NCBI RefSeq assembly: GCF_009729555.1
Contig: NZ_WODC01000001.1
Span: forward strand, 434,001 to 498,000
Direction of reading: 5' to 3'
Source of the DNA: Pseudodesulfovibrio alkaliphilus
GTDB lineage: Bacteria; Desulfobacterota; Desulfovibrionia; Desulfovibrionales; Desulfovibrionaceae
DNA length: 64,000 nucleotides
Of the stretch, positions 1-64,000 are shown in pieces; the first letter of the stretch is position 1, and every line of letters begins with the position of its first letter. The notes beneath the pieces are model-generated. The model saw only the letters and a program-made list of their open reading frames with translations, was not told the DNA's origin and made no database searches. The position numbers and the translations under genes are program-made.

Positions 1-721
1 CCTCGAGGATGTGGTCATGGCCGGACCCAAGTACTCCATGGGGCCGATGTCCTTTTCTGCCAGACCCGGCGAGTGTGTTGGACTGGCCGGGCTGGACGGC
101 AGCGGCCAGGAGCTGTTCCTGCGGGGCCTGTGCGGGCTGGACCGAATGCCCGGCGGCTCTCTGACCCTGGACCAACGGACATACGCCGACAACGACTTCG
201 CCGCCTTGCGCCGGGCAGGCGTTCACTTTGTGCCTGCGGACCGGCTGGAGCTGGCGCTGTTTCCGGCCCTGACCCTGCGGGAGCACATCGCCCTGGCCTT
301 TCCGGGCCGCCTGGACGAGATGGACGCCTTCTACCAGAGCCAGTGCGTGGAACGGTTCAACCTGCGAGCCCACCCGGACACCCTGGCCAGCGAGCTTTCC
401 GGCGGCAACCAACAGAGACTTCTGCTTTCCCTCATCCCTGACGATGCCTCCCTGCTGCTCATGGAGCATCCCACACGCGGCCTTGACGCCGGATCGGCCC
501 GACAGGTGTGGACTCATCTCAACAGCCGCTGCCGGGCGGGGGCGACCCTGATCTTCTTCTCGCCCGACCTCGACGAGGTGCTGGAGCACAGCCACCGGGT
601 GGTGGTCTTCTACGACCGGGCCATGGTCGCCGTGGTGGACCGGGCCAGGGCCAGCACCGAGGTCGTGGGTGCGCTCATGGCAGGCAAGAGCCCCGCGGAA
701 GTCCTGGGAGACAGACAATGA
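1..721 (+). CDS. BMP/nucleoside-type ABC transporter ATP-binding protein, C-terminal part
   Basis: This is the end of a gene that starts before the window; the reading frame is open from base 2. The visible part is a second nucleotide-binding domain of the RbsA/YufO type, in which one polypeptide carries two ATPase domains. A degenerate P-loop region (GLDGSGQ), an ABC signature (LSGGNQQR) and a D-loop (TRGLD) are visible. It would energise the two permeases that follow; its stop overlaps the next start (ATGA). The substrate is not shown. Paired permeases of this kind usually import nucleosides or simple sugars delivered by a BMP-type lipoprotein, which would lie upstream outside the window. 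Confidence 0.88.
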   Translation, partial: LEDVVMAGPKYSMGPMSFSARPGECVGLAGLDGSGQELFLRGLCGLDRMPGGSLTLDQRTYADNDFAALRRAGVHFVPADRLELALFPALTLREHIALAFPGRLDEMDAFYQSQCVERFNLRAHPDTLASELSGGNQQRLLLSLIPDDASLLLMEHPTRGLDAGSARQVWTHLNSRCRAGATLIFFSPDLDEVLEHSHRVVVFYDRAMVAVVDRARASTEVVGALMAGKSPAEVLGDRQ

Positions 722-1770
722 CCCGGCCCTGGACACGTTTTTCGGCGCTGGTCGAAGCGGGCTGGCTCGGCGCGGCCCTGCTCCTGGCCCTGGGCCTGAC
801 CGTCCTGGTCACGCTGCCTTCGGGCGCCCCTCCCCTGGAGACCATTGCCGTGCTTCTGGACGGCGGCCTCGGCTCGATGGCCAAGCTGGGCCGGGCGCTG
901 GCGGGCTGGGTGCCGCTGACCCTGTGCGCCGTGGGTCTGCTCGTCACCTTCACGGCCCGGCTCTGGAACATCGGCGTGGAGGGCCAGGTGGTCATGGGGG
1001 CCATCTTCTGTACCGCGGCCCTGCGCCCCTTTGCCACAGGCGGGGTGCCCGAGATACTCCTGGCCATGGGGGCGGGAGTCCTGGGTGGTGCCCTCTGGGC
1101 CCTGCTGGCGGGACTGTTGCGCGTCTTTGGCCGGGTCCACGAGATATTCTCCGGCCTGGGTCTCAACTTCGTGGCCCTGGGCGTGACCCTGTGGCTCATC
1201 TTCGGCCCGTGGAAGCGACCGGGCGTGGCCTCCATGTCCGGCACCGCGCCCATCGACGTGTCCCTGTGGCTGCCCCGGCTCGGCCCCATGAGCGTAAGCT
1301 GGGCCGCCCTGGCCCTGGCACTGTCCGCCATCCTCGGGGTGGGACTGCTGCTTCACCGCTCGTCCTGGGGGCTCAAGCTCAGGGCCGTGGGCGAAAATCC
1401 CAAGGCAGCCACCCTGTTCGCGCTGGGACCGCGCCGCCGTCTGCTCCAGGCATTCATGCTCTGCGGCGGGCTGGCCGGACTGGCCGGGGCCATCCAGGTG
1501 CTCGGCGTCTACCACCGGCTGCTGCCCTCCATCTCGTCGAGCTACGGCTACACCGCCCTGCTGGTGGGCATGATGGCCTCCTTCCGGCTTGGTCCGGTAC
1601 CCTTCATCTGCTTCTTCTTCGCCGTGCTCAATGTGGGGTCCATTCAGCTGCCTCTGCAAATGGGCCTTGATTCGTCCCTAAGCGGCGTCATCCAGGGGAT
1701 CATGGTCCTGTCCGTTTTCATCGTCCACGGCCTGCGCCTGTGGCTGCGCCAAAGGAGGGAAACGGCATGA
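718..1770 (+). CDS. BMP/nucleoside-type ABC transporter permease (NupB/YufP-like)
   Basis: A 350-residue, very hydrophobic inner-membrane protein of the branched-chain/ribose permease superfamily. The start at 718 overlaps the ATPase stop, so translation is probably coupled. The stretch around LWNIGVEGQVVMG is typical of YufP-like permeases, and EIFSGLGLNFVALG resembles the following conserved loop. It should form a heterodimeric channel with the next gene. The longer open frame reaching back to 508 runs through the ATPase gene and is not used. Substrate is inferred only from the family (nucleosides or related small molecules). Confidence 0.87.
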   Translation: MTRPWTRFSALVEAGWLGAALLLALGLTVLVTLPSGAPPLETIAVLLDGGLGSMAKLGRALAGWVPLTLCAVGLLVTFTARLWNIGVEGQVVMGAIFCTAALRPFATGGVPEILLAMGAGVLGGALWALLAGLLRVFGRVHEIFSGLGLNFVALGVTLWLIFGPWKRPGVASMSGTAPIDVSLWLPRLGPMSVSWAALALALSAILGVGLLLHRSSWGLKLRAVGENPKAATLFALGPRRRLLQAFMLCGGLAGLAGAIQVLGVYHRLLPSISSSYGYTALLVGMMASFRLGPVPFICFFFAVLNVGSIQLPLQMGLDSSLSGVIQGIMVLSVFIVHGLRLWLRQRRETA

Positions 1771-2753
1771 CCGAAACCCTGGCCCTGGCCCTGGCCGCCG
1801 TACTCATGGCCGCCGCGCCCCTGGTGCTGGCCACCCTGGGAGAGACGCTCACGGAAAAGGCGGGCGTCATCAACCTGTCGCTCGACGGCTCCATCCTGCT
1901 GGCCGCCATGACCGCCTTTGCCGTGGCCGTGACCTTTGACAACCCATGGCTGGGCATGCTCGGGGGCATGGCCGTTGGCGCGGCCATCGCCGGGCTGCTG
2001 GGGATCATCGGCATCTTCATGGGCCAGTCGCAACTGGCCGTGGGCTTCATCCTCACCCTGCTGGCCCGCGATCTGGCCTATTTCCTGGGCCACGCCTTCT
2101 CGCGCCTGCCAGGGCCCGATCTGGGGCTGTGGACCATTCCGGGGCTGGCCGAGGTGGTTGGCATCGGCCCCATTCTGGGCTCCCGCTCGCCAGTGGTCCA
2201 CCTGAGCCTCGTGGCCGTTTTCCTGTGCTGGTGGTGGATGTACCGCACCGAGGCCGGTATGCGGCTGCGGGCCGTGGGCGAATCCCCTCGGGCGGCCTTT
2301 GGCCGGGGTATCCGGGTACGGCTGGTCAGGCTGTGGTACTGCCTTGCGGGCGGCGCCCTGGTGGGCATGGCCGGTGCCGCCTACTCCCTGGCGGTCAAGC
2401 CGGGCTGGGGTCGCCCCCAGGGCTGCGAAGGCGCGGGCTGGATCGCCCTGGCCATCGTCATCTTCGGGGGCTGGCATCCGGTTCGCGCCGCCCTTGGCGC
2501 GGTCCTCTTCGCCGCGCTCCAGGTGTCGGGCATCTATCTGCAGGAAATTTTCCCGTCCATTCCGGCCCCTGTCTTCCAGGTGGCCCCGTTCCCCGTCATG
2601 ATCCTGACCCTGCTGGCCGTGAACATGGGGCGCGTGGGCTGGATTCAGGATCTGGTCCGCCGCCACCCCTTCCTCAGGCGCTTCTCCCGGGGCTGGTCCT
2701 TTGATCCCCCGGCGGCCTTAGGCCAGGACTTCAACCCGAAAAAGGGACTGTAA
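1767..2753 (+). CDS. BMP/nucleoside-type ABC transporter permease (NupC/YufQ-like)
   Basis: A 328-residue multi-spanning membrane protein, second permease of the importer. The N-terminal segment TLGETLTEKAGVINLSLDG is the hallmark of the YufQ-type subunit. It starts at an ATGA overlap with the preceding stop, with a strong ribosome site (AAGGAGG, about 1752-1758). The three genes form a tight operon. The gene is followed by a dispersed repeat rather than another transport gene, so the importer operon probably ends here. Length and motif order fit a complete protein. Confidence 0.87.
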   Translation: MTETLALALAAVLMAAAPLVLATLGETLTEKAGVINLSLDGSILLAAMTAFAVAVTFDNPWLGMLGGMAVGAAIAGLLGIIGIFMGQSQLAVGFILTLLARDLAYFLGHAFSRLPGPDLGLWTIPGLAEVVGIGPILGSRSPVVHLSLVAVFLCWWWMYRTEAGMRLRAVGESPRAAFGRGIRVRLVRLWYCLAGGALVGMAGAAYSLAVKPGWGRPQGCEGAGWIALAIVIFGGWHPVRAALGAVLFAALQVSGIYLQEIFPSIPAPVFQVAPFPVMILTLLAVNMGRVGWIQDLVRRHPFLRRFSRGWSFDPPAALGQDFNPKKGL

Positions 2754-2793
2754 TCGACACAGCCCTGACTGGTTACAACAAATGTGAACACAT

Positions 2794-2981
2794 AGGTTGT
2801 TCAGAAGTGGGGGGAGATGCCAGGCGCGATAAAGGTTCAAGGCCGAAGACCTTGAGCCCTTGGCGAATCTTCGAGCCTTGCGGATCAGGAGGGCAAAGAG
2901 GTACTCCTGGTGCGCGAGGGTTTGATTCGCCCCGTCAGAGTCCGCCTGCAACGACGGCAGATCGCCGTTTTTCAACAGCCT
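2794..2981. repeat. Dispersed inverted-repeat element, copy A (long form)
   Basis: The element begins AGGTTGTTCAGAA and ends TTTTTCAACAGCCT, imperfect terminal inverted repeats. The interior shares blocks with copies B (47717) and C (54808). With B it shares AGGCGCGA...AGTTCAAGGCCGAAGA-like sequence and the ATCGCCGTTTTTCAAC end. With C it shares a block containing CTTCGAGCCTT and TTTGATTCGCCCCGTC. The inner ggcgaatc/gattcgcc pair forms a nested dyad. It fills the gap before the reductase gene and carries no credible gene. It may be a MITE-like element. Confidence 0.8.
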
Positions 2982-3004
2982 GCCAACCCGACAAGGAGGT
3001 GTGC

Positions 3005-4009
3005 ATGAGCAAACCCAAGGTCTTCGTCACCCGGCGCATCCCGGACGCGGGCATTGACCTGCTGGCCCAAACGGCCGAAGTGACCGTCAACCCCGAGGAC
3101 CGCACCCTGTCGAGAGCCGAGCTGCTGGCCGCGGTGGCCGACTGCCAGGGCGTCATCGGCCTGCTCACCGAGCGGATCGACGCCGAGTTCTTCGACGCCG
3201 CGCCACAGCTCAAGGGGTACGCCAACTACGCCGTGGGCTACGACAACATCGACGTGGCCGAGGCAACCCGCCGCGCCATTCCGGTCTCCAACACCCCGGG
3301 CGTGCTTACCGACGCCACGGCCGAATGTGCCTGGGCGCTGCTCTTTGCCGCGGCCCGGCGCGTGGTGGAAGCGGACAGGGTCATGCGTTCCGGCGACTGG
3401 CAGGGCTGGGGGCCGCTCCAGTTCCTTGGTCAGGGCGTGCGCGGCAAGACCCTGGGCATTGTCGGCGCAGGCCGCATCGGCACGGCCATGGCCCTGATGT
3501 CGCGGGGTTTCGACATGCCGGTGCTCTACACCAGCTCCTCGGGAAGGCGCAACGCGGTCCTTGAAGACCGTCTCGACGCACGTCTGGTTCCCTTTGAAAC
3601 CCTGCTGGCCGAAGCGGATTTCATCTCCATCCACGCCCCGCTCACGCCAGACACCCGGCACCTCTTCAACGCCGCCGCCTTTGCCCGGATGAAGCCCACG
3701 GCCTGTCTCGTCAACACATCACGCGGCCCGGTGATCAAGGAGGACGATCTGGTGCAAGCCCTCAAGGACGGCGTCATCGCGGGCGCGGGGCTCGACGTGT
3801 TCGAACGCGAACCGGCCATGGCCGACGGACTGGCCGGGCTGGAGAATGCGGTGGTCCTGCCGCACATCGGCTCGGCCACCATAGAGTCGCGCACGGACAT
3901 GGCCACCCTGGCTGCCCGCAACATGCTGGCCATGCTGGCCGGACAGAGGCCCGAGACCTGCCTCAACCCCGACCTCTTTGCCGCCCCGGCCGGTAGGACA
4001 TGGACATGA
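3005..4009 (+). CDS. D-2-hydroxyacid dehydrogenase, probable hydroxypyruvate/glyoxylate reductase
   Basis: A 334-residue cytosolic NAD(P)H-dependent dehydrogenase. The Rossmann motif GAGRIG lies at residues 154-159, and the catalytic triad of the D-isomer family is present as Arg240, Glu269 and His287, with spacing normal for glycerate dehydrogenase/glyoxylate reductase. The start at 3005 is set by AGGAGGT at 2994-3000; the longer frame would run through the upstream repeat. It overlaps the next gene, a glycerate kinase, which makes hydroxypyruvate or glyoxylate/glycerate the likely substrates: reduction to D-glycerate, then phosphorylation. Other 2-hydroxyacids cannot be excluded from sequence. 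Confidence 0.88.
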   Translation: MSKPKVFVTRRIPDAGIDLLAQTAEVTVNPEDRTLSRAELLAAVADCQGVIGLLTERIDAEFFDAAPQLKGYANYAVGYDNIDVAEATRRAIPVSNTPGVLTDATAECAWALLFAAARRVVEADRVMRSGDWQGWGPLQFLGQGVRGKTLGIVGAGRIGTAMALMSRGFDMPVLYTSSSGRRNAVLEDRLDARLVPFETLLAEADFISIHAPLTPDTRHLFNAAAFARMKPTACLVNTSRGPVIKEDDLVQALKDGVIAGAGLDVFEREPAMADGLAGLENAVVLPHIGSATIESRTDMATLAARNMLAMLAGQRPETCLNPDLFAAPAGRTWT

Positions 4010-5373
4010 CCACTGTCCATGCCGCCCGGCGTGACCACCTGCTGGCCATCGTCAACCGGGCCATTGAGGCCGTGGCCCCGGAAGGAGCCATGCGCAAGGC
4101 CGTGACACGCGACGGGGATGTCCTGACCGTGGGCAAAGAGCGCTACGACCTCAACGACTTCGAGCGCATTCTGGTCCTCGGCGCGGGCAAGGCGAGCGCG
4201 GCCATGGCCCGCGCCCTGGAGGATATTTTGGGCGAGAGAGCCCTGGCCCGCTGGCTCCACGACGGCTTGGTGGTCACCAAGTACGGCCACGGCTGCGCCC
4301 TTGGTCGCGTGCGGGTGACAGAGGCCGCCCATCCCGTGCCCGACGAGGCAGGGCAACGCGGGGCCGAGGCGCTCCTGCATCTCGCGGCCACGGCCACGGA
4401 GCGCGATCTGGTCTTCTGCCTCGTCTCGGGCGGGGCCAGCGCCCTGACCCCCGCGCCCGTGCCGCCAGTGACCCTGGCCCACAAGCAGGAGACCACCAGC
4501 CGCCTGCTGGCCTGCGGGGCGACCATCGACGAGATCAACGCCATCCGCAAGCACCTCTCGGCCTTCAAGGGCGGGCATCTGGCCAAGGCCCTGGAACCGG
4601 CCACGGTCCTGACCCTGATCATCTCCGACGTGGTGGGCGACAGGTTGGATGTCATCGGCTCCGGTCCCACCGCGCCTGACGACGCCACCTTTGCCGACTG
4701 CCTGGACATCCTCGACCGCTACGGACTCGGCGGGGCCGTGCCTCCCGAGGTGGTTGCCCTGCTCCGGGCCGGGCGCAACGGCAGCCTTCCCGAGACGCTG
4801 GGCAGCGACGATCCCTGCTTCGCCCGCGTGCGCAACCTGATCATCGCGGGCAACGCCCAGGCCCTGGCCGGAGCTGCCGAGGCGGCCCGCGAGCTGGGCT
4901 ATTCGCCGCTAGTGATGGAGCCGGCCATGCAGGGCGAGGCGCGGCAGGTGGCCTCGGATCTGATCTGCGCGGCCATGGGCATCTGCGGCGGCAACGGCCC
5001 CAAGCCTCCGGTGTGCCTGCTGGCCGGGGGGGAAACCACCGTAACCCTCCGGGGCAACGGCAAGGGCGGCCGCAACCAGGAGATGGCCCTGGCCGCAGCC
5101 ATCCGACTCCACGAATCCGGCCCGGAGAGCGGCCGCATCAGCATGGCCTGCGTGGGCACCGACGGCACCGACGGCCCCACGGACGCGGCAGGCGCCCTGG
5201 TCCTGCCCGACACCCTTGGCGACTGCGACGCCACAAACCTGAGCGCCGCGCTCCGCCACCTCGCGGACAACGACGCCTACACCTTCTTCACCGCCACCGG
5301 AACCATCGTCAAAACAGGCCCCACGCGCACCAATGTCATGGACGTGGCCGTCATTCTTGTGGACCCGGCCTAA
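4006..5373 (+). CDS. Glycerate 2-kinase (GckA/TtuD type, MOFRL family)
   Basis: About 455 residues, the usual length of the DUF4147/MOFRL glycerate kinases. Typical segments are VLGAGKAS near the N terminus, a glycine-rich LVSGGASAL loop, the NAIRKHLSAFKGG region and the C-terminal MOFRL part (GTDGTDGPTDAAGA). The enzyme phosphorylates D-glycerate to 2-phosphoglycerate, feeding lower glycolysis. I prefer the ATG at 4006 (ATGA overlap, with AGGA seven bases upstream) over the ATG at 4000. Coupled to the reductase in front of it, it forms a two-step hydroxypyruvate-to-glycolysis route. Confidence 0.9.
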   Translation: MTTVHAARRDHLLAIVNRAIEAVAPEGAMRKAVTRDGDVLTVGKERYDLNDFERILVLGAGKASAAMARALEDILGERALARWLHDGLVVTKYGHGCALGRVRVTEAAHPVPDEAGQRGAEALLHLAATATERDLVFCLVSGGASALTPAPVPPVTLAHKQETTSRLLACGATIDEINAIRKHLSAFKGGHLAKALEPATVLTLIISDVVGDRLDVIGSGPTAPDDATFADCLDILDRYGLGGAVPPEVVALLRAGRNGSLPETLGSDDPCFARVRNLIIAGNAQALAGAAEAARELGYSPLVMEPAMQGEARQVASDLICAAMGICGGNGPKPPVCLLAGGETTVTLRGNGKGGRNQEMALAAAIRLHESGPESGRISMACVGTDGTDGPTDAAGALVLPDTLGDCDATNLSAALRHLADNDAYTFFTATGTIVKTGPTRTNVMDVAVILVDPA

Positions 5374-5386
5374 GCTCCCTTGACCG

Positions 5387-5434
5387 CATGAAAAATACCG
5401 GCGCACAGGGGGCTGTGCGCCGGTATTTTTCATG
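5387..5434. terminator. Bidirectional rho-independent terminator
   Basis: A perfect 20-base-pair stem (catgaaaaataccggcgcac and its complement) with an eight-base loop. The A-run on the left arm and the T-run on the right arm make it usable from both strands. It lies exactly between the convergent glycerate kinase and VanX-like genes. Confidence 0.93.
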
Positions 5435-5453
5435 TGGATCGGATTCGGGCCGA

Positions 5454-6146
5454 TCAGCGGACCGGAAAATCGAACCAGGTGTCCGGGAAGGGTTCGTTCT
5501 CCAGGGTGAAATGCCACCATTCCTCGGCCAGGGGGCGGAACCCGTGGCTGACCATAATCCCCTGAAGCAAGGCGCGGTTGGCCCGCACCTGGGCGGACAT
5601 GGCCGGGCTCTCGGGCCAGGAGGGTGGGCCGAAGAAGTCAAAGGGCGTGCCCATGTCCAATGCTTCACCCGTGCCCAGGTCAATAATGGTCAAATCCACG
5701 GTGGACCCGCGTGAATGACCGGAACGGGCCGCAATGTAGCCATCGCGGAACAGATGGGCCTTGTCCACGTCCGGGTAGAACTCCGCCTTCATCCGCGTGT
5801 CGCTGAGGTCTTCGGCCCAGCGCACGAAATGGTCCACGGCCCGTTGGGGCCGGTAGCCGTCAAAGACCTTGAGGCCCAGGCCGAACCGGGCCAGGGTGGC
5901 CTGCACCCCGGCCAGGGCGCGGGCCGCCTGCACCGTCAGGATGACTCGGGGGGCTTCGTACCCGTCCACCGGATCGCCCAGGAAGTTGTGGCTGGTGAAA
6001 TAGCGCACATCAAGGACCACCCCCGGAACGACCTCCTCCACATGGCAGAACCCCTCGGGCAGCCCGGCGGCCCAGGCGGGAGCGGCCAGCAGAAGAAGCA
6101 AAAGCAGGGACGGCAGGAAAAAGCGCATTCCGGGAGCACGGGACAT
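5454..6146 (-). CDS. VanX-like D-alanyl-D-alanine dipeptidase (M15D)
   Basis: A 230-residue protein with a cleavable signal peptide (hydrophobic core at about 9-24, AWA-type site near 27), so probably periplasmic. The M15D zinc and catalytic residues are all present: His144 and Asp151 in SGHSRGSTVD, and Glu209 and His212 in EEWWH. Their spacing (7, 58, 3) equals that of VanX, and Arg99 in DGYRPQ corresponds to the VanX substrate arginine. It should hydrolyse D-Ala-D-Ala or related dipeptides. No vanH/vanA-type genes are adjacent, so a peptidoglycan-recycling role is likelier than glycopeptide resistance. The start at 6146 has AGGAG upstream. Confidence 0.88.
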   Translation of the reverse strand: MSRAPGMRFFLPSLLLLLLLAAPAWAAGLPEGFCHVEEVVPGVVLDVRYFTSHNFLGDPVDGYEAPRVILTVQAARALAGVQATLARFGLGLKVFDGYRPQRAVDHFVRWAEDLSDTRMKAEFYPDVDKAHLFRDGYIAARSGHSRGSTVDLTIIDLGTGEALDMGTPFDFFGPPSWPESPAMSAQVRANRALLQGIMVSHGFRPLAEEWWHFTLENEPFPDTWFDFPVR

Positions 6147-6292
6147 GGCGGCACTCCTGTGTTTCAATCGGTTCGACAGTCGGGGCGGACTATTCCCGCC
6201 GTGCTCACGCATACCTGAAACCGCGCAAGCGGACAACCCAGCACGGAATAATTTCTGTCAGGAGATGAGGCCGCCTTCGGGCGACCAGGGGA

Positions 6293-7180
6293 TCACATGG
6301 AGGCAAAGGCTCCGCAGGAGAGGGCCAGGGCCACCCCGGCGGCGCGGGCGCGACCGGAAGTCCTGAGGCACTGTTTGACCATGGCCTCCTTGAGCACCCC
6401 CTGAAGGCTGCGCAGCAGATGGAGGCTGTTGACCGAGTATTCGGTGGGCGGCTCAATCAGAGCATGGGGGGCGAAACGGATTCTGCGACGCAGGAAGTCG
6501 AGCACGGGCTCTGCGGGAGCCATGACCTCATCGGTGCAGCCGACGATGAACTGCTCGCCGGGATAATGGGCGTCACTGCTCACGGCCCAGCCCAGCCCCT
6601 CGCCCCGGTCGGCCATGGGCAGATCCAGGGTCAGGTCGAGCTTGTGCTGGGTCTTGCCGAAGAGCTGGCCCGCCCCGCAACCCGTGAGTTGCGAGTCAAA
6701 GGTCAGGGCCGAGCCGTTGTGGATCTCCACGTAATCGGACACGGCCAACAGCCGGAGATAACCCCGGCGAGAGAGGATGTTGCCCGCCGAGGTGCGGCCC
6801 AGGTGAAAGGGATGGGGCACGATGGTCAGGGCGCCTGTGTGGGCGGCGATACGGCCCACGTCGCGCACGGACCAGCCAAAGGTGGGAACATCCCCAAGGC
6901 CCCGGCGCAGCCCCGCCTCGTCGTCGAAGAGAAAGATGATGTCGATGCCCTCGGCCGACACGGCCTCCACGCCCGGGATGACCGAGGTGCGCAGATCCGC
7001 CGAGGCCTCGGCCAGTCGCTGGTAGGCCTCAAGGGGCTTCTTGTAGGAGTGTTCGGTGGACGCCACAAAGTCCGGGCCGCACTGCCGAAGGTGCCGCCGA
7101 ATCTTACGCAGCCTCAGGGACTTGCTCCTGGCAGGCATGCGGTGGATATTGGCATGAAAGTGAAGGTCGAATGTCAGCAT
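6293..7180 (-). CDS. PHP-domain metal-dependent phosphoesterase-like protein
   Basis: A 295-residue protein beginning MLTFDLHFHANIHR, in which the D-x-H-x-H near the N terminus is the first PHP motif. Further metal-binding positions are suggested by STEHSYKKP, IPGVEAVSAEG, IVPHPFH, and SSDAHYPGE near the C-terminal third, in the usual order. Proteins of this kind are mostly uncharacterised hydrolases; some PHP proteins act on nucleotides or phosphoinositide-like substrates. The start at 7180 is chosen because the motif sits at the N terminus, but no strong ribosome site is seen. An in-frame GTG a few codons upstream is the alternative. Confidence 0.72.
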   Translation of the reverse strand: MLTFDLHFHANIHRMPARSKSLRLRKIRRHLRQCGPDFVASTEHSYKKPLEAYQRLAEASADLRTSVIPGVEAVSAEGIDIIFLFDDEAGLRRGLGDVPTFGWSVRDVGRIAAHTGALTIVPHPFHLGRTSAGNILSRRGYLRLLAVSDYVEIHNGSALTFDSQLTGCGAGQLFGKTQHKLDLTLDLPMADRGEGLGWAVSSDAHYPGEQFIVGCTDEVMAPAEPVLDFLRRRIRFAPHALIEPPTEYSVNSLHLLRSLQGVLKEAMVKQCLRTSGRARAAGVALALSCGAFASM

Positions 7181-7335
7181 GGACTGGGTATTCCGAAGCT
7201 CCTCACGGCTCACGGGGCAGGTAACGGATGCGCCTTGCGGTGCGTGGTCTGCCAAGTTGACGCCCGGTGCAGAATTTAACCACTCCCCCCGCTTTGTCAA
7301 GCAAAGTCGGGCTGCGCCTCTCGCCCCGCCCGAAA

Positions 7336-7350
7336 CAATGATTCTCATTG
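7336..7350. promoter_or_regulatory. Candidate Fur-type operator
   Basis: A perfect inverted repeat, CAATGA-TTC-TCATTG, between the divergent PHP and diguanylate cyclase genes. The core AATGATTCTCATT resembles the dyads bound by Fur-family repressors. Assignment to Fur is by resemblance only. Confidence 0.35.
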
Positions 7351-7432
7351 CCCGCGAATGAATAATGCCGCATGGTGAGTACGCTTGCGCCAAAAGCGCT
7401 CCACCGATTCCAGTGAACGAGGATGGCTCACC

Positions 7433-9937
7433 GTGAAACGGCAATTCCTGATACGCGTTCTGATCTACTCTGCCGCCGCAGCCCTGCTCTGCGTCCTGCT
7501 CCACAGCCTGCTGACCCAAGGGCGCAGGAACGACCAGCGGATTGCTCTGTCCCTCCGGCTGGCCACCCTGCGCACCAGTATCGAAAAGGAGGTCATCAGC
7601 AACCTCCTGCGCATACAGGGCGTGGCCACCTTCATCGCCACCACGCCCCGCCTGGACGACGACGCCTTCAGCCGTTTTGCCAGTGAAGCCCTGCGGGATA
7701 CCGTTCTGCTCAAAAACATCTCGGCCGCACCGGATTTCATCATCCGTTTCGTCTACCCCATGGAGGGCAACCGCCAGGCCCTCGGAGCCGACTACAGAAC
7801 CCTGCCCGGTCAATGGGAACAAGCGCTGCGGGCAAAGGAAACAGGCGCTCTGGTGGTGGCCGGACCTGTCGCCCTGATCCAGGGGGGCACCGGGCTGGTG
7901 GGCCGCGCCCCGGTGATCATTCGCAACGGGGACCGGGAGCGCTTCTGGGGGCTTGTCTCGGCCATCATCGACGTTGACCGCCTCTACGATGCCGTCGGAC
8001 TGCGCGGCTACAGCGACCTGAACCTGGCCATCCGGGGCGTGGACGGCAAGGGCGAGGAGGGAGAGGTCTTTTTCGGCGATCCTTCGCTCTTCGCCCCGGC
8101 AAGCGGGGCCGTGTTCATGCCCGTATCCTTTCCCTCGGGCTCATGGCAGTTGGCCGCCCTGCCCGCATCGGGATCGGCGGGCATTGCGCCTTCCCTGCCT
8201 GTGATGTACGGGCTGGTGGTCCTGCTCTATGGGGGCGGGCTGCTTCTCTCCTACCGGAACCTGCGCAAGGATCACGACCTGCAGCGCGTCGGCCAGGGAC
8301 TGGCCGAGGCGCAGACCCTGGCCCACCTGGGCAGTTGGGAGATGGATTTCACCACCAAGGAGGTCCGATGGTCAGACGAGACCTACCGCATCTTCGGACT
8401 GGACAGGAACAGCTATGTCCCGACCATGGACGCCATATGGGATCTGGTCCATCCAGAGGACCGGGAGTCGGCCGAGCGAGCCTTTGGCGCCGCCATGGCC
8501 GAAGGTGCGGGGTACTCCCTGACCCATCGCATCGTCAGACAGGACGGCAGCGTGGGGCATGTTCTGGCCAGGGGCTCCTTCACCATCGGAAAGGACCGCT
8601 CCCCGGCCAGCGCCATGGGCACCCTGCTCGACATCACCCCCCTCAAGGAGACCGAGTCCGCCCTGCGCACCAGGGAGCAAACCCTGCACGCCATGAGCGA
8701 CGCCTCTCACGATGCCATCATCATGGTGGATGGCGAGGACACCATTCTCTTCTGGAACCGGGCCGCAACAAAGCTTTTCGGTCATACCGAGCAGGAGGCC
8801 ATCGGCCGCAAGCTGCACCCCATGGTCTCTCTCGAAGCAGACGCGGCGGCGGCCAGGCACTCGTTTCAGCGATTCGCCCGCACCGGCTCCGGCCAGGCGG
8901 TAGGCACGGTCAGGGAGTTCACCGCCGTGCGCAAGGACGGCACCACCTTCCCGGTGGAACGGTCGGTCTCCGCCTTTGAGCTGGACGGCCAATGGCACGC
9001 TGTGGGCATCCTGCGCGACATCACGCGGCGTATCGAGGCTCGCGAAAAACTCGAATCCTACGCCCGGCGCATCGCCCTGGCCTCCGAGGCCGGAGGCGTG
9101 GGCGTGTGGGAGTGGAACCCCCTGACCGACGAGCTGATCTGGGACGCCCGCATGCGACAGATTTACGCCATCAAGCCCGGCGAGTTCAGCGGACTCTACC
9201 GCGCCTGGGCCAGCCGGGTGCATCCGGAGGACCTGCCCGGCGCCGAGGACGCCCTGACGACGCTGCGCAGCCAGGGCGGCGACTGGAGACACGAGTTCCG
9301 CATCCTGCTGCCCGACGGCGGCCTGCGCCACATCCGGGTCGCGGCCAGAGCCCGCAAGGACAAAAACGGCCAAGTGACGAGCATCATCGGCATCAACAGG
9401 GACATCACCGAACAGCGGCTGGCCGAGCAGGAACTGACGCGGCTGGCCACTCGCGACAGCCTCACCGGCCTTTTCAGCCGGGGGCACTTCATGGAACTGG
9501 GCACCAGGGCCGTGGAACACGCCAGGCGCTACGGCGAGCCGGTCTCGGTGCTCATGTTCGACGCCGACCGATTCAAGGCGGTCAACGACACTTACGGCCA
9601 CGACGCGGGCGACGCGGTGTTGCGGGCCTTGGCAGCCACAGCCGCCGACACCCTGCGTCAGGTGGACATACTGGGCCGTATCGGGGGCGAGGAGTTTGCG
9701 GCAGTGCTGCCCCAGGCAGACACCAAGCAGGCCATGCTCGTGGCGGAACGGCTGCGCTCGGCCATCGCGGCCCACGAGATGGACATCGGCACCGGCAAGC
9801 CGCTCTCGGTGACAGTGAGCATCGGCGTAAGCGTGTTCGATGAGCCCTCGGCCAGCCTCGAGACCATGCTCAAGGACGCGGATGCCGCCCTGTATGCTGC
9901 CAAGCAGAACGGACGCAACCGCGTCGAACGCGGCTGA
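7433..9937 (+). CDS. Membrane diguanylate cyclase with CHASE-like sensor, three PAS domains and GGDEF
   Basis: An 834-residue inner-membrane signalling enzyme. Order: transmembrane helix (about 5-25), a periplasmic CHASE-like domain (about 60-235), second helix (about 262-285), three PAS domains with PAC-like ends (about 305-675), and a C-terminal GGDEF domain. The active-site motif is GGEEF at residues 751-755, so cyclic-di-GMP synthesis is expected. RQVD precedes it at the position of the product-inhibition site. The GTG at 7433 is preferred because it has AGGA nine bases upstream; a TTG at 7385 gives a longer frame. It ends just before the convergent response-regulator operon. Confidence 0.88.
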   Translation: MKRQFLIRVLIYSAAAALLCVLLHSLLTQGRRNDQRIALSLRLATLRTSIEKEVISNLLRIQGVATFIATTPRLDDDAFSRFASEALRDTVLLKNISAAPDFIIRFVYPMEGNRQALGADYRTLPGQWEQALRAKETGALVVAGPVALIQGGTGLVGRAPVIIRNGDRERFWGLVSAIIDVDRLYDAVGLRGYSDLNLAIRGVDGKGEEGEVFFGDPSLFAPASGAVFMPVSFPSGSWQLAALPASGSAGIAPSLPVMYGLVVLLYGGGLLLSYRNLRKDHDLQRVGQGLAEAQTLAHLGSWEMDFTTKEVRWSDETYRIFGLDRNSYVPTMDAIWDLVHPEDRESAERAFGAAMAEGAGYSLTHRIVRQDGSVGHVLARGSFTIGKDRSPASAMGTLLDITPLKETESALRTREQTLHAMSDASHDAIIMVDGEDTILFWNRAATKLFGHTEQEAIGRKLHPMVSLEADAAAARHSFQRFARTGSGQAVGTVREFTAVRKDGTTFPVERSVSAFELDGQWHAVGILRDITRRIEAREKLESYARRIALASEAGGVGVWEWNPLTDELIWDARMRQIYAIKPGEFSGLYRAWASRVHPEDLPGAEDALTTLRSQGGDWRHEFRILLPDGGLRHIRVAARARKDKNGQVTSIIGINRDITEQRLAEQELTRLATRDSLTGLFSRGHFMELGTRAVEHARRYGEPVSVLMFDADRFKAVNDTYGHDAGDAVLRALAATAADTLRQVDILGRIGGEEFAAVLPQADTKQAMLVAERLRSAIAAHEMDIGTGKPLSVTVSIGVSVFDEPSASLETMLKDADAALYAAKQNGRNRVERG

Positions 9938-9952
9938 TCTAAAGACGCACCC

Positions 9953-11077
9953 TCACCCGTCCACAGGCACCAGAACCCGCAGCCGCTCGGGCAGACGCTG
10001 GGCCTTGGCGAAATTTTGCAGGCGCATCAATGCCGTCTCGGTTATCTCCGTTCCTTCGGCCATGATGTGGACCTCGTCCAGGCTCCACAGGGGTTCGTCG
10101 AGAATCATTCCCTGCCGCATGTCCCCAACGGGAATCTCCCGCCGGATGTAGCCGTCGCCCCCGGCCGTGCCCAGCTCCAGCACGCCGAGGACACGGGAAT
10201 CGTAAACCCCGGACCGGGCTCTCAAGGCATCAATGGCGTCCCGTTTGTCCATGCCCTGCTCCACCAGGGCGTCATAGTCGAGACACGCCTTGAGGATACG
10301 CGCCTCAACGGGCAGCGCGGGCGTGTCGGACAGGGAGTCGTTCTGATGCAGGATGATCTCCGAAACACGCTCCATCCTGGGGATATGGGCCAGCATCCTG
10401 GCCGTGACGGCCGGATGGGCCTCAAAGGCCGTACGCTCGTCATCGGTCAGGGGCTCCCCGCGGAAGACCTTGCCCAGCACCGCATCGGTCAGGGTGACGC
10501 TCCCGAGCTGGCAGAGCATGGCCGCCAGATCAAGGCTCAGGGTCTGATTGAGGCCCAGACGCTGGGCCACGAAGGCTGCCAGTCGGCGGACCCTCTCGCT
10601 GCGGCCAAAGGCCGCCGGATTGACCAGCCCGAGAATGTCGGTGAGGACCTTGATGCTGCCGCGCAGGGTGCCGCGCAGCAGCTCGCGCTCGGCGATGACC
10701 AGGGAATACTGGCGTATGGCCGCCTCCAGGGTACGGATCATTTCGTCCATGGAGCAGGGTTTGGTCAGAAAACGGAAGACAGCACCGTCGTTGACCGCCG
10801 CGATGGCCGCCTGGAGGTCGGCATGGCCGGTGAGCATCACGCGCACGGTGTCTGGCGACACCGCCTGGACCTTGCGCAGGAAGCGGATGCCGTCCATGCC
10901 CGGCATCTTGAGGTCTGAAACCACCACCGCGTATGGCCCGAAGAGGCGGAAGCGTTCCAATCCCTCATCAGGGCCAAGGGCCGTGTCCACCTTGAACCGG
11001 CGACGCAGGGAGGCCCGGTAGGTGTCGAGAATGTTCTGCTCGTCATCGACGAAAAGCACCTTGGGTTCGCCGCTCAT
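9953..11077 (-). CDS. Response regulator with degenerate HD-GYP-like output domain
   Basis: A 374-residue protein. Residues 1-120 are a normal receiver with the acidic pair in FVDDE, the phospho-acceptor Asp in VVSDLKMPG and the lysine in LTKPC. The rest resembles HD-GYP, but the catalytic pair is missing: where active enzymes have HDIGK this one reads CQLGS, and the first histidine is replaced in GRSERV. Phosphodiesterase activity is therefore unlikely; a binding or interaction role is more probable. It is the last gene of a four-gene operon and overlaps the preceding gene by four bases. A paralogue lies at the operon start. Confidence 0.82.
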   Translation of the reverse strand: MSGEPKVLFVDDEQNILDTYRASLRRRFKVDTALGPDEGLERFRLFGPYAVVVSDLKMPGMDGIRFLRKVQAVSPDTVRVMLTGHADLQAAIAAVNDGAVFRFLTKPCSMDEMIRTLEAAIRQYSLVIAERELLRGTLRGSIKVLTDILGLVNPAAFGRSERVRRLAAFVAQRLGLNQTLSLDLAAMLCQLGSVTLTDAVLGKVFRGEPLTDDERTAFEAHPAVTARMLAHIPRMERVSEIILHQNDSLSDTPALPVEARILKACLDYDALVEQGMDKRDAIDALRARSGVYDSRVLGVLELGTAGGDGYIRREIPVGDMRQGMILDEPLWSLDEVHIMAEGTEITETALMRLQNFAKAQRLPERLRVLVPVDG

Positions 11078-12276
11078 TTTCCCTCCATGTGGCGGCGACA
11101 GGCATCGCGCCAGACCGGATAGCGGTCAGTCTTTCCCACTCCCTCCAGCCAGTCGAGATCAATGGTGGGGAAGACGTAAGCGCCACCGCCCTGGTCCAGC
11201 TCATGCTGCAGGGAGTCGGCGGCGTGGACCACGAACCCCACGCAGAACTCATGACCCGCCACTTCCGGCGAATGGTGCTCGTTGATGGCCTCCACCACCT
11301 CCTTCCTGAATCCCCACAAACCGGCGAGGTAGGCCCCCACCTCGGCGTGGCTCACCCCCAGCTCGCGCCGCTCGATGGACAAGACCGGGCCCTTGCCCAG
11401 GCGGGCCTGCTCGATCACGGGCAGATACGTCTCGGACATCTGGGTGACAAAGACGAACTTGCCGATGTCGTGCAGGATACCGGCGATGAAGCACGCCTCG
11501 ACAAAATCGTCGTCACCTCCTTCGAGCCGGGCCACCTCCTTGGCGCAGTAGGCGGCCTGAAGGCTATGGATCCACAGTCTGCCGATGGAGTAGCCGGGCA
11601 CGCCCGAGGCGTCCGCCTCGGTGAGCAGATTTGCGCCCAGCACCAAGCCCTTGAGGGCCTCCACGCCAAGCAGGGCCACGGCGTGGGCCGGGGAGGTGAT
11701 CTTTTCATAGAAGCCGAAAAACGAGGAGTTGACCACCCGCATCAGGGTGGCGGAAATGCCCACGTCCTTTTCCACCAGCTTGGCGATGCGCCGCAGATCC
11801 GGCTCGCCTTCCTTCAGCTCCCGCTCGATCTGGATGTAAAGGTCGGGCATGGCAGGCAGGGATTGCAGCCCGGTGACAACGGCGCGGACCGCCTCGTTGT
11901 CGAGGATGTGCCGCAAGTCCGTGACCCGGCGGATGGTGGCCACCACGGTCTCGGAGCTGCATGGCTTGCTTAGGAACTGGTGGGCGTGCTTGACCGACTT
12001 GAGCACCGCCTGCATCTCGGAATATCCCGAGAGGATCATGCGCACGGCTCCCGGCTGTCTGCGCTCCACCTCCTTGAGAAAATCCGCGCCGTCCATGCCC
12101 GGCATGCGCATGTCCGCAATGACCACGTCGAAGCGCTCACGGTCGATGTGTTCAAGGCCCTCCCTGGCGTTGAGGGCGAAGCGGCATGTCCACTCCTTGC
12201 GTCTGCCGTAGAGCAGTGTCCTGAAACCGTCCAGAATATTCTGGTCGTCGTCCACAAAGAGAATGTTTCGTTTCAT
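11074..12276 (-). CDS. Response regulator with HDOD domain
   Basis: A 400-residue protein. The N-terminal receiver is complete (FVDDD, VIADMRMPG, LSKPC). An HDOD domain follows from about residue 135 (LQSLPAMPDLY, then VNSSFFGF), and unlike the neighbouring HD-GYP-like proteins it keeps an intact HDIGK at the centre. HDOD proteins are regulatory partners in signalling, without a common enzymatic activity. The start is the ATG at 12276; the frame further upstream runs through the kinase gene in another phase. The stop overlaps the next gene (ATGA). It probably receives phosphate from the kinase encoded at 12306. Confidence 0.85.
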   Translation of the reverse strand: MKRNILFVDDDQNILDGFRTLLYGRRKEWTCRFALNAREGLEHIDRERFDVVIADMRMPGMDGADFLKEVERRQPGAVRMILSGYSEMQAVLKSVKHAHQFLSKPCSSETVVATIRRVTDLRHILDNEAVRAVVTGLQSLPAMPDLYIQIERELKEGEPDLRRIAKLVEKDVGISATLMRVVNSSFFGFYEKITSPAHAVALLGVEALKGLVLGANLLTEADASGVPGYSIGRLWIHSLQAAYCAKEVARLEGGDDDFVEACFIAGILHDIGKFVFVTQMSETYLPVIEQARLGKGPVLSIERRELGVSHAEVGAYLAGLWGFRKEVVEAINEHHSPEVAGHEFCVGFVVHAADSLQHELDQGGGAYVFPTIDLDWLEGVGKTDRYPVWRDACRRHMEGK

Positions 12277-12305
12277 TGCTCGATTCCTTGCCTGTTGCAC
12301 CGGGC

Positions 12306-14483
12306 TCAATCCGTTGCGGGCAAACGGATGATAAAGGTCGAGCCCCTGCCCGGCTCGGATTCCACGTCGATGACCCCGCCGTGCCGTTCGACAATGATGT
12401 CGTGCACGATGGCAAGTCCCTGCCCGGTCCCCTTGCCCACCTCCTTGGTGGTGAAGAAGGGGTTGAATATCTTGTTTCGGATCTCGGGGCTGATGCCCGT
12501 GCCGGTGTCGGAGATGGAGATGATCACCTCGCCCTCGCCCCGGCGGGTGGCGATGGTGATGGTCCCCTTGTCGCCCGAATTGCCCACCACATCGCCGATG
12601 GCCTGGGCCGCGTTGACCAGGATGTTGAGAAACACCTGATTGATATCGCCGGGCAGGCATTGGACCATGGGCAGGGCATCGAAGTCCGTGACCACCTCGG
12701 CCACGTATTTCCACTCGTTCTTGGCCACGATGATGGTGTTTTCCAGGGCGGCGTTGATGTCCACGGCCTTTTTCTCGCCGTCGCCGGGGTGGGCGAAATT
12801 CTTCATGGCCCGGACAATGGTGGCCACGCGCCCGGTGCCTCCCAAGGCCCGCTCGCACGCCTTGGGTACCTCGTCGAGAACGAATTCGAGATCCGCCTCC
12901 TGGCCAAGGGCGTCGATCCGCTGGACCAGATCGGCCCGGAATCCGGCCTCGCGGCATGCCTCGGCCAGTTCGGCCTGGGCTGCCAGCACCTTGGTCACTT
13001 CGGCAAAGGCGTCCTGAACGAAGAGGACGCTGTCGCCCACGTACTGGATGGGGGTGTTGATCTCATGGGCCACCCCGGAGGCCAGCTCGCCCACGGATTC
13101 GAGCTTCTGGGCGATATGCAGCCGCCGCTCCAGATTCTTGCGCTCGGTGATGTCAAGAACGATGACCCCGATATGGTCCTCGCCCCGCAACTCCATGGGC
13201 ACCAGATACCGGGCCACCGGAAAGGACTGACCATTGGTGTGCCGGGCGACACCCTCCACATAGGTGTTGTTTCTGATGACCCGGGGGCAGAGCAGATCCT
13301 CGAGCAGAGCCGCCGAGTTGGCAAACGCCTCGGCGCACGGCCTGTCCGCCAGTTGCCAGGGCGAAAGGCCGAACATGGCGTGGACCACGCTGTTGGACTT
13401 GACCACATGCCCGGTACGCGGATTGAGAATGAAGAAGGCCGCGCCGATGCCTTCCAGCAGGGCCGAAACCAGCTGGCCTGACTCCCGCGCCTCGATCTCG
13501 GACTCGCGCCGTTCGCGGATTTCGATGGAGAGTTGCACGGTACGCATCTTGAGATCGGCCGTGCGTTTCTCCACTTCCCTCTCCAACTCGTCGTGCATGG
13601 ACCGAAGCTTGGCTGTGGGCACTATATAGAGCTTGTTGCCGACCACATGGATAATGAGCATGAGCAGGAGCGCCCCCACCCCCAGGGTGGCGACCATGCC
13701 TGCGGCCAGCGCCCGCGTCTGCCTGTCCACCTCGCCGCCGTGCAGCGCGATCTCCAGGGAAACTCCCCGGTAAGCCGTATCCAGCCGATAGGTGCTGACC
13801 GGCTCGGGAACCGAAGCCGAAACGATGACGGGCACGCCGTCAAGCAAAAGGGCCACGCCAACGGCACCGTCACTCGACAGCCACGCCTGGGCGGGATCGA
13901 CGGGCACGAAGGCGCACAGCAGGCCAACCGGCTCCCCCCCGCGCAGCACGGGCATGGCAAGACGCCACAGGCTCCCTCCGTCTCGGTCCATCACCAGGGA
14001 GACCTCGCCGGAAGCGGCGGCCGACAGGGCATCAAAGGTCCGCCCTCGGGGCACCAGTTGCTCCGCCCGGCGGTCTGTGACGTAGACCGCATCGCCCCCG
14101 GCGTCCTGAAGGGTGAAGACCGCGCCGCGGTCCAGCAGGAACAGGGAGTGCATGACCCCCCTGACCCTGTCCTGCCCGATTTGACGGTCCAGCCTTTCGA
14201 TCAGGACAGGCAACCGGGAGAACTCGCCCAGCAGGATCAGTCCGGCCGAATGGTGCGCCTCAAGGGCCTGACTGCGGAAATGAAGCTCGCACTGGGCGCG
14301 CTCGGTCTGCAGCCTTTGCGCCTCGCCGCCGATGAAGTGAAAAATGACATACAGCCCGACCGCGAGCTGGAACAGGAAAAAACCCACCACACCCCAGTTG
14401 AACAGCCTGGGCAGGGATATCCGTCCGCCCTGGCTCCCGCAGGCAGCTGCTCCGGTCTTGTCACGGTTGTCGAGATTGGTCAT
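12306..14483 (-). CDS. Membrane sensor histidine kinase with PAS domain
   Basis: A 725-residue inner-membrane kinase. There is a transmembrane helix at about 30-50, a periplasmic sensor, a second helix at about 258-282, a coiled coil, a PAS domain (about 325-445) and a C-terminal kinase core. The phospho-accepting His lies in GVAHEINTPIQ, and the ATPase domain shows DTGTGISPE and GTGQGLAIVHD. The long insert between H-box and N-box is typical of the HAMP-less, repair-type kinases common in deltaproteobacteria. It is co-transcribed with three response regulators and is their likely phosphate donor. The start overlaps the upstream gene by four bases. Confidence 0.87.
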   Translation of the reverse strand: MTNLDNRDKTGAAACGSQGGRISLPRLFNWGVVGFFLFQLAVGLYVIFHFIGGEAQRLQTERAQCELHFRSQALEAHHSAGLILLGEFSRLPVLIERLDRQIGQDRVRGVMHSLFLLDRGAVFTLQDAGGDAVYVTDRRAEQLVPRGRTFDALSAAASGEVSLVMDRDGGSLWRLAMPVLRGGEPVGLLCAFVPVDPAQAWLSSDGAVGVALLLDGVPVIVSASVPEPVSTYRLDTAYRGVSLEIALHGGEVDRQTRALAAGMVATLGVGALLLMLIIHVVGNKLYIVPTAKLRSMHDELEREVEKRTADLKMRTVQLSIEIRERRESEIEARESGQLVSALLEGIGAAFFILNPRTGHVVKSNSVVHAMFGLSPWQLADRPCAEAFANSAALLEDLLCPRVIRNNTYVEGVARHTNGQSFPVARYLVPMELRGEDHIGVIVLDITERKNLERRLHIAQKLESVGELASGVAHEINTPIQYVGDSVLFVQDAFAEVTKVLAAQAELAEACREAGFRADLVQRIDALGQEADLEFVLDEVPKACERALGGTGRVATIVRAMKNFAHPGDGEKKAVDINAALENTIIVAKNEWKYVAEVVTDFDALPMVQCLPGDINQVFLNILVNAAQAIGDVVGNSGDKGTITIATRRGEGEVIISISDTGTGISPEIRNKIFNPFFTTKEVGKGTGQGLAIVHDIIVERHGGVIDVESEPGRGSTFIIRLPATD

Positions 14484-15634
14484 TGCCCACCCCGCCTCTC
14501 AGGCACCAGCACCTTGAAGGGCTGGCGAACGGACCCGCGCAGTTGAAACGCCTTGAGCTTGGCGATGATGCTGCGGGTCACCTCCATACTTTTGCGGCAA
14601 AGCACCAGCCCGGTCGCGTCCACCACCGGCTCGTCCAGAATGATGCCCGGCCATAGTTCATCGATGGTCATTTCCGCCAGGGAATAGCGGGCCTCCTTGC
14701 CCAGGCTCCCTTCCAGATAGTAGAGCAGTTCGGGATCGTAGCGGTCAATGTGCTCCTCCAGGGCGGCAAAGGCCGCGCTGGGCTTGCCCGTGTGCATCAT
14801 GGCCGTGTCGTAGTCAAGGACCAGCTTGAGCATCCTGGAGCCGAGGGGGATGTCTTCCCCCTTGACGGAATCAAGGGGGACGCCCGTGCCGTCGTAGTTC
14901 TTTTCCTGATAGGCGATGATCTCGGCGACCTTTTCCATGCGCGGGATCTTCTTGAGCATCTCGGCCCCGAGGGTGGGGTGCATGGCGAAAAGCTGCAGCT
15001 CCTCGCCCTCCAGAGGCCGTCCCGCCTGGAGCTTGGCCAGGGTTCTGTCCGGCAGCAGAATGCAGCCGAGCTGGGAGAGCATCCCGGCCATCTCGAAGAG
15101 CCAGCCGTTTTTCAGGTTCATCCGCTCCACCAGATAGCCCATGTGGCGCTTGATGCGCTGGGAGCGGCCAAAGGCCTCGGGATTGACCAGGGAGACGATT
15201 TCGGTAAGCAGCTCCACGGTTCCCTTGAGAGTTTGCCGGAGCAGCACTTTTTCGGCCATCACGAGCCGGTGCTGGCGCAACGCCGCCTTGATGGCGCGCT
15301 CCAGATCATCCAGGGGACAGGGCTTGAGCAGGAAGCGGTAGAGCTGACCACGGTTGACCGCGTCCATGGCCAGGGTGAAGTCGCCATGCCCGGTGAGCAT
15401 GATCCGCACCGTGGCAGGGGAAAGGGTCTGGACCTCGGCGAGCAGATCCATGCCCGACATGCCGGGCATTTTCTGGTCCGAAACCACCACGGCGTATTTC
15501 TCGCCGGACTTGATCTTGTCCAGGGCCTCTGCCGCGCCCTCGGCCAGGTCAAGGTCGAATTTCTTCCTGTAGCCGGCCCGGAAAGTCTTGAGGATGTTCG
15601 GATCATCGTCAACAAACAGCACCCGTTCAGGCAT
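14480..15634 (-). CDS. Response regulator with degenerate HD-GYP-like output domain (operon leader)
   Basis: A 384-residue paralogue of the protein at 9953, with a complete receiver (FVDDD, VVSDQKMPG, LLKPC). In the output domain, HD of HDIGK is replaced by SQ (SQLGC) and the first histidine position by Arg/Ser (GRSQRI). A GxGxP remnant, DGTGVP, is kept. Catalysis is doubtful. The start at 15634 is chosen for the GAGGT ribosome site six bases upstream; the frame extends to 15670. It is the first gene of the operon, read away from the sigma-54 activator gene. Confidence 0.82.
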   Translation of the reverse strand: MPERVLFVDDDPNILKTFRAGYRKKFDLDLAEGAAEALDKIKSGEKYAVVVSDQKMPGMSGMDLLAEVQTLSPATVRIMLTGHGDFTLAMDAVNRGQLYRFLLKPCPLDDLERAIKAALRQHRLVMAEKVLLRQTLKGTVELLTEIVSLVNPEAFGRSQRIKRHMGYLVERMNLKNGWLFEMAGMLSQLGCILLPDRTLAKLQAGRPLEGEELQLFAMHPTLGAEMLKKIPRMEKVAEIIAYQEKNYDGTGVPLDSVKGEDIPLGSRMLKLVLDYDTAMMHTGKPSAAFAALEEHIDRYDPELLYYLEGSLGKEARYSLAEMTIDELWPGIILDEPVVDATGLVLCRKSMEVTRSIIAKLKAFQLRGSVRQPFKVLVPERRGGQ

Positions 15635-15721
15635 GCGGACCTCGCTCGCGACGCACCCGCCACAGGGCACGGTAAGTTATCCCACAGGGGGCGACCATAG
15701 AACAATCTGTGTCATTTTGGA

Positions 15722-15727
15722 ATTATA
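15722..15727 (-). promoter_or_regulatory. Candidate -10 element for the response-regulator operon
   Basis: On the minus strand this reads TATAAT, about 90 bases before the operon start codon in an otherwise GC-rich region. No convincing -35 was found at the right distance, so this is only a weak promoter candidate. Confidence 0.3.
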
Positions 15728-15870
15728 AGTAACCCCTGACCATACGATTTTCGGCTATCGCCGCCAGTCCAGAGTTTGGCGTTGTCCCCGGTCGGGTTTG
15801 CCGCTATGGCTTGTCAGACCGGCGGCCATTGGCAGATAAGGCCGTGTGGGGACGCGAGGTGCAACGAGTC

Positions 15871-17268
15871 GTGCGAAAAATGCTTGTCATAACCCGTGAC
15901 GGTGGCCAAACGGAACAGCTCGGGCTGGCGCGTTGCCAGGACCACGGGATGGCGTCGGCCCGGGAGGGGGCGCTTCCGGGCCGCAACCACGCCGGAGATA
16001 TCGACACCCTGCTGGTGGACGCCGAGTCCCTGCTCCGGGGCAACGACTCGGTGGCCGACGCCCTCAAGGCGCTGTGGGAGCACTATCCGGCGGCGGCCAT
16101 CGTGGTCATGACCGACGAGGCGCACACCCAGGTGGCCATCGACGCGGTCAGGGCCGGGGCCTTCGACTACCTGACCCACCCTGTGGGCTGCGAGGAGCTT
16201 GGGCTGGTCATGGACAGAGTCCATCAGTCCGATGTCATGCAGTCGGAGCTGGACTACCTGCGCGGCCAGTTCTGGAACGAGGAGGCGCTGGAATTCGTGG
16301 ACACCCGCAGCCGGACCATGCGCGAGGTGTTCGCCAAGATCAGACAGGTGGCGGCCACACGGACCACCGTGCTCCTCACTGGCGAAACAGGCACCGGCAA
16401 AAGCCTGATGGCCAAGCTCATCCACGCCCACAGCAACCGCAACGACAAGCCCTTCATCAGCGTCCACTGCGGGGCCATCCCGGACACCCTGGTGGAGAGC
16501 GAGCTCTTCGGCCACGAAAAGGGCGCCTTCACCGGAGCGGTGCGCCGCAAGCTGGGCAAGTTCGAACTGGCGGGCGGCGGCACTCTCTTTCTGGACGAGA
16601 TCGGCACCATCAGCCAATCCGCCCAGGTCAAGCTGCTCAATGCCATCCAGGAGCGGGTCATCCAGCGCGTGGGCGGCGAGGCAGACATCCCTGTGGATGT
16701 ACGCATCATCGCCGCCACCAACGACGACATAAGTACGCTCTGCGACAACGGGCTGTTCCGGCGCGACCTCTTCTACCGGCTCAATGTTTTCCCGGTCTGT
16801 CTGCCGCCCCTGCGCGAACGCAGCGAAGACATCCTCAAGCTTTCAGAATCGTTCATCAAGCAGCTCAACAATCTGCTTAACAAGGAAATCCGGGGCATCC
16901 ATCCCGACGTGCTCGACGCCTTCAGGGACTACCCCTGGCCCGGCAACGTCCGCGAGCTGGAAAACATCATCGAACGCGCCTGCATCCTCGAAACAGGGCC
17001 CATCCTGCTTCCGTCGAGCTTTCCGCCCGATTTCTTCTCCCCCCCCGGCACGGTCGTCACGGCGCCGGTCAGAACCGGCCTGCCCCTGCGCGAGGCGAGG
17101 CGGATCACGGTGGAGCGGTTCGAAAAGCAATACCTGACCGCCGTGCTTGCGGAATGCGCAGGAAGAATCACTGAAGCAGCCAGGCGCACGGGCGTCACCA
17201 CCCGGCAGCTCAACAAGCTCATGAACCGCCACGGCCTGACCAGACGGCAGTTCCGCCCCCCTCGATAA
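15871..17268 (+). CDS. Sigma-54-dependent activator 1 with atypical receiver
   Basis: A 465-residue NtrC-type activator. Residues 1-120 have a receiver-like fold but an unusual active site: the acidic pair of strand 1 is absent (LVITRDGG), and the conserved Lys before Pro is His103 (LTHPV). Asp50 may occupy the acceptor position. The AAA+ domain is complete, with Walker A GETGTGKS at 171-178 and the sigma-54 contact loop GAFTGA at 218-223. A Fis-type helix-turn-helix ends the protein (TTRQLNKLMNRHGL). The GTG at 15871 matches the MRK start of the paralogue at 30892. It probably activates the sigma-54 promoter at 17494. Confidence 0.88.
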   Translation: MRKMLVITRDGGQTEQLGLARCQDHGMASAREGALPGRNHAGDIDTLLVDAESLLRGNDSVADALKALWEHYPAAAIVVMTDEAHTQVAIDAVRAGAFDYLTHPVGCEELGLVMDRVHQSDVMQSELDYLRGQFWNEEALEFVDTRSRTMREVFAKIRQVAATRTTVLLTGETGTGKSLMAKLIHAHSNRNDKPFISVHCGAIPDTLVESELFGHEKGAFTGAVRRKLGKFELAGGGTLFLDEIGTISQSAQVKLLNAIQERVIQRVGGEADIPVDVRIIAATNDDISTLCDNGLFRRDLFYRLNVFPVCLPPLRERSEDILKLSESFIKQLNNLLNKEIRGIHPDVLDAFRDYPWPGNVRELENIIERACILETGPILLPSSFPPDFFSPPGTVVTAPVRTGLPLREARRITVERFEKQYLTAVLAECAGRITEAARRTGVTTRQLNKLMNRHGLTRRQFRPPR

Positions 17269-17422
17269 GTCCCGAAAGTTCCCTTTTTGCCCAAACAAGA
17301 ACAAATACTTCCTGAACAAATGTAACGCGCAGGAATAGATAACTTTTCCAGCCAGCCTTCCCACGCTTGCCCCCTGCTCGACCTCCACGATGCCGTGACA
17401 GCGGCCATCGCCAGAGCAAACA

Positions 17423-17441
17423 GGAACCCGCAGTTCCCTTT
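17423..17441. promoter_or_regulatory. Upstream activator site, cluster 1
   Basis: GGAACCCGCAGTTCCCTTT contains the dyad GGAAC-5-GTTCC. The same sequence with one change precedes cluster 2 at 32438. It lies 57 bases before the sigma-54 promoter, the usual place for NtrC-type activator binding. Confidence 0.7.
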
Positions 17442-17465
17442 CGCTCCGCTCCCGCAAGCATCTTT

Positions 17466-17478
17466 AATCAATAATTTC
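17466..17478 (+). promoter_or_regulatory. Possible IHF site
   Basis: AATCAATAATTTC matches WATCAANNNNTTR at all but the last base. It sits between the activator site and the sigma-54 promoter, where IHF often bends DNA. No equally good match is seen in cluster 2. Confidence 0.35.
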
Positions 17479-17493
17479 AAAATATTGATGTTG

Positions 17494-17509
17494 TGGCACG
17501 GTGTCTGCT
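17494..17509 (+). promoter_or_regulatory. Sigma-54 (-24/-12) promoter, cluster 1
   Basis: TGGCACGGTGTCTGCT has GG and GC dinucleotides at the required ten-base separation, and only the first base of the -12 TTGC element differs from consensus. Transcription should begin near 17520, about 25 bases before the ATG at 17546. Confidence 0.78.
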
Positions 17510-17545
17510 TTGGAGCCGGGGTCCGTCACGGCCCCCGAGGAGATC

Positions 17546-17821
17546 ATGCAGCGCCACGCCGACGCCCCATCCGCGCACAGGGAAACCATCAGCGGATTCA
17601 TCGTGCCCATGCAGTGGGACGAGCAGTTCCGCGTGACCGAGGTGCTCATCGCCTGCGAGGCCGAGCGGGACGTTCAAGTGGCCAACCTGGACAACTTTCC
17701 GGGTCTGGTCTCGCTGGCCCGGACCCGGGCCTTTGTCACCGGGACAGTGCGGCGCGTGGGCAACGTGGAAACCATCCATGTGGAGAGTTTCACCCCCGTG
17801 GAAACCACGGAGTACCGATAG
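17546..17821 (+). CDS. Small OB-like protein, first gene of cluster 1
   Basis: A 91-residue protein of unknown function. The ATG at 17546 is chosen because it follows GAGGAG and lies after the sigma-54 promoter; the longer GTG frame would start inside that promoter. It is clearly paralogous to the protein at 32563: both share a GFIVP/GVLIP opening, an IACEAERDVQVANL/LACEGEREIVIGNL block, PGL, and a final V-TGTV...VE-F-P strand. The alternating hydrophobic pattern with glycine turns suggests a five-stranded OB-like barrel, but that is inference. Its position right after the activator in both clusters suggests a core role. Confidence 0.75.
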   Translation: MQRHADAPSAHRETISGFIVPMQWDEQFRVTEVLIACEAERDVQVANLDNFPGLVSLARTRAFVTGTVRRVGNVETIHVESFTPVETTEYR

Positions 17822-17823
17822 TC

Positions 17824-17901
17824 ATGCCGCCCCTGACGGACACGGCCGGACGGATGACGCCCGCCGATCTTTTCAACCCAAGCGCCGCCCGGACGGCATG
17901 A
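17824..17901 (+). CDS. Possible 25-residue leader peptide before the GNAT gene
   Basis: A short frame with ATG at 17824, two bases after the preceding stop. It ends in TGA overlapping the GNAT start (ATGA). GGAG lies about eleven bases upstream. It would carry ribosomes to the GNAT gene, which has no clear ribosome site of its own. The peptide has no recognisable motif, so it may simply be a translational coupler or chance. Confidence 0.3.
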   Translation: MPPLTDTAGRMTPADLFNPSAARTA

Positions 17902-18473
17902 CCACCATGGACAACCAAAGCATTGATCAGGATACCGGGCAGGCGGTCGAGTGCGAAGTACGCATCTTGACCGGCGTAGCCCCCGAGGATGTGGAATCCC
18001 TGCTCGACATGGCAGCCGCCTGCGGCATGTTCAACGACGATGAACTGAGTACCGCCGAGAGCATGGTCTGGGATTGCGCCTACCAGGGCGAGAGCGACGC
18101 CTGCCGCTTCATCCAGGCCAGGACCAACGACACAGGCGGCGACTCCCTGGCCGGTTTTCTCTGCTACGGCGCCCTCGCCCACTGGCCCGACAGCTTCGAG
18201 CTCATCGGCATATCTGTGACACCAAGGCTCCAGCGCCAGGGCATTGGCTCGGCCATGCTCGCCGAGATGGAGCGCCAGGTGGCGGCCAGGGGCGGCAGAC
18301 GCATCCTGCTCGAAACGGAAAGCGCTCGAGCCTTTGAGGCCGCGCACTCCTTCTACGAAGCCAACGGCTACGACAGGGAAGACAGGTTCCTCCGGCAATT
18401 CATCCCCAAAGAAGGCGGACTGGTCTATCGCAAGGATTTCACATCTGAAGCGCCGGAACGCCAGCCCCAGTAA
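17898..18473 (+). CDS. GNAT-family N-acetyltransferase, cluster 1
   Basis: A 191-residue acetyltransferase. The acetyl-CoA pyrophosphate loop is RQGIGS at residues 113-118, preceded by the ELIGISVTPRLQ strand, and the C-terminal FYEANGY segment is typical of GNATs. It resembles the GNAT at 36537 across its length (DDE and FSEEE segments, GFLCYG/GFACFG, the Q-x-x-G-x-G loop, FYE-GY). The two are probably paralogues, in equivalent clusters. The substrate is unknown. The ATG at 17898 is chosen from the ATGA overlap; a second ATG at 17907 is possible. Confidence 0.82.
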   Translation: MTTMDNQSIDQDTGQAVECEVRILTGVAPEDVESLLDMAAACGMFNDDELSTAESMVWDCAYQGESDACRFIQARTNDTGGDSLAGFLCYGALAHWPDSFELIGISVTPRLQRQGIGSAMLAEMERQVAARGGRRILLETESARAFEAAHSFYEANGYDREDRFLRQFIPKEGGLVYRKDFTSEAPERQPQ

Positions 18474-18496
18474 ACGACACAGGGAGACCAATCGAC

Positions 18497-18769
18497 GTGG
18501 CAGCAGATTTTTACGACGACACCATCTACGGGCAGATCCTGCCCGTGGAACGGGAGGACGACGACGAGTCCGGGCTCATGATCCTGGTGGACGGCGAGGA
18601 GGAGTTCCTCGTGGAGCCCGACAAAAACGGCCTGAAACTCATGGACCACATGGACAAGTGGGTCACGGCCCAGGGCGCCGTCACCGAAGAAGGCGACGAA
18701 CTGCTCATCAGGGTGCGCGACTTCACCCTTGACGACGACTGGTCATACGGGGACGACGACAACTGGTGA
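18497..18769 (+). CDS. Small acidic OB-like protein
   Basis: A 90-residue, strongly acidic protein starting at GTG 18497 with GGGAG upstream. Visible pattern: IYGQILPV, an acidic loop, GLMILVDG, a FLVEP strand, DKWVTAQGAV, and a final ELLIRVRDF strand, followed by an Asp/Trp-rich tail. The strand order resembles a small OB barrel, and the spacing recalls the exported protein at 32861, though the similarity is weak. It lies 23 bases after the GNAT gene and is probably in the same operon. I do not recognise a named family. Confidence 0.62.
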   Translation: MAADFYDDTIYGQILPVEREDDDESGLMILVDGEEEFLVEPDKNGLKLMDHMDKWVTAQGAVTEEGDELLIRVRDFTLDDDWSYGDDDNW

Positions 18770-18833
18770 CGCCGTCCCGCCAACCCGGCCAAGGTGCACC
18801 GCCCGCAACCGCATCATCAAACGAGACAATACC

Positions 18834-19484
18834 GTGATCCACCCGAACACAGAAGTCCGCTTCGTCAACGCGCAAATCGGCTACGGCGTTTTCGCCACTG
18901 CAGACATCCCCCGCGGAACTATCGTCTACGTCAAGGACCGTCTGGAGATCGAACTTTCCGACAAGGATTTCAATGCCCTGGACGAATGCCACAGGGCCAT
19001 TGCAGGCAAATACTCCTACATGGACGAGAACGGGGTACGCATCCTCAGCTGGGACCACGCCAAATACGTCAACCACCGCTGCGACTGCAACACCATGAGC
19101 ACGGGCTACGGGTTCGAGGTAGCCATCCGCAACATCTGGAAAGGCGAGGAGATCAGCGACGAATACGGCCTCTTCAACATCGAGGAGGAGATCCCCCTGG
19201 CCTGCGGCTGCCCCAATTGCCGAAAAGCGTTGCGACCGGACGACATAGAGCGCTATCATGGCGTGTGGGACATGCAGATCATCGCGGCCTTGGACAAGAT
19301 CACCGATGTCCACCAGCCCCTGATGGAATTCATGGACCCCGACGCCCGGCGCAGGCTCCGCGCCTACCTCTGCGGCGAGGAACCCTACACCTCTGTGCTG
19401 GCCCTCAAGTGCCGCCGAAGCGACATCGTAAGCCACGCCTGCGCAGATGGGCCGCTCCCGGAAGCCGTGGGCCTTCGGGGATAG
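18834..19484 (+). CDS. SET-domain protein (putative protein lysine methyltransferase)
   Basis: A 216-residue protein with the SET motifs in order: GYG at residues 16-18, the NHxCxxN pseudoknot half as NHRCDCN at 80-86, and GEEISDEYG at 104-112. A post-SET-like cysteine cluster, CGCPNC, follows at 124-129. SET proteins transfer methyl groups from S-adenosylmethionine to lysine side chains; in bacteria the targets are mostly unknown. The start is a GTG at 18834 with only a weak ribosome site. It belongs to the sigma-54-controlled cluster 1, close to a GNAT gene. Target and activity are not shown by the sequence. Confidence 0.8.
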   Translation: MIHPNTEVRFVNAQIGYGVFATADIPRGTIVYVKDRLEIELSDKDFNALDECHRAIAGKYSYMDENGVRILSWDHAKYVNHRCDCNTMSTGYGFEVAIRNIWKGEEISDEYGLFNIEEEIPLACGCPNCRKALRPDDIERYHGVWDMQIIAALDKITDVHQPLMEFMDPDARRRLRAYLCGEEPYTSVLALKCRRSDIVSHACADGPLPEAVGLRG

Positions 19485-19564
19485 CGCCATGCGCCTTCCG
19501 GCGGGCGACCCGGCTATTCCGGGCTGCCGGGGGAACCGGCGCCTGATCACGGGAGGCAACGCCC

Positions 19565-20632
19565 ATGGGACTGATCCGCCTGCTGCTCGCCATCGCGGTG
19601 CTCAACTCCCACTTCACTGTATCCGGGCTGCCCATGGTCCGGGGACACGAAGCGGTGCTCGCCTTCTTCGCCATCTCGGGCTTCTACATGGCCCTCATCC
19701 TGGACACCCGCTACGCCTCGCCCGGACGGTTCTACCTCTCCCGGTTCCTGACCATCTACCCGCCCTATGTCCTGGCCGTGGCCGTGGCCGTCGGTCTGCT
19801 CGTGTCCTTTGACATCCACCCCATGACCTCCAAGGCGGAGCTTTCACGGCTGATGTCCGATCCGGCGGGCTTCCTGGTCATGACCTGGACGACGCTGGGC
19901 ATCCTGGGCCAGGAGCTGCTCTTCTGTCTCTCCCACGCCCCGGAAGGCGGGCTCCAGTTCATTCCGGCGGCACGGGACTCCATCTGGCGAAACGCCCCGC
20001 TCATCCAGGGCTGGTCCCTGTCCCTTGAAATCATGTTCTATGCCATGGCGCCGCTCATGGTCCGCCTGCGATCGCGCACCCTGGTCGGCCTGGCCTGCGC
20101 AAGCCTGGCCCTGCGGCTGGCCGTGCCGCTGGCCGGACCGGAAAACGTCCTTTTCTTCAAGCGGTTCTTCCCCCTTGAGCTGTGGACCTTTGCGGGAGGC
20201 ATCCTGGCGTACAGGCTCCGCAAGAGGCTGCCCGCCACGCCGCAATTGACAGACTACGCGGCCTTCGCCGCCCTTGTCGCGACCCTTCTCCTGGCCGGAT
20301 GGACGCCCGAACCGGCCAAGCCCTATCTCATGCCCGCCGCGGTCATGGCGGCCATGCCCTTCGTCTTCCGCAGCTTTGGCCGATTCTGGTTTGATCGCTT
20401 CATCGGCAAACTGAGCTACCCCTTCTACCTCTTCCACTACAGCGCGGTCGCCGTGTTCGAGGCCGCGGCCGAAGCGCCCGAAGGGTGGGAGATCCTCCTG
20501 ATCTCCCTGTCCGCCGCCCTGATGGTCCACACCCTGTTCGAACCGGGGCTTGCCCACCTCAAACGCCGGCTGCGCGGCCCTGCCCCGGACGGTCTCGGCC
20601 AGGACGCATCGTCCGCCACCCCGGCGCGGTAG
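19565..20632 (+). CDS. Acyltransferase 3 family membrane protein
   Basis: A 355-residue polytopic inner-membrane protein with about ten hydrophobic segments. The N terminus (RLLLAIAVLNSHF) carries the conserved histidine region of the OafA/NodX family, and FFAISGFYMALIL and the Y-L-S-R-F-L-x-I-Y-P-P-Y segment follow as usual. Such enzymes O-acetylate or O-succinylate surface glycans. The start has GGGAGG at 19552-19557. It lies 80 bases after the SET gene and could be the last gene of cluster 1 or separate; no terminator is visible in between. Confidence 0.8.
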   Translation: MGLIRLLLAIAVLNSHFTVSGLPMVRGHEAVLAFFAISGFYMALILDTRYASPGRFYLSRFLTIYPPYVLAVAVAVGLLVSFDIHPMTSKAELSRLMSDPAGFLVMTWTTLGILGQELLFCLSHAPEGGLQFIPAARDSIWRNAPLIQGWSLSLEIMFYAMAPLMVRLRSRTLVGLACASLALRLAVPLAGPENVLFFKRFFPLELWTFAGGILAYRLRKRLPATPQLTDYAAFAALVATLLLAGWTPEPAKPYLMPAAVMAAMPFVFRSFGRFWFDRFIGKLSYPFYLFHYSAVAVFEAAAEAPEGWEILLISLSAALMVHTLFEPGLAHLKRRLRGPAPDGLGQDASSATPAR

Positions 20633-20811
20633 CAAGGCTGCCCGTAGGCATCCGGGCCCGACAGCGCCGAAGCCCACCCGACGATCACCCTTGATCGACC
20701 CCCCTGAAAAAGGTATGCCCCAATGGGGGCCGCATGAAGTCGCATCGGCCCTTTGACGATTACCGGCAGCGAACGAGCAGGACCACAGCGTTTCAGGGCG
20801 GAATGTTCACC

Positions 20812-21708
20812 ATGTCCAACACGGCCAAATCACGGCTCGGCAAGGGGCCGTCGTTTCGAATGGAGTTCTCCTACTCTCTGTGGTGGAACGCGCTGCTCAT
20901 CACCCTGGGCACCCTGCTCGTGGCCGTGGGCATGAAAAGCCTGGCCGTGCCGCACGAGTTCATCCCCGGCGGACTCTTCGGGCTGGCAAGCCTGATCTTC
21001 TACGTCACCGGCCCCCTGAGCCCGGGCTGGATATACCTGCTGCTCAACATCCCACTCTTCATCTTTGCCTGGGTCAAGGTCAGCCGCCGCTTTTTCTGGT
21101 ACAGCGCCTACGCCACCGTGACCACAACCCTGTTCTACGAGCTGGTGACCATCCCCATCCATGTGGAGAACCAGCTCTATGCCAGTGTGGCCTGCGGCGT
21201 CATCGTCGGATTCGGCGCGGGCGTGGTCCTGCGCTCGCTTGGTTCCAACGGCGGGCTGGACGTTATCGCGGTCTACCTTTTCCAGCGCTTCAACATCGGC
21301 ATCGGCAAGGTCTACCTCGTCTTCAACGCGGTTCTGTTCAGCTTGAGCCTGTTCCGGCTGCCGCTCGACCTGATCATCGCCTCCCTCATCCTGGTCTTCA
21401 TCACCGCCGTGGTGGTGGACAACACCCTGTCCATGTTCAACCAGCGCAAGGTGGTTTTCATCATCTCCAACCACGCCGATGCCATCAGCCGCGACATCCT
21501 CAACTCCCTGCGCCAGAGCGCGACCTTTCTGCGCGGCTTCGGAGCATACTCCCGCGAGGAAAAAAACGTGCTCATGACCGTGGTCAACAACGTCCAGCTC
21601 AAGAAGCTCGAGGAGATCACCTTCAGCCACGACGACAACGCCCTGTTCATCGTGGAGAATACCTTCTCGGTTCTTGGGTCAAGCTTTTCCCGAAGAAAAA
21701 TATACTGA
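20812..21708 (+). CDS. YitT/DUF2179 family membrane protein
   Basis: A 298-residue protein. Five or six transmembrane segments cover residues 20-210 and include the conserved VPHEFIPGGLFGLASLIFY and LGSNGGLDVIA patches. A C-terminal cytosolic DUF2179 domain follows (VVFIISNHADAISRDI to the end). Members of this family are of unknown function; transport has been suggested. I use the ATG at 20812; the ATG at 20803 is nearly as good. No operon partner is evident. Confidence 0.83.
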   Translation: MSNTAKSRLGKGPSFRMEFSYSLWWNALLITLGTLLVAVGMKSLAVPHEFIPGGLFGLASLIFYVTGPLSPGWIYLLLNIPLFIFAWVKVSRRFFWYSAYATVTTTLFYELVTIPIHVENQLYASVACGVIVGFGAGVVLRSLGSNGGLDVIAVYLFQRFNIGIGKVYLVFNAVLFSLSLFRLPLDLIIASLILVFITAVVVDNTLSMFNQRKVVFIISNHADAISRDILNSLRQSATFLRGFGAYSREEKNVLMTVVNNVQLKKLEEITFSHDDNALFIVENTFSVLGSSFSRRKIY

Positions 21709-22046
21709 CCCGAGAAAAACGGCTTCGGCGACCAAGACGGCCGCCAATCGCTACCGACATCCGCCACTATCCCTGCCCATCGCCCACAAAAACAGACTCT
21801 CCGACCAAATGCGCCCCCAAAGAACGGTCGCAAACGCCTTATCCGGCACCAATCGACAGCCAAAACAATCCCGGCTGCCAACATCAGATCAGCCGATCCG
21901 TGAGGCGGTCGTGAAAAAATACCATGGCGCTCCACGTTTTCTCTTGCCAGTCGCAGCCATTTCTTATCTAAATCAAAGATGGGACAAGTGCCTTTTGCGC
22001 GGGGATCAGCGGACAACCAAGGCACAAAACCTGACTGGCGGTCAGC
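21709..22046. other. 338-base intergenic region before the glycogen operon
   Basis: No gene is seen. A weak promoter candidate is TTGCCA at 21944-21949 with TATCTA at 21965-21970 (15-base spacer). A small dyad, CTGAC-TGGCG-GTCAG at 22031-22045, lies directly before the debranching-enzyme start and replaces a normal ribosome site. It could hide or shape the initiation region. Confidence 0.4.
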
Positions 22047-23999
22047 ATGATAAGAATTTCCAGGGACATATGCGTCAACACCGAAACGGCGACGCGCCGG
22101 GAATGGCTCGATACCAACGGTATCGGCGGGTATGCGTCGAGCACGGTCATCAACTGCCACACGCGCAAGTACCACGGCCTGCTCGTGGCCGCGCTGGCCA
22201 AACCGAGGGGTCGTTACGTCCTGCTCTCCAAGGCGGAGACCTCGCTGGTCAGCCACGACCGGGAATTCGTGCTGGCCACCAACAAGCATCCAGGGGTCTA
22301 CCACCCCACCGGACACCAGTTCGTGGACTGCTTCGAGCAGGGGCTCTTCCCTGCCGTCACCTACCGCATCGGCGACGTACGCATCAGGGAGAGCGTCATG
22401 ACCCTGCACGGGGAAAACACCGTGCTGCTGTGCTATGAACTCCTAGAGGGCAAGGTCAGCCCGGTTATGCGCGTCCGTCCCCTGCTCGCCTACCGGGACA
22501 TCCATGCCCTGACAAAAGAGAACATGTTCCTGCAACCCAAGTGCTTTGTGAAAAAGAACGGGTGCGTCATAGAGCCCTACGAGGGCATGCCTCCCCTGCA
22601 CATGGGTACCAACCGCGCCTCGGAGTTCTTCCCCGGCCCCAAATGGACGCGCAACGTCGAATATCTCATTGAGCGTGACCGAGGCTTCGACTACCAGGAG
22701 GACCTCTTCTGCCCCGGCATGTTCGAGACGCGGCTCACGCGGGGCAAGCCGGTCATTTTTGCGGCCTCGACAACTCCCCTGGGAAACCTGGAACGCCGTC
22801 GCAAGGCCGAAACCGCCCGGCGCGAGGCGCTTTTCGCCGCGTCCGGGGACCGCTCCAGAAGCGTTCACTGGCTCAAGTATTTCGGAGATCAGTTCCTGGT
22901 CCGCAACGCCTCTGGCTTCGCCTCGGTCATTGCGGGCTACCACTGGTTCGGCGAGTGGGGCCGCGACACCATGATCGCCCTGCCCGGGCTGACCTTCCAC
23001 GCCGGGCGCAGGGAATTCGGCGAAGAGGTGCTGGCCGCCTACGCCGGACTTGAGCGCGACGGGCTGCTGCCCAACTACCTGGACCAGAAATCCGAGCACC
23101 TGGCCTACAACTCGGTGGACGCCTCCCTGTGGTTCTTCTGGACCGTGCAGGAATACCTCAAGACCGGAGGCAGCCGGGCCTTTGTGATGCGGCATGTCTA
23201 TCCTGCCCTGCGGAGCATCGTGGCCGCCCACCTGGACGGCCGGGTGCCCCTGTGCGGCCTGGCCGACGACGGGCTGCTGTATGCCGGCAATGAGACCACC
23301 CAGCTCACATGGATGGACGCCCAGGCCTACGGCAGGCCGGTCACGCCGCGCCACGGGGCTCCGGTCGAGATCAACGCCCTGTGGTATAACGCGCTGCGCT
23401 TCTTCCTTGAACTGGCTGGCGGCGACGACGCCCTGGCATCCCGAGCCCGCGAGGCCGCAGCCCGGCTTGAAGCGAGCTTCATCGACCGATTCTGGAGCGC
23501 CGAGGAGCGCTGCCTCTGCGACGTGGTCAACGGGGAGCGCCGGGACCATGCCGTCCGCCCCAACCAGATATTTGCCGTGTCCCTGCCACACAGCCTGCTT
23601 GATGTGGCCCACATGCGCGCAGTCATCAGCAAGGTCCAGGCGCATCTGCTGACCCCCTGCGGTCTGCGCACCCTCTCGCCCCGGAACCCGGCCTACTCGC
23701 CCTTTTACCGGGGCGACGCCGACTCGCGGGATTCGGCCTACCACCAGGGCATGGTCTGGCCCTGGCTGGCAGGACACTTCGGCGAGGCCCTGCTGCGACA
23801 GGCCGAGGACAAGGCCGGAGCCAAGGCATTCCTGCGCACCTATTTCAAGCCCATCTTGCGCGAGTTTCCCGACAATTTCGGCATCGCCTCGGTGCCCGAA
23901 ATCTACACGGGCAACCCCCCGCACCAACCCAGGGGCTGCATCGCCCAGGCGTGGAGCGTGGCCGAGGCCATCCGGCTGAACAAGCTGTTGAGGAACTGA
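22047..23999 (+). CDS. Archaeal-type glycogen debranching enzyme (GDE-like, GH133)
   Basis: A 650-residue cytosolic enzyme of the amylo-alpha-1,6-glucosidase type. The N-terminal domain carries REWLDTNGIGGYASST and HTRKYHGLL. The C-terminal catalytic part shows GYHWFGEWGRDTMIALPGL, LPNYLDQKSE and the WMDA and GMVWPWL segments typical of GDE_C. It removes alpha-1,6 branches from glycogen. It is the first gene of a four-gene glycogen operon, with two bases between its stop and the next start. The start codon lacks a clear ribosome site. Confidence 0.9.
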   Translation: MIRISRDICVNTETATRREWLDTNGIGGYASSTVINCHTRKYHGLLVAALAKPRGRYVLLSKAETSLVSHDREFVLATNKHPGVYHPTGHQFVDCFEQGLFPAVTYRIGDVRIRESVMTLHGENTVLLCYELLEGKVSPVMRVRPLLAYRDIHALTKENMFLQPKCFVKKNGCVIEPYEGMPPLHMGTNRASEFFPGPKWTRNVEYLIERDRGFDYQEDLFCPGMFETRLTRGKPVIFAASTTPLGNLERRRKAETARREALFAASGDRSRSVHWLKYFGDQFLVRNASGFASVIAGYHWFGEWGRDTMIALPGLTFHAGRREFGEEVLAAYAGLERDGLLPNYLDQKSEHLAYNSVDASLWFFWTVQEYLKTGGSRAFVMRHVYPALRSIVAAHLDGRVPLCGLADDGLLYAGNETTQLTWMDAQAYGRPVTPRHGAPVEINALWYNALRFFLELAGGDDALASRAREAAARLEASFIDRFWSAEERCLCDVVNGERRDHAVRPNQIFAVSLPHSLLDVAHMRAVISKVQAHLLTPCGLRTLSPRNPAYSPFYRGDADSRDSAYHQGMVWPWLAGHFGEALLRQAEDKAGAKAFLRTYFKPILREFPDNFGIASVPEIYTGNPPHQPRGCIAQAWSVAEAIRLNKLLRN

Positions 24000-24001
24000 T
24001 C

Positions 24002-25288
24002 ATGCGTGTACTCATGTTCGGGTGGGAATTTCCCCCATATATTTCCGGCGGCCTAGGCACCGCCTGCCTCGGCCTGAGCAAGGGGCTTGCCGGGCTCGGC
24101 ACGGACATCGTCTTCGTGCTGCCCAAGCTCGAATCCGGCGAATCCGGCGGCCACCTGACCCTGCTGGGCGCCAACCGCGTCCGTGCCAGGATAGGCGTCT
24201 CCGAGATCCTGGCCCTGCGCGAGCGGGTCAAGGTGCTCGAAGTGCTCTCGCCATTGCGCCCCTATCTGACCGAAAAGGAATACAAAAGCCTCATCGAGCG
24301 CGACGAGTTCGTCTCCGCCCGCGACATTCTGGGGGAGATAGAGAACGACTTTGCGGGCGGCTACGGCGAAAACCTCATGGCCGAGATCGTACGCTACAGC
24401 GTGGTGGCCGCGCATCTCGCCGCCTCGGAGCGGTTCGACGTGATCCACGCCCACGACTGGATGACCGCCCCCGCGGGCATCGAGGCCAGACGCGTCTCGG
24501 GCAAGCCCCTGGTGGTCCACGCCCACGCCCTGGAGTTCGACCGCAGCGGCGATCACGTCAACCAGAAGGTCTACGACATCGAACGGGCCGGATTCGAGGC
24601 CGCGGACAGGATCATCGCCGTGAGCCACTATACCCGGGACACCATCGTCAACCGCTACTCCATCGACCCGGCCAAGATCACCGTGGTCCACAACGCCGTG
24701 TCCAAGGAGCGGCGTTTCGGACAGATGCGCCTTGCAAAACCCCTCAAGGAAAAGATCGTCCTCTTCCTTGGGCGCATCACTTTCCAGAAGGGGCCGGATT
24801 ACTTTGTGGAGGCAGCGGCAAAGGTGCTGGAGCAAAACCCGGACGTGCGCTTTGTCATGGCCGGAACAGGAGACATGTTCCCGCGCATGGTGGAACGCAT
24901 GGCCGAACTGCGCATGGCCCATCGCTTCCACTTCCTCGGCTTCGTGCGCGGGGCGGATGTGGAACGCATCTACGCCATGAGCGATCTGTATGTCATGCCC
25001 AGCGTGTCCGAGCCCTTCGGCATCACCCCGCTCGAGGCCATGGTCTACAACGTGCCCGCCATCGTTTCCAAGCAGTCTGGCGTGGCCGAGATCCTCGACA
25101 GCGCCGTCAAGGTGGACTTCTGGGACGTGGACCGCCTGGCCGCCGAGATCGTCGACATCCTCGGCAACGAGGAGCGGGCAGCCAAGCTTGCCGCACAAGG
25201 TGCCGAGACCCTCAAGAAGATCAAGTGGGAGATCGCGGCCGAGCATGTCCTCAACGTCTATCGGGAACTCGCCGGAGGTGCGCGATGA
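24002..25288 (+). CDS. GT4-family glycosyltransferase (glycogen/maltooligosaccharide synthase-like)
   Basis: A 428-residue GT-B glycosyltransferase. The N terminus (LMFGWEFPPYISGGLGTA) has the glycine-rich loop of starch/glycogen synthase relatives. The C-terminal half shows LFLGRITFQKGPDYF and MPSVSEPFGITPLEAM, whose E-x7-E pair belongs to the nucleotide-sugar site. The ATG at 24002 has GAGGAA in front. The operon context points to alpha-glucan elongation; whether the donor is ADP- or UDP-glucose cannot be read from the sequence. Confidence 0.85.
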   Translation: MRVLMFGWEFPPYISGGLGTACLGLSKGLAGLGTDIVFVLPKLESGESGGHLTLLGANRVRARIGVSEILALRERVKVLEVLSPLRPYLTEKEYKSLIERDEFVSARDILGEIENDFAGGYGENLMAEIVRYSVVAAHLAASERFDVIHAHDWMTAPAGIEARRVSGKPLVVHAHALEFDRSGDHVNQKVYDIERAGFEAADRIIAVSHYTRDTIVNRYSIDPAKITVVHNAVSKERRFGQMRLAKPLKEKIVLFLGRITFQKGPDYFVEAAAKVLEQNPDVRFVMAGTGDMFPRMVERMAELRMAHRFHFLGFVRGADVERIYAMSDLYVMPSVSEPFGITPLEAMVYNVPAIVSKQSGVAEILDSAVKVDFWDVDRLAAEIVDILGNEERAAKLAAQGAETLKKIKWEIAAEHVLNVYRELAGGAR

Positions 25289-26484
25289 TCTCCGTCTGCC
25301 TCTACTTCCAGGTGCATCAGCCCATGCGGCTCAACCAGAACTACTCCTTCTTCGACATCGGCGTGAGCCACGACTACCGAGACGAGGCCGCCAACCGGGA
25401 AATCCTGCGCAAGGTGGCCGACAAGTGCTACCTGCCCGCCAACCGGCTGATGCTCGACCTGATCAACGAATTCAAGGGAGCGTTCCGCATTTCCTATGCC
25501 ATAACCGGCGTGGCCATGGAGCAGTTCCAGGAATTCTGCCCCGAGGTGCTCGAATCCTTCCGCGAGCTGGCCGACACGGGCTGCGTGGAGTTCATCGGCG
25601 AGACCCACTACCACTCCCTGTCCTTTCTCTTCTCAAGGGATGAATTCAGACGCCAGGTCAGGATGCACGAGCGGGTGCTCAGGGAGTTCTTCGGGGTCAA
25701 GCCCGTGACATTCCGCAACACCGAGCTGATCTACAGCAACGCCCTGGCCCAGGAGATAGAAAAGATGGGCTACCGTTGCGTCCTGGCCGAGGGTGCGGAC
25801 CATGTGCTGGGGTGGCGCTCCCCCAACTACGTCTACCAACCCGACGGGTGCTGCAAGCTCAAGGCACTGCTCAAGAACTACCGCCTCTCGGACGACATTG
25901 CCTTCCGCTTTTCCAACCAGGCCTGGAGCGAATGGCCCGTGGATGCGAACAGATTCGCTGAATGGGTTCATGCCGTGGCCGGCAACGGCGAGGTGCTCAA
26001 CCTGTTCATGGACTACGAGACCATCGGCGAGCACCAGTGGGCGGACACCGGCATCTTCGAATTCTTCCGCGCCCTGCCCAGGGCCGTGCTGGCGCACCCG
26101 GATTTCGCCTTCGAGACCCCGGCCGAGGCTGCGGCCAGACACGACCCCATGGCCCAGCTCGACGTGCCTCACTTCACCTCCTGGGCCGATCTGGAGCGCG
26201 ATGTGACCGCCTGGCTCGGCAACCCCATGCAGGATCAGGCGGCGGAGCTGGCCTACGCCCTGGAGGACAGGGTGCTGGCCACGGGCGACGACGATCTCAT
26301 CGCCACATGGCGCGAGCTGCTCACCAGCGACCATTTCTACTACATGTGCACCAAATGGTTCTCGGACGGCGACGTGCACAAATACTTCAACCCCTATGAA
26401 ACGCCGCATCAGGCGTTCATCACCTACATGAACGTACTTAACGACCTGACTTTGACCGTGGACAGCAAACTCGGCAACAAGTGA
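25285..26484 (+). CDS. GH57-family alpha-amylase/glucanotransferase
   Basis: A 399-residue enzyme. The GH57 barrel begins CLYFQVHQPMRL. The presumed nucleophile Glu lies in FRNTELIYSN, and the second catalytic Asp in FMDYETIGEHQ. GH57 enzymes include alpha-amylases, 4-alpha-glucanotransferases and branching enzymes; length and motifs fit the short cytosolic alpha-amylase group. Start 25285 overlaps the upstream stop (ATGA), with GGAGGTG in front. It would cut or rearrange alpha-1,4 glucans within the glycogen operon. Confidence 0.85.
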   Translation: MISVCLYFQVHQPMRLNQNYSFFDIGVSHDYRDEAANREILRKVADKCYLPANRLMLDLINEFKGAFRISYAITGVAMEQFQEFCPEVLESFRELADTGCVEFIGETHYHSLSFLFSRDEFRRQVRMHERVLREFFGVKPVTFRNTELIYSNALAQEIEKMGYRCVLAEGADHVLGWRSPNYVYQPDGCCKLKALLKNYRLSDDIAFRFSNQAWSEWPVDANRFAEWVHAVAGNGEVLNLFMDYETIGEHQWADTGIFEFFRALPRAVLAHPDFAFETPAEAAARHDPMAQLDVPHFTSWADLERDVTAWLGNPMQDQAAELAYALEDRVLATGDDDLIATWRELLTSDHFYYMCTKWFSDGDVHKYFNPYETPHQAFITYMNVLNDLTLTVDSKLGNK

Positions 26485-26501
26485 CACCAGGAGTGTGCCC
26501 G

Positions 26502-29500
26502 ATGAAATCCAGCTGGCTCTTTGAAGTATCGTGGGAAGTATGCAACAAGGTCGGCGGCATCCACACCGTCATCAGCAGCAAGGCCGCAGAGGCCGTGGCC
26601 GCCTTTGACGGCCACTATGTGGCCATCGGCCCCCTGCTCGACCGGAACCCGGGATTCGAGCCCTGCGATCCGCCCGAGGAGTTTCTGCCCGCCCTGGAAC
26701 GCCTTGCACAGCAGAATATTCCCGTCCAGGTCGGCCGCTGGGACATTCCGGGCAACCCATGGGCTCTGCTCGCCGGATTCCAGGGGGTCTTCCCGAGTCA
26801 CGACAAGCTCCTCTTCCAACTCTGGAGCGACTTCGGCGTGGACTCCATGACCGGCGGCTGGGACTATATCGAGCCGGTCATCTTCAGCACCGTCTCGGCC
26901 ATGATCATCAAGGAAATCAGCGACGAGCTGGGCGACGAAACCGATGTCTACGCCCACTTCCACGAGTGGATGTCCGGGGCCGGGGTGCTCCATCTCAAGA
27001 AGCAGGCCCCGGATGTGGCCACCCTGCTGACCACCCATGCCACCATGCTCGGCCGGGCCATGTCCGGCTCGGGCGTGGACATCTACGAACGTCTTGAGGA
27101 GATCGAGCCGTCCCAGGAGGCCAAGGCCATCGGGGTGCTGGCCAAGCACTCCATGGAATCCGTCAGCGCACGCGAGGCCGACTGCTTCACCACCGTTTCC
27201 GACATCACCCGGCGCGAGGCATCCAACCTGCTGGGCACCAACCCTGCCGTGACCACCTATAACGGATTCAACCTCGAAGGCTTCGCCAGACCCGCTGCCG
27301 TGGAAAAGGCGCGGCGCGGCGCCCGCGCCCAACTGGTGGACCTCGCCTCCCGCTTCCTGGAGCGCGATCTCAAGCCCGACAAAACCCTGCTGGTGGCCAC
27401 CAGCGGCCGCTACGAATTCCACAACAAGGGCATCGATCTGCTCATCGAAAGCCTGGCCAAGGTGGACGAGGAGCTGGCCGGAAGCGAGTCGGACATCACC
27501 GTGGTCGCCTTCCTGCTCGTCACCTGCGGCTATGCAGGCTTCAGCGAGGAGGCCCGCAGACGGCTCAAGGACGAGCACTACAGCATCGAAAAATACGGCG
27601 GCATCGCCACCCACCACCTGGGCGACACCGACCGCGACGCCATTGTGGTCAAATGCCGCGAGACCGGCCTGGACAACGCGCCGGAAAACCGCTGCTGCGT
27701 GATCTTCATCCCGGTCTACCTCGACGGCAACGACGGCATCCTCAACCTTGAGTACTACGACGCCCTTGCAGGCATGGACCTGACCGTGTTCCCCTCTTTC
27801 TACGAGCCGTGGGGCTACACGCCCATGGAAAGCGCGGCCTTTTTCGTGCCCACCATCACGGCCGACAGGGCCGGATTCGGCCAGTGGGTCATGGAGCGCC
27901 ACCCTGGCGGCCATCCCGGAGTCATGGTCCTCGATCGGCTCAAGGACAACTACCGCACCGCGGTGGGCAAACTGGCCAAGCTCCTGTCCGACTTCACCCG
28001 CTGGTCGTCCGAGGAGCGGGCGTTCCGGCGAGGCGAAGCCCGGCGCATCGCCGAGGAAGTCACCTGGAAAAACTTCTACCCGCACTATCTCGAAGCCTAC
28101 AAGATGGCGGGCGACATCCGCACCGAACGGGTGGCCGGCGTGCAGCGCATGGCCGTGGCCCCAGGCAGGCTCTTCAGTTTCACTGGCGTCAACACCACCC
28201 AACCCAGGCTCAAATCCTTCTCCGTGATCACCGACCTGCCGCCGAGCCTGGCCCGGCTGCGCGATCTGGCCGCCAATCTCTGGTGGGTCTGGCACCGCGA
28301 CGCCCAGGAGCTTTTCGAGACCATCGACAGCCAGCGATGGGCCCAGTGCGCCCACAACCCGGTCCAGTTTCTGGACACCATCGACCCCGAGCGCATCGCC
28401 GCCATCGCCAACGATGCTGCCTTCATGGCCCGCGTCGCCGAAATCCTCCGCCGCTTCGACGCCTACATGGCCGAGAGCGGCAAGGCGGACCACGGCGGCA
28501 TCACCTGGAACAATCCCATTTCCTACTTCTCCATGGAGTTCGGGCTGCACGAGTCCATACCCATCTACTCCGGCGGCCTCGGCCTGCTGGCCGGAGACCA
28601 CATCAAGGCGGCCAGCGACCTCAACCTGCCCTTCATCGGCGTTTCGCTGCTCTACAAGAACGGCTACTTCCACCAGCGCATCAACGGCAACGGCGACCAG
28701 GTGGTCGAATATCACGAGAACAACTTCGCCTCCATGCCCGTCAATCCGCTGCAACGCGGCGACTCGGACCGGATCATGGTCACAGTGGACCTGCCGGGCC
28801 GCACGGTCTTCGCCCAGATATGGGAGGTGCGCGTGGGCCGGGCCAAGCTCTATCTGCTCGACACCGATGTGCCCGAGAACTCGCGCACCGACCGCGATAT
28901 CGCGGCCAAGCTCTACGAACCCTCGTCCAAGGGACGCATCGAGCAGGAGATCGTGCTGGGCGTGGGCGGAGTGCGGATGTTCCAGACCCTGGAGATCGCC
29001 CCGTCCATCTACCACCTCAACGAGGGCCACTCGGCCTTCCTGCTCTTCGAGCGCGTGCGCCAGCTCATGCGCCTCGAGGGAGTTGATTTCTCCACGGCCA
29101 AGGAGATAGTGCGCGGCTCCACGGTCTTCACCATGCACACCCCGGTGCCCGCGGGCAACGAACGATTCGAACGCTCGCTGGTGGAGAACTATTTCCGGGG
29201 CTATGCGGCCGAGATGGACGTGCCCTGGGACGCCCTGTGGAATCTGGGGCACATGTACGCCGAGGAGGCCGACCACCTGAACATGACTGTGCTCGCCCTC
29301 CAGCTTTCCTACCTGCGAAACGGCGTCAGCAAGCTCCACGGCGAGGTCTCGCGGCGCATGTGGATGGACCTGTGGCGAGGCTTCCTGCTCGGCGAAGTGC
29401 CGGTGGGGCACATCACCAACGGGGTTCACATTACCACATGGCTTGACGAGAGGGTCCGCCGCGACATGGAGGAGAGTTGCAACATCTCGGTTCACAAGAC

Positions 29501-30743
29501 ACTCATGGACGACATTGACTGGAACGTCATCGACGCCATCGACGACCGCCGCCTGTGGGACACCCATGTCGCCCTCAAGCACCGGCTCTACGAGGAGATA
29601 CGCCGCTCCATCTCCAGCCAGTGGGCACGCGAGGGCGAGCCGCCCAACCGTCTGCACAGCTTCCTCGAAACCCTTGACCCCGGACACCTGACCCTGTGCT
29701 TCGCCCGGCGTTTCACGGCCTACAAGCGGCCCACGCTGCTCTTCCACAACCTGAACAAGATCAAGCAGATATTCAACGACCCCAGCCGCCCGGTCAATAT
29801 CATCTTCGCGGGCAAGGCGCACCCGGCAGACACCATCGGCGCAAGCTTCATCAACCTCATCTGCCGTCTGGCCAAGCAGGACGACTTCCTTGGCCGGGTC
29901 ATCTTCCTCGAAAGCTACGACATCAGGCTGGCCCGCCTGCTGGTTTCCGGCTCGGACGTGTGGCTCAACACCCCCACCCGGCTGATGGAAGCCAGCGGCA
30001 CCAGCGGCATGAAGGCCGCTCTCAACGGCGTGCCCAATTGCAGCATCCTCGACGGCTGGTGGGACGAGGCCTACAACGCCGCCAACGGCTGGGCCGTGGG
30101 CCAGGGACTGGTCTACGAAACCCAGGTCAACCAGGATATCGTGGACGCGGACAACCTCTACGCCGTGCTGGAAACCGAGGTGGTACCCGAGTTCTACGAC
30201 CGGGGCGACGACGGCGTGCCCCACGCCTGGATCAGGCGGATGAAGGAATCCATGAAAACCGCCCTGGCCCAGTACGGCACCCACCGCATGGTCCGCGACT
30301 ACATCAGCGGCATGTACCTGCCCGCCCTGGCCCTGGCTGCGCGACGCAACAAGAACGACCACGCCCTGGCCAAAGACGTTGGCGCGTGGCATCGGCGCAT
30401 TCCCGGCCGCTTCTCCACGGTCAACATCAAGGAGATCCGGGTGGAAGGTATTCACGGCGATGTCTTCATGCTCGGCAACACCCTGCGCATCACCGCCAAG
30501 GTGGACAAGGGCCAGCTGCTCCAGGAGGAGATGCTGGTGGAGATGTTGGTGGCAAACCCCTCCGAGGACGCAGTGATAGACTGCGTACCGCTCAAGCTCA
30601 AGCACACCGAAGGAAACACCCTGGTCTTCAAGGTGGAATACACACCCGCATCGTCGGGCACCTGCCGCTACGGGGTACGGGTCATCCCGGTGCATCCGGG
30701 ACTTGGCACCAAGTACGAAACCCGTCTGGTCCGGTGGAGCTGA
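26502..30743 (+). CDS. Fused glycogen synthase (GT3-like) and alpha-glucan phosphorylase (GT35)
   Basis: One 1413-residue open frame. The N-terminal part (about 1-560) resembles eukaryote-type glycogen synthase, starting LFEVSWEVCNKVGGIHTV and containing FYEPWGYTPMESAAF. From about 570 a DUF3417 segment (RLRDLAANLWWVWHR) introduces a Thermotoga-type alpha-glucan phosphorylase. Its pyridoxal-phosphate lysine is Lys1171 in EASGTSGMKAALNG. The chain therefore joins an enzyme that builds glucan to one that releases glucose-1-phosphate. There is no stop or frameshift between halves. CCAGGAG precedes the ATG at 26502. It is the last gene of the glycogen operon. Confidence 0.88.
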   Translation: MKSSWLFEVSWEVCNKVGGIHTVISSKAAEAVAAFDGHYVAIGPLLDRNPGFEPCDPPEEFLPALERLAQQNIPVQVGRWDIPGNPWALLAGFQGVFPSHDKLLFQLWSDFGVDSMTGGWDYIEPVIFSTVSAMIIKEISDELGDETDVYAHFHEWMSGAGVLHLKKQAPDVATLLTTHATMLGRAMSGSGVDIYERLEEIEPSQEAKAIGVLAKHSMESVSAREADCFTTVSDITRREASNLLGTNPAVTTYNGFNLEGFARPAAVEKARRGARAQLVDLASRFLERDLKPDKTLLVATSGRYEFHNKGIDLLIESLAKVDEELAGSESDITVVAFLLVTCGYAGFSEEARRRLKDEHYSIEKYGGIATHHLGDTDRDAIVVKCRETGLDNAPENRCCVIFIPVYLDGNDGILNLEYYDALAGMDLTVFPSFYEPWGYTPMESAAFFVPTITADRAGFGQWVMERHPGGHPGVMVLDRLKDNYRTAVGKLAKLLSDFTRWSSEERAFRRGEARRIAEEVTWKNFYPHYLEAYKMAGDIRTERVAGVQRMAVAPGRLFSFTGVNTTQPRLKSFSVITDLPPSLARLRDLAANLWWVWHRDAQELFETIDSQRWAQCAHNPVQFLDTIDPERIAAIANDAAFMARVAEILRRFDAYMAESGKADHGGITWNNPISYFSMEFGLHESIPIYSGGLGLLAGDHIKAASDLNLPFIGVSLLYKNGYFHQRINGNGDQVVEYHENNFASMPVNPLQRGDSDRIMVTVDLPGRTVFAQIWEVRVGRAKLYLLDTDVPENSRTDRDIAAKLYEPSSKGRIEQEIVLGVGGVRMFQTLEIAPSIYHLNEGHSAFLLFERVRQLMRLEGVDFSTAKEIVRGSTVFTMHTPVPAGNERFERSLVENYFRGYAAEMDVPWDALWNLGHMYAEEADHLNMTVLALQLSYLRNGVSKLHGEVSRRMWMDLWRGFLLGEVPVGHITNGVHITTWLDERVRRDMEESCNISVHKTLMDDIDWNVIDAIDDRRLWDTHVALKHRLYEEIRRSISSQWAREGEPPNRLHSFLETLDPGHLTLCFARRFTAYKRPTLLFHNLNKIKQIFNDPSRPVNIIFAGKAHPADTIGASFINLICRLAKQDDFLGRVIFLESYDIRLARLLVSGSDVWLNTPTRLMEASGTSGMKAALNGVPNCSILDGWWDEAYNAANGWAVGQGLVYETQVNQDIVDADNLYAVLETEVVPEFYDRGDDGVPHAWIRRMKESMKTALAQYGTHRMVRDYISGMYLPALALAARRNKNDHALAKDVGAWHRRIPGRFSTVNIKEIRVEGIHGDVFMLGNTLRITAKVDKGQLLQEEMLVEMLVANPSEDAVIDCVPLKLKHTEGNTLVFKVEYTPASSGTCRYGVRVIPVHPGLGTKYETRLVRWS

Positions 30744-30780
30744 TTCCCCGGCGCCACGCGCCGACAGGCTGACCACGTCC

Positions 30781-30825
30781 GGCCCGGACGCCCTCCCCCG
30801 CAGGGAGACGCGTCCGGGCCTTTGT
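30781..30825 (+). terminator. Rho-independent terminator of the glycogen operon
   Basis: An 11-base stem, GGCCCGGACGC paired with GCGTCCGGGCC, and an inner TCCC/GGGA pair, followed by TTTGT. It lies 38 bases after the fusion-gene stop and separates it from the sigma-54 activator gene. Confidence 0.85.
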
Positions 30826-30891
30826 ACGCCGAGGCGCAATTCCCCTTGCCAGTCGATCCTCCTGGGATTACAGCGTTCACGAGGAGCAACC

Positions 30892-32304
30892 ATGCGCAAG
30901 TACATGATCGCCACACCGGACACCGCGGCCCATGACGCTCTGGAGGCGATCCTCGCACCCGACGGCGAGGGTGAGACCTTCCGGGACATGGCCGCCCTGC
31001 GCTCGGCCCTGGCCGCCCGTCCGGTCGATGTGCTCTTCGTGGACTACGGTCTGCTGACCGAGGGCAGCGCTTCGCACCGAGACGGCATCAGCGCGGTCTG
31101 GCAGGGCCACCAGGACGTGGAGATCGTCATCCTCGTCCATCAGGAGGAAATCCGCCGCGCCGTGGACGCGGTCAAGGAAGGCGCCTCGGACTACCTGACC
31201 TATCCGGTCAACCCGGCCGAGGTGCAGATGGTTCTCGAGCGGCTGGACAAGACCCTCATCCTGACCAGCGAGCTGGACTACCTCAGGGATCAGTTCTGGA
31301 ACGAGGAGGCCCTGCGCGTGGTCAGGACCAACAGCCCGGCCATGCGCGAAGCCTTTGCCAAGGTCCGCCAGATGGCCGGGACCAGGACCACGGTGCTGCT
31401 CACAGGCGAGACAGGCACGGGCAAAAGCCTCATCGCCAAGCTCATCCACTCCCACAGCGTTCGGCGCGACGCCCCTTTTGTCAGCGTCCACTGCGGGGCC
31501 ATCCCGGACACCCTCATCGAAAGCGAGCTTTTCGGCCACGAAAAGGGCGCCTTCACTGGCGCGGCCAAGCGCAAGATCGGAAAATTCGGTCTGGCCGAGG
31601 GCGGCACCCTGTTCCTCGACGAGGTGGGGACCATCTCGCCCTCCATGCAGGTCAAGCTCTTAAGCGTTCTTCAGGACAAAACCATCCAACGCGTGGGCAG
31701 CGACCGGGACATCCCGGTGGACGTGCGGATCATCGCAGCCACCAACGACTCCCTGCGCGACATGTGCGAAAAGGGGTTCTTTCGCAAGGACCTCTACTAC
31801 CGGCTCAACGTCTTTCCCATCGAAATCCCGCCGCTTCGCGAGCGCAGGAGCGATATTTTCTCCTTTGCCGAGGTGTTCATCCAGCACTTCAACGGCCAGC
31901 TCGGAAAGAACATCAAGGGGCTGCACCCCAAGACACTGGACGCCTTCCAGCGCTACTCATGGCCCGGCAATGTGCGCGAGCTGGAAAACCTCATCGAGCG
32001 TGCCTGCATCCTGGAGCAAGGCGAACTGATCACCCCGTCGAGCATTCCGCAGGACCTCTTCGGCCACTGTCTCCAAAGCGCCGGGAGCCGCACCGACATC
32101 TCCATCCCCCTGGGCCGGGCGAGGCAGAATGTGGTGGACGCCTTTGAACGCGCCTATCTGACCGAGCTGCTTGAGTCCACCCACGGCAAAATCAAGAACG
32201 CCGCCCAATGGGCGGGCATCACCCCGCGCCAGCTCCATAAACTCATGGCCCGCCACGGGTTGCACCGCCGCGATTTCCGCTCCCCGACAAAAAAAGGGAA
32301 CTGA
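30892..32304 (+). CDS. Sigma-54-dependent activator 2 with atypical receiver
   Basis: A 470-residue paralogue of the activator at 15871, highly similar in the AAA+ domain and recognition helix (TPRQLHKLMARHGLHRR against TTRQLNKLMNRHGLTRR). GAFTGA is present near residue 219. The receiver-like domain again lacks the acidic pair (YMIATPDT), and the conserved Lys position is Tyr104 (LTYPV). Asp51 in LFVDYG may occupy the acceptor position. Normal phosphorelay control is therefore doubtful. It sits directly before the sigma-54 promoter at 32511 and the lysine-aminomutase cluster, which it probably activates. Confidence 0.88.
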   Translation: MRKYMIATPDTAAHDALEAILAPDGEGETFRDMAALRSALAARPVDVLFVDYGLLTEGSASHRDGISAVWQGHQDVEIVILVHQEEIRRAVDAVKEGASDYLTYPVNPAEVQMVLERLDKTLILTSELDYLRDQFWNEEALRVVRTNSPAMREAFAKVRQMAGTRTTVLLTGETGTGKSLIAKLIHSHSVRRDAPFVSVHCGAIPDTLIESELFGHEKGAFTGAAKRKIGKFGLAEGGTLFLDEVGTISPSMQVKLLSVLQDKTIQRVGSDRDIPVDVRIIAATNDSLRDMCEKGFFRKDLYYRLNVFPIEIPPLRERRSDIFSFAEVFIQHFNGQLGKNIKGLHPKTLDAFQRYSWPGNVRELENLIERACILEQGELITPSSIPQDLFGHCLQSAGSRTDISIPLGRARQNVVDAFERAYLTELLESTHGKIKNAAQWAGITPRQLHKLMARHGLHRRDFRSPTKKGN

Positions 32305-32436
32305 CGCTTCACTGCACCCTGTTTCGGAACCGACGATTCTCCTTTCCTAAAACCCCCACAAATTCAGGATATTGGGCAGCAAAGCCCGGCACCGACCACT
32401 GCCGCGGACACCACGCACACGCCCGGCGACAAAAGG

Positions 32437-32456
32437 GGGAACTCGCAGTTCCCTTT
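32437..32456. promoter_or_regulatory. Upstream activator site, cluster 2
   Basis: GGGAACTCGCAGTTCCC (32437-32453) is a seven-base dyad with a three-base centre, followed by TTT. It is nearly identical to the site at 17423 and lies 57-58 bases before its sigma-54 promoter, as in cluster 1. Confidence 0.72.
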
Positions 32457-32510
32457 TTCTTCCCCCTGACAATCCTATCTATTCCCTATTATTTCAAGAT
32501 TATACACGAC

Positions 32511-32526
32511 TGGCCCCAAATATGCT
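32511..32526 (+). promoter_or_regulatory. Sigma-54 (-24/-12) promoter, cluster 2
   Basis: TGGCCCCAAATATGCT keeps GG and GC at the required separation. Transcription should start near 32537, about 25 bases before the ATG at 32563, the same geometry as in cluster 1. The flanking sequence is AT-rich (TATTATTTCAAGATTAT). Confidence 0.75.
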
Positions 32527-32562
32527 TTGCCCTGCCGATCGTGATGGACTCAAGGAGCAGAC

Positions 32563-32877
32563 ATGGGAGACCGCACACGCACATCTGCGCCAGGACATGA
32601 GATCGCCGTGGGCGTTCTCATTCCGCACGGCTGGGACGACAACTTCAGCGTCACCAGTGTTTCCCTGGCATGCGAGGGCGAGCGGGAAATCGTCATCGGC
32701 AATCTTGAGAGCCATCCGGGACTGCTCGTGCTGCTGCGCAGACGGGTCAGACTCACCGGGACCGTTGCCCGCGACGGGGAGGGGGAGACCATGACCGTGG
32801 AAGGATACAAACCCGTCGCCGACAGCGACGCAAACGGCCCGGAAACCAGAGGGACGACGAATGGAAAGATTCTGTAA
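32563..32877 (+). CDS. Small OB-like protein, first gene of cluster 2
   Basis: A 104-residue paralogue of the protein at 17546, with the same strand pattern (GVLIP, LACEGEREIVIGNL, PGLLVLL, VRLTGTVARD, TVEGYKP). No signal peptide. A strong ribosome site (AAGGAG) precedes the ATG. Its last 17 bases overlap the next gene, so the two are translationally linked. The function is unknown. A nucleic-acid- or ligand-binding OB barrel is a guess from the strand pattern only. Confidence 0.76.
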   Translation: MGDRTRTSAPGHEIAVGVLIPHGWDDNFSVTSVSLACEGEREIVIGNLESHPGLLVLLRRRVRLTGTVARDGEGETMTVEGYKPVADSDANGPETRGTTNGKIL

Positions 32878-33214
32878 GCTTCTTGCCCCCCTGCTCCTGG
32901 CCCTGGTTCTTGCCGCGGGACCAAGCGCGGCCCGGGGCGAAGCGGAGATGATGGAAATTGAGGCGGACATCACGGTGGAGGGCATCGTGGTCGTCATGGA
33001 TGACGGCGTGTTTCTCGATGACGGTGTCAGGCTCTTCCTGCTCATCGACATGGAGGATGTCCGCCTGGAAGGGATGCTCGTGGAAGTGTTCGGCCAGTAT
33101 CTGCTGGTAGACGAGATGCCCGCCATCAAGGTTCAGGAAATGACCGTCCTCGACGAGGGGGCAGCCTCTCCCGGCAACCGCCGCCCAAAGCCAGAGAACG
33201 ACCGCAACGGCTGA
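32861..33214 (+). CDS. Small exported OB-like protein (BOF-like)
   Basis: A 117-residue protein with a signal peptide (residues 1-25, hydrophobic LLAPLLLALVLAAG, AAR-G type end), so probably periplasmic. The mature part shows ITVEGIVVVMDDG, FLDDGVRLFLLIDM, VRLEGMLVEVFGQYLLV and AIKVQEMTVL. This strand order resembles the bacterial OB-fold (BOF) group of small exported proteins. It overlaps the preceding gene and lies 35 bases before the aminomutase gene. It might sense or bind the product of the pathway; that is speculation. Confidence 0.68.
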   Translation: MERFCKLLAPLLLALVLAAGPSAARGEAEMMEIEADITVEGIVVVMDDGVFLDDGVRLFLLIDMEDVRLEGMLVEVFGQYLLVDEMPAIKVQEMTVLDEGAASPGNRRPKPENDRNG

Positions 33215-33249
33215 CCAAGCCATACCATTTCACCCAAGAGGACATGACA

Positions 33250-34491
33250 ATGATCGAAATCGAAGCCTGCACCGAACAGGAGCCTCCCCTTCCCAAGGAC
33301 ATCCCTTGCGCCGATGGCACCTCCGCCTTCGGCGGTCTCTATCCCTCCCTGCGGGCTTTCCGCGAACACGTTTTTCCGGGCGTGACCGAGTCGCGATGGA
33401 ACGACTGGCGCTGGCAAATAGCCAACCGCGTTCTGGACGTGGACACTGTCGAAAAAGTGCTCGGATATTCCAGGGCCGGTTCCATGCCCCTTGGCAAGGG
33501 GCTGCCCATGGCCGTGACACCCTACTATCTCGGCGTGGCGGCTGTGGCGGGCTCCACCGCCCTGCGCCGATGCATCGAGCCGACCATCCACGAATTCGTC
33601 ATGGACCCAAGCGAGGCCGAAGACCCCCTTGGCGAGGAGGGGCACACCGCCGTGCCCGGCATCGTCCACCGCTACCCGGACAGGGTTCTCTTCCTGGTCA
33701 CCGACTATTGCTCCACTTACTGCCGCTACTGCACCCGCTCGCGGTTGGTGGGCAAAGGCGGACGCAGGCACGATACGCGCAAGTGGAAACGCGGCATCGA
33801 ATACATCCGGGCCAACCCTGCCGTGCGCGACGTACTCCTCTCGGGCGGCGACCCCCTGACCATGCCCGACGACAGGCTCGACTGGCTGCTGACCGAACTG
33901 CGCACCATCCCCCATGTGGAGATCATCCGCATCGGGTCAAAGGTGCCTGCCGTGCTGCCCCAGCGCATCACGCCGGAGCTGACGGCCATGCTTCGCAAGC
34001 ACCACCCGCTCTTCATCAGTCTGCACTTCGCCCACCCCGACGAGCTGACGGCCCAGACCGTTCGCGCCTGCGCCATGCTGGCCGATGCGGGCATCCCCCT
34101 GGGCAGCCAGACCGTGTTGCTCAAGGGCGTCAACGACGAGGTGGAGACCATGAAGCGGCTCATGCACGGCCTGCTCAAGGCCCGTGTGCGCCCCTACTAC
34201 CTGTATCAGTGCGACCCCATCCCCGGTTCGGCCCACTTCAGGACTCGCGTGGAAAAGGGGCTTGAAATCATCCAGGGCCTGCGCGGCCACACCTCGGGCT
34301 ACGCGGTGCCAAGCTACGTCATCGACGCACCGGGCGGCGGCGGCAAGATTCCCCTGCTGCCCGAATATTACGTGGGCCGCGACAAGGGCAACGTGCTGCT
34401 GCGCAACTACGAGGGCAGGCTCTTCACCTATCCCGACCCCGAGCCGTCGGCCGTCATCACTGGCGCCGCGCTCACGGAGAACGCGCAATGA
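33250..34491 (+). CDS. kamA: Lysine 2,3-aminomutase (radical SAM, PLP)
   Basis: A 413-residue enzyme that converts L-lysine to beta-lysine. The iron-sulfur ligands are Cys154, Cys158 and Cys161 (CSTYCRYC). Known catalytic residues of the clostridial enzyme all appear at a constant offset of 29: Arg163 (substrate carboxylate), Asp322 and Asp359 (lysine side-chain amine) and Lys366 in GGGGK (pyridoxal phosphate). This favours lysine over glutamate and full-length KAM over EpmB. The ATG at 33250 has AGAGGA seven bases upstream; 33244 is an alternative. Its stop overlaps the next gene (ATGA), so beta-lysine is the likely substrate for the ligases that follow. Confidence 0.92.
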   Translation: MIEIEACTEQEPPLPKDIPCADGTSAFGGLYPSLRAFREHVFPGVTESRWNDWRWQIANRVLDVDTVEKVLGYSRAGSMPLGKGLPMAVTPYYLGVAAVAGSTALRRCIEPTIHEFVMDPSEAEDPLGEEGHTAVPGIVHRYPDRVLFLVTDYCSTYCRYCTRSRLVGKGGRRHDTRKWKRGIEYIRANPAVRDVLLSGGDPLTMPDDRLDWLLTELRTIPHVEIIRIGSKVPAVLPQRITPELTAMLRKHHPLFISLHFAHPDELTAQTVRACAMLADAGIPLGSQTVLLKGVNDEVETMKRLMHGLLKARVRPYYLYQCDPIPGSAHFRTRVEKGLEIIQGLRGHTSGYAVPSYVIDAPGGGGKIPLLPEYYVGRDKGNVLLRNYEGRLFTYPDPEPSAVITGAALTENAQ

Positions 34492-35525
34492 ACATCGGCA
34501 TGACCTACGACCTCAAGGACGACTACCTCAGGCAGGGATTGTCGTGCGAGCAGGCCGCCGAATTCGACTCCGAAGTGACCATCGCGGGCATTCAGGGAGC
34601 GCTCGAGGACCTCGGCCACACCGTGGACCGCATCGGCAACGTCACCGCCCTGGTCTCGCGGCTGGCCGCAGGCCACCGCTGGGACCTGGTCTTCAACATC
34701 GCCGAAGGGCTGCACGGGCTGGGACGCGAGGCCCAGGTTCCGGCCCTGCTCGACGCATGGTCCATCCCCTACACCTTTTCCGGCCCAGAACTGATGGCCC
34801 TGACCCTGCACAAGGGCAGGACCAACGCCGTGGCCCGCTCCCTTGGCGTACCCACGGCCGACTACGCAGTCGTCGCCCGGCCCGCTGACCTGGACGCGGT
34901 GTCCCTTCCCTTCCCCCTGTTCGCCAAACCCGTGGCCGAGGGCACCAGCAAGGGCATCAGCGACCGCTCGCTGGTCCGCGACGCCGCCGCCCTGCGCGAG
35001 GTCTGCACCGACCTGCTGACAACCTTCCGCCAGCCTGTGCTGGTGGAAACGTATCTGCCCGGCCGCGAGTTCACCGTGGGCCTTCTGGGCAGCGGCGACC
35101 ACAGCCGTGTGGCCGGCGTCATTGAGGTCAGGGCCGTGGGCCAGGGCGACGCCTCGGCCTACACCTATGAAAACAAGCAGGACTGGACCCGGCGCGTGGC
35201 CTACGAGTTGGTGGACGACGAGGCGGCCATGGGCGCGGCCCGGCTCGCCCTGCACGCCTGGCGCGTCCTGGGATGCCTGGATGCGGGCCGCATCGATGTG
35301 CGCCTGGACAGCGACGACGCGCCCCGGTTCATTGAGGTCAACCCCCTGCCGGGCCTCAACCCCGAAAGCTCGGACCTGCCCATCCTCTGGCGCCTTGGCG
35401 GCCGCACCTACGACGCCCTGATCCGGGAAATACTTCTCTCCGCCCTGGATCGCGTCAGGAGAGCGGAAAACGCCGGGGAGGCCCCCGGAATGGCTGCCGG
35501 AGTTGCAGCCGGAGTAGCAGCATGA
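34488..35525 (+). CDS. D-Ala-D-Ala-ligase-like ATP-grasp enzyme 1
   Basis: A 345-residue ATP-grasp protein of the D-alanine-D-alanine ligase superfamily. Segments include DLVFNIAEGLHG, the substrate-loop region SGPELMALTLHK, LVETYLPGREFTVGLLG and the metal-binding RFIEVNPLPGLNPESSDLP. It should form an amide bond through an acyl-phosphate. True Ddl is unlikely because a second such gene follows immediately and lysine 2,3-aminomutase precedes. The C-terminal tail is low-complexity (AAGVAAGVAA) and overlaps the next start (ATGA). The acceptor and donor substrates are unknown; beta-lysine is the obvious candidate. Confidence 0.84.
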   Translation: MNIGMTYDLKDDYLRQGLSCEQAAEFDSEVTIAGIQGALEDLGHTVDRIGNVTALVSRLAAGHRWDLVFNIAEGLHGLGREAQVPALLDAWSIPYTFSGPELMALTLHKGRTNAVARSLGVPTADYAVVARPADLDAVSLPFPLFAKPVAEGTSKGISDRSLVRDAAALREVCTDLLTTFRQPVLVETYLPGREFTVGLLGSGDHSRVAGVIEVRAVGQGDASAYTYENKQDWTRRVAYELVDDEAAMGAARLALHAWRVLGCLDAGRIDVRLDSDDAPRFIEVNPLPGLNPESSDLPILWRLGGRTYDALIREILLSALDRVRRAENAGEAPGMAAGVAAGVAA

Positions 35526-36535
35526 AACGTACAGCGGCAGTGGTCAGAAACCGGGTTCCCCGAGGCGCAGCCGGAGACGTGGCCGATGTCATCGCCCAGA
35601 GCCGGTTCGTCAGCCGCATGTTGCGCGAACTTGGCTGGAGCGTGGTCGAGGTGGAGCTTGGCTCCGACCTGGGCGAGGCCGTGAACACCCTCCAGGGCAT
35701 CCGCCCGGCCGTGGTCTTCAACTTGGTGGAAAGCATCATGGATTCCGACGAGCTGGCCAACCTCACCCCGATCATCTTCCGCAAACTCGGCCTGCCCTTT
35801 ACCGGGGCCGACAGCTCGGTGCTCTTCCTGACCAACGACAAACTTGCCGCCAAGCGGCACATGCTCTCCGTTGGCCTGCCCACCCCGGCCGGGGTGGACG
35901 AGACCGGGCTGAAGCGGGGCCGCTTCCCCGGACCCGGCCGCTACATCGTCAAGAGCCGTTGCGAGCACGCCTCCATCGGCCTGGACGATTCCTCGGTCAT
36001 GGACATAACCGGCGCGGACCAGTTGCTGGCCGCCATGGCCGCCCGACGCCACCGCCAAGGCGGGGCCTGCATGGCCGAGCGGTTCATCAACGGCCGCGAG
36101 TTCAGCGTCTCCCTGCTTGAGACAGCGGACCACACGGCCGAAATCCTCGGCTCGGCCGAAATCGTGTTTCGCCACGACATGCCGGTCAAGATCGTGGGCT
36201 ACGACGCCAAGTGGCAGGAAGGGTCCGAGGCGGACCTGTCCACGGTGCGCGGCTTCGCCTTCCGCAGGGCCGAGCCAGGGCTGACGGCCCGATTGGAACG
36301 CACCGCCCGAGACTGCTGGGACGAGATGGGACTCAGCGGGTACGCCCGTGTGGATTTCCGGGCCGATGCCCAGGGGGATCTTTTCATCATTGATGTCAAC
36401 GCCAATCCCTGTCTGGCGGAAAACGCCGGATTCATGGCCACGGCCAGGGAGGCTGGGAGAAAACCTTCCGATGTCATCGCCGCCATCGTGGACGGTGCGC
36501 TGCGAAGACACATCGGCGAAAAGAAGGCGGCCTGA
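35522..36535 (+). CDS. D-Ala-D-Ala-ligase-like ATP-grasp enzyme 2
   Basis: A 337-residue ATP-grasp protein, clearly different from the first. The N-terminal half has VVFNLVESIMDSDE and LPFTGADSSVLFLTNDK, and the catalytic half has AERFINGREFSVSLLE and LFIIDVNANPCLAE. The last segment supplies the magnesium-binding Asp/Asn pair. Two consecutive ligases suggest either a dipeptide/tripeptide built in two steps or a heteromeric enzyme. It starts at an ATGA overlap and is followed by the GNAT gene after one base. Confidence 0.84.
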   Translation: MKRTAAVVRNRVPRGAAGDVADVIAQSRFVSRMLRELGWSVVEVELGSDLGEAVNTLQGIRPAVVFNLVESIMDSDELANLTPIIFRKLGLPFTGADSSVLFLTNDKLAAKRHMLSVGLPTPAGVDETGLKRGRFPGPGRYIVKSRCEHASIGLDDSSVMDITGADQLLAAMAARRHRQGGACMAERFINGREFSVSLLETADHTAEILGSAEIVFRHDMPVKIVGYDAKWQEGSEADLSTVRGFAFRRAEPGLTARLERTARDCWDEMGLSGYARVDFRADAQGDLFIIDVNANPCLAENAGFMATAREAGRKPSDVIAAIVDGALRRHIGEKKAA

Positions 36536-36536
36536 C

Positions 36537-37055
36537 ATGAGCGAGACGCAGCTTTTGACCCTGGACATCGTCTACGACGACCAGCTTGCCGTGGAAGACG
36601 TGCGGGCTTTGTGCGCCCTGACCGCCGAGACCCGGTTTTTTTCCGAGGAGGAAGTGCTCATCGTCGAGGAGCTGGCCTGGGCGGCCATCACCGGAGGCGA
36701 GGAAAGCGGCTACCACTTCCTGCTCGCCCGGCCAGAGGCCGACACGCCGGTCTCGGCCGCTGGCTTTGCCTGCTTTGGCCCGGTGCCGTGCACCAAGGGG
36801 AGCTGGGATCTCTACTGGATCGTGGTCGATCAGGCCATGCAGGGGCGCGGCCTGGGCAGACGCATCCTGCGCGAGTGCGAGCGGCGGATGCTGGCCATGG
36901 GTGTGCGCAAGGTGTTCGTCGAGACCTCCTCGCGGGAGCAGTACGCGCCCACCCGGAGTTTTTACGAGTCCTGCGGCTACAGGCTGGAATCGCGGATGAT
37001 GGATTACTACGACCGGGGTGAGGACTGTCTTGTCTACACCCGGAGCCTCGACTGA
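36537..37055 (+). CDS. GNAT-family N-acetyltransferase, cluster 2
   Basis: A 172-residue acetyltransferase with the acetyl-CoA loop QGRGLG at residues 102-107 after the strand DLYWIVVDQ, and FYESCGY near the C terminus. It is paralogous to the GNAT at 17898. Its start lies one base after the ligase stop, so it is part of the same transcript. Acetylating an amino group of beta-lysine or of the ligated product fits the context; methanogen AblB does this for free beta-lysine, but this protein is shorter than AblB and need not be equivalent. Confidence 0.83.
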   Translation: MSETQLLTLDIVYDDQLAVEDVRALCALTAETRFFSEEEVLIVEELAWAAITGGEESGYHFLLARPEADTPVSAAGFACFGPVPCTKGSWDLYWIVVDQAMQGRGLGRRILRECERRMLAMGVRKVFVETSSREQYAPTRSFYESCGYRLESRMMDYYDRGEDCLVYTRSLD

Positions 37056-37138
37056 CCGGATACGGCCAACTTCAGAAAATGACATGGTCCGGGCTGGCAA
37101 AGGACAGGTACCGGGCCGCGAGGGCCAAGGACTGACGC

Positions 37139-38899
37139 ATGTTCAGGATTCGTCCGGTGTACGACACCCGGCTGCCAGTGGATCAGACAGCCATGACCAA
37201 GGCGCAGGCCATCCTGCGCGAGCGCTTCCCCCTGCTCGATCCCGCCGAAATTGACCTGCTTCCCGAGCTGCTGGCCAACCCGTTCCTCAAGCAATACCGC
37301 TCCATCCTCTTCGTGGCCGAAAACGGCAAGGGCGAGGTGCGCGGCTTTGCCCTGCTCTGCCATTTTCCAGACCTCGACTTCTGCTATCTCGACTTCGTCT
37401 CGGTCAGCCTGCGCCACGGCGGGGGCGGCATCGGCTCTGCCCTGTACGAGCGAATCCGCGAAGAGGCGCTGGCCCTTGGGGACACGGCCCTGTTCTTCGA
37501 GTGTCTGCCCGATGACCCGGCTCTATGCTCCAACCCCAAGATCCTCAAGGAAAACAAGGCCCGCCTCGCCTTCTACGAGCGCTACGGTGCCCGGCCCATC
37601 ACCGGCACGGCCTACGAGACCCCGCTGATCCCGGGGGGCGAGTGTCCGCCCTATCTTGTGGTCGATCCGCTGGGCAGAAAGCTCAAGCTCACCCGCGCCA
37701 GAATCCGGGCCATTGTCCGGGCCATCCTGACCCGCAAGTATCGCGATGTCTGCCCGGCAGAATACACGGACAGGGTGGTGGCCTCTTTCGCCACCGGAGA
37801 TCTCGCCCTGCGGCCGCCCCGATACGGGGCGCGAAACGACTCCGCGCCCGCCCCGGCCCCATGTGCGGTCATGAGCCGCGACAGGCGCATCGCCCTGGTG
37901 GCCAACGACGTTCACGACATCCACCATGTCCGCGAGCGCGGCTATGTGGAAGCCCCGGTACGCATCGCCAAAATTCGCAAGGAACTGGATCGGTGCGGCC
38001 TTTTTGACGAACTTGCCGTACGCCATTTTCCCGAGGCGGTCATCACCGCGGTCCACGACAAGGGGTATGTGGACTATTTCCGCCGGGTCTGCGCCAGCCT
38101 GCCCGAGAACAAATCCGTGTATCCTTACGTCTTTCCCATCCGCAATGCGACCAGGCCGCCACGCGAGCTGCCCGTGCGCGCCGGCTATTACTGCATGGAC
38201 ACCTTCACCCCCCTCAACGCCAACGCCTGGAAGGCGGCCAAACGGGCCGTGGACTGCGGGCTGACCGCGGCCCAGGCCATGACCTCCGGCCGCAGACTCG
38301 CCTACGCCCTGGTGCGCCCGCCCGGCCACCATGCCGAGGGACGCGCCTTTGGCGGGTTCTGCTATTTCAACACCGCGGCCGTGGCCGCCCACTGGCTCTC
38401 CCGGCTGGGCAGCGTGGCCGTGCTCGACATCGACTACCACCACGGCAACGGCACCCAGAACATTTTCTATGAACGCGACGATGTGCTGACCCTGTCCATC
38501 CACGGCCACCCCCGCTTCGCCTATCCCTACTTCAGCGGATTTGCCGAGGAAACGGGCAAGGGCCGGGGACTGGGGTACAACCGCAACTTCCCGTTGCTGG
38601 AGCGGGTGGACGGCGAGAAGCATCGCAACACCCTGGTCCGCGCCCTGGCCCTTGTGCGCGACTTCGCCCCCACCTTCCTGGTGGTCTCCCTGGGCCTGGA
38701 CACGGCCAAGGGCGACCCCACCGGCACCTGGAGCTTAAACGCCCGTGACTTCGCAGCTTCGGGCCAGCTCATCGGACGCCTGGGACTGCGCACCCTGGTC
38801 ATCCAGGAAGGCGGCTATCTGATACGCTCCCTGGGGGTTAACGCCCGCAGCTTCTTCCAGGGATTGCACCAGGGCGCAACCAGAGCCTCCCGGCGGTAG
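37139..38899 (+). CDS. GNAT and histone-deacetylase-family fusion protein
   Basis: A 586-residue bifunctional protein. Residues 1-180 look like a GNAT acetyltransferase (VSLRHGGGGIGSALY, AFYERYGARPI). Residues about 240-586 form an HDAC/acetylpolyamine-amidohydrolase domain: tandem His397-His398 in RPPGHHAEG, zinc ligands Asp432 and His434 in DIDYHHGNGT and Asp521 in LDTAKGDPTG, and the catalytic tyrosine Tyr560 in EGGY. All active-site residues are kept, so deacetylation of a small acetyl-lysine-like or polyamine-like molecule is credible. AAGGA precedes the ATG at 37139. It is the last gene of cluster 2, 83 bases after the GNAT gene. Confidence 0.9.
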   Translation: MFRIRPVYDTRLPVDQTAMTKAQAILRERFPLLDPAEIDLLPELLANPFLKQYRSILFVAENGKGEVRGFALLCHFPDLDFCYLDFVSVSLRHGGGGIGSALYERIREEALALGDTALFFECLPDDPALCSNPKILKENKARLAFYERYGARPITGTAYETPLIPGGECPPYLVVDPLGRKLKLTRARIRAIVRAILTRKYRDVCPAEYTDRVVASFATGDLALRPPRYGARNDSAPAPAPCAVMSRDRRIALVANDVHDIHHVRERGYVEAPVRIAKIRKELDRCGLFDELAVRHFPEAVITAVHDKGYVDYFRRVCASLPENKSVYPYVFPIRNATRPPRELPVRAGYYCMDTFTPLNANAWKAAKRAVDCGLTAAQAMTSGRRLAYALVRPPGHHAEGRAFGGFCYFNTAAVAAHWLSRLGSVAVLDIDYHHGNGTQNIFYERDDVLTLSIHGHPRFAYPYFSGFAEETGKGRGLGYNRNFPLLERVDGEKHRNTLVRALALVRDFAPTFLVVSLGLDTAKGDPTGTWSLNARDFAASGQLIGRLGLRTLVIQEGGYLIRSLGVNARSFFQGLHQGATRASRR

Positions 38900-38986
38900 C
38901 GACGGTGCTCGCCCCATGGCGACCCGGCGGCCCACACGACCAGATTATCCGATAAGCCGCGCTGGCGCGGTTCCACGGCCGGCCTC

Positions 38987-39571
38987 TCAGGCCATGCCGT
39001 CCAGGCACAGGCCCACCGCCCTGGCGGTCCAGCCCGCTGGCGAGCCGTCGAGCACGTTGACGCAGCAGTACTCCTGGGGAATTGAGAAGAGATCGGCCAG
39101 ATGGCGGCCTGTGACATGGCAGAGCAGCGCCCGGTTGAATCCGCCGTGGGCCACGGCCAGGACCGTGCCGGTCAGCGGGGCCAGCGAATCAAGGAACCGG
39201 ACGGCTCGTGCCTGAACGTCGGCAAAGCTCTCCCCCCCGGCCGGGCGGTATCCGGGCAGGTCCGCGCCGCGTCGCCCGTACTCGCCGGGGTATCGTTCGC
39301 GCACCTCGGCAACGGTCAGCCCCTCCCACTGTCCGAGGGCTATCTCGCGCAGCAGGGGCGTGGGCGCGGCCACACCCTGGGAGCAATGAGCCAGCACGCG
39401 CCGGGCCGTTTCCCGCGCACGGGCAAGGTCACTGCAAAAGGCCGCGTCAAAAGGCATGGCCAACGCCCGGCCGACCGCATCCGCCTGCCGCTCTCCCTCG
39501 GCGTCCAGAGCCACATCGCGCTGGCCCAGAAAACGCCGCGGCGTCACCTGGGCCACCTGTCCATGACGCAT
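38987..39571 (-). CDS. Histidine phosphatase family protein (CobC/phosphoglycerate-mutase-like)
   Basis: A 194-residue protein beginning MRHGQ, the phospho-histidine motif, with the second arginine in CSDLARARETA, the Glu of ALGQWEGLT and the second histidine in AVAHGGFNRALL. Such enzymes dephosphorylate small phosphate esters; alpha-ribazole phosphatase (CobC) and phosphoglycerate phosphatase are typical. No cobalamin genes are visible, so no specific substrate is assigned. The ATG at 39571 is the only good start. It is convergent with the GNAT-HDAC gene. Confidence 0.8.
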   Translation of the reverse strand: MRHGQVAQVTPRRFLGQRDVALDAEGERQADAVGRALAMPFDAAFCSDLARARETARRVLAHCSQGVAAPTPLLREIALGQWEGLTVAEVRERYPGEYGRRGADLPGYRPAGGESFADVQARAVRFLDSLAPLTGTVLAVAHGGFNRALLCHVTGRHLADLFSIPQEYCCVNVLDGSPAGWTARAVGLCLDGMA

Positions 39572-39605
39572 GAGGATGAGCCTCAGGCTTGCGCCCGGCG
39601 TAAGG

Positions 39606-39776
39606 TCAGTAGGAAAACGGATACTTGCGCCCGTCCTTTTCGTAACTCTTGCTCTTGTCGAAATTGAAGGACTCCAGCTCCCGCTTGGGGCGGGCCGCCT
39701 TCTTGCGGAACAGGAACAGGCCAAGGATCAGCCCGGCAACAGCCAGGGCCAACCCGACATATATGTAAGTCTGCAT
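39606..39776 (-). CDS. Small single-span membrane protein
   Basis: A 56-residue protein with one N-terminal transmembrane helix (about residues 4-22, YVGLALAVAGLILGLFLF) followed by a positively charged, soluble tail ending KYPFSY. A very good ribosome site (AAAGGAG) precedes the ATG at 39776, which makes the call firm despite the size. No family recognised. It lies 34 bases before the histidine phosphatase gene and may be co-transcribed. Confidence 0.72.
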   Translation of the reverse strand: MQTYIYVGLALAVAGLILGLFLFRKKAARPKRELESFNFDKSKSYEKDGRKYPFSY

Positions 39777-39918
39777 TGGAGTTCTCCTTTGCTCCGTCCA
39801 CCCCCGCCTCCCCGAAAGAGAGGTGGAATCGGGCGACAACGGGCATATCGTCACCATTTTAGATGCTCGCCCACCGGCCGTCAATACGATCCGACCGAAA
39901 AGCGGCTCCCGGCGGCGG

Positions 39919-42900
39919 TTACTCGCGAACGGCCTCCACAGTCATGCCCGGCTTGAGCATGTAGGGCCTGCCGAAGATCTCCACGGGCAACACGCGGTCG
40001 CCCTTGTGATAGGCGGTAATGTTCACCCGGTCGCGGGCGATGTGCAGATCGAACCACACCTTGCGCCAGACGAAACTCAGGTGCACCTCGCCCCAATGGT
40101 CGGGCAGATCCGGGGCCACCTTCATGGGCGTGGCCGAGAGGTTAAGCCCGATGAAGTCCTGTTTGACCACTTCCAGGGTTCCGGCCATGACTCCTGTATG
40201 GATGCCTTCGATGGTGGTGCCGCCCTGGGTGTCTTCGATGTCGCTGTGCATGGCCTCCATGAACCAGTCCCAGGAGACCTCGCTCGGGTAGATGTAGCGG
40301 GAGATGACTGCATGCACCACCTTGGACAGGGTTGAGCCGTGGCTGGTGCGCTGCTCGTAGTAGTCGTAGTTGTCGCGCAGCAGCTTGACGGGATCGTCCA
40401 CCCGGTGGCCGAGCTGGTTCAGAATCCGCGCCACCTCGTCGGGCTCCAGCACATACCAGGTCATGAGCGTGTCCGCCTGCTTGGCCACCTTGTAGTTGTC
40501 GGGCGAGTCATTCTCGGCCTTGAGAATGCGGTCCATGCGGTGGATGGAATAGAACCGTTTGCGATACGCCTCCCAATCCAGCTCCTTGAGATCCATGTAG
40601 CCGTCGAACTGGCTGATGATGCCGTCGCCGGTCATGATCACGTTGAGCTTGGTGGTCATGTCGCGCCACTTGGCCACGTCGCCCCCGGTCAGGCCGATGC
40701 GTTCTTCCAGCCCCTCGCGCACCTTGGCGGGCAGCTCGTCGAGGATCTCCAGAGACTTCTCCAGCAGCCAGACCACCATGATGTTGGTGTAGGCGTTGTC
40801 CTTGAGCCCCGGCTCGGTGCTGCCCGGCAGCTTCTCGTGGAACTCGTCCGGCCCCATGACGCCCTCGATGTGGTATCTGCCGGTCTCCTCGTCGAAGCGG
40901 GCTATGGAGCCCCAGAAGCGGGCGATGTCGAGCATCAGCTCGGCCCCGAAGGCCCGAAGGAACGCCTTGTCCCCGCTCCAGGACACATAACGCCAGGCAT
41001 TGACGAACACGGCGATGGACACATGCCGCTGGCGGCGGGAAAGGTCCGGGTCCCACTTCTTGGATTCCGGGTTGTAGTGGACCTCCTGGGTCTCTTCGGT
41101 GCCGTCGTCTGCGGTCTGCCACGGGTACATGGCCCCCAGGCAGCCGTTTTCACGGGCATAGGCCCTGGCCGCGTCGAGGCGGTTGTAGCGGTACATGAGC
41201 AACGACTTGGAGATGTCGGGGAAGTTGGAGTCAAAGAAGGGCTGGATGTACATCTCGTCCCAGAAGATGTGTCCCCTGTAAGCCTCGCCGTGCAGTCCCC
41301 GGGCGGGCATTCCCGCGTCGCGGTTGACATTGTGGGGGCTGGCCGTGACCAGCAGGTGGTAGATGTGCAGGCGCAGCACCCGCTGCACGAAACGGTCGCC
41401 CGTGACCCGGATGTCCGCCTTCTGCCACAGGGCCTTCCAGCTCCTGGCGTGGGGTCCGTGCACCCCGGCGAAGGTACGCGCCCCGCGCAGCCCGTCCAGG
41501 CACATTTCCTTGAGATCGCCCGGTTCCTGGTCCAGCGAGGTGCGTACATAAACGAACTTTTCCAACGTGTACCGGGTGTTTTCCGTGGCCGAGACGCATA
41601 GTTCCTCAGACACCTTGGCCTCGTCCTGGACCACCTCGCGCTGAACGCGCAGGGGTTTGCCGTCTTCATACACCGAGCACTTGGCGGCCATGACGATCTG
41701 ATAACGCGACTGCGAGGTCTCCACATGGAGAAAGATGCCCTCTCCAGCCGGGCCACCGCCCACCCGGCGCAGGTGGCGGGTATTGAGCGAGGCGTAGCGG
41801 GCCACGCCCTTGTTCTCCACATTGCCGTCGATGGACGAACGCAGGGTGATGCGCGAGGAGTAGTTGAGCGGGGTCAGGTCGAAGCTCAGGGCGCAGAGGT
41901 GACAATTGGCCATGGACGCCAGCCGACGCGAGGCGATGCGCGTGAGTCGGCCCACCTGGTCCTTGACCACCATGTCGCGGGAAAGCACCCCGGAGCGCAT
42001 GTTCAGCCGGTGGGAGTAGCTGAGGATCTCCATGGACAGCGGGCTGACGAACTCGCCCTGACCGATGCGAAACTCCACGGGCAGCCAGTTGGGGCAGTTG
42101 ACCATGTCGTTGTTCCACACGTCGCGCCCCTGCACCTGGCTGACGGTCTTGTTGAACACGCCCGAGATGTAGGTGCCGGGATAAAAGTAGTACGAGGCGC
42201 ACTCGCACTCATAGGCCCCGCGTGTGCCGAGATAGCCGTTGCCCACGGCGGTCAGGGTTTCACGCAATTTCTCGTCGCCGGGATCAAAGCCGTTGTATGT
42301 CAGCAGCCACTCGTCGCTGGCCATGCCTGTCTCGAACCAGTCGAAGAGGTCATCCACCGTGATTTCGCCGAGGTCGGAAACGACCTTGTCCGCACCAAAG
42401 CGCAGCAGCAGCTCTCCCGGAGTGTTGCGGGCCACGCCCAGCGTCATGCCGAAATTGCCAGCTCGCCCGGCCTGAACGCCGGAGATGGCGTCCTCCACCA
42501 CCGCGCACTCTCCCGGATTGCATTGAAGCTCTCTGGCCGCGGCAACGAATATGTCCGGGTCGGGCTTGCCCTTGAGCCCGCGCTCGGCCGAAACCACGCC
42601 ATCGATATGCGCCTCGAAAACGTCGTCAAGCCCGGCCAGTTGAAGAACGAGCATGCAGTTGCGGCTGGAGGTGGCCACGGCCACGCGCACCCCCCGCGCC
42701 TTGAGCTCGTCGATGAGCCGCACCGAGGAGGCGAAGACCTCCGGGCCTTCATCGCGCAGAATATTCTGATACAGCTCGTTCTTGCGATTACCCACGGCGC
42801 AGATGGAATCCAGCCCGGCCGGGTCCTCGGGATCTCCGGCGGGCAGCCGGATGCCGCGTGACTTGAGAAAACTCAGCACACCCTCGAAGCGTGGCTTGCC

Positions 42901-43083
42901 GTCCACATAGTTCTGGTAGTCCCGGGTCCGGTCAAAGGGTTCGAAGGGGATGTTCTTCTCCTCCGAGTGGCGTTTGAGAAATTCGTTGAACGCGGTTTCC
43001 CATGCCTGAGCATGAACGCTCGCCGTCCTGGTGATCACGCCGTCGAGGTCGAACACGACGCCTTTGAGGGGAATTGCAGCCAC
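39919..43083 (-). CDS. HAD (beta-phosphoglucomutase-like) and GH65 disaccharide phosphorylase fusion
   Basis: A 1054-residue protein. The first 245 residues are a HAD domain of the beta-phosphoglucomutase group (VFDLDGVIT with Asp12 and Asp14, TSSRN, KPDPDIF, EDAISGVQAG). The rest is a GH65 enzyme (AVGNGYLGTRGAYE, the catalytic Glu in GVMGPDEFHE, TLSKVVHA near the end). GH65 enzymes phosphorolyse or hydrolyse trehalose, kojibiose or maltose; with inverting phosphorolysis the product would be beta-glucose-1-phosphate, which the HAD part could isomerise to glucose-6-phosphate. The exact disaccharide is not determined by sequence. Confidence 0.88.
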   Translation of the reverse strand: MAAIPLKGVVFDLDGVITRTASVHAQAWETAFNEFLKRHSEEKNIPFEPFDRTRDYQNYVDGKPRFEGVLSFLKSRGIRLPAGDPEDPAGLDSICAVGNRKNELYQNILRDEGPEVFASSVRLIDELKARGVRVAVATSSRNCMLVLQLAGLDDVFEAHIDGVVSAERGLKGKPDPDIFVAAARELQCNPGECAVVEDAISGVQAGRAGNFGMTLGVARNTPGELLLRFGADKVVSDLGEITVDDLFDWFETGMASDEWLLTYNGFDPGDEKLRETLTAVGNGYLGTRGAYECECASYYFYPGTYISGVFNKTVSQVQGRDVWNNDMVNCPNWLPVEFRIGQGEFVSPLSMEILSYSHRLNMRSGVLSRDMVVKDQVGRLTRIASRRLASMANCHLCALSFDLTPLNYSSRITLRSSIDGNVENKGVARYASLNTRHLRRVGGGPAGEGIFLHVETSQSRYQIVMAAKCSVYEDGKPLRVQREVVQDEAKVSEELCVSATENTRYTLEKFVYVRTSLDQEPGDLKEMCLDGLRGARTFAGVHGPHARSWKALWQKADIRVTGDRFVQRVLRLHIYHLLVTASPHNVNRDAGMPARGLHGEAYRGHIFWDEMYIQPFFDSNFPDISKSLLMYRYNRLDAARAYARENGCLGAMYPWQTADDGTEETQEVHYNPESKKWDPDLSRRQRHVSIAVFVNAWRYVSWSGDKAFLRAFGAELMLDIARFWGSIARFDEETGRYHIEGVMGPDEFHEKLPGSTEPGLKDNAYTNIMVVWLLEKSLEILDELPAKVREGLEERIGLTGGDVAKWRDMTTKLNVIMTGDGIISQFDGYMDLKELDWEAYRKRFYSIHRMDRILKAENDSPDNYKVAKQADTLMTWYVLEPDEVARILNQLGHRVDDPVKLLRDNYDYYEQRTSHGSTLSKVVHAVISRYIYPSEVSWDWFMEAMHSDIEDTQGGTTIEGIHTGVMAGTLEVVKQDFIGLNLSATPMKVAPDLPDHWGEVHLSFVWRKVWFDLHIARDRVNITAYHKGDRVLPVEIFGRPYMLKPGMTVEAVRE

Positions 43084-43111
43084 AGTGTCTCCTTATCTGA
43101 GATTATCCCGG

Positions 43112-44314
43112 TCACGGGGACAGGGAGCCCATGATCGCCACCAGCATGTCCGGCTCGGGGACGATCACCGCGTTGGTCGTCACGCCCCTGACTCGCGTGG
43201 CCAGGGCTTTGTCGCGGGTTACGAAGATGGCTCGGGTATTGGCGGCCATGGACATGGCCGCCTCGAGCATGGGCACGTCGCTTGCGGTATCGCCGCAGAC
43301 GAGATGCGGGCCGTGGACCATCTCCAGGTCCAGCTCCGAGCTGAGGTATTTCACCCCGTCGCCCTTGTCGAAATCCTTGACCGCATCCGCTTCGGTCTCA
43401 ATGGTCAGGATGATTTCCACATCCAGCCCCGTGTCCTCGATACGCAACATGTCGCGGCCAGGGTCCAATTCCTCCACCAGCCCGGCGAGCACCCCCAGAA
43501 AAGCCTGGGACTCATCCTCGGGCACCGAACGGCCGATGTCCTGACGGGCCACGGTGGACTGGCCGAACTTGAATTGCAGCCCCGAACCGATGAGCGAGAA
43601 TTTCTCGTACTGGGGCCGCGCCACCAGCTCGGCCAGCCGGTCGTTGAGGTCGCTCATGAGCCGCTGCTTCTCCGGCGGGATGGGCAGGCGGCGGACCCGG
43701 CCTTCCAGGTCGAGGCACTCGCGTCCCTTGGACGCAGCGTAGTAAATGCGCCCCTCTGGGTTGACGCTGATTTCAATGAGCCCGGCCAGCGGGGCCGAGG
43801 TCAGGACCATCGGGCGCTGCACCGCGCCCATGGCGAAACGCGACAGGAAAACCGCGTTGTACGCCGACTGGATGGATGTCAGGTAGCGGGCGCAGTAGTT
43901 ATTGATGGTCCCGTCGCGGTCGGTGATCAGGCAATTGAGGTCAAGCCCCTTGAGCAGATCGCGCCCGGCAGCCACATGACCGTCGAAACCGGGATGCAGG
44001 TCCGAAAGAAACTCGAGGAAGGTTTCCTCGCCCTGCTCAAGATAAAAGATGTCCTTGCGGGTCTCGTTGATCTCGTAATCCATGTCCAGGACGATGTCGC
44101 GCACTCCGTCCAGGGAGAGTACGCGACGGCCATCGACTTCCGGCACTTCGTCCAGGGCGCACAGGGCGCTGCGCAGCGAGGGCACCACATGGCCGGGCAC
44201 CTCGTCGCCGCGCAGAATGGCGGCCACAGCCTGGGCCCGAACCTCCCTGGTTTCGGCCATGAGGGCGTAGAAGTCCTTGAGGGTGGTCAGGGTCACGGCG
44301 TCTTGTGCGGACAT
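43112..44314 (-). CDS. Trehalose-phosphatase-like HAD hydrolase
   Basis: A 400-residue HAD-superfamily protein. Motif I is LITDRDGTINNY (Asp nucleophile and Asp acid), and motif III/IV is VCGDTASDVPMLEAA with the metal-binding aspartates. The cap region between them resembles OtsB-like phosphatases, and a roughly 120-residue N-terminal extension is of unknown role. Its place beside the HAD-GH65 gene (28 bases upstream) supports a role in trehalose- or disaccharide-phosphate metabolism. AAGGAAG precedes the ATG. No trehalose-phosphate synthase is seen in the window. Confidence 0.75.
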   Translation of the reverse strand: MSAQDAVTLTTLKDFYALMAETREVRAQAVAAILRGDEVPGHVVPSLRSALCALDEVPEVDGRRVLSLDGVRDIVLDMDYEINETRKDIFYLEQGEETFLEFLSDLHPGFDGHVAAGRDLLKGLDLNCLITDRDGTINNYCARYLTSIQSAYNAVFLSRFAMGAVQRPMVLTSAPLAGLIEISVNPEGRIYYAASKGRECLDLEGRVRRLPIPPEKQRLMSDLNDRLAELVARPQYEKFSLIGSGLQFKFGQSTVARQDIGRSVPEDESQAFLGVLAGLVEELDPGRDMLRIEDTGLDVEIILTIETEADAVKDFDKGDGVKYLSSELDLEMVHGPHLVCGDTASDVPMLEAAMSMAANTRAIFVTRDKALATRVRGVTTNAVIVPEPDMLVAIMGSLSP

Positions 44315-44324
44315 TGCGTCTTCC

Positions 44325-45737
44325 TTAGTAGCTCACTTGCACTGTGTAGGTGATGATCAGAGGCGCACCGTCTCCGGTGGGAGGCACCAGGAGATCGAAC
44401 TGGAGACTCCCGGCGTCCGGCGTGGTGTAGTCCCGGCTTGCGGCAGTGACCTTCCACTGGCCGGGATAGGCGTCGGTCAGCTTCAGGGCTCGCGGATCGG
44501 GCTTGCTGTTTCTGACCTCGATGCGCCAACTCATTTCAACGGAATTCTTGCCCAGCCGGCTGAAGGCAGTCTGGGTGCGGGTCACGGCCACGTCAAAGGA
44601 GGACCCGAGCGCCAGGTCCACTTCGCCGCCACGGCCCACATGGCCGAGCCGGGCCTCGCCAGCCAGCAGCAGCCGGTTGTCCGAGGCGGGCATGAAGACC
44701 CTGGCAAGCCCGGCCGGCATGGCCCGCCCAAGACCATTGGCATCGGTGTTGTCAAAACGCAGGGCCAGGGCGACAGCCTGGGACACAGGACCCGACACCT
44801 GTCCGATCCCGCCGTGATAGCGGCTCGAAAGCTCCTGCCGCACCGACGCCTTGGGGGCGGAAAACAGACTCAGCTGGACCATGCCCGAACCCGGGATGTC
44901 CACGGGCCGCTCCACGGTATAGACATGGTACTCGGAGAACGACTCCTCGACGGGTTGCCCGGCCATGTCCATGTCTTCGCTCATGGACCGGGTGACCATC
45001 ATCCCCTTGCCCATGGCCCGCTCCGGCGCTGCCTGACGCACGTCTCCGGCCACCAGCTTCAGGGCCGACTCGGCATGGGCATGGCCCGAGCGGTTGTCCA
45101 CTGTGGCCCAGGCATCAACGGACGCGGCCTTGCCGGCGGCATCGACGATGACCGTGTAGTCGGCCCGCCAGTTGATGCCGCCCATGAGATAGCTCAGACG
45201 CACGTCACGCCGCCCCTCGTTGCCGTTTTCGGTGATCAGGGTCAGGGCGGGCACCGCGCTCAGGCCAGCGGGCAACTGGGGCAGCAGCAACGCCTCATAG
45301 CTGCCCACATAGATCTCCTCGCCTATCTGGAACACGGGTGCGCCGTCGTTGGCGACCAGGGTGGCCTTGCGCTGAACGCGTGCGTTGGCGTCGGCCGGAT
45401 CGGGCAGGATGACCGTCAACTCGCGCCCCACATAGCGATCGAGCAGGGATTGCACGGTGATCGATGGGGCCTCGTACTCCAGCCCGACAACACGCATTCC
45501 CTGTGCGGACGCACGCACCGAGGTGGGCTCCAGGGTTGCGGGCACATCCTTGAACACCACCCGCGCCGCCCCCTTGGGCAGGACCACGGAACGCGACTCC
45601 TCCACCAGAGCGCGGCCGGAATTGTATACAGCCAGCGACGCGCCAGTGGTTCCGGCGGCCCGGCCCTGAACCGGCAGCAGCAAGAGCAAGGCGGCAATGA
45701 AGAGCATCAACCGTTCAAGTTTGGGCATGGTCGGCAT
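44325..45737 (-). CDS. Exported DUF4139-domain protein
   Basis: A 470-residue protein with a signal peptide (hydrophobic LMLFIAALLLLLPV, RAA-type cleavage near 28). The body shows the pattern of DUF4139: VYNSGRALVEE, FKDVPATLEPTSV, SYLMGGINWRADYTV, and a C-terminal beta-rich region with EVRNSKPD. Related proteins are found in the periplasm or cell envelope, with unknown function. Two starts are possible, 45737 and 45728; GGAGAA is too close to the first and somewhat far from the second. It lies ten bases before the phosphatase-like gene. Confidence 0.75.
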   Translation of the reverse strand: MPTMPKLERLMLFIAALLLLLPVQGRAAGTTGASLAVYNSGRALVEESRSVVLPKGAARVVFKDVPATLEPTSVRASAQGMRVVGLEYEAPSITVQSLLDRYVGRELTVILPDPADANARVQRKATLVANDGAPVFQIGEEIYVGSYEALLLPQLPAGLSAVPALTLITENGNEGRRDVRLSYLMGGINWRADYTVIVDAAGKAASVDAWATVDNRSGHAHAESALKLVAGDVRQAAPERAMGKGMMVTRSMSEDMDMAGQPVEESFSEYHVYTVERPVDIPGSGMVQLSLFSAPKASVRQELSSRYHGGIGQVSGPVSQAVALALRFDNTDANGLGRAMPAGLARVFMPASDNRLLLAGEARLGHVGRGGEVDLALGSSFDVAVTRTQTAFSRLGKNSVEMSWRIEVRNSKPDPRALKLTDAYPGQWKVTAASRDYTTPDAGSLQFDLLVPPTGDGAPLIITYTVQVSY

Positions 45738-45985
45738 TTCTCCGTTTCGAAGTGACAGGTTTCCTGCGGAAATACGGTCCGCTAAGTAAATCCAAACTAC
45801 ATTGACGCGCCGCGTTTTGCAAAATTTTTAGTCCTCTTTTTGACCGAAACCACGAAAGGCGTTCAACCTGCCGTATTTTCATGACTATCGAACGCAAGCA
45901 GGCAGACGCTCTGTCTCCCAGGCCAGCCCGCCCCAGCGTTGATTGCTCGCCATGCGCCGCGTTTTCTGATAGTCGCCAGGCGATC

Positions 45986-46966
45986 ATGAAACTTCTGATC
46001 GTCGATGAGTGCTCGGCCTCGGTGGCCTTCATGCGAAACGTCCTCGCCGCAGCGGGCTACGCCGACATCATTGCCGTGTCGCATTTCGATCAGGCCATGG
46101 CCGTTCTCGCCGCCTCGCTCGAATCCGGCACTCCGGTCGATCTGGTCATCATGGGCGTGGACCTCCCCGGACATGGGGGCATCGGGGCCATTCTGACCCT
46201 CAAATCGCACCACGACTTCGAAGACATCCCCCTTATCGCCGTGACCCAGCGCAGCGACGAAGCCACACTGGACCACGCCTTCTCTGCCGGAGCGTCGGAC
46301 TACATCGTCAAGCCCCTAAGCGCCATTGAGCTGCGCGCACGGGTACGCTCGGCCCTGCAACTGCGCCGGGAGATGGTCAAACGGATGCAGCGCGAACGGG
46401 AGCTTGAGGAACTGGCGCGAAAGCTCGAGCGCATGTCCAACCTCGACAGCCTGACCGGACTGGCCAACCGCCGCTGCTTTGACGACAGCCTGGTCAAGGA
46501 ATGGGTGCGCAACGGCCGGGCCGACACGCCGCTGGGTTTGATCATGATCGACATCGACCACTTCAAGCACTACAACGACGCCCTTGGACACGTGGACGGC
46601 GACGCCTGTCTGCGCCGGGTGGCCGAGGCCATCCAGGCAGAAGTCCACCGGCCGGGCGACATGGTGGCACGCTACGGCGGCGAGGAATTCGCCGTGATCC
46701 TGCCGAACACCGACTACCCCGGCAGTCTGGCCGTGGCCGACAACATCCATGCCAGCGTGGCCCGCATCGGCATCGAACATCCTGATTCCACGGTGAGCTG
46801 CGTTGTCACCGTGTCCATCGGCGTGGCCTCGGGCGTCCCCTCCTGCGGAACCACCCCCGAACATCTGCTCAAGGCAGCCGACCGCGCCCTGTATCAGGCC
46901 AAGGAATCCGGGCGCAACCGCACCCGGGGCCTTTTCCTGCCCGGCCCTGAAGACCTCCGCCAATAA
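45986..46966 (+). CDS. Diguanylate cyclase with receiver lacking the phospho-acceptor aspartate
   Basis: A 326-residue receiver-GGDEF protein of the PleD/WspR style. The receiver keeps Asp7-Glu8 in LLIVDEC and Lys109 in DYIVKP, but the acceptor Asp is replaced by Gly57 (VIMGVDLPG, where VIMDVDLPG would be normal). The GGDEF domain looks active: GGEEF at 231-235 and the inhibitory-site RPGD at 222-225. Activation by phosphorylation is thus not expected in the usual way. The ATG at 45986 is preferred over the longer frame from 45881, because the receiver starts there. Confidence 0.88.
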   Translation: MKLLIVDECSASVAFMRNVLAAAGYADIIAVSHFDQAMAVLAASLESGTPVDLVIMGVDLPGHGGIGAILTLKSHHDFEDIPLIAVTQRSDEATLDHAFSAGASDYIVKPLSAIELRARVRSALQLRREMVKRMQRERELEELARKLERMSNLDSLTGLANRRCFDDSLVKEWVRNGRADTPLGLIMIDIDHFKHYNDALGHVDGDACLRRVAEAIQAEVHRPGDMVARYGGEEFAVILPNTDYPGSLAVADNIHASVARIGIEHPDSTVSCVVTVSIGVASGVPSCGTTPEHLLKAADRALYQAKESGRNRTRGLFLPGPEDLRQ

Positions 46967-47357
46967 GCCGAGCTCCCGCTTCCGGCAACGACGCAGGCTC
47001 TCTCCGAAGTCAGCCCTCACAAGACCGGCACGCCTTCGCGCAGACTCAGAGGTTTCCACAACCACTGTCCGGGCCGGATATTGGCGACTGGGCCCCATGC
47101 ACACCCTACTGCCCTGACCCCCGGCATGACCGGGCAGCGCACCCAAATCCCCAGCGGTTTGACACGCACCGCAGAAAGACCCGCCGCACCCTGCCCCGAA
47201 AGGCCGCACGCCGAGTTGAAGACTGACCGCGCAGGAACACGCGGGGCCGACCGCATCGGGGAATGCGGCCGGCCCACGCTCAACAGGGATGGGAAGGCGG
47301 GGATGACCGGCCAAGGATCGCCGGCACCGCCAGGGGGATGGGAAATTCTTCCCGCGC
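46967..47357. other. 391-base region without a recognised gene
   Basis: Between the cyclase stop and the small zinc-ribbon gene. GC-rich sequence without repeats, strong dyads or a plausible ribosome-site-supported frame; the short open frames crossing it have no recognisable product. Nothing functional seen. Confidence 0.4.
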
Positions 47358-47522
47358 CTAGCGCAGGAAATGAATGGACAGATATGACCCGCAGCAAGGG
47401 CAGACCTTGACCGGGGCATCGGCGGAGTCGCCCTTGAGAATCACCGCCTCCCAGGGAATGAAACCGTCAAGGGTGTACTGGACCTTGAGCCTGTGGCCGC
47501 ACTTGCAAAACCGTTCCTGCAT
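47358..47522 (-). CDS. Small zinc-ribbon-like protein
   Basis: A 54-residue protein with an N-terminal CKCGH knuckle (Cys6, Cys8) and a C-terminal CPCCG knuckle (Cys41, Cys43, Cys44), the arrangement of a minimal zinc ribbon. AAGGAGAG stands seven bases before the ATG at 47522, and a well-formed sigma-70 promoter lies at 47581, which together make the call credible. No family is recognised. It could bind nucleic acid, a protein or simply metal. Confidence 0.72.
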   Translation of the reverse strand: MQERFCKCGHRLKVQYTLDGFIPWEAVILKGDSADAPVKVCPCCGSYLSIHFLR

Positions 47523-47580
47523 GACTCTCTCCTTGGTCTGCGCCTATGGCGATTGCTTCTGATCAAGCCAACGTGCCTTC

Positions 47581-47609
47581 TTGATAGACACGTCGCGCCA
47601 CGGTGTCAA
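47581..47609 (-). promoter_or_regulatory. Sigma-70 promoter of the zinc-ribbon gene
   Basis: On the minus strand: TTGACA (47609-47604), a 17-base spacer, TATCAA (47586-47581). The spacer is flanked by GACAC and GTGTC arms, giving a dyad within the promoter that could be an operator. The mRNA would begin about 53 bases before the start codon. Confidence 0.7.
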
Positions 47610-47716
47610 GCAAAAACCTACATTTGTATTAAAAAGATTTACAGAGTTGTCCTGAGGATGCAGGCGTCGCCGGGCAGCGGTTGCCTTAGCAGGCCGTTGA
47701 AAAAGTCAAAACATGG

Positions 47717-47838
47717 AGGCTGTTCAAAAAGGATGAGATGCTAGGCGCGAAAAAAGTTCAAGGCCGAAGAGCACTTCCTGTACGCGAGGGTTTGAACTTT
47801 TTGAAGCAACGACGCAGATCGCCGTTTTTCAACAACCT
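47717..47838. repeat. Dispersed inverted-repeat element, copy B (short form)
   Basis: It begins AGGCTGTTCAAAAA and ends TTTTTCAACAACCT. The interior shares GATGCTAGGCGCGA, AGTTCAAGGCCGAAGA, CTTCCTGTACGCGAGG and the CGCAGATCGCCG end with copies A and C. Only about 122 bases long; it lacks the central block that A and C share. A partial end of another copy stands at 47691-47704. Confidence 0.82.
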
Positions 47839-48025
47839 CTTAACGCATGGCAAGGCGGCCTCAAGATCCGGGCTGCTGGGAACAAAGGGAGAAGAAAAAG
47901 AGATGAAAAAGCAAGGAAAGCGGCCCGAGCGGACCAGACGCGGACCGGCTGGGCAGGAAAACAGCTGACAGGATAGGGGAGCCAGACCAGACAGGCCGCC
48001 CACACGCCGCGCCGCTGTCGGCAGG

Positions 48026-48679
48026 TTATCGATATTCCCGCGAAGTCCAGAGAATCTTGCCGATGACGCGCACGTTGTCGAGCTCGTCGCCGGAGAGGTG
48101 AATGGGCGAGTAGTCGGTATTGTCGCTGCGCAGGACCAGGGTGCCGGGCAGGCGCTCGACCCGCTTGACCATGACCGTCTCCTCCACGCCCACGGCGTAG
48201 ATGCCCCCCGAGAGAATGTCCGAACGGGACTGGTCGATGAGGACCATGTCACCCTCCTTGATCTCGGGCTCCATGGAATTGCCCACCACTTCCATGAGGA
48301 CCATGTTGGCCGGATTGCCCCGCGAGCGCAGCCAGTCTGCCCTAAAGGAGTAGTATCCTTCCACCTGCCCCTCGGTCTCAAAGGAACCGCCTCCGGCGCA
48401 GAGACGGGCGCGGACCTTGGGAATCTCGTGGTAGGGGGCGTGCCCCTCGTCCTCGAAACCGGCAGAGCGAGGCGATCCGGCGCCCTTTTCCAGCCACAGG
48501 GGGTTGAGTTCGAAACGGGCCGCGAGGTCGAGTATCCAGCGGGCAGGAACGGTTCCCTTGCGTTTGGCAAGGGAAACGGCCGCCCGGCCAAGGTCCAGCT
48601 CGCGGGCAAGATGGGACTGGCTCGTAATGCCTGTCTCGGAACACAGCCTCTCGAAAAATGCGTCGAAGTCGTTGCTCAT
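48026..48679 (-). CDS. CI/LexA-type repressor with S24 peptidase domain
   Basis: A 217-residue phage-type repressor. Residues 1-65 form a helix-turn-helix of the CI kind (SQSHLARELDLGRAAVS). A likely Ala95-Gly96 cleavage site (LCAGGG) is followed by a peptidase S24 domain with catalytic Ser135 (GNSMEPEI) and Lys172 (VMVKRVERLPG). It should self-cleave after RecA/SOS activation. The start at 48679 is supported by AGGG eight bases before. No other phage gene is near, so it may control a host gene or a lost prophage. The operator probably overlaps its own promoter. Confidence 0.84.
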   Translation of the reverse strand: MSNDFDAFFERLCSETGITSQSHLARELDLGRAAVSLAKRKGTVPARWILDLAARFELNPLWLEKGAGSPRSAGFEDEGHAPYHEIPKVRARLCAGGGSFETEGQVEGYYSFRADWLRSRGNPANMVLMEVVGNSMEPEIKEGDMVLIDQSRSDILSGGIYAVGVEETVMVKRVERLPGTLVLRSDNTDYSPIHLSGDELDNVRVIGKILWTSREYR

Positions 48680-48720
48680 CGTTGCGCCCTGGTTCTTGCG
48701 GTGTTGCTCCAATGCGCAGA

Positions 48721-48749
48721 TGTTTACCAAGAATATACTTATGGGTCAA
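48721..48749 (-). promoter_or_regulatory. Promoter and possible operator of the S24 repressor gene
   Basis: On the minus strand: TTGACC (48749-48744), a 17-base spacer and TAAACA (48726-48721). The imperfect dyad AAGAATATACTT (48729-48740) lies in the spacer, a likely place for autorepression. Confidence 0.55.
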
Positions 48750-48785
48750 CAAAAAACAACAACCGCGTGAACCGGGCCAGGAGGA

Positions 48786-50984
48786 TCAGATAAGATCCTT
48801 GTAGTCCATTGCCGAGTCGGCAATGGACTTGAGGGTGAAGTTCAACTCCAGCCGCTCCAGGCTCGCCTCCTCCAGAACGACCTCCACGGACTGGCCGAGC
48901 TTGAAGGCCTGTCCGGTTCGCTCGCCCACCAGCATCTCGCGCTTGGGCCAGTAGGTGTAGTAGTCGTCGTCCATGGACGAAAGGCGGACCATGCCCTCGG
49001 CCATGACCTCGCGCAGCTCCACATAAAATCCATAGTCGGTGATGTGCGAGATGACGCCGCCGAAGGTGCCGCCCACCTTGTCGCGCATGAAAAGGACCAT
49101 GACCCGCTTGTGGATCTCGCGCTCCGCGTCCATGGCCGCCCGCTCGCGCCCCGAGAGATGCCCGGCGATGTTGAAGAGCTTCTTGCGGCCCGGTATGGCC
49201 GGGGCCGGGCCGTCGGCCGAGGCCAGGGCCGCCTTGACCAGCCTGTGGACCACAAGGTCTGCGTAGCGCCGGATTGGCGAGGTGAAATGGCAGTATTCCG
49301 TCGAGGCGAGGCCGAAGTGGCCTTCGTTGTCCGGCGAGTACTTGGCCTGCTTCATGGAGCGCAGGAGCATACGGTTGACCACGTATTCCTTGTCCGTGCC
49401 CTTTTGGGAACTGATGAGCCGTTGCAGGGCGGCCGGGGTCATCTCCTTGGGCATGGTCACGCCCGGATCTGTCTGGGCCAGGAGGCGGAACAGGTTCTTG
49501 AGCCGTTCCTCGTCGGCCGGGGGATGGATGCGAAAAAGGCAGGGCAGGTCGCGCTCAATGAGAAACCGGGCAACGGCCTCATTGGCCGCGATCATGAACT
49601 CTTCGATAAGCTGATGGCCGAAGTGGCGGGTCTTGGGCCTGATGTCGCTGGTGTCGCCGTGCACGTCAAAGAGGATTTCGGCCTCTGGCAGATCAAAGTC
49701 GAGGCTCCCGCGCCGAGTGCGCAGAGCGTTGATCTTGCGGGCCAGCTCCACGGCCAGGGTAAGCATGGGCAACACCGGCCCGATGGCCCCGGCCTCGGCG
49801 GCATCGCCCTCGAGCACACCGCGTTTGACCTGGCCGTAGGTCAACCGCGCATGGCTTCGGATGACGGCTGGAAACAGTTCGGACTTGCGGGGTGCGCCCT
49901 GGTCGTCCATTTCCATGCGGGCCGCCATGACCAGACGGGAAACGCCGGGATTGAGGGAGCACAGGCCGTTGGAGAGCCGCTCCGGGAACATGGGTTCAAC
50001 GGATTGGGGGAAATAATAGGAATTGCCGCGTTCCAGGGCCTCGCGATCCAGGGGGGTTCCCTCGCCTACATAATGAGCCACGTCGGCGATGGCCACCCAC
50101 AGCACGTAGCCTTTCCCCTTGCGCTCCACCAGCACCGCGTCGTCGAAATCGCGGGCCGTGGCCCCGTCGATGGTCACGAACGGAAGGGCGGTAAGGTCGC
50201 GCCGCCCCTTGATGTCCTTGGCCGCAGGTTCCTGGGGCAGCGCCTCGGCCTGGGTCTGCGCCCCGGACGGGAAGCGCAGCCGGATATTGTGGTTGGATTT
50301 GACCAGGGCCTCCTGCACCGGAATGCTCGCCTCGGGGCCGAGGTAGGCGGTGATCTCCCCCTCCCACATGGTCGGGTCGATGCGCTCGCCAGGGGCACAC
50401 AGGGCGATGTCGCCCGGTCGGACCTCGATGGCCGGATCGGCCAGTCCGGCGATGATGCCGAAGCCGAGGCGCGGGTCCGTGGGCCGACAGAGCCACTCCC
50501 CGCCGCGCATGCGCTTGTGTATCTTGACCGGCAGCACCTTGCGGCCGCGCTCCAGCACCCGGACCACGCGGCCCTCGTGATTGCGCTCGCCCTTGTTCTC
50601 GCGGACGATGGCGGCCACCACCTTGTCGCCGTGCCAAGCGTCGCCCAGGTCGCGCTGGTTGATGAAGACATCCTTGCGCCGCGAGTCCTCGGGCACCACG
50701 AAGCCGAAACCGCCGCGCTGGATTTCAAGCCGCCCGGTGATGCAGTGCATGGCCTCGGCCAGTCCGTAGCCGCGACGGATGCGGATGAGCCTGCCCTGCT
50801 CCACCAGCTCGCTCAGCATGTCCTTGACAGCGGCCTTGTCCTTCTTCTTGAGCTTAAGGCGGCGGATAACCTCTGCCCGGGACATGGGTCGACGCACCTC
50901 CTTGAAGAGCCTGAGCAATCCCGCCGAAGAGAGCGGCGGCTCAGCCGGGCCCGGGCCGGTCTGCCTGCGTTTATTTTTGGCCAT
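48786..50984 (-). CDS. rnr: Ribonuclease R
   Basis: A 732-residue 3'-5' exoribonuclease. An N-terminal winged-helix/cold-shock region is followed by the catalytic RNB domain, with the conserved aspartates in TIDGATARDFDDAV and the RNB segment YCHFTSPIRRYADL. An S1 RNA-binding domain is at the C terminus (FGGVISHITDYGFYVEL). It degrades structured RNA. The ATG at 50984 is chosen because GGGAGG lies six bases upstream; the ATG at 50990 abuts that site. The start overlaps the lpxK stop by 14 bases, so the two are coupled. Confidence 0.93.
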   Translation of the reverse strand: MAKNKRRQTGPGPAEPPLSSAGLLRLFKEVRRPMSRAEVIRRLKLKKKDKAAVKDMLSELVEQGRLIRIRRGYGLAEAMHCITGRLEIQRGGFGFVVPEDSRRKDVFINQRDLGDAWHGDKVVAAIVRENKGERNHEGRVVRVLERGRKVLPVKIHKRMRGGEWLCRPTDPRLGFGIIAGLADPAIEVRPGDIALCAPGERIDPTMWEGEITAYLGPEASIPVQEALVKSNHNIRLRFPSGAQTQAEALPQEPAAKDIKGRRDLTALPFVTIDGATARDFDDAVLVERKGKGYVLWVAIADVAHYVGEGTPLDREALERGNSYYFPQSVEPMFPERLSNGLCSLNPGVSRLVMAARMEMDDQGAPRKSELFPAVIRSHARLTYGQVKRGVLEGDAAEAGAIGPVLPMLTLAVELARKINALRTRRGSLDFDLPEAEILFDVHGDTSDIRPKTRHFGHQLIEEFMIAANEAVARFLIERDLPCLFRIHPPADEERLKNLFRLLAQTDPGVTMPKEMTPAALQRLISSQKGTDKEYVVNRMLLRSMKQAKYSPDNEGHFGLASTEYCHFTSPIRRYADLVVHRLVKAALASADGPAPAIPGRKKLFNIAGHLSGRERAAMDAEREIHKRVMVLFMRDKVGGTFGGVISHITDYGFYVELREVMAEGMVRLSSMDDDYYTYWPKREMLVGERTGQAFKLGQSVEVVLEEASLERLELNFTLKSIADSAMDYKDLI

Positions 50985-52152
50985 GGTCATCCTCCCTGTC
51001 CGCACTTTCTTCCTGGTATGCCGCCATGTCGGCCGCAGTCTGTTCCTCGGCCTCGCGGGCTTCCTCGAGAACATCCTTGCGCCGGAGATTGAAGGCGTCG
51101 AACCGGCGGCTCCACCATGTGTTGAAGGGCTTTCCCGACCCCAGGGCGGACGGGCCGAAATCGATGCGCAGGTCAAGCCGCCAGAACTCCTCGGAGCACA
51201 TGGGGCCGAGCTTCACAGCATCCTTGGGCGTGCACAGGATCGCATCGCAGCCCAGACGACGGGCCGTTGTCTGCATGGCCAGCACATCGGCCTTGGTATA
51301 GGCGTGATGATCGCGAAAGACCAGATGCCGCGCCGGGGGGTATCCGAAATATCGCGCCGCAGAACGGCGGACCTGCTCGGGATCACCAACGCCCGTGACC
51401 AGGAGATAGGCCCCGCCTCCGAAACCGATCTCAGCATTGCCATGCAGCACATGGGTCACGCCCACTGGCCGCAGCTGGAAGCTGAAGACCGGCTTGCGAA
51501 AACGCTCCAAACGCTCGGAGAAAAAAGGAATAAGCCGGGTGAAGTTCTCGGGCGACATCTTGACCAGAAAGGCGTCGGCCCGCTTGAGGGCGGCTATAGG
51601 CTCGCGCCAGGACCCGGCAGGAATGACCCGGTTCCACTGCCCGGCCAGATCATCGGGCCGCAACAGCACGAGATCGACATGGCGTTTGACCGCCATGTGC
51701 TGGAAGCCGTCGTCAAGGACCACCAGTCCGGGCCGGAAGCGCTCCATGGCCCAGCGTCCGGCGCGAGTGCGGACAGGGTCCACCACCACCTTGGCCTTGC
51801 GGTGCATGGTGGCGAGCATCAGCGGCTCATCCCCGGCTTCCTCGGCCAGGGCGCCGGGGGTGACGAGATAGGGGTGGGTCACGGGCTTTGCCTTGTAGCC
51901 CCGCGTGAGCAGGAGCGCCTCCAGCCCCCGACTCTCCGCCCAGCCGAGCAGCCACCCGGCGATGGGGGTCTTGCCCGAACCGCCCCAGCCGATGTTGCCC
52001 ACCGAAACGGTCAGCGCGTCGGCCTCCCAGGCGGCGAGCAGCCCGCGCTGATAGAGCCCGGCCCGCATCCGCATCCCGGCCGAATAGACCCATGAGAGGG
52101 GGGCCAGCACCGGGGCCAGGGAGCGTTGGAGCGCATCAATGGAGTGTGACAT
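50971..52152 (-). CDS. lpxK: Tetraacyldisaccharide 4'-kinase
   Basis: A 393-residue lipid A biosynthesis kinase that phosphorylates the 4' position of the tetraacyldisaccharide at the inner membrane. The P-loop is SVGNIGWGGSGKTP, followed by LLTRGYKAK and VVLDDGFQHMAVKRHVDLVL, all typical of LpxK. The start at 52152 fits the family N terminus, but no Shine-Dalgarno site is seen, since the terminator of the preceding gene occupies that place. It is followed, with overlap, by rnr. Confidence 0.93.
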   Translation of the reverse strand: MSHSIDALQRSLAPVLAPLSWVYSAGMRMRAGLYQRGLLAAWEADALTVSVGNIGWGGSGKTPIAGWLLGWAESRGLEALLLTRGYKAKPVTHPYLVTPGALAEEAGDEPLMLATMHRKAKVVVDPVRTRAGRWAMERFRPGLVVLDDGFQHMAVKRHVDLVLLRPDDLAGQWNRVIPAGSWREPIAALKRADAFLVKMSPENFTRLIPFFSERLERFRKPVFSFQLRPVGVTHVLHGNAEIGFGGGAYLLVTGVGDPEQVRRSAARYFGYPPARHLVFRDHHAYTKADVLAMQTTARRLGCDAILCTPKDAVKLGPMCSEEFWRLDLRIDFGPSALGSGKPFNTWWSRRFDAFNLRRKDVLEEAREAEEQTAADMAAYQEESADREDDHGQK

Positions 52153-52155
52153 CGC

Positions 52156-52182
52156 AAAAAGGGGAGGCTGAAGAGCCTCCCC
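52156..52182 (-). terminator. Rho-independent terminator between the Bax-inhibitor-1 gene and lpxK
   Basis: On the minus strand GGGGAGGCT, a four-base loop and AGCCTCCCC, then TTTTT. It ends four bases before the lpxK start codon, so it may act as an attenuator for lpxK if readthrough occurs. Confidence 0.8.
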
Positions 52183-52191
52183 GTCAGTGCG

Positions 52192-52923
52192 TTATCTGCG
52201 GTCGCCCATGAGCCGCAGGAGCATCAGGAAGAGGTTGTAGAAGTCGAGATAGAGGGTCAGGGCGCCAAGGATGGTGCCGCGCCGGATGGCGGCGGTGTCC
52301 CCTGCCGGGACGTTCTCGCCCATGGTCTTGAGCTTCTGGGTGTCGTAGGCGGTGAGGCCGAGGAAGATGATCACGCCGATGACCGAGATGGCAAAGGCCA
52401 TGGCCGAACTCTGCATGAACATGTTGACCACCATGGCGATGATGATGCCGATCAGGCCCATGAAGAGCAGGCTGCCCCAGCTGGTCAGATCTTTCTTGGT
52501 GAGCATTCCGTAAAGCGACATGGCGCCGAACATGCCCGCAGTGGTGACAAAGGTGGAGACCACCGAGGCCGTGGTGTAGGCCATGAGGATCGGGGCCAGG
52601 GAAAAGCCGTTGAGGGCGCTGAAGGCCAGGAACAGGCTGGTGGCCGTGGACGGGTTCATGGTCGAGATCTTGAAGCTCAGGAAAAAGACCATGCCAAAGG
52701 CCGCGAACAAGGCGATCATCGGCAGCATGGTGGGAGCAAGGGTTCCGGCTTCGGGATTGTAGGAAAAAGCGAGATGGAACAGGGCCGGGACGTTGAGCGT
52801 GGCATAGGCCATGAACGCGGTCAGGGCGAGGCCGCCGCTCATCCACCCGTACACGCCGCGCATGAAGGCGTTGACGATTTCCGCTTTCGCCACCTGGCCG
52901 GATGCGCTGGGGTACTGATTCAT
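52192..52923 (-). CDS. Bax inhibitor-1 family (YccA/YbhL-like) membrane protein
   Basis: A 243-residue inner-membrane protein with seven predicted spans. It carries MNPSTATSLFLAFSALNGFSL and the C-terminal LGLTAYDTQKLK with the conserved Asp of the family. Some members are calcium-leak channels; YccA modulates the FtsH protease. GGAGGAAT precedes the ATG at 52923. It stands alone, ending at the terminator upstream of lpxK. Confidence 0.9.
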   Translation of the reverse strand: MNQYPSASGQVAKAEIVNAFMRGVYGWMSGGLALTAFMAYATLNVPALFHLAFSYNPEAGTLAPTMLPMIALFAAFGMVFFLSFKISTMNPSTATSLFLAFSALNGFSLAPILMAYTTASVVSTFVTTAGMFGAMSLYGMLTKKDLTSWGSLLFMGLIGIIIAMVVNMFMQSSAMAFAISVIGVIIFLGLTAYDTQKLKTMGENVPAGDTAAIRRGTILGALTLYLDFYNLFLMLLRLMGDRR

Positions 52924-53107
52924 GAATATTCCTCCACAATGTTTTGATGACTGTTTTTTTGGCCGAGACAATGCCAGCAGTGCATTAATTAATCAGCTTT
53001 CCCCCCCGAGGCAAGAAAAAGCGGATTCCTGCACAAAAATATTTGACCGCGCACATGAAAAAGGCATTACTGACAAAGCGGAGTAGTCACCCCCGGAGAA
53101 GCGCACC

Positions 53108-54322
53108 ATGCCATCACGATACTGCACTGTCGCCAAAGTCGCTGTTGTCGGCCAATCGCCCGTGCTCCTGCCAACTTCCGGCGTGGACAAACCGGAAATC
53201 TCGCCGACGGTCATGGATAAATGGCAAAGCCTGACAAACGTGGTAGCCAAGGCAACCGGGGCCGCCGCAGGGCTGGTCATGCGGCTGCATCCCGAAGACA
53301 TCGAAGTCTGCATCGCCAGCACGGGGCCGGACAACCCCTACAAGCCCGGCGAGCGCGAGCGCCTGGGCCTTGGGCTTTACTGCGAGACCGTGCTTGGCAC
53401 ACGCAATGTCCTGAACATCCCCGACGCCGCTGCCGATCCCCAGTGGCGGGACAATCCCGATGTGCCCCGTGGCATGGTCGCCTACCTGGGCATGCCCATC
53501 AAGTGGCCGGACGGCGAACTCTTCGGCACCATCTGCGTGCTGGACAGAAACAAGCGGGAATTCTCGCCCCAGAACATCGATCTGCTGGCCCATCTGCGCA
53601 TGGCCCTGGAGTCCGACCTGCACCAGCTTTCGGAACGTCATCGGCTCGCCAGGGAAAACCGCGAAAAAGATCTCGCCCTGCGCGAAGCGCATCACCGCAT
53701 CAAGAACCACCTGCACATGCTCGCCGGGATCATCCAGATGAAAGCGCTTGAACCCCTTCCCGAGCAGGCAGGAGTAAACAGACTGCTCGACGACCTGACC
53801 GCCCGCATCCGGGCCATCGCCAGCCTCCACTCCCTCATGGCCGAAACCACGGAAGACCGGATCGAGCTGGGCGACCTGCTGGAGAGGATCGCGGCCACCA
53901 TCATCGATGCGCTGGCCCAACGCCCCGTAAAGCTGCGCCTGGAGCTTTCGCCCGTCAGGGTCAATCGGCGGGTGTTCTTTCAGGCCGGGTTGCTGGTCAG
54001 CGAATTGGTCACCAACGCGCTCAAGCACGCCTTTGCCGAGACCCAGGAACCGGAAATAGCCATTCACCTGGCCGACAGGGATGAGAACACCTTTTCACTG
54101 GTGGTGCGCGACAACGGGTGCGGCATGCCCGAAGGGTTCGCGCCCGGAGAGTGCGACTCCATCGGCATGACCCTGATCAGCGATCTGCCCGGCCAGATGG
54201 ACGGCTCATGCACGTTCCGCTCGGATCACGGCGCGGTCTTCGAATTCGTTCTGGAAAAACGGCCGGGGGAACCTGACCCGCCAATGGTTCCGCCCGAGAG
54301 CGGACCACCAAGGGTCCCCTAG
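53108..54322 (+). CDS. GAF-domain histidine kinase (HisKA_2/HWE type)
   Basis: A 404-residue soluble kinase. A GAF domain covers about 30-185 (GERERLGLGLYCETVL, GTICVLDR). Then comes a HisKA_2-type dimerisation region with the phospho-accepting His in EAHHRIKNHLHML. The ATPase domain is of the HWE/HisKA_2 class (LVSELVTNALKHAF, DNGCGMPEG). GGAGAAG precedes the ATG. Its stop overlaps the yccF-like stop on the other strand by four bases. No cognate regulator is adjacent, so the partner is unknown. Confidence 0.87.
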   Translation: MPSRYCTVAKVAVVGQSPVLLPTSGVDKPEISPTVMDKWQSLTNVVAKATGAAAGLVMRLHPEDIEVCIASTGPDNPYKPGERERLGLGLYCETVLGTRNVLNIPDAAADPQWRDNPDVPRGMVAYLGMPIKWPDGELFGTICVLDRNKREFSPQNIDLLAHLRMALESDLHQLSERHRLARENREKDLALREAHHRIKNHLHMLAGIIQMKALEPLPEQAGVNRLLDDLTARIRAIASLHSLMAETTEDRIELGDLLERIAATIIDALAQRPVKLRLELSPVRVNRRVFFQAGLLVSELVTNALKHAFAETQEPEIAIHLADRDENTFSLVVRDNGCGMPEGFAPGECDSIGMTLISDLPGQMDGSCTFRSDHGAVFEFVLEKRPGEPDPPMVPPESGPPRVP

Positions 54323-54747
54323 GCGCGGGGGTTGAAGGCTTCCGCCTCGCGGATGGAGACCACGGCCGTGCCCACCGGAGCCAGGGTGAGGGCCGCCAGC
54401 TTGAGGTGCTGCCAGCCCCACGGGATGCCGATGATGGTCACGAAACAGGCCAGGGCCGAGAGGATGTGCCCCACGCACAGCCACCATCCGGCAAAGACGA
54501 ACCAGATGATGTTGCCGACAACACCCCAGCCCGAGGTGCCGAGGTCTCTTCGTCCGGTGAGAATGTCGCGCCGGATGAGGGTACGGCCAAACGGCACCAG
54601 GGCGAACCCGGCGATGACAAAGGCCGAACGAGCCCAGGGCAGGCCGATGATGGACAGGGCCATCAGGCATCCGGCCAGGAGCCAGCCCAGGGCCATGAAC
54701 ACCCCGCCCATCACGAACCAGATCACGTTACCGAGAAATGAGAGCAT
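54319..54747 (-). CDS. YccF-family (DUF307) inner-membrane protein
   Basis: A 142-residue protein with two copies of the YccF pattern (NVIWFVMGG...GWLLAG and NIIWFVFAG...CVG, each followed by a T/S-I-I-G-I/L-P-W motif), so it is an internal duplication. Four transmembrane helices are expected. The function of the family is unknown. AAGGAGG lies directly before the ATG at 54747. Confidence 0.87.
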   Translation of the reverse strand: MLSFLGNVIWFVMGGVFMALGWLLAGCLMALSIIGLPWARSAFVIAGFALVPFGRTLIRRDILTGRRDLGTSGWGVVGNIIWFVFAGWWLCVGHILSALACFVTIIGIPWGWQHLKLAALTLAPVGTAVVSIREAEAFNPRA

Positions 54748-54807
54748 GCCGCCTCCTTCTTATCATATTGGAACATGCTGCAACTGACCTTCAAAAATGA
54801 ATTTCGT

Positions 54808-55030
54808 AGGCTGTTCAAAAAACTCGAATGCAGCCTTGAGCCGTTGGCGAGTCTTCGAGCCTTACGGATCATGAGAGCAGAGATGTACTTCCTGTACGCG
54901 AGGATTTGATTCGCCCCGTCCTGGGGCTCACCCTTTCGGGGCGTCGGCTGGGCCAACGTCCAAATCCGCTGTTCTGCGGATTTGTGACCTTTTTGAAACA
55001 ACGCAGCAATCGGATCTTTTTCAAAAGCCT
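54808..55030. repeat. Dispersed inverted-repeat element, copy C (long form)
   Basis: It begins AGGCTGTTCAAAAA and ends TTTTTCAAAAGCCT. The middle shares with copy A the block around CTTCGAGCCTTACGGATCA and GATTTGATTCGCCCCGTC, and with B the ACTTCCTGTACGCGAGG segment. The right part carries CTTTTTGAAACAACGCAGCAATC. Its last base lies two bases from the exchanger stop codon, so it may also supply that gene's 3' structure. Confidence 0.82.
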
Positions 55031-55031
55031 G

Positions 55032-55961
55032 TCAGGCCGTGAAGTCGTTGACCCAGCGAAGGAGGTTGATGCCGACGAGCAGCGCCCCCTCGAGGCGGGT
55101 CACGCGCCAGCCGGTGCGCAGCATGACCAGCACCAGCCCGACCATGCCCACCAGCACGATGAGGCCGGACCCAGCCTCGGGCGAGACGGTCAGGGGTTTG
55201 ATAAGGCAGGTCAGGCCCAGCACTCCGGCGAAGTTGAAGAAGTCCGAGCCGATGAGGTTGCCAAGCAGCATCTCGTTTCTGCCTTTGACCGAGGCGGCAA
55301 GGCAGGTGACCAATTCCGGCAGACTGGTGCCCGCGGCCACGATGGTCACCCCGATGACCCAGGAGGAGACCCCGAGATCCGTGGCAATGGCCGTGGCCGC
55401 CGAGACCATCAGGTGTCCGCCCGCCGAGATGGCTCCAAAGCCCAGCAGCAGCAGCAGGCCGTCGCGCCAGGAAGCGCTGCGTCCCATGAGCTCGTCAAGC
55501 TCGCCTTCTCCCGGCGACTCGCGCCGCATGCCGAGAAAGATCAGGTAGCCCACGAGCAGGGCCACCAGCGCCCCGCCGAAAACCCTCCCCAGTTCGCCCG
55601 TGAAGGACATGAGCAGGATGCCGCCCGTGGTTGCCAGGAGCAGCAGTCCGTCGCGGTACACCACTGTCCGGCTGGCCACCAGTGGCCTGATCATGGCCAT
55701 CAGGCCGAGGATGAAGCCGAGATTGAAGATGTTGGACCCGACCACGTTGGACAGGGAGATGTCGTTGTGTCCCCGAATGGCCGCGTTGAACGTGACCAGA
55801 AATTCCGGGGCCGAGGTGCCCATGGCCACGATGGTCAGGCCGATGACCAGCTCGGAGACATTGAACCTGCGGGCGATGAGCGCCGCCGAGGTGACTATCC
55901 AGCTTGCCCCGAACCAGAGCAGAGCGGCCGAAGCGCAGAAGGTGGCGAAATCGATGAGCAT
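55032..55961 (-). CDS. Calcium/sodium antiporter (CaCA family, YrbG-like)
   Basis: A 309-residue membrane protein with ten predicted helices. The two alpha repeats that define the family are clear and face opposite ways: GTSAPEFLVTFNAAIRGH...NVVGSNIFN and GTSLPELVTCLAASVKGR...NLIGSDFFN. It exchanges Ca2+ (or another cation) for Na+ or H+ across the inner membrane. It lies just after repeat C and nine bases from the next gene, with which it is probably co-transcribed. Confidence 0.9.
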   Translation of the reverse strand: MLIDFATFCASAALLWFGASWIVTSAALIARRFNVSELVIGLTIVAMGTSAPEFLVTFNAAIRGHNDISLSNVVGSNIFNLGFILGLMAMIRPLVASRTVVYRDGLLLLATTGGILLMSFTGELGRVFGGALVALLVGYLIFLGMRRESPGEGELDELMGRSASWRDGLLLLLGFGAISAGGHLMVSAATAIATDLGVSSWVIGVTIVAAGTSLPELVTCLAASVKGRNEMLLGNLIGSDFFNFAGVLGLTCLIKPLTVSPEAGSGLIVLVGMVGLVLVMLRTGWRVTRLEGALLVGINLLRWVNDFTA

Positions 55962-55970
55962 GAAGGCACC

Positions 55971-57080
55971 TTACGCCGTGTCCCCGGCGGGTGCAAGGGG
56001 GGCTCGCGACGGCCTGGCTGCCCGGTTTTTTTTCCACTCCCCCACGGCTGCGGGCTGGGGCTCGGCCCAAGGCAAAGCGGTGTCACGCGAGGGGGCCACC
56101 GCCACGATCTCGCCCCCGGCGCCGCTTTTAACGCCCCGACGCACTACAACGCGCACCGGCTGCCCCGTGGCCTCGAAATGGCGGCGGGCCCGGGTGGCAT
56201 AGGAGGCGACAAGGGCGGCCGCATCGTGCACGGCTCCGGCATCCCACTCGCCCGCCAGAGGACGGGCCACGGCCAGAGGGCCGGGAAAATCCGCCAGTCT
56301 GAAGACATAATCACCAGGAATAACGCACGATTCGAGGGCATCGTTGTCCTCGGCCTTGCGACCAAAGGCAAGCCAGTGACTCCCGGCCCAGAGCTGCCTG
56401 CCCGCCCGGGCCAGACGAAAATCGACCGGCTCCGGCTCGGGACGGTGCATAAGCAGTCTGGCGAATCGGGCCGAGCCCTGGACCTCGGTCAGGCAGCAGC
56501 CGCCCGCCGGGGTGGGAATCTCGGTAAACCCGTATCGCCCGGCCAGTTCATACTGGGGTTTGCGGCCCCGACCGCGCCAGTCGAGCAATCCGTCGCGGTC
56601 CACCAGCCCGGATTCCTCCATGGGCGTGGGCGGCAGATTGCGGGCGCAAAGGGGTCTGAGGAGCAGATCGCGCACCCCGGCCCGCTTGGTGATGACGTTG
56701 AGGGCGTCGCTGCGCTGGCTCATGGGCCGCTGGCCGACGACCTCGCCGGAAATCAGGAATTTCGCGCCGTAAGCGGGCAGCAGTGCCGCGGCCCGGCCAA
56801 GCATGGTGATCTTGCAGTCGATGCACGGATTGAGCCACTTGCCAAACCCCTGGGACGGGTCGCCAAGGAGCATGGCAACAAACTCGCTGTCGATATCCAC
56901 TGCCTCCACCTCGATGCCGTAGTGCTCCCGCCAGAAGGGAATCAGATGCGGCTTGCCGAAAAAGGGCGTGGTAAAGTGCAGGCCGAGCACGGCCAGCCCC
57001 TGGTCCATGACCGTACGCATGGCCAATATGGAGTCCAGCCCGCCCGAGAGCAGGGCCAGGGCATCGTATTTCCTGTTCAT
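55971..57080 (-). CDS. PP-loop ATPase (tRNA-thiolation-like)
   Basis: A 369-residue protein. The PP-loop SGGLDS is at the N terminus (LALLSGGLDSILAM), and CIDCK and GGCCL cysteine pairs follow at about 86-90 and 195. Such proteins adenylate a nucleic-acid base and often insert sulfur; relatives are annotated as thiamine-biosynthesis or tRNA-thiolation enzymes. The C-terminal 130 residues match no named domain I recognise. It is divergent from recA, and its substrate is open. Confidence 0.75.
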   Translation of the reverse strand: MNRKYDALALLSGGLDSILAMRTVMDQGLAVLGLHFTTPFFGKPHLIPFWREHYGIEVEAVDIDSEFVAMLLGDPSQGFGKWLNPCIDCKITMLGRAAALLPAYGAKFLISGEVVGQRPMSQRSDALNVITKRAGVRDLLLRPLCARNLPPTPMEESGLVDRDGLLDWRGRGRKPQYELAGRYGFTEIPTPAGGCCLTEVQGSARFARLLMHRPEPEPVDFRLARAGRQLWAGSHWLAFGRKAEDNDALESCVIPGDYVFRLADFPGPLAVARPLAGEWDAGAVHDAAALVASYATRARRHFEATGQPVRVVVRRGVKSGAGGEIVAVAPSRDTALPWAEPQPAAVGEWKKNRAARPSRAPLAPAGDTA

Positions 57081-57216
57081 GGATGCGACCCTTATTGGAG
57101 AATCGGTCCAAGGTCAAAGGAAGACATGGCACCCGACCGCACCCCGACACGCCCGGTCCGACGAAAACCTAGCGGTAGCGCCGCTCTCGGGGGTTTTCCC
57201 GACAGGCATCTGCCTG

Positions 57217-57245
57217 TTGCCCGCCGGACACGTATCTGGTATCGA
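57217..57245 (+). promoter_or_regulatory. Candidate sigma-70 promoter of recA
   Basis: TTGCCC, a 17-base spacer and TATCGA, ending about 48 bases before the recA start. No clear SOS box was found beside it. Confidence 0.45.
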
Positions 57246-57292
57246 AGCGTGTTGCTCATACGTTGCGCCTGAAACCCCCGGAGGAAATTCCC

Positions 57293-58366
57293 ATGGCACG
57301 AAAAGCCGTTGATCCCGAAACCCTGCGCAAGGAGGCTCTCGGCACCGCCCTGACCACCATCGAGCGCAAGTTCGGCAAGGGCGCCATCATGCGTCTTGAC
57401 GACGAGGCCTCCCACACCATCCCGTTCATCCCCACGGGTTCCATCGGCCTGGACATCGCGCTGGGCATAGGCGGCGTGCCGCGGGGCCGCGTCATCGAAA
57501 TTTACGGCCCGGAGTCCTCGGGCAAGACCACCCTGGCCCTGCATATCGTGGCCGAGGCCCAGAAGCGCGGCGGCAACGCGGCCTTTGTTGACGCCGAGCA
57601 CGCCCTGGACCCGGGCTATGCCAAACGGCTGGGCGTCAAAACCGACGAACTGCTCATCTCGCAGCCAGACTACGGTGAACAGGCCCTTGAGATCGCCGAC
57701 CTGCTGGTGCGCTCCGGGGCCATGGACGTGGTGGTCATCGACTCGGTGGCCGCCCTCATTCCCCAGGCCGAGCTTGAGGGGCAGATGGGCGAAACCCAGG
57801 TGGGCGGACAGGCGCGGCTCATGTCCCACGCCCTGCGCAAGCTGACCGGCACCATCCACAAGTCCAACTGCGTGGTCATCTTCATCAACCAGATCCGCAT
57901 GAAGATCGGCATGACCGGCTACGGCAACCCCGAGACCACCTCGGGCGGCAACGCTCTGAAATTCTACGCTTCCTGCCGGCTCGACATCCGCCGCATCCAG
58001 ACCCTCAAGGACAAGGACGAATCCTACGGCATCCGCGCCCGGATCAAGGTGGTCAAGAACAAGGTCGCCCCGCCCTTCCGCGAGGCGCTGGTGGACGTGC
58101 TCTACGGTCAGGGCATCAGCCGCACGGGCGAGCTGATCGACATGGGCGTCGAGCTTGGGATCATCGAAAAATCCGGCTCCTGGTTCGCCTTCGGGGCCGA
58201 AAAGCTCGGCCAGGGCAAGGAAAACGTGCGCCAACTCCTTGAAGACAACCCGGACATAGCCGGAGCCATTGAGGAAAAGCTCATGACCCACCTGGGATAC
58301 CGCGGCGAGCCCGCCTCCGGCAAGCTGGCCGGGGCATCCTCCGCATCCGACGAGGCCGACGACTAG
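57293..58366 (+). CDS. recA: RecA recombinase
   Basis: A 357-residue protein that coats single-stranded DNA, pairs homologous strands and triggers cleavage of LexA/CI-type repressors. Walker A is GPESSGKTT and Walker B region [10 protein letters not shown]; the L2 loop region shows [24 protein letters not shown] precedes the ATG at 57293; the longer frame to 57263 is not needed. It is monocistronic and divergent from the PP-loop gene. Confidence 0.97.
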
Positions 58367-58454
58367 ACACCGCCCGTGCCCGGCAACGGCGCCTCGGCCA
58401 TCCGGTCCGGGGCGCTCTTGTCTGCAACCACCTCTTTCTGGAGACCATTCACAG

Positions 58455-61094
58455 ATGAACGCCGCTGAAATCCGCCGGAAATTTCTGGACTATTTTGAAA
58501 GAAACGGCCACGCCGTGGTCGGGTCCTCACCGCTCATCCCCAAGGACGACCCCACCCTGCTCTTCACCAACGCTGGCATGGTTCAGTTCAAGCGTCTCTT
58601 TCTGGGCCAGGAGAGACGCGACTACTCCCGGGCCACCACCTCGCAAAAATGTCTGCGCGTTGGCGGCAAGCACAACGACCTGGAGAATGTGGGCCGCACT
58701 GCGCGTCATCACACCTTTTTCGAGATGCTCGGCAACTTCTCCTTTGGCGACTATTTCAAGGAAGACGCCATCCGCTACTGCTGGGAGTTTCTGACCGAGG
58801 AGCTGAAGCTGCCCAAAGACCGCCTCTACATTACTATATATAATGACGATGACGAGGCCGGGGAATTATGGCAGACGGTGGCGGGCGTACCGGCCGAGCG
58901 CATCTACCGGCTGGGCGAGAAGGACAATTTCTGGTCCATGGGCGACACCGGCCCCTGCGGCCCGTGCTCCGAGGTCCACTTCGACCAGGGCGAGCATGTG
59001 GGCTGCGGCCCGGAGTGCGGCATCGGCAAGTGCGACTGCGACCGCTACCTCGAAATCTGGAACCTCGTGTTCATGCAGTACGATCAGGCCGAGGACGGCA
59101 CCCGCACCCCCCTGCCCCGGCCCTCCATTGACACGGGCATGGGCCTTGAGCGCATCGCTGCCGTGTGCCAGGGCGTTGCCTCCAACTACGAAACAGACCT
59201 CTTCCAGTCCATCATCAGCTACACCGCCGATCTGGCCGGGGTGAAGTACCGCGAGAACGAGGAGATAGACACCGCGCTCCAGGTCGTTGCCGACCACAGC
59301 CGGGCCATCGCCTTCCTCATCCCGGATCAGGTGCTGCCCTCCAACGAAGGGCGGGGCTACATCCTGCGCCGCCTCATCCGCCGCGCCTGCCGCTTTGGCA
59401 AGCTCATGGGGCTGACCGACTCCTTTTTGTGGAAGACCGCCAGCCGGGTGGTGGACGACATGGGCGACCACTTCGCCGAATTGCGGGAATCTCGCGACTT
59501 CATGATCGAGGTGGTGCGCGGCGAGGAGGAAGGATTCGCCAAGACCCTGGACAAGGGGCTTGAGATGCTCGAAGCCGAGCTGGGTGAACTCAAGGCGTCC
59601 AAGGCCGGGCAAGTGCCCGGAGAGACGGCCTTCAAGCTCTACGACACTTACGGATTTCCCATCGACATTGTCCGCGACGTGGCCGAGCGCCACGGCATCG
59701 GGGTGGATGAAACAGGCTTCGACGCCCTGATGAAGGAACAAAAATCCCGCTCCAAGGCCGCCTGGAAGGGGTCCGGCGACAAGGACGTGGCCACGGTTTT
59801 CCACACCCTGCTCGAACAGGGCGTGACCAGCGAGTTCACCGGCTACGAGGCCATGGCCGACCAGTCCGAAATAACGCATCTGCTCGACGAGACGGGCCAG
59901 ACTGCCGATACCCTGGAACAAGGCGCCACCGGCTGGGTGGTAACGCGCTCCACCCCCTTCTACGGCGAATCCGGCGGCCAGGTGGGCGACACAGGCGAGA
60001 TTGCCGCGTCCTCGGGCCGGGGCGGAGTGGTCGACACGGTCAAGCCCTCCCAGTCCCTGACCGCCCACAAGGTGGAGATGGGCCAGGGCCGATTGCGCGT
60101 CGGCGACTCCGTGTTTCTGAATGTGGACCGCGCCCAGCGGTTGGCCACCATGCGCAACCACACCGTCACCCACCTTCTCCACTCGGCCCTGCACAAGGTG
60201 CTGGGCGAACACGCCAAGCAGGCGGGCTCCCTGGTCGGGCCCAACAGGCTGCGCTTCGACTTCACCCACATCAAGGGGCTGACCGTGGAGGAGATCGCCC
60301 GCATCGAGGCCCTGGTCAACCAGAGCATTCTCGATGCGGTTCCGGTCAGCCGCCAGGAGGTCTCCATCGAAGAGGCCCAGGCCAAGGGGGCCACAGCCCT
60401 GTTCGGCGAAAAATACGGCGACACGGTCTCGGTCATCGAGGTGCCGGGCGTGTCCATGGAGCTGTGCGGCGGCACCCACCTCGACAACACGGGCCTTGCC
60501 GGGCAGTTCGTCATCCTCGGCGAGTCCGGCGTGGCCGCGGGCATCCGGCGTATCGAGGCAGCCACTGGCGGCAATGCCATCGCCTACCTCAACGAGCGCC
60601 GCGCTGCCGCCGCCGAGGCGTCGGCCCTGCTCAAGGCACAGCCTACCGACCTGCCCGCCAAGGTCCGCGCCCTGCAGCAGCAGGTCAAGGACATGGCCCG
60701 CGAGGTCAGGCAACTGCAAGCCAAGCTGGCCTCGGGCACCGGCCGCGACATGCTGGCCGAGGCCGAGCAGATCGGCGGCGTCACCGTGCTGGCCGCCCGA
60801 GTGGAGGCCCCGGACATGAACGTCATGCTCGAACAGATGGACGCCCTGCGCAGCAAGATCGCCTCTGGCATTGTCTGTCTCGTGGCTGCCCATGACGACG
60901 GCAAGGTCTCGGTGGCCCTGTCCGTGACCAAGGACCTGCACGGCCGTTTCAAGGCGGGCGATCTGATCAAGTCCGTGGCCGCCGAAGTGGGCGGAGGCGG
61001 AGGCGGCCGCCCGGATCTGGCCCGCGCAGGCGGCACCGATGCCTCGGGCATCGACAACGCCCTGGCCAGGATCAAGGCGCTTGTGGCCGGATAG
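58455..61094 (+). CDS. alaS: Alanyl-tRNA synthetase
   Basis: An 879-residue class II synthetase that charges tRNA-Ala. Catalytic motifs 1 and 2 are present ([25 protein letters not shown]). The editing-domain zinc residues lie in [12 protein letters not shown] and [10 protein letters not shown], and the C-terminal DHH-like domain ends near [15 protein letters not shown]. Length is normal. TGGAGA lies about twelve bases before the ATG. It follows recA, as in many proteobacteria. Confidence 0.97.
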
Positions 61095-61501
61095 GCGGGG
61101 CAAGGCCTCGGCCCGAAGGGACGAAATACTTGCATCAATCGCTTCGGGTGACCAAAGTATGAGAGGCCAGGCAGCCGCGGCGAATTCCCGAGCTGCGAAC
61201 GGAAGATGCGCGACCCTGATTCCTCCAAACAAACCCCTTGTGGGCGGAAAGGTTTTTGTGTATCTACGTTCTCCCGGTCAGGCTCGGCGGCGCGAGGAAC
61301 ACCCCGTTACACCCCAGTTCCTCCCGCCACGGACAGATCGGACAACCGACTGGAACGACACTCGAATCGGACCGCCGAACCACTCCCGACCGGGCCGAGC
61401 GCCCTGTCGGCGCAAGAATGTGGCGGCCTGAAAAATTGGTTGACATGCGGGGGCAAACTCCGTAAATGTCCCCTTCCCAGTTTGCGCAAGGAGCATTCAT
61501 C
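61095..61501. other. 407-base region between alaS and rplM
   Basis: The last 60 bases hold the rplM promoter (61440-61468). The rest shows no gene, no tRNA cloverleaf and no clear terminator after alaS. Confidence 0.5.
61440..61468 (+). promoter_or_regulatory. Sigma-70 promoter of the rplM-rpsI operon
   Basis: Consensus TTGACA, a 17-base spacer and TAAATG, 33 bases before the rplM start. A good match. Confidence 0.8.
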
Positions 61502-61930
61502 ATGAAGACATATAGCCCCAAGCCGGAAGACGCGAACCGCGAATGGTACGTGGTCGACGCCACGGACAAGATCCTTGGCCGTCTGGCCACCGAGATCACC
61601 AATCGCCTGCGCGGAAAGCACAAGCCCGAGTTCGCCCCCCACATGGACATGGGCGACTTCATTGTCGTGGTCAACGCCGACAAAATCCGGGTCACCGGCC
61701 AGAAGCTCGACAAGAAAATGTATTACAAGCATTCCAACCATCCCGGCGGGCTCAAGGAAAAGACCCTGCGCGAGATGCTGGACAAAAAGCCCGAAAACGT
61801 CATCACCGCCGCGGTCAAGGGCATGCTGCCCAAGAACCGGCTGGCCGCCCAGCTGCTCAAGAAGCTGAAGGTCTACGCAGGTCCCGAGCATCCGCACGCG
61901 GCCCAGGCTCCCAAAACTCTGGATTTCTAA
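61502..61930 (+). CDS. rplM: Ribosomal protein L13 (uL13)
   Basis: A 142-residue 50S subunit protein. [18 protein letters not shown] near the N terminus and [21 protein letters not shown] are diagnostic. A strong AAGGAG site precedes the ATG. It is followed after 12 bases by rpsI, the conserved pair. Confidence 0.97.
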
Positions 61931-61942
61931 TCGGGGATAATC

Positions 61943-62332
61943 ATGAGCGATTTCACATACAGCACCGGCAAGAGAAAGAACGCCATCTCCCGCACCCGCA
62001 TCTACGCCGGGACCGGGCAGATCACCGTTAACGGCCGTCCCTTCGAGGACTACTTTCCCCGCAAGACCCTGCAGATGATCGTCCAGCAGCCGCTCAAGCT
62101 CGTGCGTATGCTCGACAAGTACGACATCAAGGCAAACTGCTCCGGCGGCGGCGTCACCGGCCAGGCCGAAGCCCTGCGCCACGGCATCTCCCGCGCCCTG
62201 TGCGAGATCAACCCAGAGCTTCGCTCCGTGCTCAAGCCCGCCGGTCTGCTGACCCGCGACGCCCGCAAGAAGGAGCGCAAGAAGTACGGTCTGCGTAGCG
62301 CCCGCGCCAGCTTCCAGTACTCCAAGCGTTAA
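61943..62332 (+). CDS. rpsI: Ribosomal protein S9 (uS9)
   Basis: A 129-residue 30S protein with [13 protein letters not shown] at the N terminus, [15 protein letters not shown] in the middle and the C-terminal [11 protein letters not shown] tail that reaches the decoding site. It forms an operon with rplM and is followed by a terminator. Confidence 0.97.
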
Positions 62333-62362
62333 GCCGCCTGCCAGGATTATCCGGTTCATTCG

Positions 62363-62394
62363 GGCCGACACCGCGTCGCGGTGTCGGCCTTTCT
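62363..62394 (+). terminator. Rho-independent terminator after rpsI
   Basis: An 11-base stem, GGCCGACACCG paired with CGGTGTCGGCC, with a five-base loop and TTTCT after it. Confidence 0.85.
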
Positions 62395-62492
62395 CGCGCA
62401 ATCCGACCTGCCAGGGACAGGCCGGGGCAACCAGCGGCCCGCCACCCATTCACTCCTTGCCCTGCCTCGACCTTTTCCCGTATACCCTTGGC

Positions 62493-63755
62493 ATGGCTTC
62501 CAAGAACAAACCCCAGCCCCACATGCTCTTCGCCACCCCCGAGGGCGAGATATACGACCACCCCGAACTGCTCATGCTCTGCCGCCGGGGCAACGAGTTC
62601 GGCCTGCCCCGGCCCGATGAAATCACGCCTCTGCCCGAGGAATCCGAATTCTTCATGCTCCCCGGCCGCCATGCCATGGGCTACGACCCGGAAAGCGGAC
62701 AAACCGAGGTCATGGAGGAGCTGGCCGTGGCCGCCTTCGCCTGCCCCGGGAACACGGTCACAGGCATCAGCGCCTACGAAACCGACGAGGGCGCCCCTCT
62801 GCTGCCCCTGCTCTCCTACGCTGCCATAGGTTACGCCAACGGCAGGTTCTGGGTCTGCGCCAAACAGGTGGACGAGGACAAGCGCCAGGTCTTTTCCCAC
62901 ATCCCGCCGGACCGCATTGAGGCGGGTGCGCACACGCTGATCAACGAGATGCCCGGCAACCGTCTCGTCAACCATCTTGCCGGATGCGCCCTGACCAGCG
63001 GTTGTCCGGCAGCAAAAAACCTGGCTCTGGGCCGGTTCGAATGTCCCCTGCCCACCTCGCGCACCTGCAATGCCCGGTGCGTGGGCTGCATCTCGCATCA
63101 ACCCGAAGACTCAGGCTTTCCCTCCCCCCAGTGCCGTATAGCCTTCACCCCCACCGTGGAGGAAATCGTCCAGATCATGCGCCGCCATGAATCACGCGAG
63201 CGCAGGCCCATCTTCTCTTTCGGCCAGGGCTGCGAGGGCGAACCGCTGCTGGAGGCGGAGCTCATCTGCGAAGCGGTCAGGGCTTATCGGGCCGACGGTG
63301 GAACCGGCACGGTCAACGTCAACACCAACGCTTCCAGGCCCCAGGTCATGCCCGCCCTCAAGGTGGCCGGCGTCAACGCCATCCGGGTCAGCCTCAACTC
63401 GGCCCGCCCCGGCCCCTACGAAGCTTACTACCGGCCCGCGGGCTACACTTTCGATGATGTGCGCGAGGCCATGATCAAGGCCCACGAGGTGGGGCTCTTT
63501 GTCTCCCTGAACCTGCTTTTCTTCCCGGGCGTCACCGATACCGAGGAGGAACTGGAGGCGCTCATCGAGCTTGGCGAGACCAGCCGGTTCGACTTTGTCC
63601 AACTGCGTAATCTCAACCTCGACCCCGAGCTTTACCTGCGCCTCATCGCTCCTTTCGGCCACTCCCCCTGTATGGGCTTCATCAACTTCCGCAAGCGGCT
63701 CAAAAAGGGGCTGCCGTGGATCAACTACGGGTATTTCAACCCGTATCTCCCCTGA
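62493..63755 (+). CDS. Radical SAM protein of unknown function
   Basis: A 420-residue protein. A roughly 190-residue N-terminal part has no recognised fold. The radical SAM core begins with CNARCVGC (CxxxCxxC) and has FGQGCEGEPLLE in the position of the SAM-binding GGEP motif. Two further cysteines lie upstream (CALTSGC) and one near PQCR. The core resembles NifB/MoaA-type enzymes, but no partner gene gives a function. The ATG at 62493 has no clear ribosome site; a start a few codons upstream (TTG at 62457) is possible. Confidence 0.75.
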   Translation: MASKNKPQPHMLFATPEGEIYDHPELLMLCRRGNEFGLPRPDEITPLPEESEFFMLPGRHAMGYDPESGQTEVMEELAVAAFACPGNTVTGISAYETDEGAPLLPLLSYAAIGYANGRFWVCAKQVDEDKRQVFSHIPPDRIEAGAHTLINEMPGNRLVNHLAGCALTSGCPAAKNLALGRFECPLPTSRTCNARCVGCISHQPEDSGFPSPQCRIAFTPTVEEIVQIMRRHESRERRPIFSFGQGCEGEPLLEAELICEAVRAYRADGGTGTVNVNTNASRPQVMPALKVAGVNAIRVSLNSARPGPYEAYYRPAGYTFDDVREAMIKAHEVGLFVSLNLLFFPGVTDTEEELEALIELGETSRFDFVQLRNLNLDPELYLRLIAPFGHSPCMGFINFRKRLKKGLPWINYGYFNPYLP

Positions 63756-63768
63756 GCCGGAGCCAGCC

Positions 63769-64000
63769 ATGTCGGTGATCATCAGAAAGAGCCTGCTGGA
63801 ACTCGTCTTCTCAGGCGCTTTCATGAAGCGCTGGAACGACAAGCTGCGGCCCATGGAGCTGGTGGAGGTGGACAAACAGGCCCACAAGATGATCGTGGCC
63901 TGGCTCCTGTTCCTGCTCAACTCCAAGTCCATGGATGTGGCCCGCAAGCGGGCCCTTGGCGAGTCCATCATCGAGGGGGGCATTTTCGACTATCTCTACC
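63769..64000 (+). CDS. Partial gene, HD-domain-like protein, cut by the window end
   Basis: About 77 residues are visible, beginning MSVIIRKSLLELVFSGAFMKRWND. The segment VDKQAHKMIVAWLL recalls YfbR/HD-type nucleotidases or phosphohydrolases, where the histidine is a metal ligand, but the rest of the domain is missing. GCCGGAG precedes the ATG by nine bases. It starts 13 bases after the radical SAM gene. Confidence 0.55.
   Translation, partial: MSVIIRKSLLELVFSGAFMKRWNDKLRPMELVEVDKQAHKMIVAWLLFLLNSKSMDVARKRALGESIIEGGIFDYLY

Follow-up and report, generated by a model that had tools for sequence, protein, structure and literature searches.

What does an operon make that sets a lysine 2,3-aminomutase-like enzyme beside two ligases resembling D-Ala-D-Ala ligase (Ddl), an acetyltransferase, and a protein in which an acetyltransferase is joined to a histone-deacetylase-type domain? 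The question is raised by a locus of Pseudodesulfovibrio alkaliphilus, which we analysed within a stretch of 64,000 nucleotides (contig NZ_WODC01000001.1, positions 434,001 to 498,000), hereafter the window, whose numbering is used throughout. The original prediction was of a sigma-54-controlled cluster yielding an acetylated beta-lysine product.

Organization of the locus

The seven co-oriented genes with overlaps or short gaps on which that prediction was built are all present on the + strand, in the order ORF1, ORF2, aminomutase (KAM), ligase 1 (AG1), ligase 2 (AG2), GNAT and GNAT-HDAC (GHDAC). ORF1 overlaps ORF2, KAM overlaps AG1 by 4 nt and AG1 overlaps AG2 by 4 nt, while an 83-nt gap separates GNAT from GHDAC. 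The features are (domain names from Pfam):

30895..32304, + strand: sigma-54-dependent activator, receiver-like domain at the N-terminus (Sigma54_activat 2.2e-69, AAA_lid_14, HTH_8)
32437..32453, no strand: palindrome GGGAACTCGCAGTTCCC, candidate upstream activator site, half-sites in 4/4 aligned upstream regions
32511..32526, + strand: predicted -24/-12 (sigma-54) promoter TGGCCCC-N5-TGCT, TGGCCCCAAATATGCT, kept in four aligned upstream regions
32563..32877, + strand: ORF1, small protein of predicted OB-like fold, without Pfam or NCBIfam family
32861..33214, + strand: ORF2, small protein, signal peptide likely from its sequence
33244..34491, + strand: KAM, lysine 2,3-aminomutase-like radical SAM enzyme (Radical_SAM, LAM_C)
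34488..35525, + strand: AG1, ATP-grasp ligase 1 (Dala_Dala_lig_C 8.6e-27)
35522..36535, + strand: AG2, ATP-grasp ligase 2 (Dala_Dala_lig_C 3.5e-16)
36537..37055, + strand: GNAT acetyltransferase (Acetyltransf_1 8.5e-12)
37139..38899, + strand: GHDAC, GNAT-HDAC bifunctional protein (Acetyltransf_1, Hist_deacetyl)

ORF1 has relatives beyond the window: related ORFs number 19, spread over 16 of the compared sequences with the window counted in (L033 and L050 represent a single locus). The core blocks of its AlphaFold2 model reach pLDDT 91-95, and its Foldseek matches are for the most part OB folds, if weak ones (best E 0.0077). ORF2 found no family match in Pfam and NCBIfam scans, and among the sequences compared its homologues are confined to this genus.

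The aminomutase

KAM matches the clostridial lysine 2,3-aminomutase 2a5h at 1.5e-127, with the active site aligned free of gaps. The constant offset of 29 between the active-site residues of the two enzymes is borne out when counting starts from the ATG at 33250; counted from the ATG at 33244 it is 31, and R165, D324, D361 and K368 then correspond to R134, D293, D330 and K337. In the C. subterminale enzyme we take the latter to be the lysine-binding R, D and D and the PLP-lysine, the two Asp presumably holding the lysine epsilon-amine. The pocket R, D, D and the PLP-site K are present in all 113 aminomutases aligned, comprising the window KAM, 103 other cluster KAMs and nine AblA.

The AblA equivalog model TIGR03820 is the top NCBIfam match for the window KAM and for 8/8 other cluster KAMs scanned. 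The window KAM matches it over full length with 468.8 bits, below the cut-off of 525.4, and the eight others score 427-505 bits over matched stretches rather than whole genes; the genome's own AblA reaches 757 bits and that of locus L039 722 bits. The Cys of the VNDC motif, which we take to be the AblA zinc-site cysteine, occurs in 9/9 AblA and in one of 104 cluster KAMs, and is replaced by Glu in the window KAM. In a quick, midpoint-rooted tree with long branches, 11 of the 104 cluster aminomutases group on the AblA side. Since a separate ablA-ablB pair lies elsewhere in the same genome, its AblB scoring above the TIGR03827 cut-off, the cluster would represent a second, different beta-lysine route.

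The ligases and the acetyl-handling proteins

In line with the D-Ala-D-Ala-ligase-like genes of the original prediction, AG1 and AG2 both carry the Ddl-type C-terminal domain. The AlphaFold2 model of AG1 (mean pLDDT 89.9) has the Ddl fold (Foldseek 9.2e-24), AG2 matches the AG1 profile with a probability of 99.8%, and several ATP-grasp positions are conserved in the cluster ligases. Both score far under the cut-off of the D-Ala-D-Ala ligase model TIGR01205 (109.7 and 66.2 bits for AG1 and AG2, cut-off 245.65), and a true Ddl above it is encoded elsewhere in the genome. In an alignment with that Ddl, the D-Ala-site Ser column holds Thr in 4/4 AG1 rows and Ala in 4/4 AG2 rows. The Tyr column holds Trp in 4/4 AG2 rows; the AG1 rows read Trp, Trp, Cys and Tyr, in a column that is unsure because a two-residue gap adjoins it. 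We take the Ser and Tyr to be S150 and Y216 of E. coli DdlB.

Among the 11 NCBIfam matches of GNAT up to E 0.01, AblB (TIGR03827) is absent. The Pfam domains of GNAT and GHDAC agree with the predicted acetyltransferase followed by a GNAT-HDAC fusion, and the zinc site said to be complete is so, all residues of the HDAC active site (His-His, Asp-x-His, Asp, Tyr) being there as H397, H398, D432, H434, D526 and Y560. The same site is complete in 33 of 34 matches above 200 bits, window included, the other one being uncovered at the Tyr. The HDAC domain, whose best match spans residues 295-576, has acetylpolyamine amidohydrolases as its closest solved sequences; unlike these enzymes, GHDAC carries an N-terminal GNAT and, in five loci, a second GNAT at the C-terminus.

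Conservation of the gene set

The check proposed with the original prediction, whether the gene set co-occurs and keeps its order across genomes, came out strongly in its favour. We kept 80 public loci of 558 relatives, with AG1 as the sole selection criterion. KAM lies directly upstream of AG1 in 75 of them; 74 contain AG2, 66 GNAT and 12 GHDAC. These loci span many phyla, mostly of uncultured bacteria, and include sulfate reducers, syntrophs and Bacteroidales, although the records are mostly MAGs by title, so that assignments may be wrong. Unrelated genomes share both the gene content and its order, which makes a chance arrangement very unlikely.

In a phylum sample of 217 genomes (AG1 counted at E <= 1e-40, identity down to 33%), a KAM-family gene was found in 77/77 genomes with AG1 and in 55/140 others. 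In at least 52 of the 77, no more than 3.5 kb separates KAM from AG1; for the remaining 25, no KAM is within 3.5 kb among the matches listed, and in eight of these it lies about 5 kb off. GHDAC follows AG1 even where the two are apart: AG1 was present in 20 of 21 GHDAC genomes of the phylum sample (Fisher 2.5e-9), in 10 of 11 in which the two are unlinked (6e-5), and in 18 of 18 in a family sample (n=59; 2e-12), these tests ignoring kinship and the two samples sharing the positives G000 and G029. In one GHDAC genome (G124), AG1 is a remnant matching residues 1-67 only. A role of GHDAC as a general partner of ablAB is ruled out by its co-occurrence with AblB in just 2/21 genomes of the phylum sample. 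Nor is it a stray cluster neighbour, as it lies apart from the cluster in 10 of 18 family genomes and AG1 is found elsewhere in 10/10 of these. At L039, GHDAC is divergent from an operon of the ABC-ablA-ablB-like type.

Fusions, counted where two genes share a frame with no intervening stop codon, join AG2 to GNAT in three loci (L139, L140, L143) and GHDAC to the second GNAT in the five loci mentioned above, giving GNAT-HDAC-GNAT; L149 and L140 also read as entire proteins. Fusions of KAM with AG1 and of AG1 with AG2, hinted at by long ORFs, were rejected when L132 and L135 were read residue by residue and the first part proved to be out of frame. From these gene comparisons, fusions and co-occurrence together tie AG2, the acetyltransferase and the deacetylase to one another.

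Outside the core, every neighbour family is limited to 21 or fewer of 98 sequences, and thus there is no constant transporter or channel among the recognised neighbours. In Syntrophaceae and their kin, lineage-bound genes lie beside the cluster.

Predicted control by sigma-54

The sigma-54 control claimed for the cluster is upheld as a prediction by a conserved -24/-12 site and an adjacent enhancer-binding protein. The activator gene, whose translation contains GAFTGA, lies directly upstream of the cluster and neighbours it in several relatives also; its receiver match is of 20.3 bits only, against a cut-off of 30.2. By sequence alone the promoter site is unremarkable, since the pattern has 10 matches in the window for 3.3 expected, and its score was reached by 15/300 shuffles. 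However, in an alignment of the window with three relatives, both the site and the palindrome are conserved in 4/4 while the rest of the upstream stretch diverges. A run of T past the palindrome is not conserved in the four, whereas the half-sites are, which favours a candidate binding site over a terminator. Outside the genus the picture is mixed, with strong promoters at L049 and L146, unconvincing ones at L038 and L047, and none found by the search at L043. A simple pattern scan found a similar site upstream of ORF1 at L157 and no site at L158 and L159; such misses carry little weight because the known site of L160 (the L117 locus) was also missed.

Proposed pathway and alternatives

We propose, with a probability of roughly 0.6, that the cluster encodes a pathway to a small amide or peptide which contains beta-lysine and carries an N-acetyl group removable by GHDAC, and that in the window the pathway is switched by sigma-54. 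KAM, judging from its invariant residues, would convert L-lysine to beta-lysine. AG1 and then AG2, as diverged Ddl-fold ligases, would make two amide bonds by way of a carboxylate activated as acyl phosphate, with beta-lysine as a partner in one or both. GNAT would acetylate a remaining amine, probably the epsilon-amine, and GHDAC, coupled to the pathway by co-occurrence and fusion, would take the acetyl group off again, so that the pool is interconverted or recycled; the direction is our reading. In the window, the adjacent activator would switch the operon. Co-occurrence, gene order, pocket residues and fusions lend partial support to the acetylated beta-lysine product originally predicted. 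Weighing against the proposal are the ablA-ablB pair that the genome already has, the lack of a constant transporter or channel among the recognised neighbours, the 25 genomes with no listed KAM close to AG1, the 11 cluster aminomutases on the AblA side of the tree, and the AG1 remnant of G124.

PMC1224877 describes the abl operon as salt-dependent in Methanosarcina mazei and required at high salt in Methanococcus maripaludis, and N-acetylglutaminylglutamine amide (NAGGN) as a known solute. Like the abl pathway (AblA plus AblB, making the osmolyte N-epsilon-acetyl-beta-lysine), with which it coexists in this genome, the cluster combines a lysine aminomutase and a GNAT in a single operon, but it adds two ATP-grasp ligases and co-occurs with GHDAC, its KAM falls under the AblA cut-off and is without the zinc-site cysteine, and its GNAT is without an AblB match. 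NAGGN, an acetylated neutral dipeptide solute, is likewise made by an ATP-grasp enzyme with a GNAT, and its synthesis uses an asparagine-synthetase-like amidotransferase with a GNAT/ATP-grasp protein. In contrast, the cluster has Ddl-type ligases and starts from an aminomutase, and no amidotransferase domain of the NAGGN type was found by Pfam among the eight proteins scanned. Among the matches listed in a search of open-access titles and abstract openings, no description of the gene set was found; a related prediction may be contained in the survey that Iyer and colleagues devoted to ATP-grasp amidoligases (Mol. BioSyst., 2009).

The product could instead be a secreted secondary metabolite containing beta-lysine, such as an antibiotic or a metal-binding or signalling peptide, assembled by free-standing ligases. 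Beta-lysine and ATP-grasp ligases are both known from antibiotics, and the patchy presence of the cluster, strong KAM matches (>= 661 bits) being found in 7/25 genus genomes, would suit such a role. However, the core order is constant over many phyla, neither an exporter nor a resistance gene nor a tailoring enzyme appears among the recognised constant neighbours, and a paired deacetylase would better suit an internal pool, which makes a secreted product unlikely. Its chemistry overlaps with that of the pathway preferred here, the role being what differs.

Alternatively, the target of the ligases and the acetyltransferase could be the cell wall or a protein rather than a free metabolite. The ligases are Ddl-like, EpmB is among the KamA relatives, and EpmB with EpmA beta-lysylates EF-P. 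Yet KAM is under the cut-off of the EpmB model TIGR03821 (227.7 bits versus 369.3), no EpmA-like, Mur-like or carrier-protein domain was found in the eight proteins scanned, and the genome has its separate Ddl, so that we regard this as rather improbable. Somewhat less credit still is given to an aminomutase acting on glutamate or arginine, which would place another beta-amino acid in the product: KAM does fall under the AblA cut-off and matches the glutamate and arginine models, but these too only below their cut-offs (412 and 344 bits), AblA remains its best NCBIfam model, and both pocket Asp are kept without exception. That KAM and GNAT, a pair known from PMC1224877, make N-epsilon-acetyl-beta-lysine while the ligases serve something else is highly improbable, given ligases that mostly sit between the two genes, the three AG2-GNAT fusions, the lack of an AblB match and the ablAB elsewhere in the genome.

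Significance

A role of the product of the proposed acetylated beta-lysyl pathway as a solute is plausible. Isolate names among the 80 loci hint at marine sources but also at fen, bog, lake and rumen, and a purely high-salt role fits the latter four badly. At a little short of even odds, the pathway would be a widespread one, yet to be described as such, and would define a new metabolite class, that of N-acetylated beta-lysyl di- or tripeptides made by free-standing ATP-grasp ligases, with a charge toggled by a dedicated GNAT/deacetylase pair, serving as general solutes or protectants in many phyla. The analysis predicts a beta-amino-acid metabolite, together with its enzymes, across many bacterial lineages, points to a likely function beyond cell-wall synthesis for two Ddl-fold ligases, and suggests what a bacterial HDAC might naturally do, namely make the acetylation of a small molecule reversible.

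Organization and distribution of the gene set

By gene reading and domain search, a sigma-54 activator in the window is followed by ORF1, ORF2, the lysine 2,3-aminomutase-like gene KAM, the ATP-grasp ligase genes AG1 and AG2, GNAT, and the GNAT-HDAC gene GHDAC, all on the + strand, with junctions in the seven-gene run ranging from overlap up to an 83-nt gap. Directly 5′ of the activator lies a 1420-aa frame with glycogen synthase-like and glycogen phosphorylase-like domains (26481-30743, + strand), and 3′ of the cluster a GH65 phosphorylase-type enzyme is fused to a HAD phosphatase domain (39919-43083, - strand). Two elements are conserved across the four upstream regions that were aligned (that of the window and those of three relatives), in a stretch that has otherwise diverged:

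32437-32453, palindrome
32511, -24/-12 site

Because the site of the window was unexceptional on score alone in a pattern scan with shuffles, the sigma-54 claim rests on this conservation and on the adjoining activator. The window belongs to Pseudodesulfovibrio, and AG1 of P. pelocollis (L050) is 90% identical to its own. Beyond the genus the promoter evidence is mixed, with a perfect site at locus L049 (0/300 shuffles) and a good one at L146 (2/300), none convincing at L038 and L047 (77/300 and 100/300), and none found on scanning L043. ORF1 gave no match in family searches; its relatives amount to 19 ORFs in 16 of the sequences compared, window included, and its predicted fold is OB-like, with weak PDB matches. 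Relatives of ORF2 were not found outside this genus among the sequences compared.

A scan by AG1 alignment, keeping 80 of 558 relatives, yielded loci chosen by AG1, some of which end at contig edges. Of these 80 loci, 76 have KAM, and in 75 it immediately precedes AG1 on the same strand; 74 have AG2, 66 GNAT and 12 GHDAC. According to record titles, mostly of MAGs, carriers comprise sulfate reducers, Syntrophaceae, Smithella, Bacteroidales, Alphaproteobacteria, Acidobacteria, Planctomycetaceae, KSB1, Krumholzibacteriia, Aminicenantes, WOR-3, Lentisphaeria and one Clostridiaceae. AG1 occurred in 77 of 217 genomes sampled across the phylum, and a KAM-family gene accompanied it in 77/77, whereas 55/140 of the others had one. 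For 52 or more of these 77 genomes the two genes lay within 3.5 kb, and for 8 of the other 25 about 5 kb apart; in the two of these 8 that were inspected (L138 and L145, family f5) the order on one strand is AG2, KAM, sigma-54 activator, AG1, with AG1 about 5 kb from KAM. Three loci (L144, L147, L148) have AG1 and AG2 without adjoining KAM, a KAM match being found elsewhere in the same genomes. Within the genus, strong KAM matches (661 bits or more) occurred in 7 of 25 genomes.

At Syntrophaceae-type loci (L067, L073, L076 and kin), a DUF47 gene follows 3′ of GNAT in 16 cases and a PiT-like transporter, identified by reading, in 15; a DAP/Orn/Arg-type decarboxylase is also frequent there, with a total of 11 loci. 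The DUF47 and decarboxylase assignments were checked against Pfam on L067 only. These neighbours are lineage-bound.

Co-occurrence and fusions show that GHDAC belongs to the gene set. A full GHDAC was found in 18 of 59 family genomes, all of them among the 21 with AG1, and lay away from the cluster in 10 of the 18. Of 21 GHDAC genomes in the phylum sample, which shares two genomes (G000, the window's own, and G029) with the family sample, 20 have AG1 and only 2 have AblB. The exception, G124, has KAM, a fused AG2-GNAT and, between them, only an AG1 remnant matching residues 1-67 (L140, 1512-4823). Same-frame fusions join GHDAC to GNAT at L082, L112, L121, L134 and L149, of which L112 and L121 are both from Desulfatitalea; at L139, L140 and L143 a same-frame fusion links AG2 with GNAT. 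The closest solved relatives of the HDAC domain are acetylpolyamine amidohydrolases, and all active-site residues are present. In a single case (L039 4060-11799, genome G028), GHDAC is divergent from genes for a solute-binding protein, an ABC ATPase (so identified by reading), AblA and, at the position of ablB, a GNAT.

The aminomutase and the ligases

The KAM of the window is alignable with clostridial lysine 2,3-aminomutase, and the lysine- and PLP-binding residues are kept in all 113 aminomutases compared (104 cluster KAMs including the window's, and 9 AblA). Despite this conservation, it is not AblA: it scores 468.8 bits, below the AblA cut-off of 525.4, whereas the genome's own AblA reaches 757. 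All eight other cluster KAMs scanned gave 427-505 bits as matched stretches. All 9 AblA carry the zinc-site cysteine of the VNDC motif, as does 1 of the 104 cluster KAMs. In a quick tree, to which long-branch warnings apply, 93 cluster KAMs including the window's form one side of a branch (support 97) and the 9 AblA a single group (support 100). The AblA side also includes 11 cluster KAMs of other lineages, and therefore an aminomutase may have been recruited into the set more than once.

Domain search placed a D-Ala-D-Ala ligase (Ddl) C-terminal domain in both AG1 and AG2, with scores far under the Ddl cut-offs; the genome's own Ddl (L150) is above its family cut-off. The predicted structure of AG1 (mean pLDDT 89.9) has Ddl as its best structural matches. 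On alignment with L150, the substrate-site Ser is replaced by Thr in 4/4 AG1 rows and by Ala in 4/4 AG2 rows, and the substrate-site Tyr by Trp in AG2, the AG1 column being unsure. Four N-terminal acids of AG1 (D8, E25, D27, E73) are invariant in 39/39 rows and could hold an amine.

Proposed pathway and role

Gene content, order, co-occurrence, fusions and residues are the observed basis of a proposed pathway in which KAM would most likely convert lysine to beta-lysine, AG1 and AG2 would form two amide bonds, GNAT would N-acetylate the product and GHDAC would reverse that acetylation; the substrates, the ligation order, the amine acetylated and the role are inferred. N-epsilon-acetyl-beta-lysine is a known solute (PMC1224877), and a solute role for the cluster product would parallel it. 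Against such a role, isolate names suggest fen, bog, lake and rumen origins, no neighbour beyond the core is constant (each occurs in at most 21 of 98 sequences), and the window genome already has ablAB, both genes above their family cut-offs (L002, G000:C9). This ablA-ablB pair adjoins genes reading as an ABC transporter.

No description of the gene set was found in the open-access literature searched, judged by titles and the beginnings of abstracts; a 2009 amidoligase survey may include an earlier prediction of a related kind. The catalytic parts all come from known families, and it is their combination and product that, as far as the open-access literature could be searched, are new.
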